Source: Romanomermis culicivorax (taxonomy: Eukaryota; Nematoda; Enoplea; Mermithida; Mermithidae). From it: DNA of 64,000 bases. A model generated the notes under the pieces. The model was not told where the DNA came from and did not search any database. It saw only the letters and a list, made by a program, of their open reading frames with translations. The DNA is taken from NCBI GenBank assembly GCA_963922205.1, contig CAWUHX010000004.1:2480001-2544000 (forward strand), given 5' to 3'. The first letter of the stretch is position 1. Each line of letters begins with the position of its first letter. Both the position numbers and the translations under genes were made by a program. Shown here piece by piece: positions 1 to 64,000 of this stretch.

Positions 1-174
1 GTAATTTTAATTTTTCATATAATACTCGCTCTCCACTTCTTTGACCAATTTTTCTCTAGTTTTATTTTTTGTGGGTTTTGACCTTATTTTAATTTTTTGT
101 CTATGACAGTTTTCAGATATAACAAACCTTTTTTGAATCGATATTTAATTCTGTTGGGGTATATTGTGAATCAT

Positions 175-479
175 TAGATATGTATCGGATACCCGGACCC
201 GAAATTACCCGACCATTTCGGTGGACCCAGACCCGATATTTTTAAGATTTTGGAACCAGACCTGAACCCAATGTGCTACTCGATGTTAGAGATGTATGAG
301 GTAAGGTACCCGGACCCGAAATAGGACTCAAAATTACCCGGCCATTTTGTTCGACCCGAAGTCTGACCCAACCCGATATTCTAAGAATTTTGGACCCGGA
401 CTCGAACCCGATATTGTTGAAATTTTATACCCGGACCCAGACACGATACTTTCAAAATATGCTACCCGATACATCCCTA
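175..479. repeat. hAT-like miniature element, CCCGGA-rich
   Basis: The ends are imperfect inverted repeats, TAGATATGTATCGG on the left and the complement of TAGGGATGTATCGGG on the right. The flanking 8-mers TGAATCAT (167-174) and TGGGTCAT (480-487) match at 6 of 8 positions, as expected for an old 8-bp hAT target duplication. The interior is built of repeated ACCCGGACCCGA-type blocks. The open frame across it is repeat sequence, not a gene. A related element lies at 55576-57259. Confidence 0.55.
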
Positions 480-967
480 TGGGTCATACTTGTTTTAACA
501 CCCTGACGTCAGGAGGACGAGTTAGCGACTTCTGTATGGCAATAAGTCAACTACTGCGGCTTATTTGGAGGACGGACGAGAAGTCTAAAACGAATTCCGG
601 CGTCAGAAGTTGTTAAAATGTCTCAAAGATATGTTCATAAGTCACAAGCCCGGTGGTCTTTTTTCGTAATCTAGAGATCGACTTTTTTTCTAGATTTTTT
701 TCGAATAAAGCAACGGCACATGTAATTAGGAGAAGTGATATTAGAACCTCCTATGCATCGTCGGCGACATGGCTAGCCCTAGCCATATTGTGAGTTCCCC
801 CAAGATTACCAATCATACGGCTGAAATGGACTAACTTTAGGAAAATAATCCTTTTGGGCGACAAAAAAGCAAAATAAAATTTTTGGTAGAAAACGGACAT
901 TTTTGACCAAAAACGGTCAAACATGTCAATGCTTTTCCGCTGCACAGTTTTTTGAGTCGTTTTTTAA

Positions 968-1215
968 ATTTTTGGGCGAAAAAATCGGAGTATTTTCCTT
1001 GAATGACCCTCTCCAAAATTGTGGGCCTTCGATGACTGAACTTATAAAAAGGTCGCCTGACTCTCAGACCTTCCCGTTTTGTTTTTTAGAAAACAATTAC
1101 TGTTTTGGGCCATTTTTGGGCGAAAAATGCGGAATCTTTCGTCATTGAAGCGTTCAAAATTTATGATAACCACACCGATAAAAAATTCGCCTGATCCCTA
1201 GACATTGGGGTTCGT
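968..1215. repeat. two decayed tandem units of about 143 bp
   Basis: The block starting TTGGGCGAAAAAATCGGA near 972 recurs as TTGGGCGAAAAATGCGGA near 1116. Similar spacing of TATAAAAAGGTCGCCTGA and GATAAAAAATTCGCCTGA follows. A third weak start (TTTTGGGCGACAAAAAAG) lies near 854. The short open frames here shift between copies, so I do not call coding sequence. Confidence 0.45.
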
Positions 1216-1358
1216 ATGTCTCTGCAGTATTGTTCTCGATTTTGCTACTATTGTTTTTTGCCTGAACCAATTCATTTTTCCTTATGGTACCTATATTTTC
1301 GAATTTTTTGCGTTCGACTCATTTTACGTTTAATTTTTTGCTACTTCTTCTTTTACAG

Positions 1359-1533
1359 TAATCCTTACTTAAACGAAACTTTTCCCGTATACAACGCTCG
1401 GTGGGTGCACCAAACATATTTTTCCGACGTCCGTATCAGTAATTCAATGATTATGGATCACATGCCATGGGTATTGTCGAACGTGTTAAAAAGCTACATC
1501 AAACAGCAAACTCCCGACAACCAGATGCTGTAA
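1359..1533 (+). CDS. terminal exon of an unidentified conserved-looking gene
   Basis: A strong acceptor (pyrimidine tract then TTTTACAG, ending at 1358) is followed by an open frame of about 58 codons ending in TAA at 1531-1533. The first base completes a split codon. The peptide begins NPYLNETFPVYNARWVHQTY and contains SNSMIMDHMPWVLSN. It has balanced composition and no low complexity, unlike the surrounding T-rich translation, so it reads as real protein. The open frame extends upstream to 1216, but that part is hydrophobic pyrimidine-tract translation and is best read as intron. Earlier exons lie outside the window or are not recognisable. The pattern SxSMxxDHMPxVL recalls the end of some class-3 lipase-like proteins, but this is a weak resemblance and I give no function. 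Confidence 0.5.
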
Positions 1534-2062
1534 AGCGGCGTTAATCCTATGCATCGTTAATAATATGGTTTTCTGTACATTAATCCAGTTTATTCACACT
1601 TTAACGGAAAAAGTCCGCAAATTTTTTCTATTTTATGATTACTACTGTTTTAAAAAGTTTTAAAATTGGTCTTGCCTGCATATCGCGATATAAATTTTAT
1701 TGCAGAAAAACAGATTTCACGACATTCAATACCAAAGCAGACTGTCGACTGTCGTTGCTTTAAGTGTTTTTATTATCTATAATTGTCGTTTTTACTCGTC
1801 GAAATTTTGTTTGTTTTTATGCGGGTTTCATTTATACTATCATATATTGAAGTATGATTTCGTTGGTGATTTTTTTTAAGTAGACGATTTTTCCCTTTTC
1901 CTTTGCTGTTTGTATATATAATGAATAAAGTTTGTGTTTTAAACGACATTGTTGTGAAAATTTCGGATTTCCGGTGTTACCTATTGAATTGAATTTCGCG
2001 TGCTTGATTCCCGGGGTGATCTCGAATAATGCTATAAAATGAGAAGAAAAATCTAACGGTTT
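1534..2062. other. intergenic, no gene seen
   Basis: AT-rich 3' flank of the preceding exon, with a possible poly(A) signal (AATAAAG) near 1923. No supported coding, RNA or repeat feature. Confidence 0.5.
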
Positions 2063-2882
2063 GTGGCCATATGCGCCAATTTCGTTTGCGCCCTGGCCAA
2101 ATGCGCTATTGTTATATGCGCATTATGGATTTGCGCCGTGCGTATTATGCGTCAACGGCATATGCGCTTTTTGAGAATGCGTCGAATTTGTGTCTTAAGA
2201 ACCATGATGCATCTGTAAATACCTAAAAAAGCGACAATTTGCAGAAATGTACAAAAATACTAATTTTATCTGCAGTCTCCATTTCCTCAGACATCTACTT
2301 TGTTCACCGCGTTTAATTTTCGTTATTTTCTTCGATGTTTTTCATCATATCTTTTTATCGTTCTGCGACTGTGTAACTGGAATACCTTTGAAAACAGGGA
2401 AGTAAACATTTTTCTAAATTTTGCTTGAGTTAACAGGTCAAAACGATGAAATCTGAAAATTCATGTAATGATAATTTTTGAAGTGAGAAGAGAAATATTT
2501 CTACGAGAGCAACTTTTTTTACACACCTCTATTTCCTCCAACTGATCGATTAATGAAGCCATCAAAGCCGCAAGCAGGTTTAACCTTTTGAATAATAAAA
2601 ATTCAATGAAAAAGGTTACAATATGTAGATTATCACCCATTTCTATTTATAATGCAGAATGTTTTCAAAATCCGAAAATTTGCAGATTGATGATAATTTA
2701 CAACTCTGTGGCTTTGTGACTAGTGTTTGTATGGCTGTCACATAATTTACAATACTGCAGGCTTTTGACCAGCCTGGATGATCTTCATAATTGTATTATG
2801 TGTACGTTATTCCATTTCAATGGGCATTTAGTAACGGCGCAATTGCCAATGGCGCAAATGAAAAAGGCGTAATTGGCTACAC
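2063..2882. repeat. TIR element with GCGCC-rich termini
   Basis: The left end (TGTGGCCATATGCGCC, then further GCGCC and GCGCT blocks) matches the complement of the right end (TGTAGCCAATTACGCC...) for about 60 bp at roughly 70-75% by eye. Several ATGCGC/TTGCGCC blocks repeat within the left 110 bp and the right 60 bp. The interior is AT-rich and non-coding. I find no convincing target duplication, so the superfamily is open; a MULE- or hAT-derived MITE is likeliest. Confidence 0.5.
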
Positions 2883-4119
2883 CTCAATCTGACAGGTACG
2901 ATGCTATAGCTTCTCTCAGTTTTACAATGGAACAAGTTTTTCCGACTCGATTTTAGACTGAAAAAGTATGTATTCCTCGCGCTTTGCTTTTCATAGTATT
3001 AATTTTGTTTGTTCTTTAAAATGGGAGTAGGATCCTCCCACAATTTTATAGAACGAGCAAAATGAGAGTTGGCAACATGAACAAAAAATTTGTATTCGGG
3101 ATAAAGAAAATTAGTCAATGCAATCAAATCAAACATAGAATTATATACTCTCGTGGTATCAAGAAGTAAAACATTATCCGGGAGAACGATTACATTCGCT
3201 TTACCGATACACAACGGTCAGGCAGGATACATATGACAAAACTGAGCAAAATTTGAAACCTTTTAAATTGTGTTTTTTAAATGCTCTTTGTCGCTTCCGG
3301 TTTTATTCACCTCTTTTTCGGATAAAAATCTTCAAATCCTCCTTCGGTTTTCCGCAATGTACGTAATTTCGGACCTGATTTTCTAAAACCTTAAATTTGG
3401 GAATTTCGTAGTTTTCTTGTGTCGTTTATGTTCGCTTTCTTTTCATTTTTTGCCATGTTTCCCGTCGTTCCCGCAGAAATTTATCAAATTAATCTTGCAT
3501 TCGATGTTCCTTGGTTTTTGATGAATTTTTTGATCATTGTTTTTTATTTCCGTAACTACAATCAATGCAAAAATAGTAGGACTTAAGTTTCAACTTTTTA
3601 GGATTTTAATTAGAAATTCTTGTGGTCTCTCTATGTATTTCAATCAGTGTTTTTTTGCCGGAGACAAATGAAAATTTTTTTCGGCAAACGAAATTGAGGT
3701 CGTCATTTGTACATGTACAAACGGCTCTTTCCCCGCATAGGGAAGAAAATTTTGGGGATAAGGTACAGAAAATGGTTCATAATCTCAAAATTTTCCAATT
3801 TATAACTTTAATAATCATTATTATGTATTACCTATCTCAGACGCGGCTTTCAGAATGTCTACCCTCACCTATCATTCAGTCCACATAATAGTTCTCATCA
3901 TCTCAATCGTATTGTCTCATGTTTTAAGTGGCAATCTTCAATATTTTATCTTGATATTTAATGAAGATTCGCAGTTTTTCATTGGAACATTTTTTGAGAA
4001 AGATCAATACGTCAAGTCCGTAAACTTTTTGAAACGATTATTCCTTTCTTTACGTAAAATCAATCGAAAAGCTTCATGGCAGTAGTTTTTGGAAATTTCT
4101 ACCCTTCTTACTCATATCT
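2883..4119. other. AT-rich intergenic region, no supported gene
   Basis: Short open frames occur on both strands (for example 2999-3214 minus and 3855-4085 plus). One starts with a hydrophobic stretch that could mimic a signal peptide. None has splice context, family resemblance or supporting composition. Confidence 0.45.
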
Positions 4120-4455
4120 TTTCAGTCAAGTTCATGAGAGTTTGTGGATAAATTACTGCTTTTCAAATTTTTCAAATAAAATTCTAGAAATTACGACCTT
4201 CAAACACAAAATTCGAATTTAATTCTTGAAATAAATGTTCGGAAAATTGATTTTCCAGCGTCGCAGAATGTCAATTTAAAAAAAAAAATTTCTAGCGCTT
4301 CGCGCTGGAAAGATCAGTATCTTTTTTGCGCTCTCACTTGTCATCATAGAGGACTTGACCATCTTTTTTTCGTGTAATTCAAAGTCATTATGCTCTTGGA
4401 TAGTTTGCTGGAAAATTTGTTCCACAATGCTTGTAGATTAGACTTCGATCAAACT
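4120..4455. repeat. local direct repeat, copy 1
   Basis: Starts near CTTTTCAGTCAAGTTCATGA and runs through blocks such as TTCCAGCGTCGC, CACTTGTCATCAT and GTTCCACAATGCTTGTA. All recur in the same order at 4738-5070, about 617 bp downstream. Copy 1 also holds GCGCTTCGCGCTGG, a short hairpin. Confidence 0.7.
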
Positions 4456-4737
4456 CAAAAATTTCAAATGTTTCCTCAATTTTAATGAATCAAAGGCTCT
4501 AAAAACAGCAAAAGGTTTGAAAAAGCTCAAAAATACATAAATAAAGGATCTAAGATTTTTAAGCGAAAGACGACTTCGGGAAAATGGGGAAACAAACTTT
4601 GACCCCTTCTCCCATTTGGGAAAAAGGCCCGGGGAAAAACAGTGGTAACAGGAGAAAACCACAGTGCAGAAACTTTCTTTATAACTTTCCTGCACTGAGC
4701 AGAAAGCCTGGTGCAGAAAAAACACTGCTTCCACTTA

Positions 4738-5070
4738 TCTTTTCGGCCAAGTTCATGAGAGTTAATGAATAAATTACCGGTTTAAAAATTTTTCAAATAA
4801 TAAAATTCGAAAAATTACGACTTTTGAACACTAAATTCGAATCTAATTCTTGAGATAAATGTTTGGAAAATTTATTTTCCAGCGTCGCCGAGGGTCAATA
4901 CACAAAAAAATTTTCCGGCGCAACATCTTTTTTGGGCTTTCACTTGTCATCATGGAAGAATTAACCATGGTTTTATCATCTAATGCAAATTCATTATGCT
5001 ATTGAATAGTTTTCTAGGCAAATTGTTCCACAATGCTTGTAAATTAGACTTGAAACTCGAAAATTTCGAT
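4738..5070. repeat. local direct repeat, copy 2
   Basis: Diverged duplicate of 4120-4455 with the same block order and a few indels. No coding capacity in either copy. The 4456-4737 spacer is not duplicated. Confidence 0.7.
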
Positions 5071-6137
5071 TTTTCGCACAATTTTAATAAATTTTTATGT
5101 AGTTATAAATAAAATTTGAAAATTACACTGATTTGGTTATTAGTCTTTGGTCGTGACATAGATGAACACAGGTTACTTATTTATACCTATTTTTGCTACG
5201 TACAAATTGTACAAATGAAATATTGGCTGTCGGTTGTACATGTGCAAATGGGTCATGTACAAAAAAAACCCTGATTTCAATGGAGTAAAGTGTTGGAGAA
5301 TTGTTCATTCTAAATTTGTAATGTTCTCAGATATTGTTCATTTTCCTCGTTGAAAATTTGTATGCTTTTTTCTTTTTCGACCATAATTCAGCGGTTAGTT
5401 TTTCATTTCATCCATTTTGCTCATTTCGGTATTTCATTTCGACCTCTTGTCTTCTGCAGTTTTTTTCAGATAATAAATCTTTTCTCATTTTTTTCGAATT
5501 CGGATTTGATTTCGAATCATTTTGTCGAAAAAAATTATTCTCGAGTCCTTGTCCTGTTCGATATTTCTCTGTTATCCGACTTTTTTCTATTTCAATAATT
5601 TTTTTAATTTGATGCCTTTTTTCTTGTATAGTCTGTTTTCTATGAAATGTTTCCAAGTAGAAAAGTGATACAAATCATTATCGTCGTCAAAATCGTTTAC
5701 ATAGAGCTCTTACTGTAAAATTTTTTACTCGAAAAATTGTTGAAGGTTAGGGTAGTATGCTCACAAATTTCTATTCCTCTGTGATATATTGTTTATCAGA
5801 AAATCTGAAATATTACTTGCTTTCCACTTTCATTATCTAGAAGCATTTCAGAAAAAACAAACTATAGTTTTAATTCATTCTGCAACATATTTTTAGCCGT
5901 AAAGTAAGCTTTTCCACCTTACAACAAAAACTTCTCTAAATGAATTTGGAATTCTACGCGAATTTTTCCATGATATACGCCTGAATTTTGCTGTTTTTCC
6001 TCATATAACAATGTACATCCCATCACTAGTACTTGTTGATTTGTTTTATTTAACAGAATCTTCGTATGTGCTTGATTGTGTCTTTACGAAATCTTTCATG
6101 TTTTCATGTTGATACCCCGATTTTTATTCAACTGGGC
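5071..6137. other. 5' flank of the HGH1 gene, T-rich
   Basis: Long T-rich runs give spurious hydrophobic open frames on both strands around 5334-5656. No supported gene. The core promoter and any 5' untranslated exon of the downstream gene presumably lie here but cannot be pinpointed. Confidence 0.4.
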
Positions 6138-7662
6138 ATGAATAAACACGAACAAGAACTGATTCGATTTTTGACTCAAGACAATCTCGCGGCTCGCCTC
6201 GAAGCCTTGAAAATTCTACGGAGTTTATTAGGTCAGGAGAACTTTTCGCCGCAAATTTTGATCGTCGATGACTTTCGCGGTACGAAAATTTTATGCAAAT
6301 TGGTCGTTGAATCGAAAAACGCTCAAGAAACCGGTTTAATTATTGATTGTTTGATTAACGGAACGTCGAATTCGGCTTTAGTATCAAATTTTTTATTAGA
6401 AAATGATGAATTGTTGAATTTTTGCTTAAATTCGGCGCCAAATTTGAAAAACGTGATCATGCTGTTGTCGAATTTAACTCGAGAAAAACGTCTATGCGAC
6501 AAACTTTGGCCGAATTTTCGCCAACATTTCGACAACGCGTGGAAAAATTTGCATAATACAGACGCGAATTGTGATTATTGGTTCTACGTAATTAGGAACT
6601 TTAGTCAACTGGAAGAATTTCGCGGATTTTTATTCGAGGAATTGGAGGATTGTGGTGTTCGAAAAGCGAAATTACAATTTTTATTCCCATTGACAAATTT
6701 GAACGTTCCGGAGAAGAGGCGAGAAACGGCGATCGATATAATCAGGAATTGTACTTTTGATTATGGTGAGAATTTCATGTCACTTGATGGAAAATTTGAT
6801 GAGGACTGTAGATATAATCGATTTTTTCCAGATAATCATCAGAAACTGATCGATTTTGGCGACGATTTTTTGTTCGCAATGCTCAATCCGATCATCGGCC
6901 CCGAAGAATTGTCCGAATCGGAAAACGATTCCCTACCCATCGATCTTCAATACATGACGCCTGACAAAGTTAGAGAACCGATTTTAAAGATCAGGATGAA
7001 AATTTTGGAAGCCTTATATCAGGTAGAATACTGTAAATGTAAATTCTGTACTCCATTCATTTTTAAACAATCGCTGCAGCGATTTCATGGAAAGTTAGTT
7101 CAATTCGGAAAATTCTAGTTACCTTATTACTGTAATCAATGAAAGAACTTTTTCGTCGGTGAGCGCCCAACAGAATAGCTGAGAATTTCCTTGAATAGGC
7201 TAGTTGAGTGGTCAAAATTCCTCGAGTAGCACTGAGGTATCGACGCAGTTCTGTCCAAATCGATAGTGGGTAAGCATGATGTCGTTGAAACGTGTTTCTC
7301 ATCCTCGTGAAGAAATTTGACGCCCATCATTTCAAGCCCAATAGGCTATATAATCTACTTGATAATATAAGTATTTTCCTATGGAGCTGATAATGGTATC
7401 GTCGCTCGAGTAATATTGCTTACTGTATACTGCACATACTTTTCAGCTTTGTTCTACAAAAAAAGGCCGAGAATTCTTACGCGACCGCGGTACCTATTAC
7501 GTTCTTCGCGAATATCATAAATGGGAGAAAGACGACGAAGCGGACGATCTATTGTTCAACGTCATCAACGTTTTGATAAGGACGGAAAATGAAATCGGTT
7601 ACGATAATTTACACGAATTAGATACGAGCGTTTTGACGCCGGAGGAAATCGCAATGAAATAA
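6138..7662 (+). CDS. HGH1: HGH1 homologue (FAM203 family)
   Basis: Two exons, 6138-7022 and 7447-7662, join in phase 0 across a GT-AG intron (AG/GTAGAA donor, TTTTCAG acceptor) to give 366 residues. That is close to the roughly 390 residues usual for animal HGH1. HGH1 is an armadillo-like helical-repeat cytosolic protein, described in yeast as a TRiC/CCT cochaperone that helps fold eEF2. The diagnostic block is near residues 275-295, with LPIDLQYMTPDKVREP matching the conserved LPxDLQYxxPDKxREP signature. It is followed, after the intron, by KKGREFLRDRGTYYVLREYH. The start is the ATG at 6138, which gives the family's usual short N-terminus; the open frame extends in frame to 6066, but that extension looks untranslated. 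There is no frameshift or stop, and the last residues EEIAMK end in TAA. An intronic open frame after 7022 is not coding. Confidence 0.93.
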
Positions 7663-7918
7663 TGATTCGAGGAGTGCTTTTAAACTTTTGTGATTCGTTT
7701 GATATTGATGTCATGAATAATATGTTCTCCGACAAAAATGATTGCATACAGGGAGCTGCGGAAAGACGCATGAATCTTGTTTCACTAAAGAATAAATCTG
7801 TAACGTGCGTACAGAACAGTTCTGTGTTCTGGTGCCTATCGGCTGTCCAAAATTTTAAGCTTGTGTCGTTGGAGGATAAATTTTCTACTTAAACAGTCTG
7901 GGGAATGATTCAAAAATA

Positions 7919-8190
7919 CACTGCAAAAAAAATCTGTTGAATCAACATGAAATTTTCATGTGTAATCGGTTGCCATGAAAGTTTCATGTTGATACAACAT
8001 GAAATTTTTTCATGTAAGTGCAACATGAAAATCTTTTCATGTCAATTCAACCCAAAATTTTCATGTTCATTCGACACAAAACTTTCATGTACATTCAACA
8101 TGATGCATATATATGTCGTCTTATTTTCATGTTGCAATAACATGAAATTTTTTGTAGTTTTTGTGCTGGTCCAACATGAAATATCGCACA
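7919..8190. repeat. left terminal and subterminal repeats of the 8.7-kb element
   Basis: About 45 bp of TIR starting CACTGC, then about ten ACATGAAA or TTTCATGT half-sites, often paired head to head (for example ACATGAAATTTTCATGT). The overlapping open frame 7947-8210 is translated repeat, not a gene. Confidence 0.75.
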
Positions 8191-8457
8191 TCATTTTATT
8201 GATTTTTTAAAAATATTATGATACATAACAAAAGGCACAAGAAATACGGATAAAAAATACTCTTAAAATTTTTGAGAATAAAGTTCTAACAAATAAAAAT
8301 TCTGATCATCAAATACTCGTAACACTCGAACAGTAAAAGCTTCACGTAATAATAATTGAGATTATAAATTAAAAATTATTGTACATGGAACATTGAGCTA
8401 AACTTATGAGCTACAAAATAACAACTGTAAATGACTAAAATTCTTAAAGTTCACCCA

Positions 8458-11400
8458 TTATTTAAAGCACGAATTTGTTAAAGACAACAATGCAGACACA
8501 CACTTATGAGGTTTGCTATCGTTCCAACCTGTTTTGATAATAGCCTGTTGTAAAAATTGGAACGTGTTTTGAGCTGGATATTTCAAGTTTAAAATATTAC
8601 AATATACAAGAAGGTACATAACCGCATCACAAAATGAGGTAACATTGTCAAGCAAAGTGTGCTGTTCGGCAGAAATAAAAAAAGTAATACCACTTGTTTG
8701 CTTGATAATTCCAATGAAGGAACTCAATCCATCCGACTTGCTGCCAATTGATTCGTCTAATTCCAAGTCTAAGGCACTATCCTGAATAGGAAGAAGATTC
8801 AAAAGATTGGAAAACATGAGTAGCGCAGAATTACAAAGCTAAGAAAGAAATAGAAATTAACCTTACCTCGCCTAGACGACAAAATGATCCAACAGCTTCC
8901 TTCAATATTCCTGGAACGGCCAAAAGAGCTTCATTTCGTCGTGCACTGATTGGATCCTGCTCATCACAAAGTAACCCAATAAGTTCCTGAAAATAAAAAA
9001 CAAATTAATAATATATTCGTGTGAGAAAAATTAGTCACACATGCATGTTGGGTGTTCCCTCATGAAGGAATGCTTCTCTCATCCCCCAAAAATTGGAAGA
9101 AAAAGGTAAATAATTAATTTTTTTAGTTGGAATAAGATTTTGTCTTCAATTGCATCTTCAGGAATGTATAAACTTGCATGTCAAGCACATGTTTGAAAAA
9201 ATGCCTAGGTGCCTGAGTAAAAGTATTAACATTTGCAGTGCTTACGTGTGTAAAAGCATCAACATTTTTAGTCTTGCGCACATTTTCCTCTAGAATAACA
9301 TTCACGATTTTGTCCAATGATGCGGACCAATGATCTTTAATATTTACTCCGGTTAAATAAAAGAATTCTTGTGCAACCTATAACACAAACACTTTGGAAT
9401 TACAAGAATCTGTTTAACATCTCATCCTATTAATTACTTCATTGCTTCTTGATAAAGCTGGCCAAAGATTAAAAATTTCGTAGATGTAATGCAATCGTTT
9501 TTCATTTTTCTCATCAACAAATTTATCAACAATATGACGCCGACGTAACGCATATGAAGAATGCATCAAATGTTTGACTGCCTTCCAGTCGCAAGGGATA
9601 ATACGCACTAAAAAGTGGAAAAATTTATAAAAATGGTTTTTTGGTTTCATTTGTGGTCCTGCTAGAATTCTGGGAGACGAGGCAATCAGGATTTGTGGGA
9701 TTAGTTTAAATTATGGAACAATCTGACCATACATGACACGTGCACACTCAGACTTTCCAGAGTCAAGTAACTTCTTCCTGGTTTTATGAGTTTATCACAT
9801 TTTTTGTCTATTTAGAATTTTTTTGGTATCATAGTTCTAAAATTGTTGCTAATTACTTAAAAAACATAGTTGGAGTGACAAAAAATTTCATGTGATTGGT
9901 CTAATTAGCTCTGCATGGTCGGAATTAGGTAACTTGAAGCACATTGACCCTCTGCCCATGTACGAATCTCACTTTTGGCCGCTGCTTCTTGACGATAATT
10001 GTTACAAGTTTCTTCAGTTTCTCCTGGTGGATAATCGGGGCGAAAATTGACTTCCCCTCGCCTGGCTTTCACAATAGCCTTATGGCCTAGTGGGGCGTCC
10101 GGATTCATATGACTTTTTTTCCCTTTGTTTACCTGAAATTATTTCATTTTTTGCTTTAGGAGATTTCAGAGAGATTCACAAAATAAAACTCTTCAGTGTT
10201 TTTTTTAGCGTGGCCTCATTGGCGCCTGAGCTAATGAAGCCAAAAATCTATTAGCGCACATCAGCGCCCAAAATTTTTGACGTTTTTTGCATGTAAACGT
10301 GCATAAATTCATTAGCGCGCGCGCTAATGACCAGGATTTTTCATTAGCGCAGCCCAAAAAATTTTAGCGCTGCGCTAAAAAAAAACTGTGAAACTCTTCA
10401 TCCATTACGTGGACAATCATAAAAAAGACCTACTTCAATTGAGGAATCTTGACCAGTTAACCTCAATGCCCGTCGTTTATTGCTCAGCTTTTGGTCAATA
10501 CTATAGACCCAACCTTCATATCCCCTTCCAAATGGGGTTTCTTGTTTTAAAATTGGAAATTTTTCGACCAACTGTTTGGCAACTTGTGCCCTTTGGGCTG
10601 CTAAAATAAATAAAAACTAGTATTATTTTACATTGGTGTTCCTACATTTTCCGGTATTTGTTAAACTCTGTCCTCTAGGATATGAGTAGTCTTCAACTAA
10701 AATATGGAAGGGAAGACCCTATTTTTCAACCTGGGGCAAAAAATCTCAGCCAGATAGGGACAGTATTTCATTTTTGATGATTTATGATTTATCATTATAC
10801 TCGTATCATCTACCTATTCCCACACATGAAAAAATTTCCTGATAAATGACTTCTGAGGTTACATTGCACAAAACATTTGGGAAACTCTCATTTTGTACTA
10901 AAATTATGAACATTGCAATAAGTCAAATTACCCGATGGATATGGAGTGTAACAATATATGGCATCACCCAGGGCAGTCAATATAAGGCTTTTGAGCCGTT
11001 TTCCAGATGATAAATGGTCAGCTTTTGAGGCAGGATTACTTATGCACTGTTTCATCAATGCGGAACATTCAGCACTTCGCTGCGCATCCAAAAAGTCAGG
11101 AATGGGAAAATTGATTGGCCATGGTCCAGCTGTCCTTGTTCCAAGGGGTGAATTCATAAGCATAGTCTCTGGCCTAGACTCCGCAGAAGACAAATAAATT
11201 TTGCAATTTGATGTGCAAAGGAAACTTCATTCATATAGTGAAACCACCATGAATAGAAAACAAAGATAAAATACAAGAGGAATAGCAAAAACTACCTTCA
11301 AAATTCTGTCTAGTTTGTGAGGATGTACAATTTTTTTTAATGAGTGACAAAACACCAAATTCGCCAAATGTTTTGTCAAAAATTTGAATTTTATATTCAT

Positions 11401-11673
11401 CCTGAAACAAATCAGACGTCAATAATGGCAAAAGTAAATTTTAAATTAACCAACATTAAGGTATACACACTAAATAGGATTTTTGACAAATCTGTAGGGT
11501 TCACTTACCAAAACAATATATGCAGAATCTAAAGAGGATGACTGCAATTGAGAATTGATTTTCAATTCTAAATGCTGTCTAAAATTGTCCATATTTAAAA
11601 AAGGTCCAGTGATCTTTAGTCGTGGTTTTGATGATGGACTAATAACCACCATAATATTTAATTCCATTGTCAA
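8458..11673 (-). CDS. SAMD3-like protein, nine exons, intact
   Basis: Nine exons join without a stop: 11673-11509, 11401-11296, 11168-10932, 10600-10434, 10132-9973, 9607-9438, 9377-9246, 8986-8867 and 8838-8458. The sum is 1638 bp, or 545 residues, with GT-AG at every junction and consistent phases. Landmarks match the sterile-alpha-motif-domain-containing-protein-3-like family of animals. These are FPILKQETPFGRGYEGW with SIDQKLSNKRR (exon 4), RRGEVNFRPDYPPGETEET (exon 5), SSYALRRRHIVDK and WPALSRS (exon 6), and the C-terminal ILNLKYPAQNTFQFLQQ (exon 9). I see no clear SAM domain; exons 1-2 resemble a small N-terminal ubiquitin-like/PB1-like region. Function is unknown. The ATG is 106 bp downstream of the stop of the zinc-finger pseudogene, same strand. 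The least certain junction is the exon 7 donor (GTAAGC at 9245). Confidence 0.82.
10194..10390. repeat. hAT-type MITE with exact 8-bp target duplication
   Basis: Termini are CAGTGTTTTTTTTAGCG and the complement of CACAGTTTTTTTTTAGCG. The 8-mer AAACTCTT is found immediately before (10186-10193) and after (10391-10398). The 197-bp body is full of ATTAGCGC and GCGCTAAT half-sites, including TTTTAGCGC-T-GCGCTAAAA, a near-perfect hairpin. It sits in intron 4 of the SAMD3-like gene, about 36 bp beyond the exon 4 donor, and leaves the splice sites untouched. Confidence 0.85.
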
Positions 11674-11779
11674 GTTATAGCTGAAAAACTAAATGAAATG
11701 TTGAATTACATGCACCCCAAGATAGCTTTGTTGGATAGAAACAAAAAACCAAGATGACAACAGCTATTTTAAAAATATT

Positions 11780-14700
11780 TTATTTTAAAACGATTGGTTC
11801 AAAAACTAGAAACTTCAGGGCAATCCATAATTTTCCACAATATTTATATGCATGCAAAGGGTAAAAACTATCCAAAACATTTTGCTTGAGAACATGAATA
11901 GTACTTTTTTCCTCAACCAGCTCATAGCACGAAAAATGACAAGAGTAAAATGAAGTAAAATGGGTACACAAAAAAAATATATCGCTATTTATCAAAAATA
12001 TATAATCAATAGGACAAAATTCAGGATGCCCACATGCAAAGCCGTGGACCACAAACATTCCAGTGCGATATTTTTGGCCGAAAACAGTTATTTTCTTTCC
12101 AACTTCAACTCTATCCAGCATTGGAAACTTTTGCCAAAAAGCATCTTTATGTAAAGCTGCCAAATTGTTGACCCAAAATGTAGTAGATGAAATGACCATT
12201 TTTTCTTCTTTACAATAGGATTCTGACATCATCAGGTAAGTTTGCCAAAGCTGATGTCTTTTAGACAATGTAGAACAAATATTCTTAAAATTTAATGTTT
12301 GATGAATGATACGTTTGAAAAATGCATGCTTCAACTCAAAACGAATAGTTTGAAAGTAAATTAATGGTCTGAATTTCCTAATCATATCCAAGTAATGTTC
12401 GACAAAATGATGTTTAGGTTTCAGCCCTGTTTGGAAAGGCTTTTCGGAACCAATAATGATGTTCTCTAATTACCAAATCTAGAATGCAGATTTGGTATTC
12501 ATCAAATTTTTCGGCAAAAGTAAATTCAACGATTTTTCTTAGCATCAAAATGCACTTCCAAGCACAATCATCGCTTGGAACCATTTTACCAACCAATAAA
12601 GGCAAAAATCTAAGCAAATACAAATTTTTGGTAGCATTACCACCAACATTTTCTCACTTGCTAAAATCTGGATGAATAAAATCAAAAATATTTCGATGAT
12701 CAAGAATTCCAAACTGTAATGTTTCAGACGGTTTTGGATGTAATTATAGTCAAAATATTTTTTACTAATAAAATACGTCAATGCAAGACTCAGTTCATAA
12801 GGTACAATGCCTTCCCCCAGGTAATGGGTTGGATCAGGTGGCAATATTCGTGTGATATGAACCAAATCCAAAGAATTCATTGGAGAATTGAATTTTATAC
12901 CATGAGCAGACCAGTGTGCATCACCCGATTCGACTTCAGCCACATGGACATCATAGTTTTCTTCATTTCGTGATTCAAAATCAAATGCATTAAATTGATC
13001 ATTCTGAAACAGAGCTATTTGGTAGGTTGTAAATTACTCAAAAGACTAAATAATCAAGGATATTTCAAAAAGGCCACAATTCTCTCAGCTAACTTTTAGA
13101 CTTCATGAACAAATTGAAAATTTCCACAAATTCCGAGACTACATCATAAAATTTCACCTGGATATCTGCAGATGAAGCAGAGCAAAAACGACAAACATGT
13201 TGAACATTGGGTCCGAAACTTTCCGAATAGCAACCCATGGCATGTGCTGATGAAAAAAATACTGCTAGTTACTAGTAAAAATTGATTAAAACAGACTACA
13301 CAGTGAGATAATTAATGGCAAAACTTAAATCAAGAAATAAAAAAAAATGAAAGAATAAAGAAAGACAGGAAGATAAATAAAGTTTTATGGTGTAAAATGC
13401 CTTATAGTCAGCTTACCAGCTAAGTTGTCTGCACAAATGAATGCCACAATGCCATAAATATAACAATTTAATTTTTAAACGAATAAGCCAGTTTGCTCGA
13501 GAATTGAAATGTCATATGAAATCGGCTGTAGAACTTGTGCAAGACCACATTCTTTCACAGCAGCACTGGGACACAGTGCCGCTAATCTTATCCCGTGCAA
13601 GCATCCATGGAACTTTCGTGGTAATTTACCAATTATATAATAAAATGTGCTTAATTTTCGCTTTGTAGCATACATGCCAATTGGATTGACAGCTGTCCAG
13701 TCATCATATTATAAAAAAATCTTCAAATTATACTTATCTATTGTTTTGAAATTCATTAGCTTATTATATGCCCTATCATGAAATGCAGTATATTTGAAGT
13801 CTTTAGCTGTAAAGAAAAACATGTTTTAGTACTCACATATGCAATGCAATATTCAATTGGGATAACAATCTGGATTTCATCCTGGTATTTATTTACAAAT
13901 AAAGATTTGATTTACTTAACATCAGTCCAAGAAAAAGTCCTCCCAGCTGAATATCACACACATGCAGCCATGGCAGAATTAGCAAGCACCATCAAAATAG
14001 TAGTCAAAAACCTAAATGAATTACTTTCACTTTCATCCAAAAATTTGTCCAGCACATCACTGTTATCAAATAATGTAGCAAGATCTTTCAAAATTGGGAT
14101 GTAAACCATCCTAAATTTTTTATTTCGTCCCCTTTTAAGGATCATTTGCACTGAAAAATTGAACTTTTTTAAAACTATAACTAAGCAAAATAAAAGCAGT
14201 TTTTCATATTTACCGGGTGCAACATGAGGCAAATGTTGAGTAAAATAAAGCTTTCGATGATGCGATGTACTGAGAGATGCTTTATCACCAGTGAATCGCA
14301 TTAATAGGTCAGATTGCAGGAAATCATTTTGTGAAATGGGTGATGACAATGAATCAAAAGCATGGCCTATCGATAATGAGTGAAGATCCTTAAACCCATC
14401 AAAAATTTCTTGAATCGCATACTCTGGAACATGCCAAGCAACTTGCATTTAAGGAAAAATAAGGCCAATGCTTTTTCAAAATTTTGATTAGTGTAACAAT
14501 TAGTGGCCGCCATACCAGGATTTTCATTGTTTCCACTTCTCTGAACACTATCCTCATCAACATCATCCACTAAATCATCCTCGATATTTTCACTTCTGTC
14601 CAGCCACGAATTTAAAATTGGTTGATCAGACTTTGTGACAAAATAGCTGCTATCCACTTTATCAGTAGCCAACATGTGGGATTGTGATAGATGACTACTC

Positions 14701-15050
14701 CATGTTCTAGTATTATTTGTGGAGAATGTACAATTTTCATAGCAGCATTTAACATTTTCATGATTTTGACGAATATGGACACTTCTCAAATGGGAGCAAA
14801 GTTCATACAGCGAGTGGAACAAAGGAGTCTTATCATTGTGGCAAGTAGGACAAAAATAAGGAACATTCATATCAGGTTTGTTTTTGGCTCTATGACTACG
14901 GTGAATGTGTATGTTAATTGATGCCAAACCTACTTTAGTCCCACAGTCCTCATGAGGACATGGATAAAATTTAACGCCAAAGTGGAAAATAGGATAGTGT
15001 AAAAAGATCTGCTGCTTAACAATACTGCAGCCACACAGCTTGCAAATCAT
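11780..15050 (-). pseudogene. C2H2 zinc-finger protein with LPPD-H-EG domain, broken
   Basis: Exons 15050-14214, 14150-14025, 13806-13417, 13246-13158 and 13003-11780 have good GT-AG edges and matching phases. The N-terminus has three or four C2H2-type fingers (CKLCG, CPHEDCG..HIHRSH, CPTCH..HLRSVH, CYENC..HLSQSH), then an acidic linker. The rest follows a family common in cnidarians and fishes: YIPILKDLATLF, KRKLSTFYYIIGKLP, GPNVQHVCRFC, LPPDPTHYLGEGIVPYEL, NFKNICSTLSKRHQLWQ. Lesions are a frameshift near 14450 (one A short in an A run), in-frame TAA at 13709-13711 and 13475-13477, a frameshift near 12712-12724, TGA at 12654-12656, and a frameshift near 12414. The C-terminal part still looks full length. 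The role is unknown; as the largest gene of a TIR element with DNA-binding fingers it may be a transposase. Confidence 0.8.
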
Positions 15051-15833
15051 TGTCGAAATTAGCTGAATACTGAAATGATTATAGAAATCAAACCATAAAA
15101 AATAGTTTGCATATGGATATGCATAACTCTGATCTGAGTGGGAAATTATGCATGTTCAGATGGAAATTAGAGTTGAAATTCAAAAGGTTTTCTATCTATT
15201 GAGATGTCAAGAACCCACTTTTTGGCTGAAAACAATTGATTTTTGGTATTTTGATTGGCATTAATAATGTTCAACAGGTGAATCAACTATCAAAGGTCCA
15301 ATCATTTAGAATCAACCCTCGCTTGTCAAAAATCCAAACAGTTGACAAAATTAAATATGAATCTCAATTGCCACAACCTGAAATTTTTGATGGCGCCACA
15401 AACAGAACTTCAGTCATAAAAATTCGAGACGTTGATAACTAGAAGTCAAAACTAGTTGTTAAATTAAAATGTCTGAAAATTGATTCTTCAAAAATTTATG
15501 CCCATTTTTATCCCTGTTTAAAGTTTTCGATCAGTCTTAGAAGCTGACTGACCTGCAGTTTTCCTGAGAATTTAGTGCCCAAAAATTAAAAAACTGATGT
15601 AAGCTCTGCTCTACCATTCTTCTTCAAGCTTGTATTTTGCACATCATCAAATTTTTTTGTCTAATTTTTAGTGCAGAATGACCACTGCTCCTGCTTTAAA
15701 AATGCACATAATGATGTTGTCATTTCGTTTTGTAACTAAAAAGGGCTATAACTTAGCAGTCACCCATCCGTCCCACTTCTAGCTGACGTTTTCCTCTTTT
15801 CTGCTTCCTACGACACGACTCACATAATGATTT
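15051..15833. other. 5' flank of the zinc-finger pseudogene
   Basis: Non-coding DNA inside the 8.7-kb element. Open frame 15236-15442 (plus) has no family features. The promoter of the minus-strand genes would be expected here, but no clear TATA-initiator pair stands out. Confidence 0.4.
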
Positions 15834-15994
15834 GGGCTGACTAAAATGCGGACACGGACACGGACAGGTTGCGGACAGGCAAAAAATACGCCAGAATCTA
15901 TCAGAATCTGCCTGTCCTGTCCTGCCCGCGTTTTAGAGACATTTTTGTTTTTCCGCGACCTGCCAGTGTCCTTGTCCGCGTTTTACTCACACCT
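15834..15994. repeat. MULE-like MITE with exact 9-bp target duplication
   Basis: A 161-bp element starting GGGCTGACTAAAATGCGGAC, with a right end complementary to AGGTGTGAGTAAAACGCGGAC. It is flanked on both sides by TAATGATTT (15825-15833 and 15995-16003). Repeated GGACA and TGTCC blocks allow almost the whole element to fold back. A 9-bp duplication suggests the Mutator-like superfamily. Confidence 0.85.
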
Positions 15995-16479
15995 TAATGA
16001 TTTCATGATTTAGTTTCTATCTTTTTAACCTAATTAACCACGATTTTTAATCTCCTATTTAGACGTAATAAACTATTATTATTATTATTATATAGTTTTA
16101 TAACTACATTCTAATCAATAATGAACTCGAATTCCAGCCAGAGAGCAGAGCAGGGCTTCTTCAAAAATGTCAGGAAAAAAACGTCAGATTTCCAGGGGGT
16201 GGGTTCTCCTACTCCTCCCCTCCCTCCTCCTAATTCCTTTACTCCACTACATTTTTGCCCGACTTGTAAGTTGTAACAATGTTTGCTGTTTGGCCCTCCA
16301 CTAGTTCTCGAGTTAATTATCGATTCCCATTCCTAATCCAGAACCAGAACGCCGTCAAAATTCAAAAAATCTGAAAATTTTCAAAAAGTTCCGCAGGTAA
16401 ATTTATACAGTAACTTTGGAATATAGGCAGCTGATCACGTGTGTGTGCACATAAATATCTACCTGCGACCCTTTTCAAC
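15995..16479. other. non-coding, with a short ATT microsatellite
   Basis: Contains an ATT microsatellite around 16073-16092 and no supported gene. It lies between the nested MITE and the right subterminal repeats of the large element. Confidence 0.45.
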
Positions 16480-16652
16480 ATGAAAATTTCGTGTTGGTGC
16501 AATATGAAAAAAATACAAAAATGATGGTATGTTATTTTTCATGTTAGTTCAACATGAAACTTTTTCTTATGGAATTAAACATGAAAGTTTCATGTTCGAG
16601 AAGAAGTGAACATTAAAAGTTCATGTTGATTCAACAAATCGTTTTTACAGTG
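16480..16652. repeat. right terminal and subterminal repeats of the 8.7-kb element
   Basis: Mirror of the left end: ACATGAAA/TTTCATGT half-sites, then TTGATTCAACAAATCG and a terminal TTTTTACAGTG. The last 45 bp pair with 7919-7963 in inverted orientation. Confidence 0.75.
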
Positions 16653-17249
16653 TACCTACTCACTGACCTTCAACAGGTTATATCAATCCAATTAGGTCAT
16701 TTCTTTTTCATTGAACAAGACTCAGTATTTTGCAAAAAAATAAGATCTTCGATTTATCCCCTGAAGTTTTTCTCTTGCATTTGGACCATTTTCGAAGTTG
16801 GAACATTTATAACATCTCCAAAGTTAACTCGTGGATTTACAAAAAAATTGAAAATTAACAAAATCATTGTAGACTGTCAACTTGGAGCATCTAATTTTAG
16901 CAATATCAGTTACTAAGACTCACTTTCCATCCAGAAATTTAGAATAAAAAAATTCCAACAGTTTTAAATTCTATAACAATGCCAAATGAAATTAATGTCT
17001 ATTAGTATGATTTTAATTTACATTCAAATGTTCTGTGGGTTCATTTCCCAGCATTTTATAACATAAAAACCAGAAAACTTTTCTGGTGCTATGTTACCAA
17101 AAAAGAAACACATTGATTTTGATATTTATAATCAGAATCACAGAAACATCAATACCTTATGAATTCATTGGAAACCTATGCTATGATATGGTTTCAACTG
17201 CTGTAGAATATTAAACTAATGTGTTGTGCCACATTTTGAACATGTTAAA
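16653..17249. other. intergenic, no gene seen
   Basis: AT-rich DNA between the right end of the 8.7-kb element and the tandem duplication. No supported coding or repeat feature. Confidence 0.4.
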
Positions 17250-18025
17250 AATTGATGAATGTTTTTGGGATATTGGAAAACAGTTGGGGAATGATTCTCA
17301 TGTGGAAAAAAATCTGTGAGAGAAAAAAATTGTGTGCAGCTTCATTATCGTTATGCAATGGCATCCCTTAGTTCAATTTTAATGCATGATTTTGTTCATA
17401 GTTCAGTACCTACTGAAAAATAACTTTTGGTCATGAGTAGTCTAAGTAATATCCCTTAGAAATTCATTCCTGAGATTTGTTTGGCCTAGAGTAGCTAAAA
17501 GCCAATTGATTGTGAAGCTTTGCCCCAGACAACACCACAAGGATCTTAAACATGTCATTATGTGCCTTTCACCAGGTCCTGTTTTGTCTATATTGAATAT
17601 TTCTGGAATTTTCTCCATGAGAAAAATTCCTGTTAATAGGCCTGCATTTAGTGATAAGTTCAACAAATTTTTGCGTCCTGTGAAAAGCCCCCTAGTCATT
17701 TTGGGGAGCCAAAAATTAGTTATTTATTCATTATTTATGGCCATGGAGTATTATACTGGGCCACATTTGACCATATCTTCTTTTATGACATTGAATTAAA
17801 ATTCCGGTTTACTCTGGGGATCAATGGGTCAGGTTTTCTGGAGTAGTTTGGCAGTTTTTTTTGGGGCAAGCTGTTGGTTTCCTGTTAAACTAGCTTAGCT
17901 AATGGAGTAGGTGACAGTTGTCTTTAGTATGCTAAATAACAGTTACAATTTATCGATGTTTAATCTAAGGAAGCTGATTTGAGTGACCAACAGTAATCAG
18001 TTGTGTACAAGCAACAGCCTTTTCA

Positions 18026-18090
18026 ATTGTATTGTCCAGACCTAAAAATTGTATTGTCCAGACCTAAAAATTGTATTGTCCAGACCTAAA
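18026..18090. repeat. 23-bp tandem repeat, three copies
   Basis: TTGTATTGTCCAGACCTAAA recurs three times with a 3-base AAA linker. Unit B has only one diverged copy at the matching place, so the expansion happened after the duplication. Confidence 0.85.
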
Positions 18091-18343
18091 GCAGAAATTT
18101 GGACATAACAATTGGGCCAATTCAAATACTTTGCATTAAGACAAGTCTCATACACAGACAATGGGTGATAGCCAGTAGCAGGAGTGTCCTGTTTGTTCAA
18201 AAAGAGAGGTATTATCAGAAAAGGTATTGAAATGGGCCAAGCAAAGTCTGATTCCTTAACATTAGTGTAAAACTTCCATACTTTCTCTCATGTGGATTCA
18301 TATATAATCGAACCAAATGTGTTCAACAACCCCAGCAAATACT

Positions 18344-19206
18344 TGTAATGAACATGCTAACGCAGTACTGTAAATATATAGTGTACACTATGTGATAATC
18401 ATTATTAAATATTATTTCATTTCCTTATCTATTGTCTCAAAGGTGTCTGGGATTCACACCCAAACATTCTTGTAAAATTATGTGAAGTACTTTATTTTGA
18501 TCCTCCCACACCCCAGTAGTCGCTATTGACCCAATTAAGGTGCCCAATCAATTTGCACATCGGCAGCTTGTCCCCTAGAATCTACACTAAAGTACACATT
18601 CTACGGCTACACTAATTTCTCATAAAAATCGTAAGTAACACTGATGCACAGTAAAAAGTGAAAGCCCCCCAGACATTAGTCTCAAGTGGAATGGTAGGGA
18701 TGGTCCCACAAAACATGTGTACACAGAAGAAATAGATACAGAGGCATGCACAGCAGTACAGAGGTGTGGCTAAGTTCACCCTAGGAAGCAAGCATAGGGG
18801 AAGCACAAAAAGCATTCAGTACTAGGAAAGTGTTGGAAGGCGTGACTAAGAACGAAGCAAGAAGCAGCTATTGGCGGAAGAAAATTGATGGAAACAAGAC
18901 CTCCTGCAACCCCAAGGGAGCGGCCACAGAAGGGGTATTTAAAGAGAAGCAAAGCATGATTCTGTCGGAATTAGTGGTTTTAATTTCATTTGAAAGTGTG
19001 TTCTCCGTAAAAGCAAGATTTTTCGAAAGCAGTTAAACCCAGTTTTGTTATTTGCAAGCAATCCTTTTGTATTTTATATCAAGGAGCAAGCCATCATCAA
19101 GTGGGTGTTTAGTTGACTGCCATTATATTTGTACCCCCATCCTGATTGTCCATCGCACCATTCTCCTTTGGGTCAGGTAAAGTATCACTCAGAACTGGTC
19201 GTTACA
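18344..19206 (+). repeat. 5' LTR of the old LTR element
   Basis: 863 bp, TGTAAT...GTTACA. It contains a TATA-like TATTTAAAG at 18936-18944. It differs from the 3' LTR (875 bp) by many substitutions and small indels, which implies an old insertion. Confidence 0.92.
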
Positions 19207-19211
19207 TCTTT

Positions 19212-19224
19212 TGGTGACCGTACC
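19212..19224 (+). other. primer-binding site of the old LTR element
   Basis: TGGTGACCGTACC, five bases after the LTR, begins with the TGG expected to pair with a tRNA CCA end. The same 13-mer is found in the 40.5-kb element. The tRNA species is not identified. Confidence 0.7.
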
Positions 19225-19451
19225 ACATCGTTAACCACTGGAACTCTCTGCCCCACTAGGTGCATTCTTTATCCAGGCATCCTGAAGCATTAATCACATA
19301 CAGTAGTAATCATTTCCTACAGTAGGACAGACATTTGTAGAAAGGCAAACTGTAAATCCCCTATAACGAAATATTAAGCAATACATTTTTACAAATACAG
19401 TGTGAAGCAAAAATTGAAGCATTTAAGCAGAAATTCCAGTGTAAACCAAGA

Positions 19452-20892
19452 ATGACCCACTAAATGCAAGATCATTTTGGAGCGTTAGAGAACAGATAAA
19501 TGATTTTTTTTCTGAACATTTTTGTACTCTACGCACACAATTGAACCAAAAAACAGTAAACCCTACCCTAATTGAGGATCTAAGAACAGCAAACATTCGT
19601 AATAACATGGCAAATAATTTCTACCTCAAACCAACAGTATTCACGGGCTGCATGACTCAATATTTTATTGAATGGAATAAACATTTAGAACAATTCATGG
19701 TACTCCAAGACATGAAAGATACAGACATACAGTTAAAGTTAGCATGCTTAGAAATTCATTTGGGAGGAGCCCCGTCAGCCAAATTCAAAAGTCTAGCCAC
19801 TTCCGAAAACCCTCCCAACACATACGAGCAGCATAAAATAGCATTGCAGGCCTTTTACCCAAATTATCGAGATAATGAGCTACATCAACAATTTTTGCGA
19901 GAGAGAAAACAAAAATGATCAGAAATAGTCACCTAATTTAGGTTTGATCTAGAACACCAAGCAACCCTCACCTACCCCAATTTTAATACAGATGCACGAG
20001 AAATGATCATAAAACCCCATTTTGTTGAAGGCATGCAAAATGAAGTCAGGGAAGCAATTAAGTATATCAAGTTAGCAACCCTAAAAGAAAGGTCCAACAA
20101 AGCAGCTTACATTGAACAACAAATCCTTAGGAATGAGCTAAAATCCAACGCCCTCCCATTTATATCCCCAAAACCTGAACCCATCTTTTCACTAAGCAAC
20201 AATACTGACAAACAGGACCTTTTGCATCAATTAGAACAACAAGTAAAAGATTTACAGTTGCAGATCAAACAAAATCCCAACCCCCACAACAGAGTAACTA
20301 CAACAGTTTTAGCAACAACAACTCTTTTAGCAGAAATAACGCCTACAGGAACAACAGTACTCTAAGGCAACCTGCATGCTTTCAGTGTGGACAATTCGGA
20401 CACGTAGCTCGCAATTGTAATTCATCAGGGACCCAAAAAGCATGTAAAATTTGTTTTTGTACTAATCATGTTACACAGGATTGTAAAAGCTGATGCATCC
20501 ACTGCTCCCAAACAGGACATAGATCTGATAACTGTCTTTCAAAACCTTACTCTAATTTTCAATGTTTTCTATGCAAGCAGAGAGGTCATACAAGCAGGTA
20601 TTGCCCCAACCAACAAAGTCGTAATATCCAGAATTGCATTGAGTATAGGCAACCCCAACCCCTAATGGACATCAATGACCTGGCATTTTACTCAACAATA
20701 TCCGCCATAACTTACAGCCCTCAGAATACTTTAGTGACTATAATGCCAGCCAACCACCGCTGTAGTCAGGAGGAATACGTCCTTGACTTGGACATTCTCG
20801 ATTGGTGCGCAATTTCACCACCCCCGATGCCAGAGGCCGCAAAAAGGGCAAAATTGCTGCCCACCATTCCCACAAATTACAAGGTCCCCTGA
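19452..20892 (+). pseudogene. gag remnant with four CCHC zinc knuckles
   Basis: Homologous along its length to the Gag of the 40.5-kb element (for example NPTLIDDLRTANI versus NPTLIEDLRTANI, and EIHLGGA). Gag packages element RNA in cytoplasmic particles. After a capsid-like domain and a glutamine-rich coiled segment come four CX2CX4HX4C knuckles (20376-20625). Damage includes a shifted, stop-containing N-terminus (19452-19540), TGA at 19916, TAA at about 19934, a frame change near 20285 and TGA at 20491 between knuckles 2 and 3. A proline-rich tail follows to about 21180 in changing frames. Confidence 0.85.
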
Positions 20893-21183
20893 AAACCAAC
20901 CACCACTTCGCCCACTGCCCCAGAGACACCCACCTAAACTGGCTGAAATCTCCTGTCCCTCTTACACCGCCTCACCCCCAGAACCCTACAGATTTGGCCC
21001 CAGACAAACATTATTGCCGACCCCCATGAGTAACCAAATCCAAACCCTATCCCATAACTCAACTTCTAAAGTTTTACAGACTGTTCAGATTACAAACCAG
21101 CCACCCCCTCAGCACAGAACTGCAAAATGCCAACAACAGGCACACCAAACCGGCCAAAGCGAAAAAACACAATTCCCCGTCGC

Positions 21184-23126
21184 CTCCAATAAAAAATCAT
21201 ATTGGCCTTTTTGTTATATTTTTCTATGCATAATAATCCCTACATCATGTAGCACCCAATTTCAGCTCTGTGGAACTTCATTGAGCTGCCACTGGGTCAG
21301 CATAACAAAAACTGTATCATGCATGCCCCCTTCCACAGTAGACAAACCAGTACAGACATTCGGAAAAAATATATTCCCTCCACTAAACCTCACATAACAG
21401 ATGCATACAAATGCAGTGTTCGAAAATGGAAAATTTGTACTAATACTGGATTTTTTGGCTCAAAAGGTATTGTTTTTGACCAAACGGAAATGCAAAATCT
21501 AACCCCGCATGTTTGTAAGGCAATCGTTATAGACAAGGAACACAATGGTCAAAAATTATAGGGAACTCATCCAGGATTTCAGTCAACAAACAACGCCCTA
21601 ACTGTAGAATACACATGTTGTTGTACAGACCACTGTACATCTGTAACTAACGTCATCATAGAGATAGGACAAATAGCATCTTGGAATAGAAAATCAATGA
21701 CAGGTACATTGGGTGACCTGGGGTCATGCAAACTGACATCAGGCCATTGCCTAGTGGCGGATGGGTCTATTATCTGGAATGAAACAGCATTCGAAAACTT
21801 ATGCCCTTTTGAATACAAAAACACACATCCCATAAAACTGATGCAAACCCACATGATAATAGAAGAGCTACAAGGTGCATTCTCCGTGAAAAACACACTC
21901 TTTTCGAACCTCAACTGCCCAGAAATTCAAGACAGTGTCCTAACAGAACAGGGCTTTGTTGTACAGTTAGATAAAAGCACCCCACATTGTAACGCCTTTT
22001 TAACCCCAAAAATCAACGAAACCCATGATTTTGATGATTTTGAACCCATTAACACAAAACTAAACTATCTAGCAGACAAAATCCAAGAATTCGAGGTCCA
22101 AACTTTTGGAAACGTCTGGAGTGAATTATGCAGACAGGCGCAGAGTCATCTTGACTTAGTATGGCAAGTTCTGCGCCTTCATGCAACCTTGGGACCCATG
22201 CATTCCTACAATGGACCGACATAATAGCAGAATTCACAGGAGACGCCCTCACAGTCTGGCCCTGTAAGCAGGTCAATGCATCCAAAGTATTTTACAACCA
22301 TAAAATCAAGAGAACATGCTATAAACTTTTACCTATTCTCGTAGGAACTGACCTCATGTTTTCAAAGCCAGGAGTAAACAATTTGACGCCTTTCTCACAA
22401 ACCACTGATTGTCATCACATGCATGTAGCCCTTTACAAACAAAATAATATGTGGGTCAGCGAAACAGGATCCCCGCATGATACTGATCTACCTTTAGAAA
22501 TCCTATGGAACCAAAACTTCTTCCTCTTTCATTTCAACACACCCGGAATTTTTCATGATCAACTCGCAGCCATTTCAATCAACTTACTCTTTTTAAAACA
22601 ATACATTTACAAAACTAACACACTTGAAAACGTTGTTCAAAACACCCCCCAAATGTCTCTTAACTCAGATACAGTTTACAATATGATCTCAGGCTGTGGC
22701 CAAGCAATCCGAAATATCATCTCCAGTGCTGGTCAAGGCATAGAACACATAATAACCAGCACTACCCAAAGCCTCACAGACGGACTGAATAATTTACTCA
22801 AGGGACCCTTGCAAATCATTATTAACCTCGCCGTAATCACTGTAGTCCTTGCAGGCGTCTTTTAATCTTTTCTCATTCTTCAAAAGTATTTCCCTTCCCC
22901 TAAGCATCATATTACTAATGAACATGTATACAAAATACCATCACACACCAGGCATTCACATGAAACCATTCCCCCATCAATCGGGCAAGCTCTCTTAGAA
23001 TTAGCTAATTGTGGCAGGGCCCAAACTCAGCAGAAATACGTCTTTGTTGATATGGATACCTGGAGAACTCCCGCAATTGAACTTATAAATCAAATCCACC
23101 AATCTGGGTCAAATAAGTCACCCTAA
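21184..23126 (+). pseudogene. envelope-like gene remnant
   Basis: Follows gag directly. It has a hydrophobic signal-like segment (about 21199-21246), many cysteines (including a CCC...C cluster near 21615-21650), a region with spaced W and C residues, and a hydrophobic membrane-span-like segment near 22815-22862 followed by a possible cytoplasmic tail running on to 23126. Breaks are a frame change between 21319 and 21396, TAG at 21559, a frame change between 22161 and 22224, and TAA at 22863 just inside the membrane segment. Viral-type envelope genes have been acquired by several LTR lineages; which virus family this one resembles I cannot say. The envelope assignment rests on architecture, not on a recognised motif. 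Confidence 0.6.
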
Positions 23127-23273
23127 AATGTTACACTCAAACACCCCCTCAAAAATATGACTTGTACAGTACGTGTAAACAAAACGACCCCCTTCTATCA
23201 TCTAGAACTTACCTCCCAAACCACCCCGATCCCCTCTCAACCTCGAACCCCTTGAATGAGGAGGTTCAACTTC

Positions 23274-23286
23274 GGAAGGTGGGAAA
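23274..23286 (+). other. polypurine tract of the old LTR element
   Basis: GGAAGGTGGGAAA directly precedes the 3' LTR. In one frame it is also coding-like, and the preceding codons correspond to the C-terminus of the open frame in the 40.5-kb element. Confidence 0.8.
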
Positions 23287-24161
23287 TGTAACATACATGC
23301 TAATGCATTACTGTAAATATATAGTGTCCACTATGTGATAATCATTATTAAAGATTATTTCATTTCTTAATCTATAGTCTCAAGGGTGTCTGGGATTCAC
23401 ACCCAAACATTCCTGTAAAATTATGTGAAGTACTTTATTTTGATCCTTCCACACCCCAGTAGCCGCTATTGACCCAATCAAGATGCCCAATTAATTTGCA
23501 CATGGGTAGCTGGTCCCCTAGAATCTACACTAAAGTACACACTCCAGGGCTACACTAATTGCTCATAAAAATCGTAAACAACACCTGCGCACAGTAAAAA
23601 GTAAAAGCCCCGCCAGACATTAGTCTCAAGTGGAATGGTAGCAATGGTCCCACAAAACATGCGTACACAGAAGAAATAGATACAGAGACATGCACAGAAG
23701 CACAGAGGTGTGGCTAAGCCCACTGTAGGAAGCAAGCATAGGGAAAGCACAAAAAGCATACTGTACTAAGAAAGCTTTAGAAGGGGTGACTAAATTAGCG
23801 AGAAGAACGAAGCAAGAAGCAATGATTGGCGGAAGAAGATTGACAGAAACAAGACCTCCTGCGACACCAAGGGAGTGGCCACAGAAGCCATATTTAAAGA
23901 GAAGCAATGCATGATTTTGTCAGAATTAGTGGTTTTAACTTTATTTGCAAGTGCGTTCTCTGTAAAAGCGAGATTTTTCCAAAGCAGTTAAACCGAGTTT
24001 TGTTATTTGCAAGCAATTGTTTTGTATTTTATAACGATGAGCAAGCGATTGTCGAGTCCGGGTTTAGTTGACCGCCATTATATTTGTACCCCTGTCCCAA
24101 TTGTCTGTTGCATGGTTCTCCTTTGGATCAAGTAAAGTATCCCTCAGAACTGGTCGTTACA
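23287..24161 (+). repeat. 3' LTR of the old LTR element
   Basis: 875 bp, starting TGTAACATAC and ending GTTACA. Open frames on its minus strand are shadows of LTR sequence. Confidence 0.92.
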
Positions 24162-24511
24162 TAGTCCAGAAGTTTCATTTTGTATGTGTTTAAACACTGA
24201 CCGGTGATCATTAAATCCAAATCAGCCACTTATGTCGGCTTTTTCATGTCAGCATTCTATGAAATCATGGGTGCATAATTTCTCTTGGTGAGCCTCTTTT
24301 CATATTGAGCAGACAGAATGTGCTGCATTATAGGATAACAGAATTGCCAGTGAAACTCGATATATGCCTGAACAAAAGTGAATAATTCATTTCAAATGAA
24401 AAATTCATGAATTTCATATTATTGTTTTTCAATTCAATGTGAATATGTAATTCTTGTAGAATTATCTCCCTTCTTATTGTGATCGAAATTCTTCCACTCT
24501 GAAATAGACAA

Positions 24512-24877
24512 ATGATGTTCCCTGTTTTTTTGTTCTTCCTTGTACATCTTCATTTGGCAGTTGGTTGGGGCTGGCGTAAAACTACAAGGAAGGAAATACA
24601 TCCAGGATTTGATGTGGAAAGTGAAAAAGAGCAGGCAAAACTATTGGAAATGGTAGCGACGGCCACTGTCTCCACTTCATCAATGCCACAAAAGTGGAAA
24701 TTCCGCTTCAATAAAGCAAAGAGTCCTGAAGAGCTAGCAAAAGCCATTAATTTCAAGAGAGAGCTTGCAGAGGAAAAGCTCATGCGTAAACATGTCAAAG
24801 GTTTGCCGAAACATGTATTCCAGTTTAGGGAGGTGGAGATACATAAAAAATACTGCCCGAATTGTGACAAAATTTTC
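24512..24877 (+). CDS. first coding exon of a small secreted protein, unit A copy
   Basis: The ATG at 24512 opens 122 codons ending at a strong donor, TTTTC/GTGAGT, in phase 0. The N-terminus (MMFPVFLFFLVHLHLAVG) is a clear signal peptide. A charged helical region rich in K and E follows (about residues 25-105), ending YCPNCDKIF just before the donor, a CxxC pair. The following exon is not in this unit, because the intron runs into the duplicated DNA. It could join the cationic-peptide exons at 38398 and 39924, which are also phase 0, but that needs a 13.5-kb repeat-filled intron and is only a hypothesis. No family recognised. Confidence 0.5.
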
Positions 24878-24898
24878 GTGAGTCATTTTTATTATGAT

Positions 24899-26620
24899 GA
24901 ATGTTTTTAGGATATTGGAAACCAGTTCGGGTATGATTCTCATGTGGAAAAAATCTGTGAGAGAAAAAAATGGTGTGCAGCTTCATTATCGTTATGTAAT
25001 GGCATCCCTTAGTTCAATTTTAATGCATGATTTTGTTCATAGTTCAGTACCTACTGAAAAATAACTTTTGGTCATGAGTAGTCTAAGTAATACCCCTTAG
25101 AAATTCATTCCTGAGATTTGTTGGGCCTAGAGTAGCTAAAAGCCGATTGATTGTGAAGCTTTGCCCAAGACAACACCACAAGGATCTTAAACATGTCATT
25201 ATGTGCCTTTCACCAGGTCCTGTTTTGTCTATATTGAATATTTTTGGAATTATCTCCGTGAAAAAAATTCTTGTTAATAGGCCTGCATTTAGTGATAAGT
25301 TCAACAAATTTTTGCTTTGTGTGAAAAGCCCCCTAGTCATTTTGGGGAGCCAAAAATTAGTTATTTATATTATTATTTATGGCCATGGAGTCTTATACCG
25401 GGCCACATTTGACCATATCTTCTTTTATGACAAAGAATCAAAATTCAGGTTTACTATGTGGATCATTGGGTCAGGTTTTCTGGTGTACTTTGACAGTTTT
25501 TTTGGGGGCAAGCTGTTGGTTTCCTGTTACACTAGCTTAGCTAATGGAGTAGGTGATGGTTGTCTTTAGTATGCTACATAACAGTTACACTTTATTGACC
25601 TTTAATCATTGGAAGCTGATTTGAGTGACCAACAGTAATCAGTTGTGTACAAGCAACAGCCTTTTTAGTTGTATTGCCTATGTGTCTAGACGTAAAGCAG
25701 TAATTTGGACATAGCAATTGGGCCTATTCAAATACTTTGCATTAGAACAAGTCTCATACACAGACAATGGGTGATAGCAAGTAGCAGGAGTGCTCTGTTT
25801 GTTCAAAAAGAGAGGTGTCACCAAAAAAGGTATTGAAATGGGCCAAACAAAGTCTAATTCCTTAACATTAGTGTAAAACTTCCATACTTTCTCTCATGTG
25901 CATTCATATATGGTCGAACCAAATGTGTTCAACAACTCCAGCAAATAGTCCAGAAGTTTCATTTTGTATGTGTTTAAACCCTGACCAGTGATGATTAAAT
26001 CCAAATCAGTCACTTATGTGGGCTTTTTCATGTCAGCATTCTATGAAATCATGGATGCATTATTTTTCCTGGTGAGCCTCTTTTCATATTGAGCATGCAT
26101 AATCTGCTGCATTATAGGATAATAGAATTGCCTGTGAAACTCAATATATGCCTGAACAAAAGTGAATAATTTATTTCAATCAAAAAATCCATAAATTTCA
26201 TATTATTGTTTTTCCATTCAATATGAATAGATATATTGTGATCGAAATTCTTCCACTCTGAAATAGACAAATGATGTTCCCTGTTTTTTCGTTCTTCCTT
26301 GTACATCATGATTTGGCAGATGGTTGGGGCTGGCATAAAACTACAATGAAAGAAATACATCCGGGATTTTAGGTGAAAAGTGAAAAAGAACATGCAAAAC
26401 TATTGGCAATAGTAGCCACGACCACTGTCTCCACTCTAGCAATGCCATAAAAGTGAGCGAGCAAAAGCCATTAATTTCAAGAGGGTGCTTGTGGAGGAAA
26501 AGCTTATGCTTAAATGCGTCAAAGGTTTGCGGGAATATGGATTCCAGTTTAGGGAGGTGGAGATACATAAACAATACTGCCCGAATTGTGACAAAATTTT
26601 CATGAGTCATTATTATGATG
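24899..26620. repeat. tandem duplication, unit B
   Basis: Uninterrupted duplicate of unit A, about 10% diverged by eye. It carries the empty insertion site of the LTR element (about 25945). After about 26620 the two sequences part: unit A stops at the junction, while unit B continues into unique DNA. Confidence 0.85.
26271..26601 (+). pseudogene. broken copy of the secreted-protein exon, unit B
   Basis: Starts with the same ATGATGTTCCC as the unit A exon, but an in-frame stop follows after about 33 codons (in GGATTTTAGGTG near 26367), with internal deletions near 26450. The donor is changed from GTGAGT to ATGAGT. The CPNCDKIF end is still present. It is therefore a relic, while the unit A copy remains open. 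Confidence 0.75.
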
Positions 26621-27339
26621 GTAGTGTAAGAATAGGAGACTGGAGTGGCAAAGCTGTTGGATCGACAATATGGACAGCTGAGTGGAAAGGCAGGAAATAT
26701 AAGACACAAAGGATAGTTCAACAATGCACCCTGAGGCTACAGTCACAGCCTTAAAATTCTTACAATATTCGACCATGCAGTCTTCACAAACAGCAATTGA
26801 GACATTGACCCTGCTTTTGTGGAAGTAGTGATCTCTGGGGTTTACCAATGAGTATTTCAACTAATCTACTTATTTTTGCTCTAATTTTTGAACATATAAC
26901 TCATAATAAGTATCATGAGGATAAGCCTGTTGGAACGTCTTTAGATGTATAATCATTCAACCATTTCATAGGTGGCATGAAAGCCTCATGGTCACTTTTC
27001 CCAAAAAATTATTTTGAATGTAAAGAAATGTATTTCTGTGATTGTTTGGTGGAAGGAATTTCGAAAATCCTAAGACTAAAAACTTCTGAACACTCTATTT
27101 GCTTGTTTCAGAGTTCTATGGTTTTATATGTACAATATCTGAAAATTGTCGACTTATTTGTGGAGTGGTTGAAATTTTAGGTTGACCTTAAGTGAACATT
27201 CTTAATTGTTATCAACCACAAGCCAACTTAGGCATTTCTAGTTTAAGTTTTGGTTGGCTGACCAGTTTTTCAGACTGAAGTTTGTCATCTAAACATTACT
27301 TTTGCTTGTGATTATCAAAAATAGCACTAGTGACAGTAG
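26621..27339. other. unique intergenic DNA
   Basis: No gene or repeat supported. Short open frames, such as 26977-27180, lack splice context. Confidence 0.4.
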
Positions 27340-28100
27340 TTATGTGGGCCTGTACAGTGGGTACACAAAAAATACCAAGGTACAAAACATATACCGCCAT
27401 GTTTATTGGTTAGCTGTGTGGGGTGATACAGGGGATGTAGAAAGTATTGTTAACTATCTGAATTCCTACAACCTGCAGGGTTATACAGAAGGTGTAGTAA
27501 GTTAGGTCCACAATGTGATACAATCCAAATTTAATTAAGTTTTGGCCTGATACAGGGGTGTAGAAAGTTATGCACAAAGCTTCAAAATGTAAAATACTAC
27601 TCCAATGAACAAATCCCTCTTGAAGCTTCAATGAGTAAAATCCTTCTTCCATGTATAAAGTATGCCCAAAACTTCAAACAGGTAAAATTCAACCTCAATG
27701 TACCTTGATGGACTTGGATGTTAAAATTCATGATGCAATATTCCCCAAAAAACATTAATGCAACTCTCAGAATTTAACTATCTAACAGTATTACCCACTT
27801 TTTTACAAAAAAAATTTGTTAGGGACTCAACTTTCACATACTTTTTTGACACATTTTTGATGATTTCCTACGTAAGCATTGTTTTTGGAACACGTTTTTT
27901 GCTGCTCTGGGACACATTTTTCTTCAAACTGCATAGAATAATGTGTCATAACATGTGGAAAACGTGCCTAGAAAACCATGCTTAAGCATAGGGATTCATC
28001 AAAAAACATGTCCTGAATTTGACAAAATTGTTGCAAACAAACATTTTTGTAAAAATTTTGCAGAAAAAGAGTAAAACTATTGGATAGTTTGAGTTTAAAA
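27340..28100. repeat. left arm of a 10.8-kb inverted repeat pair
   Basis: Starts TTATGTGGGCCTGTAC and matches the complement of 37500-38170 in order. Shared blocks are GATGTAGAAAGTAT, TGAAGCTTCAA, AAAATTCAACCTCA and GGGACACATTTTT. Internally it has degenerate repeats of TGTAGAAAGTATGC. The part from about 27735 is duplicated at 28440-28800. Confidence 0.75.
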
Positions 28101-28439
28101 ATCTCATTAGAAATTTTCCAGGGAAGACATTGTTTCATCAATTTTCATTTTAGCTAAAATTTTCTTAAAAATAGATATTGTAGAAATTGACTGCAGTCCA
28201 TCAAATGACTGGTCTGTCCTGCATTCTTGGAAAACCCTTGAAAATGCCTGAGGGCCATAGAATCTAAAAATCGTATGGTTTTACTGGTTTATTCTAAATA
28301 ATGATTAAATAATTGAACAAGTAATAAAATCAGACATAATTTTTATGTATTCAGGACACATTTTTTTATGATTCTTATGTTAGACCAAAGTTTTTCGTAA
28401 TGTTTTCCATCAATTTGGGATACAATTTGCCTTTTGTAG

Positions 28440-28800
28440 ATGATGAATATCCTCAAAAAAAATTTAGTGCAACTCCTAGTATCTAACAATTCTATTTACT
28501 TTTTAACTGAATTTCCTCAAAAAATTTTGTTCAGGACATGACTTTCACATATTGCAGACACCTTTTTGGATGATTCCGTGTGCTTCAGTATTGTTCTTGT
28601 GACATGTTCTTCAGTGTTTCCTGACACAATTTTTGCTTATTCCCCACACATTTCCTTATTAAACAGTCTTCCAATAGTAATCCAAAACAGTGAATAAAGT
28701 GCCCAAAAAACAATGGTTAAGCATAAGGAATCATGTTCCAGATATGTTAAAATTTCATTCCAAACAAAATTTGTTTTGAAAAGTTAAGTAGAACCATTAA
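28440..28800. repeat. direct duplicate of 27735-28090
   Basis: The order of blocks (CAAAAAAAATTT, TGACTTTCACATA, GATGATTCC, TGGTTAAGCATA, CAAACAAAATTTG) repeats that of 27735-28090, about 710 bp away, with moderate divergence. Confidence 0.65.
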
Positions 28801-31800
28801 ATTCTATGACGTTTGTCATGGTCTTTCAATAATGCACGTGATTTTTCTAAGAAATTTTATTAAATTAAATTTTAATTTGGCAAACTAAAATGAGAGTACT
28901 TTTAACAGTAAGCTCCTCAATAATAAGAAGATGTCTTGTTCAAAAATTTCCCTCAGCTAGCTGCAATAAGAGGGGCACAAACAGTGCAATTTTGTTTATG
29001 TACACATCAATTCTGAAAAACATAGCAATTTGAAAATTTATTTTTATGAACTTATACAATGTTTGCCAGAACCTACATATAAAATATAAAATATACTTTA
29101 ACTGACCCTAATGAATTAAATGTAGACTTTTCAAAAGTTTACACAAATAAAGCATTCAAGTTATGGTAGCATTTACAATATGAAATCTTATTTGGCAATG
29201 AAATATGCTAATAGGCCTACTAAACTTACACAATTACCCAATTGCTTTTGAGCGACTTTTTTGAAGGTTATACCATTTATGAAACAGTTTCACAGCAAGA
29301 ACTGCATATGCTTAAAAAATATGAAAAATTACCTGTTTTGGTTTTATTTCATGCAATAGTCTGAGAACTAAAAATTGGCCAAACCTTTTCAAACTTCATT
29401 GTGACAAAGAAAGTCGAACAACATAAACATTATATTCTTGAATTTTAAGCACATTTTGAACTGAAGATGAGCATTATTTTGTTTTTTTACATTGAGAGAG
29501 TGTGTTACAAAAGTATAATGTTCAAAGTACTGTCAGTGATGTGTTCATAGTCATGGTCTTTACCTCTTTTATTGCATCTGATCAAAAAAGACACTTTTTG
29601 GGAAACTTTCTTCATCCCTCGGAGATTGAAAATTTGGAATAGTTTCTTTTGAATATGCAAAAAGGTGGCTTTTTATGTGAAAATTTTATAGCAAGCTTGT
29701 TCAAAAAAATACTGATCTTTTTGTGTGCCTAGGGGAAACAAGGTCAGAGTACTTGAGCATGTGAATTGACAAAAACATACCCTTAGCCTTGATGTTTCAC
29801 TTTTGATGGACTTTGGACAATCTTGGCTTCTGAAAGGTTTTTTTTGATTTATATATATGAATTTTCGAAGAACTTGAAAAAAGTTGATATGTGCATTTGG
29901 GTTTACATAAAATTTTAAAATGATTTTCCAGCCTGTTTGTGCAATATTTTTTCTGCAAGCGAAATCAGAAATATCCTTTGAATGTACCCTGAAATTTGAT
30001 GGTTTAAGTAAAGTGTATGGCAGATTTTATCTGTATATACTTTAATTCTATTTTTCATCAGCTTCAACAATTTGAGGACCTTTTTTGCAAAAGAAAATCA
30101 TAAAGGCATGAAAAAATATTGAAGATTTTTCCTCAATTATTTGTTTTATTCTAGTTGTAGGTGATGTAATTATTAAATTTACAAACATATTCTGATTTTT
30201 ATTCTGCATATCAAAGTGTGACTTTTTTAATTATATTAGTATCAAGGTCATCTTCAAGAGGATAGTTATCTTCAATAATGCTCAATACTGTATTCTCAAT
30301 AATTTTACAACCACAAGTGGTAAGAAATGTATATGTGTGGATAGAAAATAATTTATCAATAGGTTCATAAATTTCATGTTTAAAGAGTTTTATTATATAC
30401 TCAATGCAGGCATTAAATGTAGAATTTTGTTGTGTAAATGACTATCTGGTTGAGTGACAAAATTTTGTAAATTCGTTGATGACCAAGCCTTTCGAAAAGT
30501 TCAAACAATAACAGTTACATTCAACATTAAAGTAAAGGTTTTGCAATACAAACATGCTGCATAGCAAAATGAATATCATTTCACTTCTACCAATGTTGGA
30601 ATCAATGAACCATTGATTTTGTATTTTGGAAATGGAGTCATTTAAATTATGAATAAAATTTTCATATTAAGAATGCTGTTTTTTTCAACATTTGATTTCC
30701 AATCTTCATTACATAACAGTTGTAGTGAAATATTATTGACGAAGTTGATAATTATCATAACTTTTCTTATCTTTAGAAATTGTTTTGCTCAATATAGATA
30801 TGTAGAACTTCTGTATTGTTCAAGATGAACATGGACATAGATGATGATTTCACCTCTTGCATATCAGATAGAAAGCAAAACGATAGGCAAAAATTTCCCA
30901 ACTTGCTAGCTTAAAACTAAAAAGTCAAAGTAAAATCTCTTGTAATATCTGTCTACTCGTGTGTGCATATTGGGTCTGAGCAAAAGTTTATTGTAGTATT
31001 ATGTATCCTGTTATGAAAATTGAAGTTGAATAAATGTATGGGATTGCCTGATCATTTATTTTGTGACTGAACTCATCATAATTGATGATTATATGTCATT
31101 GTAAATTTTTAACATGCCTTATTTTGATATTCAAATTGCAACATTAATGTAGATATATGAAAAATGACTTTAGGTGTAGCTTTAGTTGAAGCTATAAAAC
31201 TAGCAACTCTATGGTAGTACCTCGAATGCCTTTGATTTTGAGTTTTGAAGATAAAAAATGCACATATGTTCAAATGTTTGATAAAAATTGTGAAAATCTC
31301 AACAGACTAAAAATTTTGATGCACACATTTTTCAATAAAAATGTAAATCTTATGACAATTATTTGGTGATGATTATAATTAACCCTCATACAACTACAAA
31401 TCTTGAACGTGATACATTATTTTCACACATTCAATGACCCATATATGTAAAGGGATAAAATTTTTGATTTCTAAAAATTTGCAAAACTAGTATTATATTA
31501 TTCTCTTCAATATATTCATGAAATATGGCAGCTATAATTTCCCTCCTGTTTGCATAGAAATCCTAAGAGTGAAAAAGGTATAACACTCATATCTAGGTTT
31601 CTTCATGAGTAGGGTTAAAATTATATTTAAAATGCAGCCACTGTGTTTATTTTGAAAATTTTGTATAACATACATCAAAAATGATTTGATAGCAAGATAT
31701 TCAGTGATCTGTTTAATATGGTATTAATTTCTAGATATTCATCAAATTATATTTGTGAAATACATTGACTAGAATCTACCATTTCCTTGCATTCAATGAT

Positions 31801-33939
31801 CATCACTAATTAAGCCCTGTACATGTAAAAACATCTATTGTGAAACTAAATCTATTCATTAGAAATTTTTATATGTGTAGGGCATTGATTCAGCTACAGC
31901 ATTAATTTCCATAAATTTGACAATACAATGACTATAATTTACCTCTACACTTGTAAAGATTATCACAAATCATTTAATAACATATGCAAATATAGGGTTT
32001 CAAATCATGAAAAAATACAAGTACAACAAACCCAAAACATACAAAAATTGATAAATGCCACAGTAATTCTGATCCAAAAATTGGCCAGATGAGCAAACTT
32101 TTGCAGTCTAAGCATTTTTCAGACTCATATGCAAATATTCCACCCAAAACTTTGAAAGCTCTTAATGCATTCAATGACTGTGAGCCTTTTGTTTCACATT
32201 CCTCACAATTTTGTTGCTTAAACATGATAGTGCCATGGCCACTCTGGTCAATGCCGTGATGTATACAATGCAGGGCCAGACTTGGTGCCTGACTAGAATA
32301 TGAGCTTACAGAATTTAGATGCTAATAACCTAATGTTTGGCATATAATAGCTTTTTGATTGCCACATGCTATGGAATTGTGGTTTTTCTGGTCAAAATGA
32401 AGTCAGGTGGTGTTGAAATCTAAAGACTTTGTTACAAAAAAGCATTTCAGAAAGTTTTCATAATGTGTACTCATTTTTGATTTTTCAAAAGAAGAAAATG
32501 CATTTTTTTGTTTTCAACATATAACCTAAAAACAGTTTCAGCATGTCATAACTTAATAGTTACCTAAACACAATATGACACTATATAAACTGTGCTTTAT
32601 AGACCATAAACTCTGCATAATATCTAAGCATTATAAGGATTGCATTCCTATGTCTCAATATAAGATGGGCGCCATCTGTTGCCATATCAAAATTCTAATG
32701 TTAGGCTGGTCACAAAAGTTTTTTTCTGGGCCACAAACTAGCATTTTTTAAACATTTCTTAGAAATTTCAAAGGGTAATAGTATTTGTATTAATGAAATT
32801 TTAAATGTATGCTAGCTCATAATTTCTTTGATGAAATTTTAAAAGGTTCCAAGATACTTGTATTTATTATCAAAAACAAAGAGGTTTCAAAGCACACTGT
32901 CATTCAACTTCAGAGATCAACTATTAGTTGACATTCCCCATGAATACTAGGAAAATCAGCATATTACCCAATTACTTTATCTGAAAATGTGTCAAGTTAC
33001 ATTTTTGTTAAAGCACAACACATGTTATATATATTTCAAAACATAACATATCATCATAAATGAGAAATGCAAAACACATCCTTCACCATGGTAGTTTTGC
33101 AATGGGATATATAATTTTTACATATAAGATAATTACAACGAGTATAGGGTCTTCTTTTCTCTCTTTTCTACTTTTACACTGCTTTTAAAAAAAAATTTTA
33201 TCAAAAAAATGAAATAAAATAAAATTTATGAACAGGATAGTCATTCTTGTCAAAAGTTTGGAGGCAAATGGGCAAACTTCCAGTCCGAGCATTTCTAGAA
33301 TTACAGACTACATGAAACTATGAGCACAATTCTGGAAACTGTCATTCATTCACTATACTCTTATATATTTCATTTGATCTAGTGATGTTCACTAGTTTTG
33401 ATGATAATAATTTTTAACATGCTCGTAGACTTTCTCACTATTTGTTTCACATTTTTTCCAACTTTTAAAGGAATGGTATATAGGGCAGTTGTCAATTTCC
33501 TAAGGTGATAGGGAAGTGGTCGCCCTGGTACAGTACAAACTTGTATAAAAGCTTTTTTGTTTGTAATATGCAATAGTGGTCACTCTGGACAACTTCATGA
33601 TGTCAAACCTAACTTTACAGCTGTTTGATGTTGATACATAAAAAGCACCCAAAAGGAACTAAGATTTTAAGAGTCTGAGCATAAGATCTACCAGTCTAGC
33701 TGGTTCACTTATCATAAAAGTGCAAAAAATGATTAGTTTCAGAGAGTAGGATCTAGAAATCTAAAAGTTTTGCTCATTCTTTACAAATAATTTGTAAAAC
33801 AATTATATCTTGAAAATTTGATACCATAATGCAAAACAGCTGTTGACCACCTAATGTGTACAATGATCCATTTTGATAGTTTTATTCTTTGTCAGATATT
33901 TCCTCTTTATCAATCCATACTGAGCATTTGGTGAGGTGA
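28801..33939. other. AT-rich non-coding interior between the inverted arms
   Basis: About 5 kb of T/A-rich sequence with no open frame of note except short spurious ones (31974-32225 and 33379-33573, minus). No transposase, polymerase or structural gene is visible. A short motif around GTCACTCTGG with nearby GATGTCA recurs near 33566 and 36932, which hints at further decayed repeats. Confidence 0.45.
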
Positions 33940-36715
33940 TTGTCCTCTTAACTGATAATCTGCTGTTGGTGCTGCTCAACTCCTCAACCAGTTAGTCTTT
34001 GATTATTGATGCCTTCTTCTACATGCTTCAGCCATCTCTTTTTTGATGCTCTTCTTTGATGAATCCAGTCACACAGATGCTCTCACCAGAGGACTTTTCA
34101 TGGAAGCCAATTGTCATCCATTTTGCAGACATATCCAAACCATTGTAGACTCCATTGTTAAATTTGCATTTCAATCAGTGGATGGTGATTGCACCTGGCT
34201 CGGATGTCCTTGTTTTGTTGTTGATTGATAAGTGAGATAAATGCAGCCATTGCTTGCCCAATCTGATTATGAATGTCCTTGGCTGAGACTACTTTCTTTT
34301 CTTGTATTAGTGGTCTAAGGTGCTTGAACTCTTGTACCTGCTCAATTAGGACATAATCGAGGTGTACACTGACCAGTGATCCATTGATAGTGAGGACATT
34401 GGTTTTATCTGCATTGATTCTAAATCCATATGATTTGGCATTCAAAGTGATGTCTTAAATAATATCAGTTACTCCAGTATCCATATTGGCCATGATAGTG
34501 GTGTTTGCGAACAAAATTTTGGTAAGGGAATTTGCATCATTGTACCACACATCATGTCCTCCTCTGGAAGCTTTTTGCATTATTGCATCAATCACCATGT
34601 TGGAAAGCCGTGGGAAGGCAACTCATCCCTGCTGAACTCCAGTTTAAACTGGAAACTTGTTGTATAAGTCAGCTCCCATTCAGATGCAGCGAGTTGAGCC
34701 ATCATATGCTGCTCATAAAAGCTGAATAATTTTAAATGGCACATGTTCCATTTCCAACATTAACCATAGGCAGGCCAATGAATGCAATCGAATGCAGATT
34801 TGCAATCGATAAAGAGAATGACTGTTTGCTGGCTGCATCGAATCCATTGCTCCGTGAACTGACAAAGTGTCAGTATTTGATCAATGAAGTCAGGTTGCAG
34901 CCAGAATCCCACTTGCTCTTCTCGACTGGTCTGCTCCAAAGTTTCTGTAGTCTCGTTTGAATGATCTTCATGAATACTTTTCTGATCATTGGTAGAAGAC
35001 TGATCAGCTTTCTTCAGGATGAGTATGACGAGTGCTTTCTTCCACATCCAAGGAATGCACTCCACCTGAAAAATGCACAGCAGGAGGATGTTGAGCCCCT
35101 GTAATAATACATTCCTGCTGTCCTTGATCAGCTCAGCAGTAACTTGGTCCACGCCTGGCACCTTGCCCATACTCAGTGACTTTATTGTCACTTCAATTTG
35201 ATTGATTGTTGGTTCACCATTGGGAAATGCAACCTATTGTTGTTCAATTGGCAGTGGCTCTGGTGCTGGTCTTTGAGGCAGTGCATGGTTATACAGCTAG
35301 TGAAAGAATTCTCTCCACCATTTTAGACATTGCTTTGGTGAGCTCACAAACATTTTATCTGCTCCCTTGATGTTTTCATTCATGACTTTGGTTTTGCTGC
35401 TCAACCACCAGATGATCTGGGACAGTATAGGATAATCGTTTTTTGATGCCACTTCTTCCATATCTGTAGCAACTTTGTTAAAATAAGGTTTACACTCCAA
35501 TTTCATCCTCTGTTGCACTTATTTGTTCAGTCACTGGCACTGTTGGAAATAGATATGTTTAGCTCATTTCCTCTACTGAATGAGGTCCAGACACTCACTC
35601 GAGATTCATGGCTGTGTTCTGCAGTGAATAAGGGGACACAGCTCTGCAACGCATTACACATAAAATCCCGAAATTTGCTTCTCTTTGTTCATATTGTCTG
35701 ATGCTTCTAGCATGACAAATTTGTTTGATAATGCAACTCGGAACTTGCTCATGATATTTGGTTCTCTCAAACATGTCCAGTTCTACTTGGCTGGTGGATA
35801 TGCTTTATTCTTTGCCCTTCCTAATTTGAGTTTCGGTTTGGCCTGGATGAGATTATGATCAGATTAACAGTCTGGTCCACACATCGTGCATACATCTTTG
35901 AGGGTTGACCCGAATTTGATTTTGACTAAGATATAATCCAACATTGCGGAATCACCACACATTGGATTTCACCAAGTGAGCTGATGCTTATTGGGGTGTC
36001 AAAGAATGCTGTTACCAACGACCAAATAGTTTGCTGCTGCAAATGATAAAGGCTGCATCCCATTGTTGTTTGTCTCAGCATGTTCAAAATTTCTCAATGT
36101 TTCTTCCCAACCAGTCCGATCAGTGCCAGTGTGGGCCTTGAAGTCGCCCTCAAGCATAATTAATTCAGTTTGTGGGATTGTATTCAACTCATGTTGAAGC
36201 TTGTTATTAAACTCATCATTGCTTGTGTCTGCATTGGTCTCAGTTGGCACATAAATGGATATTATATGCATTTGGATTGTTCCATCTAATGTTATAACCA
36301 CCAGAAGCTTGGATTTTGGTTGGAAAGCTTCCATACTCCCTGCAGCTCATTTGTTCACCATGAAGCCAACTCCCGCCTTGCATTCCTCTCAAATGTAGTA
36401 AAATAGCATCATTGTGTCATTGACGTTTGGCAGTTCGATAGTCATTCTTCTATATTCTGTAATTCTTAGTTCCGATAATGCTGCAATTGTTATCTTGAAG
36501 TTTGCTAGCTTTGTGGCAATGATTTTTTTGGCCAAGGCAATCTCCTGTTCACACATTCCAACCAGCAACTCAAATTTCTTCTATCATTGTAATAAACTTG
36601 GGTTTCTGGCCAGTAGCCCACTTTTCAACAGCAGATCTAGTCCCCGATGCTGGCACATTGGCTACCCCAGGTGTGGTAGCATTATTTCATGGATGTCCAT
36701 TGATTTCATTGAATG
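33940..36715 (-). mobile_element. dead non-LTR retrotransposon (endonuclease plus reverse transcriptase)
   Basis: Read right to left. Endonuclease remnants come first (36700-36000: ALSELRITEYRRMT, KAGVGFMVNK, HIISIYVPTETNAD, GDFKAHTGTDRTGWEETL). Reverse transcriptase remnants follow (35190-34760: GKVPGVDQVTAELIK, WKKALVILILKK, and SAFDCIHW of the motif with the first catalytic aspartate). Next come SYGFRINADKTNVLTING and a C-terminal KKRWLKHVEEG near 34050. Stops and frameshifts are frequent. The YADD motif expected near 34510 has become FANT, so catalysis is lost. This endonuclease-RT layout is that of CR1/RTE/Jockey-like LINEs; I do not assign a clade. It is nested between the inverted arms. 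Confidence 0.88.
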
Positions 36716-37499
36716 TCCATTGATTTCTTGCCTGGTTTCCTTGGTTGCCCAATTCTGATTAATGTGGCAGATCAACCACACTCCTCCTTTTGCAGCCTAG
36801 CTTGGGACCATCCTTTGCTGAGTTTTGTCCAATGGTTGGTAATGGGCAACTATAGTGAAAGCAGTACAAGAGCTTGTGTAAGGTGTATTGGTTCCATTCA
36901 AACAAAGCATTCAACATTTAAAATGCAAAGCAGTCACTCTGGTCATTTTTGTGATGTCATAACAAAATAGTTGTCTAAATAGTATGATACTGTACAAATG
37001 TTAATCTCTAGTATACAGACTTTTTTGAGATTTTACGCACAAAGCAGACCATTTTCTGACCAGTGTGACTGTCATAATATGTGCAATGGTTCATACAGAT
37101 TTGGGCCTCAAATTAATTTTTTTTGTATACCTGCATGAAAAGCTTTTCCTATATTGGGGCAGAGAGGAGTAATCGTTGACAGACTTCCTCCATCAGTAGA
37201 GAAAGTCAGTCAGCTCCTAATTTTTCAAAATTTGTAGTCTTATATTGTCTGATAACTGTCAGCTATCTAGTCTACAATAACTTATTTCGCGGTTAAGTGC
37301 CTTGTTGCACGATTGATTTGTCCTGCTTTGTTCTTGAAAAAAAATGAGTCGAACACAAAAAATTTATAAGAAGGAGTAAAGCCATCAGAATATAGGAGCA
37401 GCTTTCGACAATCTAATTGGTTTACTCACTGGAAACCGAGTGAGTGTAACAACTAGGCAAACTTGTACAAAAATTCTGTGGAACAATTCGATTTAACAT

Positions 37500-38170
37500 G
37501 AAACTATTGGGGACACATTTTGCAATGCTACTTATGCTTTATCATTGTTTTTGTGACACATTTTCCACCTTTTTTGGACTTGATTCTCTATTGGTTTTGT
37601 TAAAAAATGCGTCCCAAATCGGTAAAAATCATGTCCCAAAACAGTGAAAAACGTGTTCAATAAACTGTGCTTGAGCACAGGATATCACTCAAAAACATGT
37701 CTGGAGTATGTAAAAATCGTGTCCCAAACCAACTTTTTTTGTGGAACTTTCGTGAAAAATGAGTAGAACAGTTGAATTGTTGGTTTCTGGGAGTCACACA
37801 AAATTTTTTTGGGAGATATTCATCAATAGTTTTAATTTTTGACTCAGCCATGATGTACTTCCTACAATGAGGTTGAATTTCATCAGTTGAAGCTTGGGGC
37901 ATACTTTCTACATGCAACTCGAATTTCACCTGTTGAAGCTTCAGCTGTTCCTCCTTAATGGAAATCTAATTTTACATGTTAGAGCTTTGGAAGTACTTTT
38001 TACATCGCACTCTATAACCTTGCATGCTTCACAAAATTACAGCATTATTACATTATCGACTATACTTTCTACATCCACTGCATCGCCCTGCAGAGTTAAG
38101 GTGGTAAACTTTGATGTATATATTTTGCACAGGGTTACCTCTTGTCTACCCTCCGTACAGGCCCATATAA
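37500..38170. repeat. right arm of the 10.8-kb inverted repeat pair
   Basis: Complement of the left arm at 27340-28100, ending GTACAGGCCCATATAA. Divergence is high (roughly a quarter to a third by eye) and no target duplication is recognisable outside the ends. The open frames on both strands here are repeat translation. Confidence 0.75.
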
Positions 38171-38397
38171 CTAACTCTGGCTCATCAAAAAATGTCAATT
38201 TTCCACAGGTCGAAAATGTTGGTCTTTTCAACGTATGTTTACTTTTCACAATTAGTGGAAGCCTTTAGTTTCAATTAGGACAGATACCCTATATGTCTAA
38301 AAAATACAAACATTCAAACTGAACTGGCTGAGGTTCTATATGCTTTCTTCTTTCAAAAATTTACACTATAGAGGCCTAATTGTGTCATAACTATTAG

Positions 38398-39986
38398 GGG
38401 TGCAAGAAACGACAGCAATTGTTAACAGCAGCTCGACGGGGCGAATTCGAAGCAAAGTGCAAATTGGCAGGGATAGAAATAGAAAATCCTGGTTTTTTCA
38501 AGCGAGTATGGAGAGGAATAGCCCGAGTAAGATCATATGATTTTTTGTTGAATGATGAAACTCTAACTGATGTAGCAAGTGAGGAATTAAAGTCATACAA
38601 CTTCATTTCTTTCTATGTTAAAACATATTATTTGAAAGTTTTATTCGAAATATTGAAAATCTTAAGATTATACATAAGAAAAAAACTTAGATTCAGTTCC
38701 ATCTGCTAATAATCATAAGGATGGATTCTTTTTTAATCAGCATATGTACTGTTGCATAGATACCATAATGGAAAAGGTGTAATTCTTGATATCTTCACCT
38801 CTGACCATATGTGACTTGGTGAGGCGATTTTACTGGCATCAAATCTGGGATTGCATTCTCCAATGATTAAAATGCAACAGAAGGTAACATTTGCTTGCCA
38901 GAATTAATCTTCTAAAAATTTCCAAACAAAATTTTGATGATGTCTAAATTTATGCATAGAAACATTTTTTGAACAGAATTTCTGTTTTGGATAAGAGGAA
39001 ACAAAAAGGCTTTGCATAGAACTATTCTAAACACTATGCACTTACCCCACATTTGCCATGCCAAATGCTGAACACATTCACTTTAGCAAACAAGGGCACT
39101 GCTATCTAGCTTGCCCCTACGTCAGAAAACAGTGAATGAATCTAGATTTTTTGTGACACATCTCGAAAAAAAATATTATATCAAGTTCAGGTGTAAAATG
39201 ATATGTTTCAGCTGATACCTAGCCTTTCATTTATGCTTCTAGCACAAACATTTTATAGTAAACATTCAAAAAAGCGTATGTTTTCTTCATAATTTATTTT
39301 ATGTTTGGCTGCTCAATGTGTTTCAAAGTATTTCATATCCCTGAGAGACAATTTGACAAACTTGTTCTTTGGAACATCATCTAAAGAGTACATTTCAATA
39401 ATGATGAATTCCACTACAGGCGTTCTTCAATAACAAAGGAATAATATACATGTACTGAATGAGATGATTCAAAAAGGAAGTGACAGAAATTAGAAAAATG
39501 TAATCAAAATGGCAAAAGATGGCTAATCAGAGGTGAATGAAGCAAGCAATCTATAAGGAAATAGAGTTTATTCATTGGCGATTCTTTCAATTAGTTGTAC
39601 ATGATGCCCAAAAACATAATCAGAGTCACTATACAAATACTGTTGATTGGTTGTGGACTTGAGTGGTTTTGTGAGTGATATACAAGTATTTGTGAGGCTA
39701 ATTCATGCAACTGTTCAACCCCTTTAGAGCAGCCTACATCATTGTAACATTGAAATTAATGTTATAAATTGGATAGAACAGGAATTAATTTCCCAACTCC
39801 AAGCACAATTAATACTAATATTTATAATAGAACTTGAAGTACATGATTTTTTGCATTAGAACAAACCAGTGTTTCACTCTGCTATTAGACTAAAGTGATT
39901 TTTTACATTTTTTGCTGTTCCAGGCTGCTCGTGGATCAAAAGATATGATTGTACGGCCTTTCCGTCGGACACGATACAGAGATTGA
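38398..39986 (+). CDS. two terminal exons of a candidate small cationic peptide gene
   Basis: Exon 38398-38526 (acceptor ...ATAACTATTAG, donor CGA/GTAAGA, 43 codons) joins in phase 0 to exon 39924-39986 (acceptor TGCTGTTCCAG, TGA stop). The first exon carries two cysteines (GCKKRQQ..., EAKCKLAG) and ends with an amphipathic basic stretch, NPGFFKRVWRGIAR. The last encodes 20 residues rich in arginine, ending RPFRRTRYRD. Upstream exons, presumably with a signal peptide, are not identified; the exon at 24512 is one candidate. The basic amphipathic stretch resembles host-defence peptides such as the hagfish intestinal peptides in style only. A near copy of the last exon lies at 50121, and a gene with the same intron position lies at 58358-61592. 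Confidence 0.5.
38527..39923. other. intron and flanking non-coding DNA
   Basis: AT-rich, 1.4 kb between the two cationic-peptide exons. No repeat or gene recognised. Confidence 0.4.
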
Positions 39987-40118
39987 ACTTGATTTTGATG
40001 ACTGCACATTCATATGAATCGAGTAGGAATATGTCAACAGAGGATTATCTAGTGCCTCGTTTCACTCCTATTGGCTTCTGAAAGATATTTGTGTCATGTA
40101 GAGTGGTTTAACAAAGTG

Positions 40119-40352
40119 TCATGATGTTTGAGTCCTACCATATCCATACATGCATGTGGGGGGGGTTTGGGGAGGTGGAGTTTTGACCCCCAGCAGATTT
40201 TTATTGACCCCCAGCAGATTCTTGCTGACCCCCAGCAGATTTAACTTTTCCAGCAATGATTGAGAAGATGACTGAAGAAAATGAGCAAGAGAGGAAAAAA
40301 AGTCGTGATAGAAATGGAAATGGTGTTGTAGTTTGACAATTTTTCTAAACAA
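40119..40352 (-). repeat. dispersed repeat with triple CTGGGGGTCAA unit, copy 1
   Basis: Minus-strand reading contains three copies of a 21-24-bp unit (CTGGGGGTCAAYAAAAAT). It is homologous to 60733-60945 in the opposite orientation. Both copies keep an open frame starting RKIVKLQHHFHF and ending in NLLGV repeats, but the reading is low-complexity and I treat it as repeat, not gene. Confidence 0.75.
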
Positions 40353-40533
40353 TAGCTAAAGAAGATTGGCAATCTTGTGTCAAAGAATGAACAAGATCAT
40401 GTTGGGACAAAGAAAAAGGGGCGTGGCTACAGTGGCCAAAGAATGTGAAACTGTTATTGTTGTTTTGAGCAGTTGGTTTTTGGTTGCTCTGCCTGCATTG
40501 TGCATTTTGTGGAAAGGGAGTGGAGCATAGTTT

Positions 40534-41345
40534 TGTAACGACCAGATTTCTGTGAGGTACTTTACTTGGACCAATCGGTCGATACGGCGGGGTAAATAAC
40601 GGGACGGGGGCGCGGGCGTACGATTACAAATAAAACAAGGGGGATCGACGGTCGCTTGAACGTCGACAATAAACAATTCCAACGGCACGTTTGCTCGCGA
40701 ACCACGAATTTAAAAAAACCACAAATAATAATCGCGACCAAAATAATCATAAAAATCACGCTTTTCTTCTCTTTTATACAACGTTTTTGGCCACTCCCTG
40801 GGCGTCGCGGGAGGTCGTGTTTCCGTCGATTTTCTTCCACCAATCCCTGCTTCGCTTACCTGTTTCCGCCTTCTGTATGCTTCTTTCGCCACGCCTCACG
40901 TTAATTTACTCCTAATTTCTACGCTTGCATGCCTTTTAACCTACAGTATGCTTTGCCGCCTATGTTTTTTAGTTTTTCATGTGTTTTTCGGTTTTCCATG
41001 CATTCCTCCTAAATCGTTTGTCTGGGTTGGGATTTCTGTACTTTCTACATGGGCAGGTGTGTTTACGCGTTTTGGAGGGGATTATTGTACCTACAAAATG
41101 TGTATCTTCATGTGCATTACGAGGGCCAGGTGCCAATGTGGAAATAATTATGTGTGTCTTTAATTGGGTCGATGGGGTGTGGGAAGATCAAAATAAAGTG
41201 CTTCACATAAATTTATAAGAATGTTTGGGTGTGAATTCCAGACACCCTTGAGACGATAGATTAATAAATGAAAATATATCTAATAAATGAATATCACATA
41301 CAGTATGCTACATATTTACAGTACTGCTTTAGCAGGTACGTTACA
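40534..41345 (-). repeat. 3' LTR of the gag-only element
   Basis: 812 bp. On the minus strand it starts TGTAACGTACC and ends GTTACA. It holds a TATA box TGTATAAAAG (about 40771-40780). The plus-strand open frames within it and its partner are shadows. Confidence 0.95.
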
Positions 41346-43682
41346 TTTCCCTCCTTCCGGAGTTGAACGTCCTCGTTCAAAGGGGTCGAGGGAGAGAGGG
41401 TTTTGGGGTGGCAGACTTGGAGGGATAAGGGATTTTGTCTGAAGGATTGACCCGCCAGGTTTACATGAAGGGGATGTGCTTTGATTGATAACATCAGCTT
41501 TCTTAAGTTGCTCAACTTTTTGTTTGTTGCTTTGTTTTGTTTTTGGTGCTTTTCGAAAAAGGGGTCTGTGTCTGTGTTTATAATTACTTGTACCAATGCT
41601 GTGGGAGACAAGTGGCTTGCGACTCACATGTGTTTTCGACTCAGTGTGAAGGGGCTGATATTTGGATAAGAAATTGATTAACTCAGCTTTTTCCGTTTCA
41701 ATCCTGTCACTCTTGGCCGATTCTATTTTGCCTTTTAGCCATGGGAATGTATGAAGACGTTTCTGTTTGTCTTGGATGGGAAAATGAGATTGGGCGGGTG
41801 AATTTTTTGCTGGGAAGGGACAAGAAACAGGGGCGATGCATGTATCAGGATGGGAGATTTGGGGCTTGCTGACGTCGTTTGAGCTAGAACTGCAGATACC
41901 ACTACTTTTACTCTTTGAAATGCTAGCTGCAAAATGAATTTTACGATTTTCTTGTGCTTTGGGGGTAGGAAGAGAAGTTTTTTGCCTGGGGAATGTGTTG
42001 GGGTCGGTTGCTGGGAGGGGACAAGAAACAGGGGCAATGCATGTATCAGGATGGGAGATTTGGGGCTTGCTGACGTCGTTTGAGCTAGAAATACAGATAC
42101 CACTACTTTTACTCTGGGAAATGCTAGCTGCAAAGTGAATTTTACGATTTTTTCGTGCTTTGGGGGTAGGAAGAGAAGTTTTTAGCCTGGGGAATGTGTT
42201 GGAGTCTGTGGGGAGGCCCTGCAATTGTGAAAACATTGGGCGTTCCTTTTTGCATGCTGGTTCAGGTTTGGACGTCTCACTGATTTCAGGATGTTTATGT
42301 TTCTGTGCAATTTTTGGCTGGGGGAGTTTGGATTTCAACATGTCACTGCTTTTCGGTGATGAAATTTTTGAAGTGCTGCTTGTATCAGGAAGGGGTATGT
42401 CAAGGTTATACTGGGGGTCAAACTGCTTATGACTGCTGGGCAGGACTGTATTTAAAGCATGTTGAGGTTGATGCTGGACAGTGGGCAATGTGGAGTACAT
42501 GACTGGGACATCAATGTTCATTTGTGGAGGGGGTAGTCTCTCTTCAATGCGATTTTGGACGTTAGGGGTCATTTGGTTGGGGCAATATCTACTCGTGTGA
42601 CCTTTTTGCTTACAAAGAAAACATTCTGCATTTGAGTAGCTTTTTGACATGCAATGGCTGGATCTGTGACCAGTCTGAGAACAGTGAATGCATCTGCTTC
42701 TACAGTCTCGAGTCATGTGATTACTCCTAAAGCAAATTTGGCATGACTTTTGAGTACCTGGTGAATTACAATTTCTGGCGAAATGCCCGACTTGATTGCA
42801 TTGAAAACATGTGATCTGTCTCAAACTACTGTTATCATGCTGGGGTTGGGTTTGAGAATTTCGCAGTATTTGCAATTGCAACTCCATGACTTGTTCTAAT
42901 TTATGTAGGATTCCTTGCTGTTCAGTGTGATTGCCTAATGAAAGGATGGGTTCCGATTCAGGGGATATGAGGGGTATGGGGCTAGATTTCAATCTGTTTC
43001 TGAAAATTTGTTGTTCAACATAAGCTGCTTCATCAGACATGTCTGTTAGGGAGGTGAATCATTTGTACTTGAGTGCCTCTCTAATTTCGGTCTGCATGCC
43101 TTCCATGAAAAGGGGTTTGATTATCATTTCTCGTGCCTCTGAATTGAAATTGGGGTAGGCGAGGGTTGCTAGATGCTCGAGGTCAAACAAAAATTCAATG
43201 ACAGTTTCCGAACTTTTTTGTTTCCGTTCATGCAAAAAATGTTGGTGTAAATCTGTGTCTCTGTGGTCGGGGAAACATGCTTGTAATGCAGTTTTATACT
43301 GTTCATACGTTTGGGGTGGGTTTTCAGAATTTTCTAAACTTTTGAATTTTGCTAATGCTGCACCACCCAAATGAATTTCAAAACATGCTAATTTGAGTTG
43401 CTCGTCAGTATCTTTCATGCCTTGTAGTATCATGAACTGTTCTAGTCGCTTGCTCCATTGGCCGAAATGTTGGGTTACTCCTCCCGTAAATACTGTAGGT
43501 TTTGCATAAAAATTGTTTGCCATACTGTTATGGATGTTGGCCGTTCTCAAATCGTCTATCAGGGTGGGATTCATAGTGTTTCTGCTCAATTGTGTGTGTA
43601 GAGTTTGGAAATGTTCTGCAAATAAATCGTTGATCTGCTCTCTTACAATTTCTCCTAAGTGGTCTCTTGTATGGTGGGTCAT
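41316..43682 (-). CDS. gag: Gag polyprotein, one in-frame stop
   Basis: A single frame of about 788 codons from ATG at 43682 to TAA at 41316, interrupted once by TGA at 43059-43061. The old element has a sense codon at that point, so the TGA is either a mutation or a readthrough site. Order: capsid-like region (residues about 35-205), glutamine-rich coil, four CX2CX4HX4C knuckles (CFQCNQVGHFARNC, CQICFRSNHMTRDC, CIHCSQTGHRSSHC, CFLCKQKGHTSRYC), then a long P/S/K-rich tail with a duplicated 67-residue unit. The frame runs through the polypurine tract and ends 30 bp inside the 3' LTR (EGGKCNVPAKAVL). No protease motif (DTG/DSG) is seen. Confidence 0.85.
41346..41356 (-). other. polypurine tract of the gag-only element
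   Basis: AAGGAGGGAAA on the minus strand, directly before the 3' LTR, and translated as part of the Gag tail. Confidence 0.8.
41810..42210 (-). repeat. 201-bp in-frame tandem duplication in the Gag tail
   Basis: Unit 41810-42010 repeats at 42011-42210 with few changes. The 201-bp period is 67 codons, so the frame is kept. The encoded unit includes SKSSGIC, SHPDTCIAPVSC and KTSLPTPKA. Confidence 0.9.
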
Positions 43683-43814
43683 TTTCAGTTTGTGTTTTTA
43701 CGAATTTTCGTCCTACTGTAGGAAACAATTACGACTGTATGCGATTACTGCTTAGGGATGCCCGGATATAGGATGCACCTTAATGGGGCGGGGAGTTCCA
43801 GTGGTTAACGGTAC

Positions 43815-43827
43815 GGTACGGTCACCA
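43815..43827 (-). other. primer-binding site of the gag-only element
   Basis: TGGTGACCGTACC on the minus strand, six bases inside the 5' LTR and identical to the site of the older element. Confidence 0.75.
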
Positions 43828-43833
43828 AAAATA

Positions 43834-44645
43834 TGTAACGACCAGATTTCTGTGAGGTACTTTACTTGGACCAATCGGTCCATACCGCGGGGTAAATAAC
43901 GGGACGGGGGCGCGGGCGTACGATTACAAATAAAACAAGGGGGATCGACGGTCGCTTGAACGTCGACAATAAACAATTCCAACGGCACGTTTGCTCGCGA
44001 ACCACGAATTTAAAAAAACCACGAATAATAATCGCGACCAAAATAATCATAAAAATCACGCTTTTCTTCTCTTTTATACAACGTTTTTGGCCACTCCCTG
44101 GGCGTCGCGGGAGGTCGTGTTTCCGTCGATTTTCTTCCACCAATCGCTGCTTCGCTTACCTGTTTCCGCCTTCTGTATGCTTCTTTCGCCACGCCTCACG
44201 TTAATTTACTCCTAATTTCTACGCTTGCATGCCTTTTAACCTACAGTATGCTTTGCCGCCTATGTTTTTTAGTTTTTCATGTGTTTTTCGGTTTTCCATG
44301 CATTCCTCCTAAATCGTTTGTCTGGGTTGGGATTTCTGTACTTTCTACATGGGCAGGTGTGTTTACGCGTTTTGGAGGGGATTATTGTACCTACAAAATG
44401 TGTATCTTCATGTGCATTACGAGGGCCAGGTGCCAATGTGGAAATAATTATGTGTGTCTTTAATTGGGTCGATGGGGTGTGGGAAGATCAAAATAAAGTG
44501 CTTCACATAAATTTATAAGAATGTTTGGGTGTGAATTCCAGACACCCTTGAGACGATAGATTAATAAATGAAAATATATCTAATAAATGAATATCACATA
44601 CAGTATGCTACATATTTACAGTACTGCTTTAGCAGGTACGTTACA
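43834..44645 (-). repeat. 5' LTR of the gag-only element
   Basis: 812 bp, differing from the 3' LTR at about four positions (two near 43880, one near 44023, one near 44147). TATA box at about 44071-44080. Confidence 0.95.
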
Positions 44646-44649
44646 GTTT

Positions 44650-45241
44650 TTATCATTAGTAAAACAAATCGGAAGCATGTTTTCTAGTTTGAGTCTAACT
44701 ATTTGGAAAATAGTTTCAGTATTTGGATTCCATTCCCAGAAATTAATTTAGTACATTCTAAGTTTTGGCATCCGAAAACCCTAATTGATTGAAAGAAGTT
44801 CTGTTGATTAACTTTCTGTACAAGTCAGTTGTTCTCCTGCATTTTACTATCATTGTGTAACTTCTGTTAAACTCTTCAAGGGTATTGAACCTCTGCATTT
44901 GGTACACATCATTTTATACATTATATTAAATTTATGCCTATTACAGCTTATCATTGCTCACAAAACAAGCATTGTGAGAATAGTATCAGGTTCTTTTACC
45001 TTTACTGCAACACTTCTCTTCCATACAATGGAATGGTGTATGCATGAGTCCAATATACTTGAGAGAAAGCTTTTTGATCAGCCAATAGTATCTGAAAACT
45101 TCTCTTTTGTACCTGCTTTATTTATGGTAGCTGGTGATTGAATTTAAGTTAGGTACAAATATTTTTGTCATGTCAGCTGAGAATCTATTAAATTAGTTTT
45201 CAGTTTTGGTTTTTAACAAGTTTCTTTATATAAATGACCAG
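44650..45241. other. non-coding flank
   Basis: An open frame at 44899-45141 starts with a hydrophobic stretch that could mimic a signal peptide, but it has no convincing downstream splice partner. No other feature. Confidence 0.35.
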
Positions 45242-45678
45242 GTATGCTGAATGTGAGGACCACTCTGATGAAAGTGAGTTTTTTAGTAAAAATGGACCAG
45301 TTTATAAGCATATAAATAATTCATTTGATTGTAAAATCCATGAATATGATATCAACATTTTTCAACAGAATATGAATATGCATTGAATTTTTTGTCTCCA
45401 AATAAGCATTAGAATTTTTAATATGAATGTGGAAAATGGTGCTCATTATTATATTGTTCTACATTTTATGTTAGGACTTAAAATTTTCTGGAAATGTTTA
45501 TATTGAAAATAAAGATGATGATAAATCGGCTGTAGCGCCAGTCCAACCATCAGATGGCTCACAATGGGCTAAAACTAAAATAGAACAAATGTTTCCACGA
45601 TTCTTAAGAGGAAAGGGCAGGGAACCTGAGATAAAAGTGGAAATAACAGACTTGATCTACACCACATTGAGCACATGA
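45242..45678 (+). CDS. possible exon pair of an unidentified gene
   Basis: A short stretch from ATG at about 45244 ends at a donor-like AAA/GTGAGT (about 45274). An acceptor-like TTTTATGTTAG precedes an open frame at about 45476-45678. The second frame encodes a charged peptide (SGNVYIENKDDDKSA..., then QMFPRFLRGKGREPE) ending in TGA. Phases are compatible, but no homologue is recognised. It lies between the two cationic-peptide loci and might belong to the 50121 copy. This is a weak call based on splice-like edges and composition only. Confidence 0.25.
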
Positions 45679-45949
45679 CATCATTGGCCATTTCCCTTCA
45701 GCAAAGTCAAAAATCCAGAAAATCACGCCAAAAATGAATGAATTGACATCTAAATCTGCAGATGCCTTCAACAAACTTTTTACCCGCCAGAGATATTGCC
45801 CAAAATGCCCTGATGCAAATGCATTATACAAAGTATTTAACCATTTTTATTTGGTTTGAATTACCCCAGGAAAGAACTGTGGGGGGAGCAATTCTGAAGC
45901 ATGATCAGTGCTTCAGTATGAGTATTCAGGCAACCGGTTCCCACTACTC

Positions 45950-46115
45950 AGGGCTTCAGTAAAAGTTAGGCTCCACCCGGGTGTTGAGGTAACCTCTTCC
46001 AGCTACTTGGTGCTTCAGTAAAAGTTAGGCTCCATCCAGGACTTGAACCCTGGGCCTTGTGGCTACCATCCCAATGCTCTAACCAGCTGAGCCAACCGAG
46101 CAGCAGGAAAGGCGA
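45950..46115 (-). repeat. tRNA-derived SINE
   Basis: On the minus strand, GGCTCAGCTGGTTAGAGCAT resembles a polymerase III A box and GGGTTCAAGTCC a B box, with about the right spacing for a tRNA. Pairing is imperfect and the flank repeats the phrase CAGTAAAAGTTAGGCTCCA, so this is a SINE, not a tRNA gene. Confidence 0.7.
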
Positions 46116-47094
46116 TCTCTTTTTTGCAACAATTTGTAGTTGAGGTGACTGCTTTGCCACTCTCAACAGGGGGGCCAACCAGTCAGAAGCAAAAATTAAC
46201 AAGGGGGAGCTAAATCAATGAGCACTATGGGCACTAGAGTCCAACCCAATATTTTGTGGTGAGAATGCTTTGATTTTAGGCAAACTATGTGGCATTAATA
46301 ATGCCACGAGAAACATCCTTGTCAGAAAAGTGAATGTTGTTCTGGGTATCAGGGCCCATGAGTTCACATAAGATACACCCCTATGACGTTCAGTAATTAT
46401 TTGCCTAAATAGATGCTGAGTTTTCAAGTTCGAGTTGCATGACAATGTCAGATGGACAAAAAAACTCTTCTTGCTATGTATATCTTTCAACCTATATTCT
46501 CCAGAGTCTGTATTAAAAGTTTGAGTTAAAAAGTCTTTACTGAATTTTGCCATGAACTCATTTAGTAAATGGACATTCTAGAGTGAAATTCCTGACTTTG
46601 AGTGAAAAACAAAATGTACTGCATTGATGACAAAAGGCTGCAAAAAAATTGTGAATATGTTCATTATTGTCATAATAACTTATTGTAGAACACCATGGAC
46701 AATTGATTTAACCCTCAGCTCACCCCCCTCCCATTGGGTCAAATTTATACACCCAATAAACACATTTTCACATACTTGTACTCTATTTTTCACACAAAAT
46801 TATTCACAAAATTGTGAAATTTTCCCTTTTCTGAATACCTAGTGCAATTTACTGTCCACGTTCACAAACTGTAGTTAGACGAGCATAGGGCAAAAAGATC
46901 GTCTAGAATTGCAAGAAATAATGTGCAGTCTAATCTGCACATGTGAAACCCAGCAGATTAAAGAAATGATCCCATTTTGAGCATCTCCAAAATTGCCTAA
47001 TTTCCGATTTTTTGCTGTCTGAAAACTGTATTCAAAATTTAACTATTTTCTCAGTGAATAACCAACCAATTTTTTTGCGGTTACTTGCATCACA
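46116..47094. other. intergenic, no gene seen
   Basis: Short open frames on both strands (46215-46553 minus, 46624-46842 plus) lack support. No repeat recognised. Confidence 0.4.
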
Positions 47095-47430
47095 TAGGAA
47101 AGTGTTGTTTGGTTCAGTAGGTTTATCTTCTATTGGTGGCCCGCTCATACAATGAAGTTGCTGAGGTATCTGTTACACTGGCTGATTAGCATAATTTATT
47201 CATATATACAATGACAGTAAAGAAAGGATGATAGGGAGATGAAGAGAGATGAATGAATAGTTGGCCAAAGGCTCAACTATTTATACACGAAAAAGACGCT
47301 CACATAAAACGTACATAGCTCATGGTGAACGAAAAACAACATAACAAAATAGTGGGCACAATTTGTATGCCTCACGAACTAAGTGCACGTGCACCAGCAT
47401 GATGTGCACATGCAAATACATCAGAAAGAG
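47095..47430 (-). repeat. LTR-like arm, inverted copy 1
   Basis: On the minus strand: TGATGTATTTGCATGTGC start, TATA box (GTGTATAAATAG), AATAAA signal (TGAATAAATTATG), end ...CCAGTGTAACA. About 100 bp of leader with GGGCCACC follows. Matches 48955-49285 in inverted orientation at high identity. Confidence 0.7.
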
Positions 47431-48075
47431 ATTCAGCTTTTGAAATAACTATAGAGGGTCGAGCTTCGTAGCTACATGTTATCAGACAAAATCAGCATCA
47501 GCTGCAAAATGACCAAGACAAACTTCTTTCAGCTGAAAAAATTTCGAAACTTTTGCATAAAATTGGGGAGTTTAGATACGACTCACTTCCCTTGCAGATG
47601 ATGGTTCAAACTGTCATTTTCAGACTCCCCATGATTCCAGCTATTCAGATAAGTTTGATATTTCATGTGCACATCACTTCCAAAGACTCATTTGCATAAA
47701 AAGTATTTACTTGTCATATATCCCTTGTAAATGCTGAATAATCCTACACTATTTTGCTGAATAAATGCTGGTCTATCAGCCTGAAGACATAATGGATGCA
47801 GGACTACACAGTTACAGCTCAAACTACAATAGTGTCTACGATTAAGATCCTTCTTGCTATCTCAACTAACAAATTCATTTCCAAGAGTTAAACAGGATAG
47901 GGGCATCATCCCACCAAAGTGCTGAGTACAGTGCTCTTTGGGGCAGGTGATGCACACTGAGCCTATGCCCAAGCAAAACTTCAGAGACAACATAAACATC
48001 TACTCACCCATCCACCTTTCACTTACAGGTATGAAGAGCTTGAAAAGTGCTGCAGTCAATTCTGGAGATGCAGCA

Positions 48076-48438
48076 GTCTATAACTAGGCATTAGGGATGA
48101 AGCACATAGCCCTCTTCCGATTGGTTGAAAATCGAGTCCCACCCCTTCACCCAAACACGTTATTTACTCCACAGTATGTGCGAATTATTGTTTTTAACTA
48201 ACAACTTCTTGGAAGAGCCTCAACAGCATTGCACCTTTGGGGTGCCGCTGCTGTACCCTAAGCCTAAGCCTAAGGGAAATTTTGAAGGAAAAATAAATGG
48301 AAAATTTTCAGTATTCCCATTCTAAAACACATATAATGCATTCTCGACATCTCAAAAATTTTAACCAATCAACAAGGGTGTGGCAATTTCGGCCAATCAA
48401 AAGAGGGCTACGCTCTAGTGCTTAGTCAATCTATAGAG
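48076..48438. repeat. MITE with about 40-bp TIRs
   Basis: Left TCTATAACTAGGCA...CATAGCCCTCTTCCGATTGG pairs with the complement of the right end, TCTATAGATTGACT...CGTAGCCCTCTTTTGATTGG. The interior is AT-rich and non-coding and holds a small AAGCCT tandem at about 48260. Target duplication not clear. Confidence 0.65.
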
Positions 48439-48954
48439 CAACTTTACAGTAAGACTCCTGTATGATAAATTAACAGGTAAACCCTGCTGATTTTTTTTGT
48501 GATGTCAGAATGTCATACAAGGCAATGTTCATGTGATGACTGATATTCCAACGTTTCCAGTTTTCTCATTTAATGTGTTTCGTTACATGATATGCAAGTA
48601 TACATTGTAAAACACTTTAAATGCACATGATTAATATATACTGTATATTAATACTGAGTCTCATGAGTTTCCGTCAATTTTTTGGCATCTAATTCTCGTC
48701 CCAATTCACCTCCATTTCTCATCACTGGCTTAATCAGGACACCTGGAAAATATTCAGACATTATCTTGAAAGTCCCATGGGTGATGCTCATAAGTGGGGT
48801 CCTGGCCATCTGCTGCAGGCTGGGAACCCACTCATGAATATTATTCAAAATTGGAGCCCCAAATGTCTCAGGCTGATTCTCATTATTTCTAATCCAGAGA
48901 GCACTCCAATATTATCCAGAAGAGCTCTAACAATACCTAATTGAAGCAAATGAA
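48439..48954. other. intergenic between the MITE and LTR-like arm
   Basis: A minus open frame 48648-48848 has ordinary composition but no family match or splice context. Nothing else seen. Confidence 0.35.
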
Positions 48955-49285
48955 GTGATGTGTTTGCACATGCACATCATGCTGGTGCATGTGCATATAG
49001 TTTTTGGGCATGCAAATTTTTCCCACATATTTTTGTGTGTTGTTTTTTGTTCTCATCATGGGCTATGTAAATTTTATGTGAGCATCTCTTTCATGTATAA
49101 ATAGTTTGGCCTTTGGCCAACTATTCATTCGTCTCTTTTCAACTTCCTACCATCCTTTATTCACCCTGCTTTGTATTTACGAATAAATTATGCAAACCAG
49201 CCAGTGTAACAGATACCTCAGCAACTACATTGTATTTGTGGGCCACCAGTAGACGATAAACCTACTGACCAACACAATACTAAGG
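48955..49285 (+). repeat. LTR-like arm, inverted copy 2
   Basis: Plus-strand copy of the 47095-47430 sequence, with the same TATA box (TGTATAAATAG), AATAAA and GTGTAACA end, and the same leader (GGGCCACCAGTAGACG). The two arms point outward. Begins with the palindromic GCACATGCACATCATGCTGG region. Confidence 0.7.
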
Positions 49286-50120
49286 CAGTGCTGAGCCAAG
49301 AGAGAACAATAATCCCCCTCACAAAGTTTTTATATTTGGGCACTCTTCCACAGCATTCAGGGCCATTTCCAAATACTTGTAAAAAGTGCAAAAAAGTGTG
49401 AATCATCTTAAAAAAGAATGCTAAATTTAATACAATGCCTGATCAGTAATTCTTTCTAAAAAACATGTATATTTTTACATTTTTTTGATGAGTGTTAATG
49501 CTGTCCTAGAGACGGTTAATGTTATCCATGAACCTCTAATATGTTAACAAGTTTTAAAATTAAGGTTCAACTTTCACTTGAATCAGTATTCCATTCATAA
49601 AAAAGATGCAAATTCTTTGCTGAACAGCAGTGGTTCACTGTGAATAAAGACAATTTATGTTATACTGATATGAATTCTCATGACAAAAAGGATAGATAGT
49701 TTATCAGGAAGAAAAATAAAGCTGCGAATTTCAAAGATTTACAAAGAAAAATGTATTGTCTAGTATATTGGCAAAGTGGTGTGGTGAATACCTTTCCATG
49801 AGCAGAACTTTTACCTTTTATGTTCAACCATGAGAATGGAGTTTCGGAAACCCTTCAAACAGACTCTTCATGCATTTTCAAATGATTCATGCAGCATTCA
49901 GAGTTTCGGCAGACACTTCCTAGCCATTGACAAAGGAAATCAATTGAAAAAATCTTGAGAAACAAGCGACTATCAAGGAGTTTGTATCATTGATTTAACA
50001 ATTCTTAAAGAGTCTTCCTCAATTTTGATTAAATGTTGGACTGCGACCTCACAGCATCAATCCTTTCAGGAAGAATTATAGTTTCATTGCCATTGATAAT
50101 ACTTTTGTTTAATGTCTAGG
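49286..50120. other. intergenic or intronic, no gene seen
   Basis: No supported feature. Any upstream exons belonging to the 50121 terminal exon would be expected here or further left. Confidence 0.35.
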
Positions 50121-50183
50121 GCTGCTCATCGTACAGAAGATATGCTCACACGACCTTTCCATAAGTCGAGAAACAGAGACTAA
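50121..50183 (+). pseudogene. paralogous copy of the cationic-peptide terminal exon
   Basis: 21 codons from GCTGCT to TAA, matching the 39924-39986 exon in length and pattern (AAHRTEDMLTRPFHKSRNRD versus AARGSKDMIVRPFRRTRYRD). The homology continues into the 3' flank (TTCTGATGGCTGTACATT versus TTTGATGACTGCACATT). The acceptor differs: TGTCTAG is followed by an extra G before GCT, so the phase would be shifted unless the upstream exon differs. No upstream exon has been found. It may be a relic or a diverged gene. Confidence 0.55.
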
Positions 50184-51051
50184 ATTCCATTCTGATGGCT
50201 GTACATTATTGTTAATCGTCAAAATATTGTGTCAAAGATTGTTGTGCCACTAAATAATTCAATTTGAATTGAAATTGTGTCGCCTTTTTTATGAGCAGCT
50301 CATAAATTCAAAAATGACACAAGTCAGTAGTATTATCAAAATGGTTCAAATGAGGATTTCAATCAATGATTTACACAAAAGAATTTAATGCCCAATTTAT
50401 TCCCCAGTTTTTTAGTCTTTTGTGACATTTTGACAAAAAAAAACCTGAAATTTCTACATATTACTTGTTTCAAGGTTCTATCTTCAGTGGTATTCCTTTA
50501 AAAATTAATAGATTGTTAATCAATGTAAAAATATGAATATACATTTGCCAAGTGGCCGATTCCTTCTTTATTATAAGCTCAACTGATCTCAAATTGTGTG
50601 CTAAACTTGCCTATGACATACATTATGTAAATCATCCGATAATTGCATTCCTAAATATGTTTGAATTTCCTCTTTAGAGTTTTTGGAATTTCGTTTTTCC
50701 AGAAAAACAACCTTTTCTAGAGTTGGATTCGTAGGTTTTGAAGTTATCAACCTTCTTCATGAAAATAAGAAAATCTGTTTTTTCTTCAAATAAATGGGTG
50801 GAAAATGTGAGCACTGTTATCTTTACCAATTTCTTGTCAAACATTGTGTCAAATAGGACTAGAAGTTAGGTGAAAACTCTCATTAACTCTTTAGAAATTT
50901 TTCAGCCAAAAATCGTTGCCTTGTGGAACCAATTTTAGTAGCTTTACTAATTTCACATAATTTTGTAATTTGTAAGTATTCATAGAAATCATAAACCAGC
51001 TACTTTATCTTGTCTGAAATTTTTATCTGTGGCCGGTTTCTCAATGCTCCT
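50184..51051. other. intergenic, no gene seen
   Basis: AT-rich, no supported features. Confidence 0.4.
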
Positions 51052-51215
51052 GAACTCAATTCGTCAGCAAACTTGACTGCTCAATGATGAAATCTCCAAA
51101 ATTCATTGATAAAATTTTATGGGGTTTCCAAAAGAAAATTTCATCCATGAGATTTTGCTGACAAAAAGTTCAGTTCGTTGACGAAATTTCCCATTTTTTT
51201 TTTTGATGAAAAGTG
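51052..51215. repeat. small palindromic repeat rich in ATTTCATCA, copy 1
   Basis: Starts TCAATTCGTCAGCAAACTTG and carries several TGATGAAAT/ATTTCATCA half-sites, with an inverted partner (GTTCGTTGACGAAATTT) at the right. A diverged relative lies at about 55013-55200 (TCAATTCGTCAACAAACCTA). Confidence 0.45.
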
Positions 51216-51867
51216 GCTTTGAATTTCTCAAAGCTTCCTAAATATTTTCCTGTTGAGATTTCTAGCTCATTGATGAAAAAAACTAGGCAGATGCGAACCT
51301 CTCTAACTGATAGATCAATACTCCTCCTCAGTTACATACTCATCTTGATTCATCAATTTTGTATTTTTTTGTATTCTATGTTCCAATGTTTCAATGTCTT
51401 TAGCCAGTTTTGTTCCTTTCTATGTATTTTTCATATAATTTTTTTCATCGTGTTTAATTTTTGTTTTTCCATCCTCTTTTTTCTTTTGAACATATTTTTA
51501 AAGCAGAACAGTAAGCCAAAATTAAAGCTTCAGTCTACACTGAAGGAAACGATTATGTTCCAAGAAGCTGTCTTATCCTATAGGCCTAAGCAAAGTGGTG
51601 GGTCATTGAGTTAAGTAAAATTGAGAATAATACTGAGGTGAGGAAATTATGAAGTGTGCACTTGGCATCGAATTAGTTTTTTAAAATACAAAAAAAAAGA
51701 TTTGCATTTCATTTTTACAATGGAATGATGCTTATCCTCTATGCTACTTCTTGTTGGAGGCAATGCAAAAGCTAGGCAAATAGACGACGAAACAAAAAAA
51801 ACATTTAGGGCCAGATGACAGAAGGATGAGTAAACTATTTGGCATATTATATTTTAATTTTTTGGTC
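51216..51867. other. intergenic, T-rich
   Basis: The plus open frame 51213-51614 is mainly a T-rich hydrophobic run. No support as a gene. Confidence 0.35.
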
Positions 51868-52205
51868 GGGGCTTTGAGAAATAGGGCAGGAGTGGGATTC
51901 CAGAACTTGTCCTTAATGCACGTATTTGCAACATCTAGGCTTACCCGATCAAAACACAAAATAAACTTACTAATACAAATGTTGATGGGCGAGGATACAA
52001 TCACTCCCTTGTGCTATGAGAAATACACTAAAAGGCTGGGCACACAGGGAGGCAGGCGAGAACACGAAACATATAATAATTCTAAGAATAACGATAACAA
52101 AGCAAGAGCCTAAATGCACATGTGCAGATATGCGCTACAGTAAGACATCTCTCAATGGTCCACGTCACTCACTCCACTTTGTACCTGCGTGCCTCTTTGG
52201 AGAAT
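51868..52205. repeat. unclassified dispersed repeat, direct copy 1
   Basis: Shares with 54412-54890, in order, AGGCAGGAGTGGGA, CTTAATGCACGTATTT, ATACAATCACTCCC, ATGCGCTACAGTA and CACTCCACTTTGTAC. It lacks about 130 bp present in copy 2. It could be a solo LTR or SINE/LINE fragment; no diagnostic ends seen. Confidence 0.75.
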
Positions 52206-52249
52206 AAAGACAAGGTGTGAATATACTACAAATCGGCAGAAATACACTA

Positions 52250-54405
52250 CAACAGGCAAATAGCACTATTCAGTGAATAAAATTGCTTATTCGGTGAATA
52301 GCTATTCGGCCGATAAATGAGCAAATAGACTATTCATTGAATAAATTTATCCGTATGGCAAAACAGTGAATAAGCATTGCATAGCTATACCATGAATAAA
52401 AAAAATATGCACGACATAAAGAAATGTTTCTGTTCAGGCAATTTTGTGGGAAAGTGTTTCTTTTCTTTCCTGTTGTACTCTGAACATTAATGTTTACTAC
52501 TGGCAAGAGTCTGCGTTTTTGGCTTTTGCTAGTGCTTAAATTTTTTTCTCAATTGACCAAGTGACCACAAAAAAGCTTATTATGAGTGATCAAACGAAAA
52601 AATTCATGATCAAGAGTTGAGTTTCACTTCAAATGAAATCAATTTTCTGCTTGAATATTTGTGTTAAGATTGATTAATACGATACAGAACAAAAAGACTG
52701 ATGATCAATCTACGAGCCCGAAAAGGGCGATTTCCGCTCCACCTTCCACTGCTGAATGCAAGATTGGCAATACAATGCAAGATTTGTATCACTGCGCGTC
52801 TTATGGAAACCCCTGAACTTGTTGCCCTGTTATGAGCTGACTTTAGTTTTGTTGGATTCAAATGTATTCATTGGAAAGTAAAATCTGGTTAACATACTTG
52901 AGTATATACTGACAGACTGTTGTGATGCTTGGTTTGATGCTGAAGAAGCACCTGGACAAACCATATCGGTTTATCTGATATCGATCAGCCCAAAAAATTG
53001 ATTGGCTGTCGAATCGTTTTGGTGGTTGACAAGCCAAACCAAGATTATGTAGATTTATCTTGTACAAAATAGACAGAATGCAGTCAACGTGTATTTTCAA
53101 GCTTATTTAAGAGACGACACACTAGGACATGCCAGTATATCTAGCGAACCTGGGAAAGCTGGGAGGACAGGGGAAAAATACGCTTGAAATCATAGCAAGT
53201 CAGAGAATCTGAAAAAGTGCATTCTGGTACGTCTTAGAAGGACAAAATCTCGAAATTTTTAGTGCATCACATTCATTGATTCTCTGGTTGATGGGTTTAT
53301 TCACTGATCCGCTTGTTCATTTCCTGATTGGGGAGTTTATTCTATGGTTGGATTGGATGTTATCAATGGTTGGTTGGTTGATTCCCTAGTTGCTTTTTTC
53401 GCTAATTTCCTGATTAGTGGGTTGATTTCCTGATTCAATTGTTGGTTGACTGGTTGATTGGTTGATAACATGGTTAGTGATTGGTTGATTAATTCCCTAA
53501 TCAGTTGGTTGTCTATCTGACTCTCTGGTTGGTTCATTGGTTTCCTGATTTTCTGGTTGGTTGATTCATCGATTTTCTAGTTGGTTATTTGGACCTCTGA
53601 TTTGTTGGTTTATTGATAACCTAAAGACCCTGCTATACTTCATCAGATAGTGTCGGTCTGCAGTCAGACAGAGCTGCTTTATGACACTGGGCGGCATCGG
53701 CCAACACCAGATCGCAATTTCGATCGAGTTGAAATCTTTCGTCCGACACTCAAGAAAATTCTTCAGTTTTCTCCATTTAAGGCCCCGCCATTCTTCGTCG
53801 GATTGATATATTTCCTAGTTGATTGATTACCTAGTGGTTGGTGATCTGTCTCTGAGTCCTCTATCTCGTTTTTGCTGTTAAAATCGGTTCAAAAATAAAA
53901 CATGATCTGGTGCTGAAAATTAAGTCATCTGGTAATATACTGGCCTCATCTGATATCGAGTTGCATCAAATTGAACATATTGTCCAGGTATGCTGTAAGA
54001 TCAACAAATCAATCAGCTCTCGTAAAATGCTTCTTTTGAACTGGTACCGTAAAAAGAATTCCTGATCATTCCAAATTTCAAAAGGATTCAAACTACGATT
54101 TAAAGGACGATTGATAATATCAAATTCTTCTTCTCCCATGTCAATAAAAAATCAAGAAAGTCTGGTTCGTCCATTTTTCATGAAAGAAAAATTTGAAAAG
54201 AAATTTTCTTGTGCTATTTTCCTTTTTATTTGTGCCAAGACCACATATAAAATCGATGAATAAAAAGATAGACTTTTACGCATAGAATAAGCTATGCAGC
54301 TGTCTGTCATACGGCTGTGACCATTTTATTCAGTGAGTATCTCAATTTTCTGGCCGCTATTCACTGAATAGCACTATTTAGCCTTCTGTCATCCTGTTAT
54401 ATTTG
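52250..54405. repeat. TIR-like element with CTATTCAGTGAATA ends
   Basis: The left end (AACAGGCAAATAGCACTATTCAG) and the complement of the right end (AACAGG...AAATAGTGCTATTCAG) share ATTCAGTGAATA half-sites, several of them within 150 bp of each end. The interior is non-coding. It fills nearly all the space between the two direct repeats at 51868-52205 and 54412-54890, so it may be one composite with them. Confidence 0.45.
53270..53625. repeat. degenerate GGTTGATT tandem array
   Basis: About 350 bp of imperfect repeats of GTTGGTTGATT and CCTGATT. Its complement translates as an N/Q/P-rich run, which explains the minus open frame at 53337-53537. Confidence 0.8.
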
Positions 54406-54411
54406 AAAAGT

Positions 54412-54890
54412 GGGGCTTGCTGGTTTAGGCAGGAGTGGGAGTCCAGGGTTCGTCCTTAATGCACGTATTTCCAACACCCAGACTTACCTGATTAAACTCA
54501 ATTAATGTACCTAAACCCGACACTAATTACCCAACCGATTAAGGAAGATTTATTTCCTTAACCAGTCGCCCAATTAAAATAAGAAAGAATAAAGGAGAAT
54601 TCTCTCCAATTTTTACCTGACACAAAATATAAACACTTAATAATACAAAACGAGGCAGGGGAGATAACAATCACTCCCTAGCCCTATGAGAAAAATATGA
54701 AGAAAAGGCTAGACGTGCTGGGAGGCGACGAGTATGCATAAAAATAAACCAGTGATAAGTATACAAGAAAAACAACAACACACCAGAGAGCGACCAAAGG
54801 CACACATACAGACATGCGCTACAGTATGACGACTGTCGATAGTCCGCATCGCTCACTCCACTTTGTACTTGCGGGCCTCTTATGAAAATC
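54412..54890. repeat. unclassified dispersed repeat, direct copy 2
   Basis: Longer copy of 51868-52205, with an extra segment around ATTAAGGAAGATTTATTTCC, which forms a small inverted repeat (GGAAATAAATCTTCC). Confidence 0.75.
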
Positions 54891-55012
54891 TACAAAGATT
54901 ATAAATGAATAAAAAAATCAGTGGAAACACATCCAGCCCTTAGACTACAGTGACCACTTCGACAAACCAGCGAAATTGAAAGTCTTTTTGTTGCTGGTGA
55001 TCACAATTATCA

Positions 55013-55200
55013 ATTCGTCAACAAACCTAAGTTCATGTTGAAAAAATTGATAAGATTTCATCAACCAATTGAAAATGGTTGGAAACCTTTGGGAAACCCA
55101 AAAAAATGACGTTCCCGAAATCTCACCAATGAATTGGAAAATTTCATTAACAAACTTTCTTTGCTGATGAAATTTTCATCAGCTTTTAGAAACTGTCCCC
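55013..55200. repeat. small palindromic repeat rich in ATTTCATCA, copy 2
   Basis: Diverged relative of 51052-51215, with GATGAAATTTTCATC near the right side, a perfect hairpin. Confidence 0.4.
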
Positions 55201-55575
55201 TTGATTCCAGATTCCCTTCATACAGGAACTTATCTAGAAATCATTGAAACACATGAACACTCTGAGCTTCATATTAATATCCATTGATTCTATCTTCCTT
55301 GGCTTCTGGGTATGGGAGATTAGGTTATATACCGCATGCTAGCTTAACGAATACTACAACGTTTCTCCCGCTTTTCTCCCTGCAGTAAACCTTCCCTAAA
55401 AGATTCAACTTCATATGAATGCTGAACAATCCTGTTCATCATTGTAAAATTTAAATAACCATTTGCCTTGTGTTTTTTGTTATCGCGTGGCCTTTTTGAC
55501 AAAGTTGGTCAGTCCGTTTTCCTCATCTTTTTATCCTGTATTGTTCCACCATATTTATAATCAGCATGTGGACAG

Positions 55576-57259
55576 TAGAGATGAAACGGGTACCCAGGTC
55601 GGGATCCAGAATCGCATTACCCGGAAGTTTTCAGGATACAGATCCGAATCTGAAAGAAGCATTTTCAATTACCCGGATCCCCATCCGGAAGAACCCATCT
55701 CAACTACCCGGATCCGGATAATTCCAAATGCAGTTTTGACATAACTGATACTAATTAAGTGGAAGTGTACTCTCTGACTATAAGTATATTTTGACACTAA
55801 GGTAACATTACGAGTTAAGGTAACAAACAATTATTTGATTGATTTAAAGTTGATTTTTGGTAAATTGTATTTCAAAAACAGAAGTTTTACAACAGTTTCA
55901 ACCATGGTTTTCTGTGCACTGAGCACAGTTTTGGAGCTCATGCGCAAATTTTTCATGATGTTTTGTGCACAGGGCAGAAGTCCATTTTCATATTATACAG
56001 GTTTTCAGTGCGCTTCGTATGTTGCTGTTTTAGCCGATTCTTTCACAACTTGAAATGTCTCACTTGATTGTTTAGTCTATGATTTTTGATATTTTAATCT
56101 ATGACCTTCATCTTGGTATTTGATCAAAATCAACATTTGAAGAATCTAATTTTTTGGTTGCTAGTTTGATTTTTGAGTTGCACTTGCATGCTGTCAATAT
56201 GTTTTTTACATTCTATTCTTGAATGCAAAAGGATTTAATGGACTGCAAATTAGACGGCTTATTCAGGAAATAACTACTGCCAGATCTCATTTTTCAGCCA
56301 TGTAACTTCAAAATCCATTGAAATTTGTGGCCCTTTGCCCTGGGAATTTTTTACCATTCTTGCTGTATGGACTGAATTTATCAAGCATGATTTGCTTCAA
56401 GCTGATTTTCTCGCTGGTTAGCTGATTGAAAGCATCATGTCATTGCTCAAGTCAGAAAATCATCCTAGTCTTAAAAATTGAACCTTAGCCATGGAATAAG
56501 TCTTGATGACATTCATTTAGAGTGCCATCAAGAGTATAGAGCTAGAGTATAACACCACATAACATTTTCTGGCATTTGGCGCCGGAATGAAGGATAAATT
56601 AAAGGCAGTCTATAGTTTTGTTTTTTTACTTTCACAGAGATGTCACGAGTGAAATTTCAAGGCGATTTAGGATCTTTTGCCTCAATTTGGTTCCAGTGAA
56701 ATCGGCTATTTTAAAGATGCATATGTTAGAGTAGTTTCCAGTCTCACAGCCTCTCACTCAGATGTCAGCGACAGTGAATCCATGTTATGATTTTTTTATG
56801 TAACATCACATGAATCCATGTTATGAAACATAACATCACATGAATCCATGTTATGAAACTGCAGATTTTTTTCTCAGTGTAGATTAGACTCGGTGGAAGA
56901 TGAAGTTTTTGTTCTATTCACTATTTAAGATTCCATTATGCACATTGCTACAGTAATTTATATTCCTAAATTTGTGTAGCTTTACACAGCAGATATAATG
57001 TATCTGATAAACACTTAAACAGATTCATTTAAAGACATGAATTGAAATGCCTGCATAATCACAGCAGCTGTATAATAGATTATTATTACCCGGATCCGGA
57101 TCCGGATCCATCGTAGTGGACCTGATTACCCGGATCCGGATCCCGATCCATGAAACTCATTTCCAATTACCCGGATCCAAAACGGGATGGAGGCAAGTTG
57201 ATTACCCGGATCGGATCTAGATCCCGAAGATTAAATATCTTGGATCCGTTTCATCTCTA
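55576..57259. repeat. hAT-like non-autonomous element, GGATCC-rich ends
   Basis: The left end TAGAGATGAAACGGGTACCC and the complement of the right end TAGAGATGAAACGGATCC are inverted repeats. The flanking 8-mers GTGGACAG (55568-55575) and GTGAGCAG (57260-57267) match at 6 of 8. Blocks of TTACCCGGATCCGGATCC fill both subterminal regions. The 1.3-kb interior has no transposase. Confidence 0.7.
56776..56866. repeat. short tandem repeat inside the hAT-like element
   Basis: ATCCATGTTATGA with ACATCACATGA, repeated about three times with a 35-40 bp period. Confidence 0.75.
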
Positions 57260-57267
57260 GTGAGCAG

Positions 57268-58357
57268 TTTACCACTTGGCCAACCCTGCACCCATTCACC
57301 CGTTATTCATCTGTAGGTTCTTTGTATTTCCATTATTTTATTATTCTCCTTGTCCATTGAATTGATTACTATTCTTAACTGCCTCAACATCAATCTTGAA
57401 TCTCCAACATGGATTATTTTACTTCATTCTTATTTTATTCTTCACATTTATCATCACCAAATTTCGCCAAATTTCACATTATAGTCTGTTTTTCATAAAA
57501 TGCTTTCAAACAGTGAATCTGGAAAGCAAGTATTGTTAAATATTTCCAGCATTTACTGCTTAGCCGTATATCATATCAAACTGAAAATTTGTGATAACAT
57601 TCAACTACTGCTAAGAAATTTTTTAAGTTAAAGTGAAAAATTCTACAGCAAAAGCTTCATGTATATAATTTTCAGGTAACATAACATAATATTCGTGTAA
57701 TTTTTCATTTTAGAAGCATTTTATAAAAAACATAGTACAGTTCCCAATTCTTTAATTAGCATTTTCCTATTTAGTCTGAAGCCTGAGTTGTGGTTTCTAC
57801 TTCCATCATATCCCAAATTGTCATTCCAGAGAGCAATGGGAGTATTCACAAACTCATAGTCCGAAAAGACAAATCATTCACTGAATATCTCTCCATGTCA
57901 ACCATAGTAAACATTCCCATTGAAGTTCAGAATCCGTTTTATAAAACATTTCCTATGGCATTATGAGGTATGAAGATCAAAATATCCTCTACTGAAAACT
58001 TTCTGAAATAATTGTTTTTCCAAATATCATATTCACCATTGTAGAAGCAGAATGGTAATTTTCCTATCCTGATTTCCTTCACAGTTAACAATTGGGCTAG
58101 CCCCACTACAATAACCCATCAAACTTTAGGCAAAAAACCTCACAAACAGTGCATGCACAGAAGTCGAACTGCAATTTTTGGCTTTTAATTTCAAAGAATT
58201 TTAAATTTTTGCTACATTCTGGATTTAAAATGGCTGAAATAATCAATTTGTAGTTATTCTATCAATCTCGATCCCATCCTTAGGATTCCAATTACCAATA
58301 AAGAACTACATGTTTACACTTTAATAATAATATTGAACAAACAAATTCTACAATCAA
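57268..58357. other. intergenic, no gene seen
   Basis: AT-rich 3' flank of the minus-strand gene that ends at 58358. No repeat recognised. Confidence 0.4.
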
Positions 58358-61300
58358 CTAGGGTTCAGGTGTAGTAAAGTACGAAGTATCATATTCATGA
58401 TATTCGAAAATTGGTTGAGTCAAATGATGTAAACGGTCCCTTACGATGCCTCTCCAAGAAGGGGTCTCAGTGGGTTCGGTTGGTTCAGTTGGTGTGGTTC
58501 TGATTCGACGAAATCTGCGCATAATTTCTCTAGGCCTCATCCTGCCGACAGCCTGAAAAAATTTTTAAACAATTTGCACGTACTGATCTATGAAGACTGA
58601 ATTATGATGTGTAGGCTTCTTCAAGAAAGTGGGTTGATTTATAAATAGATAGTCCAACTTGAAATCTAAATATGATCTATTACTAAATGAACCATTCTTA
58701 AACGTGCGATCGAGAATGCAGATAACTTTCTCCATATTTTCCTTTTCTATTTCATATTTTTCTTCATTGTACTTTCCTTTTTCTTTCGTTGTTTCTGTTG
58801 CTTATGTTTTTTATTTATGTATACTTTTGCCTATTCATCTTTTGTCTGCTTTCTTTCATTTTCTTTTTTCTTGCCATCTACTCTTTTTGCAGATTAAACA
58901 ATACATTACAAGTTGTCATTTTAAATATCCATATTCGCCTGTATAATGCTTATACAGTTTGGCATGCTTGAATATTTCATCGTTGTATAGGTGTGAAAAT
59001 CTGTACAAAGGACAAAAGCAATAAAATGCAAAGGGAACAAAGATCTAGTAACTTCAGCAAAGGTGAGGGCATTATTAATACAAGAAAAAGATAGAAAAGC
59101 TTCAGAAAAAAAGAAACATTAAGAAAAGTGACAGAAAGGGAATGTGAAATGTAGCAAGGAATAAAAAATAATGTGAAAAAAGAATGAAAAACGAAAGGAG
59201 TATGTGAACACAAAAAAACAAAGATAGAGAAATGAAGAAAAAAAAATTAAGATAAAAAGAAAGAATGAAAGGAATCACATAGGGGAAATTTAACTATTAA
59301 ATAGAGCAGGTCAAACGTTGTAAAAATTGTATGGCAGATTATGGCTATGGGAAACGACAACTTATAATGAATCGTTTCATGAGCAGGAAAAGAAAAAAGT
59401 TGATGACAAAAAAAGCAGGAAAAAACATAAAAACCTAAAAACATACATTAACAAAAACATAAACAGCACACACTGGGAATGACAGAAAAAAGAAATACGT
59501 ACAAAGAAAAATATGAGACAAGTTAAATATAGAGTAAGTGTTATTATTTTCTTGATCACCCGTCCGAAAATCACTCAATAAGGAGTCGGTTTCTTTAAGA
59601 ATGTGCTCACTTGGGAATAGCACTCATGGAAATTCGCTCACTTGGGAATCGCTCACCTGAGAAAACCACTCTAGATGGGATGCTGCAGCATCAGTCCAAG
59701 TATACTTTATCATCAAGAGGATAAAATGAGCTATATCTTGACATTTACTCCAACCACGATATTATAACATACAAACTTGACTAACAGTATAACAAATTTT
59801 CCAAGCCACGGAGAATGGTCTTCAACAAAATTTAAAAGATGTCATAACGAAGTGTAGGCCAGAGGAACTATAGAAGCTCAGTCCTGGGCCATCAAAAAAG
59901 GAGTGAAATCATTATCTGTATTTATCCATCTTGTTGAGATTTGGTTGATTATTCCTTAATAAATTGTGTTAAAAAAGAGTAATTTGAAAAGAGTTTAAGA
60001 TGGTTAATTCGTATCATATTAGGAATGAATATTTTCCCAAGTCCACTTGCACAAAAAAAGAATACTCACCTACCTTGTAGCATGCAGGTTTTTGATTTGC
60101 ATATCTGCATCAATGACATTAATTTTTGATTCCTCAAAACCATGATTGAAGAACTTGTAACCACACATCAATGTGAACTGGAGAAACTTCTGTCTTATAT
60201 GTGTGGTATGTCCAAATCCACATGCCCAGTGCATCACAAAAAAAAACACTTGGTGAGGGCTCCAACCCTCGACCTTCTGCATACAATGCGGACGCATTAC
60301 CAATTGCATTAACCTAACCATATGGATGGTTCGAAAATTGTGGTTGTAGTAGTAGTGATGAGTGCAGGGCATGCTGCATAACAAACAGACGGGCTCATCA
60401 TTAACACACCCCCCTGGAGGAGTATGGGCCCTGAATGGTCACCAATTCCTTGCGCCCAAACCCACATGGCTGGCGCACAAGGAAAATAACATGTGTAGCA
60501 GTGGTGCTGAGCATGCATGCACAGCATAGAAATTCTGCTGAGGGTCAGCCAGGACGGGAGGTGGAATACAAAATTTTTTTTCATTCTTGATAATGAAAAG
60601 AAAGGTCTCAGAAAGGTTTTCTACCATCCAAAAAGCATATTCTTACAACTATATTAGTCAGATATATTAAATAATTTGCTTAGAAAGCTCTTTTTACAGT
60701 TTTAATGTTACTCTCTTGGAATCAAGTATGCATTGTGTAGAAAAATTGTTAAACTACAGCATCATTTCCATTTTCATGACGACTTTCTCTTCTCTCTTGA
60801 TCATTTTCCTTCGTCAACTTCTCAATCATTTCTAGGGGAGTCAAATCTGCTGGGGGTCATCAAGAATTTGCTGGGGGTCAATAAAAATCTGCTGGGGGTC
60901 AAAATCCCCAACCCCCCCCCCACGTGCATGTATGGTGCTGAGTAAGGGGCATGCCATGTAACAAATGGCCAGTCGCAGCACTACAACACCTCTCCCCCCT
61001 TCAAGGAGGAAGGTCCCTGGACGTTCGTAAATGTTGTATGCCCAAATCTATGTGGCCGGCACGTCAGAGAAATAATGTTCAGTGTGGGGCTCGAACCCTC
61101 GACCTTCTGCATACAAAGCAGACGCATTATCAACTGTACTAACTGAGCCGCATGCATGGTTCGGCATTGTGGTTCTAGTGCTGGTGGTGTGTGCAGGGCT
61201 AGCAGTGTAATAAACACTCAGACGCAGGCAGCACTGCAACATATGCAAGACAGGCTTACTTTTTTAATTCCTCCCCATAATCGCTGCATTACGCTGACAC

Positions 61301-61592
61301 CCCGCTGAAATCTCGATTTAGTGCATCTGGCGCACGCAGTTGTTGGTCCCATCTGGAAGTGTGTCACTGGTCGTTGATAGATAGGGTACAGGCCTGGATC
61401 TCTTCTTATAAGCAAATGAGTTGTCTTTACTGTTGTCTTTCCCCAGAACAAGTTTATCAATCCTTCTCTGAATACCCTAGGTCTTTCCGCTGGCAACAAA
61501 TTATGTTCAATTTTTCCTCCATTTGATGTTCCCTCGATGCTAGCGAAAATTACGCGACAAAAGACCAAAGTTAGTGGTAAATCGGGATACAT
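58358..61592 (-). CDS. small secreted, basic protein, two exons
   Basis: Exon 1 is 61592-61260 (111 codons, donor AAAAAA/GTAAGC) and exon 2 is 58552-58358 (acceptor TTTTTTCAG, 64 codons plus stop), joining in phase 0 to 175 residues. The start MYPDLPLTLVFCRVIFASIEG looks like a signal peptide; an acceptor-like TTTATAG just before the ATG leaves open an upstream exon. The middle is basic with a CxxC (CARCTKSRFQRG). The exon junction lies inside a basic helix (VMQRLWGGIKK, then AVGRMRPREIMRRFRRIR), a TEP repeat (TEPTEPTET) follows, and the end is acidic/aromatic (YHEYDTSYFTTPEP). The phase-0 junction inside the basic stretch matches the locus at 38398-39986. The 2.7-kb intron contains a foldback element, two SINEs and a dispersed repeat. 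No known family recognised. Confidence 0.55.
58700..59570. repeat. foldback element, copy 1
   Basis: A T-rich left half (starting GATCGAGAATGCAGATAACT) and A-rich right half (ending AGTGTTATTATTTTCTTGATC) are inverted copies of each other, so the unit can form one long hairpin. Central block: TTGTCATTTTAAATATCC against its mirror near 59350. Short inverted GGGAATCGCTCAC-type units flank it at 59600-59670. Homologous to 62392-63300. Confidence 0.75.
60170..60480 (-). repeat. tRNA-derived SINE, copy 1
   Basis: Minus strand: GGTTAGGTTAATGCAATTGG (A-box-like), CATTGTATGCAGAAGG and GGTCGAGGGTTGGAGCC (decayed B box). Shares head and tail blocks (CGAACCATCCATATGG, ATGTGGATTTGGACATAC) with copy 2. 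Confidence 0.7.
60733..60945 (+). repeat. dispersed repeat with triple CTGGGGGTCA unit, copy 2
   Basis: Plus-strand copy of the 40119-40352 repeat, with three CTGGGGGTCAA units and a following C-rich run and CACGTGCATGTATGG. The homologous open frame is kept but is low-complexity. Confidence 0.75.
60950..61215 (-). repeat. tRNA-derived SINE, copy 2
   Basis: Minus strand: GGCTCAGTTAGTACAGTTGA (A box), CTGCTTTGTATGCAGAAGG (anticodon-arm-like hairpin) and GGTCGAGGGTTCGAGCCCC (B box). Better preserved than copy 1. Ends about 45 bp from the exon 1 donor of the secreted-protein gene. Confidence 0.8.
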
Positions 61593-62391
61593 CTATAAAT
61601 AGAAAGCTCGATTACATATGTCATAAAATGTAAGTGAGAATGAACCTTGAAAAATGAGTATGTAAGTTTAGATGGTCTTAAAATTTGAAAATTGTCGAAA
61701 ATTTGCAGATGGCAGTAGTAGAGCTGGTATAAAGTGAGCATAAGAAAAAATCGAGTGAAAAACGTGAGACACAAGGCAGAGTAGTAGAAAAATGTAAAAA
61801 GGAGACATGGGAATTCGGGAAGGGAAGTTAAGACAAAAATATGAGCAAACAAAAAATTATAATCCAGTGAAGGAAAAATAAAATACACAAGTACAATTCA
61901 TCAAACCACTACACTTCTGAAGTATTGTAAGGCATTAATAAACATTTTTCAACCTTTGCCTGTCAGCTGGATGAAATTATTCGAATAAATCAAAGTGAAT
62001 TGAAATTAGATGCTCCTTTCCTATCATGCATTCTATATCTTTTCATTCATCCTGTTTAACATTCAACATTGTTTTTTTTATTGAAATATGCACCTGTTCT
62101 ATTTAACAATTGATCCTCGTCAATTTTTAAAATAAAATAAATAGAAAATGACATAAAATCGGGCTTTTTTGATTCTGAAATAATCATTAACCAACATGTC
62201 AAAGGTTCCATTACTGTAGCAGACATAAAAGACGACAAAAAGGCAGCGATTGTGTTTGGCACAGATGAGAATTTTTTATCAGGCCGTCTTGCTGGTCTAG
62301 TGGTTACATGTCTCAGGAATAAGGTTCGATTTCGGGTGTAGCCCGAAACTGAATTTCTGGCAGCTGGCACTGGCAGACATAGGGTATTCTG
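61593..62391. other. 5' flank of the secreted-protein gene
   Basis: No supported gene. Minus open frames at 61571-61888 and 62056-62439 are T-rich or repeat-derived. Around 62281-62345 the text resembles a further decayed tRNA-like SINE (GGTCTAGTGGTTACATGTCT with GGTTCGATTTCGGG), plus strand. Confidence 0.4.
62281..62345 (+). repeat. possible tRNA-like SINE fragment
   Basis: TGGTCTAGTGGTTACATGTC resembles a polymerase III A box and GGTTCGATTTCGGGTGTAG a B box, at tRNA-like spacing. No 3' terminal pairing is evident, so I do not call a tRNA gene. Confidence 0.45.
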
Positions 62392-62560
62392 ATGTGAGTA
62401 ATTCCCAAATGAGCGATTGCCAAGTGAACGAATTCCCAACTCAGCGGATTCCTAAATGAGCAAAGTCCTGATTGAGCGATTCCCATTTGAAATATCCCCA
62501 ATGGAGTGAATTCCCAATTGAGCGATTCCCAAATGAGAAAATTGCCAATTAGAACATTCC
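62392..62560. repeat. tandem array of GAGCGATTCCCAAATGA-like units
   Basis: About nine imperfect 16-22-bp units (GAGTAATTCCCAAATGAGCG and variants). Inverted versions occur at 59600-59670 beside the other foldback element, so the array seems to belong to the element end. Confidence 0.85.
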
Positions 62561-63300
62561 AAACAAGGGATCGAGAATGTATAATAACACTTTCTTCATA
62601 TTTTCGTTCTTCACCTCATACTTTTCTTTGTGTGTATTTCTTTTTTTCGTTTTCTGCGTGTATTGCTTTTGTTTTCGTCTATGTATGTTTTTACGTTTTC
62701 ATCTTTCTTATCTGCTTTCTCTCATTTTTTCCTTCTTGTCATCTAATTTTTTTCTTTTTGTTGCTTATGATACTGTACATCATTACAATTTGTAATTTTA
62801 AATAACCGTAGTTCTCCCTCTGATTTTTGTGCACTTCGCATGCTTGAGTCTTCCATCATTGTAAGTGGGAAAAATCTTCAGAAGAAATATAAACAGAAGA
62901 ATGCTGAAAAAAAGGAATCAATAGAAAGGAAACGTAAGCAAAAATGAAGACATAAGTGAAAATAGGTGGAAAAGCATTAGAAAAAAACATGACAAAAGTT
63001 ACAATAAAAGAGAGGCAAGTTGGAGAAAGCAGCAAGGAAAAAAAGAAAAAATAATGTGAAAAATAAACAAAAAGAGAAGGAACCATGAGAATAGAAAAGA
63101 GAGAAGATAAAGAAGAAAAGCAAAATAATAAAATGAAGAGCAGGTAAAAATGAAGAAAAGCTCAAAAAGGATAAAATTGAATAGGAAATAAAGCATGCTA
63201 ATTTGTGTAAAAATTATATGGGAAGGATGATTATCAAAAATGACAACTTGTAAGGCACAGTTTCGTGAGCAAGTAAGAAAAAAGTAGATGAGAGGAAAAA
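62561..63300. repeat. foldback element, copy 2
   Basis: T-rich left half starting GATCGAGAATGTATAATAAC and A-rich right half, mirror-related like copy 1. The open frames on both strands are translations of these pyrimidine- and purine-rich arms and are not genes. Confidence 0.75.
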
Positions 63301-64000
63301 ATTTAATGATTACAAGCCGTTTAAATCTCTCAAATGTGGTGAGTCTTTTTTTATTTTTTTCCAAGGGCGCAATGCCAACATGCACATTGTCCGTTTTTTT
63401 CATAAAATGCTTCTAACTTGAAAAATAAAATAAAAATCTGGTGACTTGAAAATGTTTTCCACGAAGTCATTGTAGAATTTATTATCCAAAAAATTCTGAA
63501 TGGTCGTTGGGTGATGTCACGAATGCTTGATAGAGAATTCTGAAAATATAAAATAGTATTTGCTATATGGATTTATTATTTGAAAGCAATTTAACAAAAG
63601 GAGAGGAGACTATATTTTTGCTACAGTTTAAGCTGCAGCTCTCCCAGAGCATTAATCATCAGCACCAGATACGCAACAAAGAGTCAGAATTCTTCAAGAC
63701 TTTCTTTCGTTGTCTTTTCTGACAATGTAGTAATCAATTTTGCATGTGAAAAGCTTACATTCGCAAAATTCATGAATTTTTAGACTGCAAAAGTATTCAG
63801 TGAAATATAATTATCTGGATAATTATGATCATATCAGCTTCCAGTGCTGTGAATAAATGTTGTTCCAACACAACAAGACATACAACTACATGAGCTTTCA
63901 AAATTTGATGCTGCACCAAAATTTTTTTGTACTTCTATAAAATTAAGGATATTTAGAAATGTTGAAAAACACATTTTGAATGCAGTGCTATAAATTTTTG
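63301..64000. other. intergenic to window end, no gene seen
   Basis: AT-rich; no supported feature. Confidence 0.4.

Follow-up and report, generated by a model that had tools for sequence, protein, structure and literature searches.

Positions 7919–16652 of the window, a 64,000-nucleotide stretch of the genome of the nematode Romanomermis culicivorax, are a single copy of a cut-and-paste DNA transposon. The element has been mobile in the past, and its boundaries, its target duplication and the order of its genes are established. We consider it highly probable that it is a two-gene CACTA/EnSpm (CMC) transposon whose second protein is maintained as a TNPA/ORF2-like transposition factor. The element carries its own DNA-cutting enzyme together with a selectively preserved second protein, so that the two "mystery genes" are parts of a mobile element and not ordinary host genes.

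The window copy and its relatives in the genome

The boundaries, ends and arrays of the window copy are as follows.

7919–16652, unstranded: complete transposon copy, 8734 bp (on the evidence of eight two-ended genomic copies and 2-bp target duplications)
7917–7918, unstranded: target-site duplication TA, left copy
16653–16654, unstranded: target-site duplication TA, right copy
7919–7963, plus strand: left terminal inverted repeat, 37/45 matches to right end
16608–16652, minus strand: right terminal inverted repeat, 37/45 matches to left end
7945–8181, unstranded: left subterminal array, 12 exact ACATGAAA/TTTCATGT
16478–16595, unstranded: right subterminal array, 5 exact ACATGAAA/TTTCATGT

An earlier note on this DNA had described inverted CACTG ends of about 45 bp, subterminal arrays and two spliced genes enclosed between the ends, and all of these are borne out. 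The ends (CACTG at 7919, CAGTG at 16652) are identical at 37 of 45 bases; among 20,000 pairs of 45-base pieces drawn at random from the window, the highest count was 26. The window contains 33 occurrences of ACATGAAA/TTTCATGT, where 8.4 would be expected (33 or more in 0 of 100 shuffles), and 17 of them lie within the two arrays, 12 on the left and 5 on the right. Both genes are modelled on the minus strand, the transposase at about 15050–11783 and the second gene at 11667–8458. An Rfam scan over 7600–17000 gave 0 matches.

At least 11 loci of the window family are present in the same genome, eight of them with both ends (1.4–8.75 kb), and deletion derivatives retain both ends. Each of the eight has a 2-bp target duplication and a left CACTG; the right CAGTG is found in six, and in C5 and C341 one base inside the pentamer is altered, the end still reading ...GTG. 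Counted in the same ungapped way, the ends of the remaining seven two-ended copies agree at 34 and 36 of 45 bases in two copies and at 19–20 in five, where an A run near the left end varies in length by at least one base, as judged by eye. The within-family comparison, which took in neither C59 nor C147, gave 1.6–3.2%, with L023 omitted (13%, inflated by inserted sequence).

A second family, whose transposase is 57–59% identical to that of the window family in its last part, has CACTG...CAGTG ends and 2-bp duplications in 5/5 two-ended copies. Its subterminal motif is AACTTTGTTG, unlike the ACATGAAA/TTTCATGT of the window family. Both genes are present in two of these five copies (C171 and C248), in the same order as in the window family; the other three (C173, C258 and C68) have the second gene and no transposase match. 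Of the 16 loci where second-family ends occur, 13 carry the second gene. Across both families the 2-bp duplication is found in 13/13 two-ended copies, being TA in seven and non-TA in six.

The joint mobility of the two genes on one transposon, as claimed in the earlier note, agrees with these data: ends pair in eight copies with a constant 2-bp duplication, and the full-length copies contain both genes, although 7 of 14 other transposase loci are without the second gene within 5 kb. Empty sites lacking the whole interval were found for both insertions tested (two of eight), the joined flanks matching uninterrupted repeats; for C422 a single TA stands in 3/3 aligned sites. The outcome named beforehand as refuting, with the ends occurring as unrelated MITEs and the genes in fixed places, did not arise.

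The transposase and the classification of the element

Sequence comparison supports the C2H2/LPPD protein as the probable transposase of a CACTA/EnSpm (CMC) element. The gene is broken in the window copy.

13960–15050, minus strand: transposase exon 1, with four C2H2 fingers; reading frame disrupted near 14448 in the window copy
13833–13881, minus strand: transposase exon 2, short, borders uncertain (by eye)
13417–13806, minus strand: transposase exon 3, with DDWTAVNPIG, which holds the first catalytic D, and the region of the second D; borders by eye, frame broken in the window copy
13158–13246, minus strand: transposase exon 4, C(2)C motif CRFC
11783–13003, minus strand: transposase exon 5, frame broken in the window copy
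12844–12809, minus strand: LPPD box in exon 5
within 12421–12383, minus strand: H(3)H motif in exon 5
within 12349–12314, minus strand: catalytic E in exon 5

The CMC transposase is defined in Kojima 2025 (PMC12730594) by D, D, C(2)C, H(3-4)H and E in this order. A pattern search recovered D-D-C(2)C-H(3)H-E in 7 of 9 outside homologues (P0001–P0007); in P0008 the H pattern alone was missed by the search and is visible by eye, and P0009 ends before the second D. In P0001 the putative catalytic residues are D352, D443 and E696. Two of the four models from this genome (C171 and the window family) have the full order, while in C110 an N replaces the second H and the C456 model is incomplete. Comparison of the sequences establishes the predicted catalytic motif order and, for both proteins, constraint; at the transposase end, pS between families is 0.75–0.82 and pN 0.15–0.29. 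The LPPD box also resembles, by eye, the animal TRC box [LVI]DX[LM]HX3LG as it is given in PMC1636069.

Transposase_21 (PF02992) matches P0005 with an E-value of 6.3e-5 over residues 296–458, from the first D to the CxxC, at 22.7 bits against the Pfam curated cut-off of 28.6, i.e. sub-threshold. Such matches below the cut-off occur in 2/9 outside homologues (E 6.3e-5 and 0.087), those to DUF4218 among outside homologues are likewise all sub-threshold, and the Pfam search of the four models of this genome's own transposases gave no transposase match. The motif order and the sub-threshold Transposase_21 match in an outside homologue favour the earlier proposal of the zinc-finger/LPPD protein as a transposase candidate. 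In a PDB profile search with alignment A2 the best-E matches among 60 of 96 were zinc-finger proteins, with the similarity confined to the fingers. Viral contigs had no match for the transposase or the second protein, nor had phage records searched with P0001. The protein would act as a DDE transposase, its zinc fingers and putative RNase H-like core recognising and cutting the CACTG ends, and insertion by it would leave a 2-bp stagger.

The earlier suggestion of an undescribed transposon family holds as regards a real transposon, with the qualification that the element belongs to a superfamily already known, CACTA/EnSpm. CAC...GTG terminal inverted repeats are present in both families, with CACTG in place of the strict plant CACTA pentamer, which is absent; the 2–3 bp target duplication of the superfamily is matched by 2 bp in 13/13 two-ended copies, and a second ORF stands beside the transposase at the window-family loci and at half of the others.

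Among known systems, the animal TRC/EnSpm elements, which include SmTRC1 of Schistosoma and relatives in insects (DeMarco 2006, PMC1636069), share the 2-bp target duplication, a transposase in which two D and a CXXC are conserved, the [LVI]DX[LM]HX3LG box and spliced transcripts, and SmTRC1 transcript clone B4 carries two tandem ORFs, the second of 299 aa. TRC ends, however, begin with CCC and not CACTG, and zinc fingers are named there, in the text consulted, only for the CXXC, whereas the window element has four C2H2 fingers before the core. Plant CACTA (En/Spm) elements (PMC4158355) have two ORFs between inverted ends (transposase and ORF2/TNPA) and CAC...GTG ends, but differ in their CACTA termini and 3-bp duplications, against CACTG and 2 bp here. 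ESTA, Plavaka, Mirage and Chapaev of the CMCT clade share the D-D-C(2)C-H(3-4)H-E order, CA..TG ends and 2–5 bp duplications, according to PMC12730594; ESTA is set apart by its description with TA duplications, 6 of 13 being non-TA here. Zisupton, for which that text states an 8-bp target duplication, was rejected against 2 bp here.

The second gene

The second gene (11667–8458) has nine exons and eight GT-AG introns and encodes 532 aa with no internal stop in the window copy; the models are predicted from sequence alone, with exon borders placed by eye for GT-AG and an open frame.

11509–11667, minus strand: second gene exon 1
11296–11401, minus strand: exon 2
10932–11168, minus strand: exon 3
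10434–10600, minus strand: exon 4
9949–10132, minus strand: exon 5
9438–9607, minus strand: exon 6
9246–9377, minus strand: exon 7
8867–8986, minus strand: exon 8
8458–8781, minus strand: exon 9 and stop codon

Its label, "SAMD3-like", was given in the earlier note after a host gene family and could not be confirmed: no SAM domain was detected in the 532-aa protein or three partial relatives, and a protein set that is apparently poor in eukaryotes gave no match (about 8000 word-sharing candidates in each search). No Pfam family rises above the cut-off, a difference from plant CACTA; the PDB profile search gave no match, and NCBIfam just a weak irrelevant one. In the open-access literature, with Repbase Reports outside the search, we did not find the gene as part of a CACTA element; what was found for SAMD3 with transposon and LPPD with transposase concerns other matters, and the available portions of PMC4298943, PMC3985635 and PMC8277862 add nothing on it.

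The last exon, on which constraint was measured, is under purifying selection between families, as judged from pS of 0.72–0.82 and pN of 0.23–0.45. Evidence for constraint comes from the between-family comparison, since codon statistics among window-family copies show neutral decay. The second ORF adjoins the transposase at 6/6 window-family transposase loci. At the other transposase loci (E<1e-3) it lies within 5 kb at 7/14 and has no match at 7/14; sequence downstream of two of these unpaired loci holds no second gene. At the seven paired loci the transposase is ∼39–61% identical to that of the window family, per matched piece, with order and strand conserved.

The second protein would be a maintained factor working like plant TNPA/ORF2. 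Most likely it would bind or bridge the subterminal arrays peculiar to each family, by itself or together with the transposase, and so pair the ends; regulation of the element may be a further function. The RNase H-like fold, the protein that reads the arrays and the role of the second protein are what we infer from these patterns. The CACTG termini, the Pfam shortfall, the 7/14 unpaired loci and the second-family copies without a transposase match were counted against this explanation.

Alternative readings and implications

Instead of serving transposition itself, the second gene might encode a regulator or an anti-silencing factor that helps the element to persist through effects on transcription, chromatin or host defence. 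We regard this as a real though minority possibility. It draws on C173 (6994 bp), which keeps the second gene without a transposase match (5 of 8 matched rows stop-free, one TAA each in the other three), on the constraint on the last exon, and on plant TNPA, which also has a regulatory role. Subterminal arrays that differ by family, however, fit an end-binding partner, and C68 and C258, which likewise have the second gene but no transposase match, are decayed. Internal deletion, moreover, commonly removes the transposase in elements of the CACTA kind.

A place for the element in another CMC/CMCT branch (Mirage, Chapaev, ESTA, Plavaka), outside EnSpm proper, appears rather improbable. The large divergence, TA duplications in 7/13 and the lack of a Pfam transposase match in our own sequences would suit it, but the non-TA duplications in the other six, the sub-threshold Transposase_21 and DUF4218 matches in outside homologues and the TRC-like box do not.

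It is very improbable that the second gene is a captured host passenger (Pack-type cargo), useless to the element, despite its spliced, host-like structure, its host-family label and its being missing at half of the other transposase loci. A passenger hardly accounts for adjoining the transposase at seven loci with order and strand kept, for some exon borders at matching places (by eye), or for constraint between families while copies within a family drift; constraint and recurrence disfavour it. That two ordinary genes merely happen to lie between two short MITE copies has virtually no likelihood: related left-type ends do occur at other loci (of nine, 5 have no second-gene exon in 9 kb, and the C110 query found a transposase match in 0), but empty sites without the interval, constant boundaries, ends paired in eight copies with 2-bp duplications and deletion derivatives keeping both ends reject it.

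With the two-gene CACTA/EnSpm reading, two kinds of unexplained multicopy gene become two parts of one mobile element. "SAMD3-like" and "C2H2/LPPD" genes are annotated as multicopy in animal genomes; on this reading, annotations that count such genes as host families need checking. More tentatively, they may be the two genes of a widespread animal CACTA lineage that cannot do without its second protein; this protein, of other descent than plant TNPA, would have co-diversified with the family-specific arrays to pair the ends, and vertebrate SAMD3 would be a domesticated descendant. If the second protein is related to SAMD3, the question of vertebrate domestication arises. The element also provides, in animals, a testable parallel to the transposase/TNPA pair of plants, and two families with a common enzyme type and different subterminal arrays make a direct swap test of the array reader possible.

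Ends, copies and empty sites of the element

The element at positions 7919–16652 of the window belongs to an animal CACTA/EnSpm lineage that carries two genes, the second of which encodes a protein under constraint. Its inverted CACTG/CAGTG ends agree at 37 of 45 bases (the best of 20,000 random pairs reaches 26) and TA stands on both sides; the boundaries proposed in the earlier note are correct to the base. A host-genome search by either end, along the lines of the check proposed in that note, gave at least 11 loci of this window family, such counts being lower bounds. Eight copies have both ends, each with a 2-bp duplication (TA, TT, AA, TG, TA, AG, TA, TA), and three have a single end.

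Copies of the window family (C numbers are host contigs)
Window, two-ended, 8734 bp
C194, two-ended, 5286 bp
C59, two-ended, 1379 bp
C73, two-ended, 8732 bp
C5, two-ended, 8750 bp
C341, two-ended, 6061 bp
C422, two-ended, 5736 bp
C139, two-ended, 8667 bp
C229, one-ended (at contig end)
C4 near 1.94 Mb, one-ended
C147, one-ended

Internal stretches are missing from the shorter two-ended copies, which nonetheless keep both ends; the copy on C341 has extra sequence inserted as well. Seven copies diverge by 1.6–3.2% from the window copy, a range that leaves out C341 (13%, inflated by its inserted sequence), with C59 and C147 outside the comparison. Rates in the second gene are similar at the three codon positions, indicating that copies decay neutrally after insertion and, together with the low divergence, that the spread is recent.

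Sites without the element, another expectation of the earlier note, were found for both insertions examined (two of the eight, on C422 and C73), whose joined flanks were matched to repeat copies elsewhere. For C422, the junction is crossed by 38 of 41 matches (two of the 38 reach fewer than 10 bases past it on one side); of the other three, two come from the flanks of the copy itself and one lies next to the junction. For C73, 38 of 44 cross, and the remaining six comprise two from its own flanks and four short matches to the side. A single TA is present at three aligned empty sites of C422 versus two at the filled site. The better empty site of C73 has one dinucleotide, TG, versus CA in the joined flanks, and the weaker one has a gap at that position.

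Upstream of the insertion and not interrupted by it is a DUF383 frame (window 6054–7118, E 2.9e-25), which we take to be HGH1-like. Within the element, GC-rich palindrome-like stretches were seen by eye at 10230–10380 (second-gene intron) and 15840–15960 (upstream of the transposase); these are possibly nested short repeats or regulatory sequence.

The two genes and the putative transposase

Both genes are encoded on the minus strand, the transposase ahead of the second gene.

About 15050 to 11783, minus strand: transposase gene, five exons assigned by eye, broken in the window copy

A 400-codon open frame spans its first exon in the C5 copy, and one of 418 codons spans its last exon in the C73 copy. 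The second gene has nine predicted exons; its 532-codon frame is open in the window copy but not in the three other copies that could be assembled (C4 near 1.94 Mb, C5 and C139). Its exon borders were predicted by eye, chosen for GT-AG and an open frame, and are supported by matching borders, also judged by eye, in the C171 copy.

Of our four transposase models (window family, C171, C110, C456), three show four C2H2 fingers and the incomplete C456 model shows three. A profile of the four found nine outside homologues (P0001–P0009); the only named one belongs to the wasp Eretmocerus hayati. P0005 matches Pfam Transposase_21 from the first D to CxxC (E 6.3e-5), P0006 matches it at E 0.087 and three of the nine match DUF4218 weakly, all below the curated cut-offs. 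By pattern, the order D, D, C(2)C, H(3)H, E is present in seven of the nine, with 87–97 residues from D to D; in P0008 all but the H pattern was found, this being visible by eye, and P0009 stops before the second D. All five motifs are present in two of our own models; in that of C110 an N stands at the position of the second H, and that of C456 is incomplete. The LPPD box resembles, by eye, the [LVI]DX[LM]HX3LG box given for animal TRC elements in passages of DeMarco 2006 (PMC1636069), the changed places varying among homologues. The motif order and the sub-cut-off Transposase_21 match in P0005 favour the zinc-finger/LPPD protein as the transposase candidate it had been proposed to be; the interval is very likely a transposon and this protein its transposase.

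A second family and the constancy of the pairing

Related CACTG-ended elements form a second family (C171 type, including a C110 subtype), and protein searches place transposase and second gene adjacent, in the same order and strand, at C110, C171, C248, C526, C139 (593 kb), C456 and C282. The C171-type end, used as a genome pattern with at most two mismatches, gave 22 sites versus 0 for the reversed control; they represent 16 loci, four of the C110 subtype. The five two-ended copies (13.8, 12.7, 7.0, 6.3 and 6.8 kb) all have 2-bp duplications (TA, TA, TA, AG, TT). Subterminal repeats here are of the AACTTTGTTG kind, not the ACATGAAA kind. Both genes are present in the two-ended C171 and C248, while the second gene occurs with no transposase match in the two-ended C173, C258 and C68 and in C142, C257 and C260, where one end was found. 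These are possibly a non-autonomous class retaining the second gene alone, although the C68 and C258 versions of that gene contain many stops. Of the 16 loci, 13 have the second gene between the ends or close to them; it is absent at C75, C18 (1.92 Mb) and C44.

A transposase census at E<1e-3 gave 20 loci, the weaker C49 and C509 being dropped. The second gene accompanies the transposase at all six window-family loci and lies within 5 kb at seven of the other 14; none was found within that distance at C296, C34, C5 (3.07 and 2.68 Mb), C283 (383 and 105 kb) and C147 (800 kb). Two of these, C147:800354-801653 and C283:383020-384433, are more divergent transposases, their matched pieces being 30–55% identical; reading 6.4 and 5.5 kb downstream of them, respectively, revealed no second gene. 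Nine loci at which only a related left-type end occurs were also read over 9 kb: four have second-gene exons there, and no match to the C110 transposase was found in any. The pair is thus typical of the lineage and not universal among its relatives in the host genome.

Name and possible role of the second protein

The earlier note's interpretation was right for the most part. Its label 'SAMD3-like' would agree with multicopy proteins of fish. No SAM domain was found in the second protein and no database homologue in a protein set that seems poor in eukaryotes, and assigning it to the SAMD3 family is not warranted on present evidence. Passages of PMC1636069 describe one transcript of the animal TRC element SmTRC1 with two tandem ORFs. 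The mere presence of a second ORF is therefore no novelty among animal CACTA elements; the likeness to our element is in ORF arrangement. The literature searched holds, as far as its listings and passages show, no description of the element's constrained second protein.

The anatomy of the element suggests that the transposase would cut at CACTG and insert with a 2-bp stagger, and the family-specific arrays adjoining the ends would need a reader, either the transposase fingers or the second protein. In plants, CACTA elements have an ORF2 besides the transposase, and in some families this ORF2 supports excision (passages of PMC4158355); maize TNPD interacts with TNPA, stabilising its DNA binding (passages of PMC1636069). 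By this analogy, the second protein is probably a TNPA-like partner of the transposase; a regulatory or anti-silencing role is less likely. A useless passenger is ruled against by comparison between the families, where pS is 0.72–0.82 and pN 0.23–0.45 in the last exon of the second gene (88–91 codons), and 0.75–0.82 and 0.15–0.29 in the transposase end (340–343 codons). Synonymous sites are at or near saturation, and we therefore draw on no ratio; replacement change is still clearly the lower in both.

Two retroelement-like stretches also lie in the window. The first (17307–26620) has direct repeats, e.g. 17307–17606 and 24948–25247 (98%), and an ORF (22155–22865) matching the viral fusion glycoprotein model PF24664 (E 7.5e-10). 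The second (40534–44133) has 99% identical repeats (40534–40833 and 43834–44133) with a minus-strand zinc-knuckle ORF between them, and part of it matches 19484–20239 of the first at 72%, in inverted orientation.
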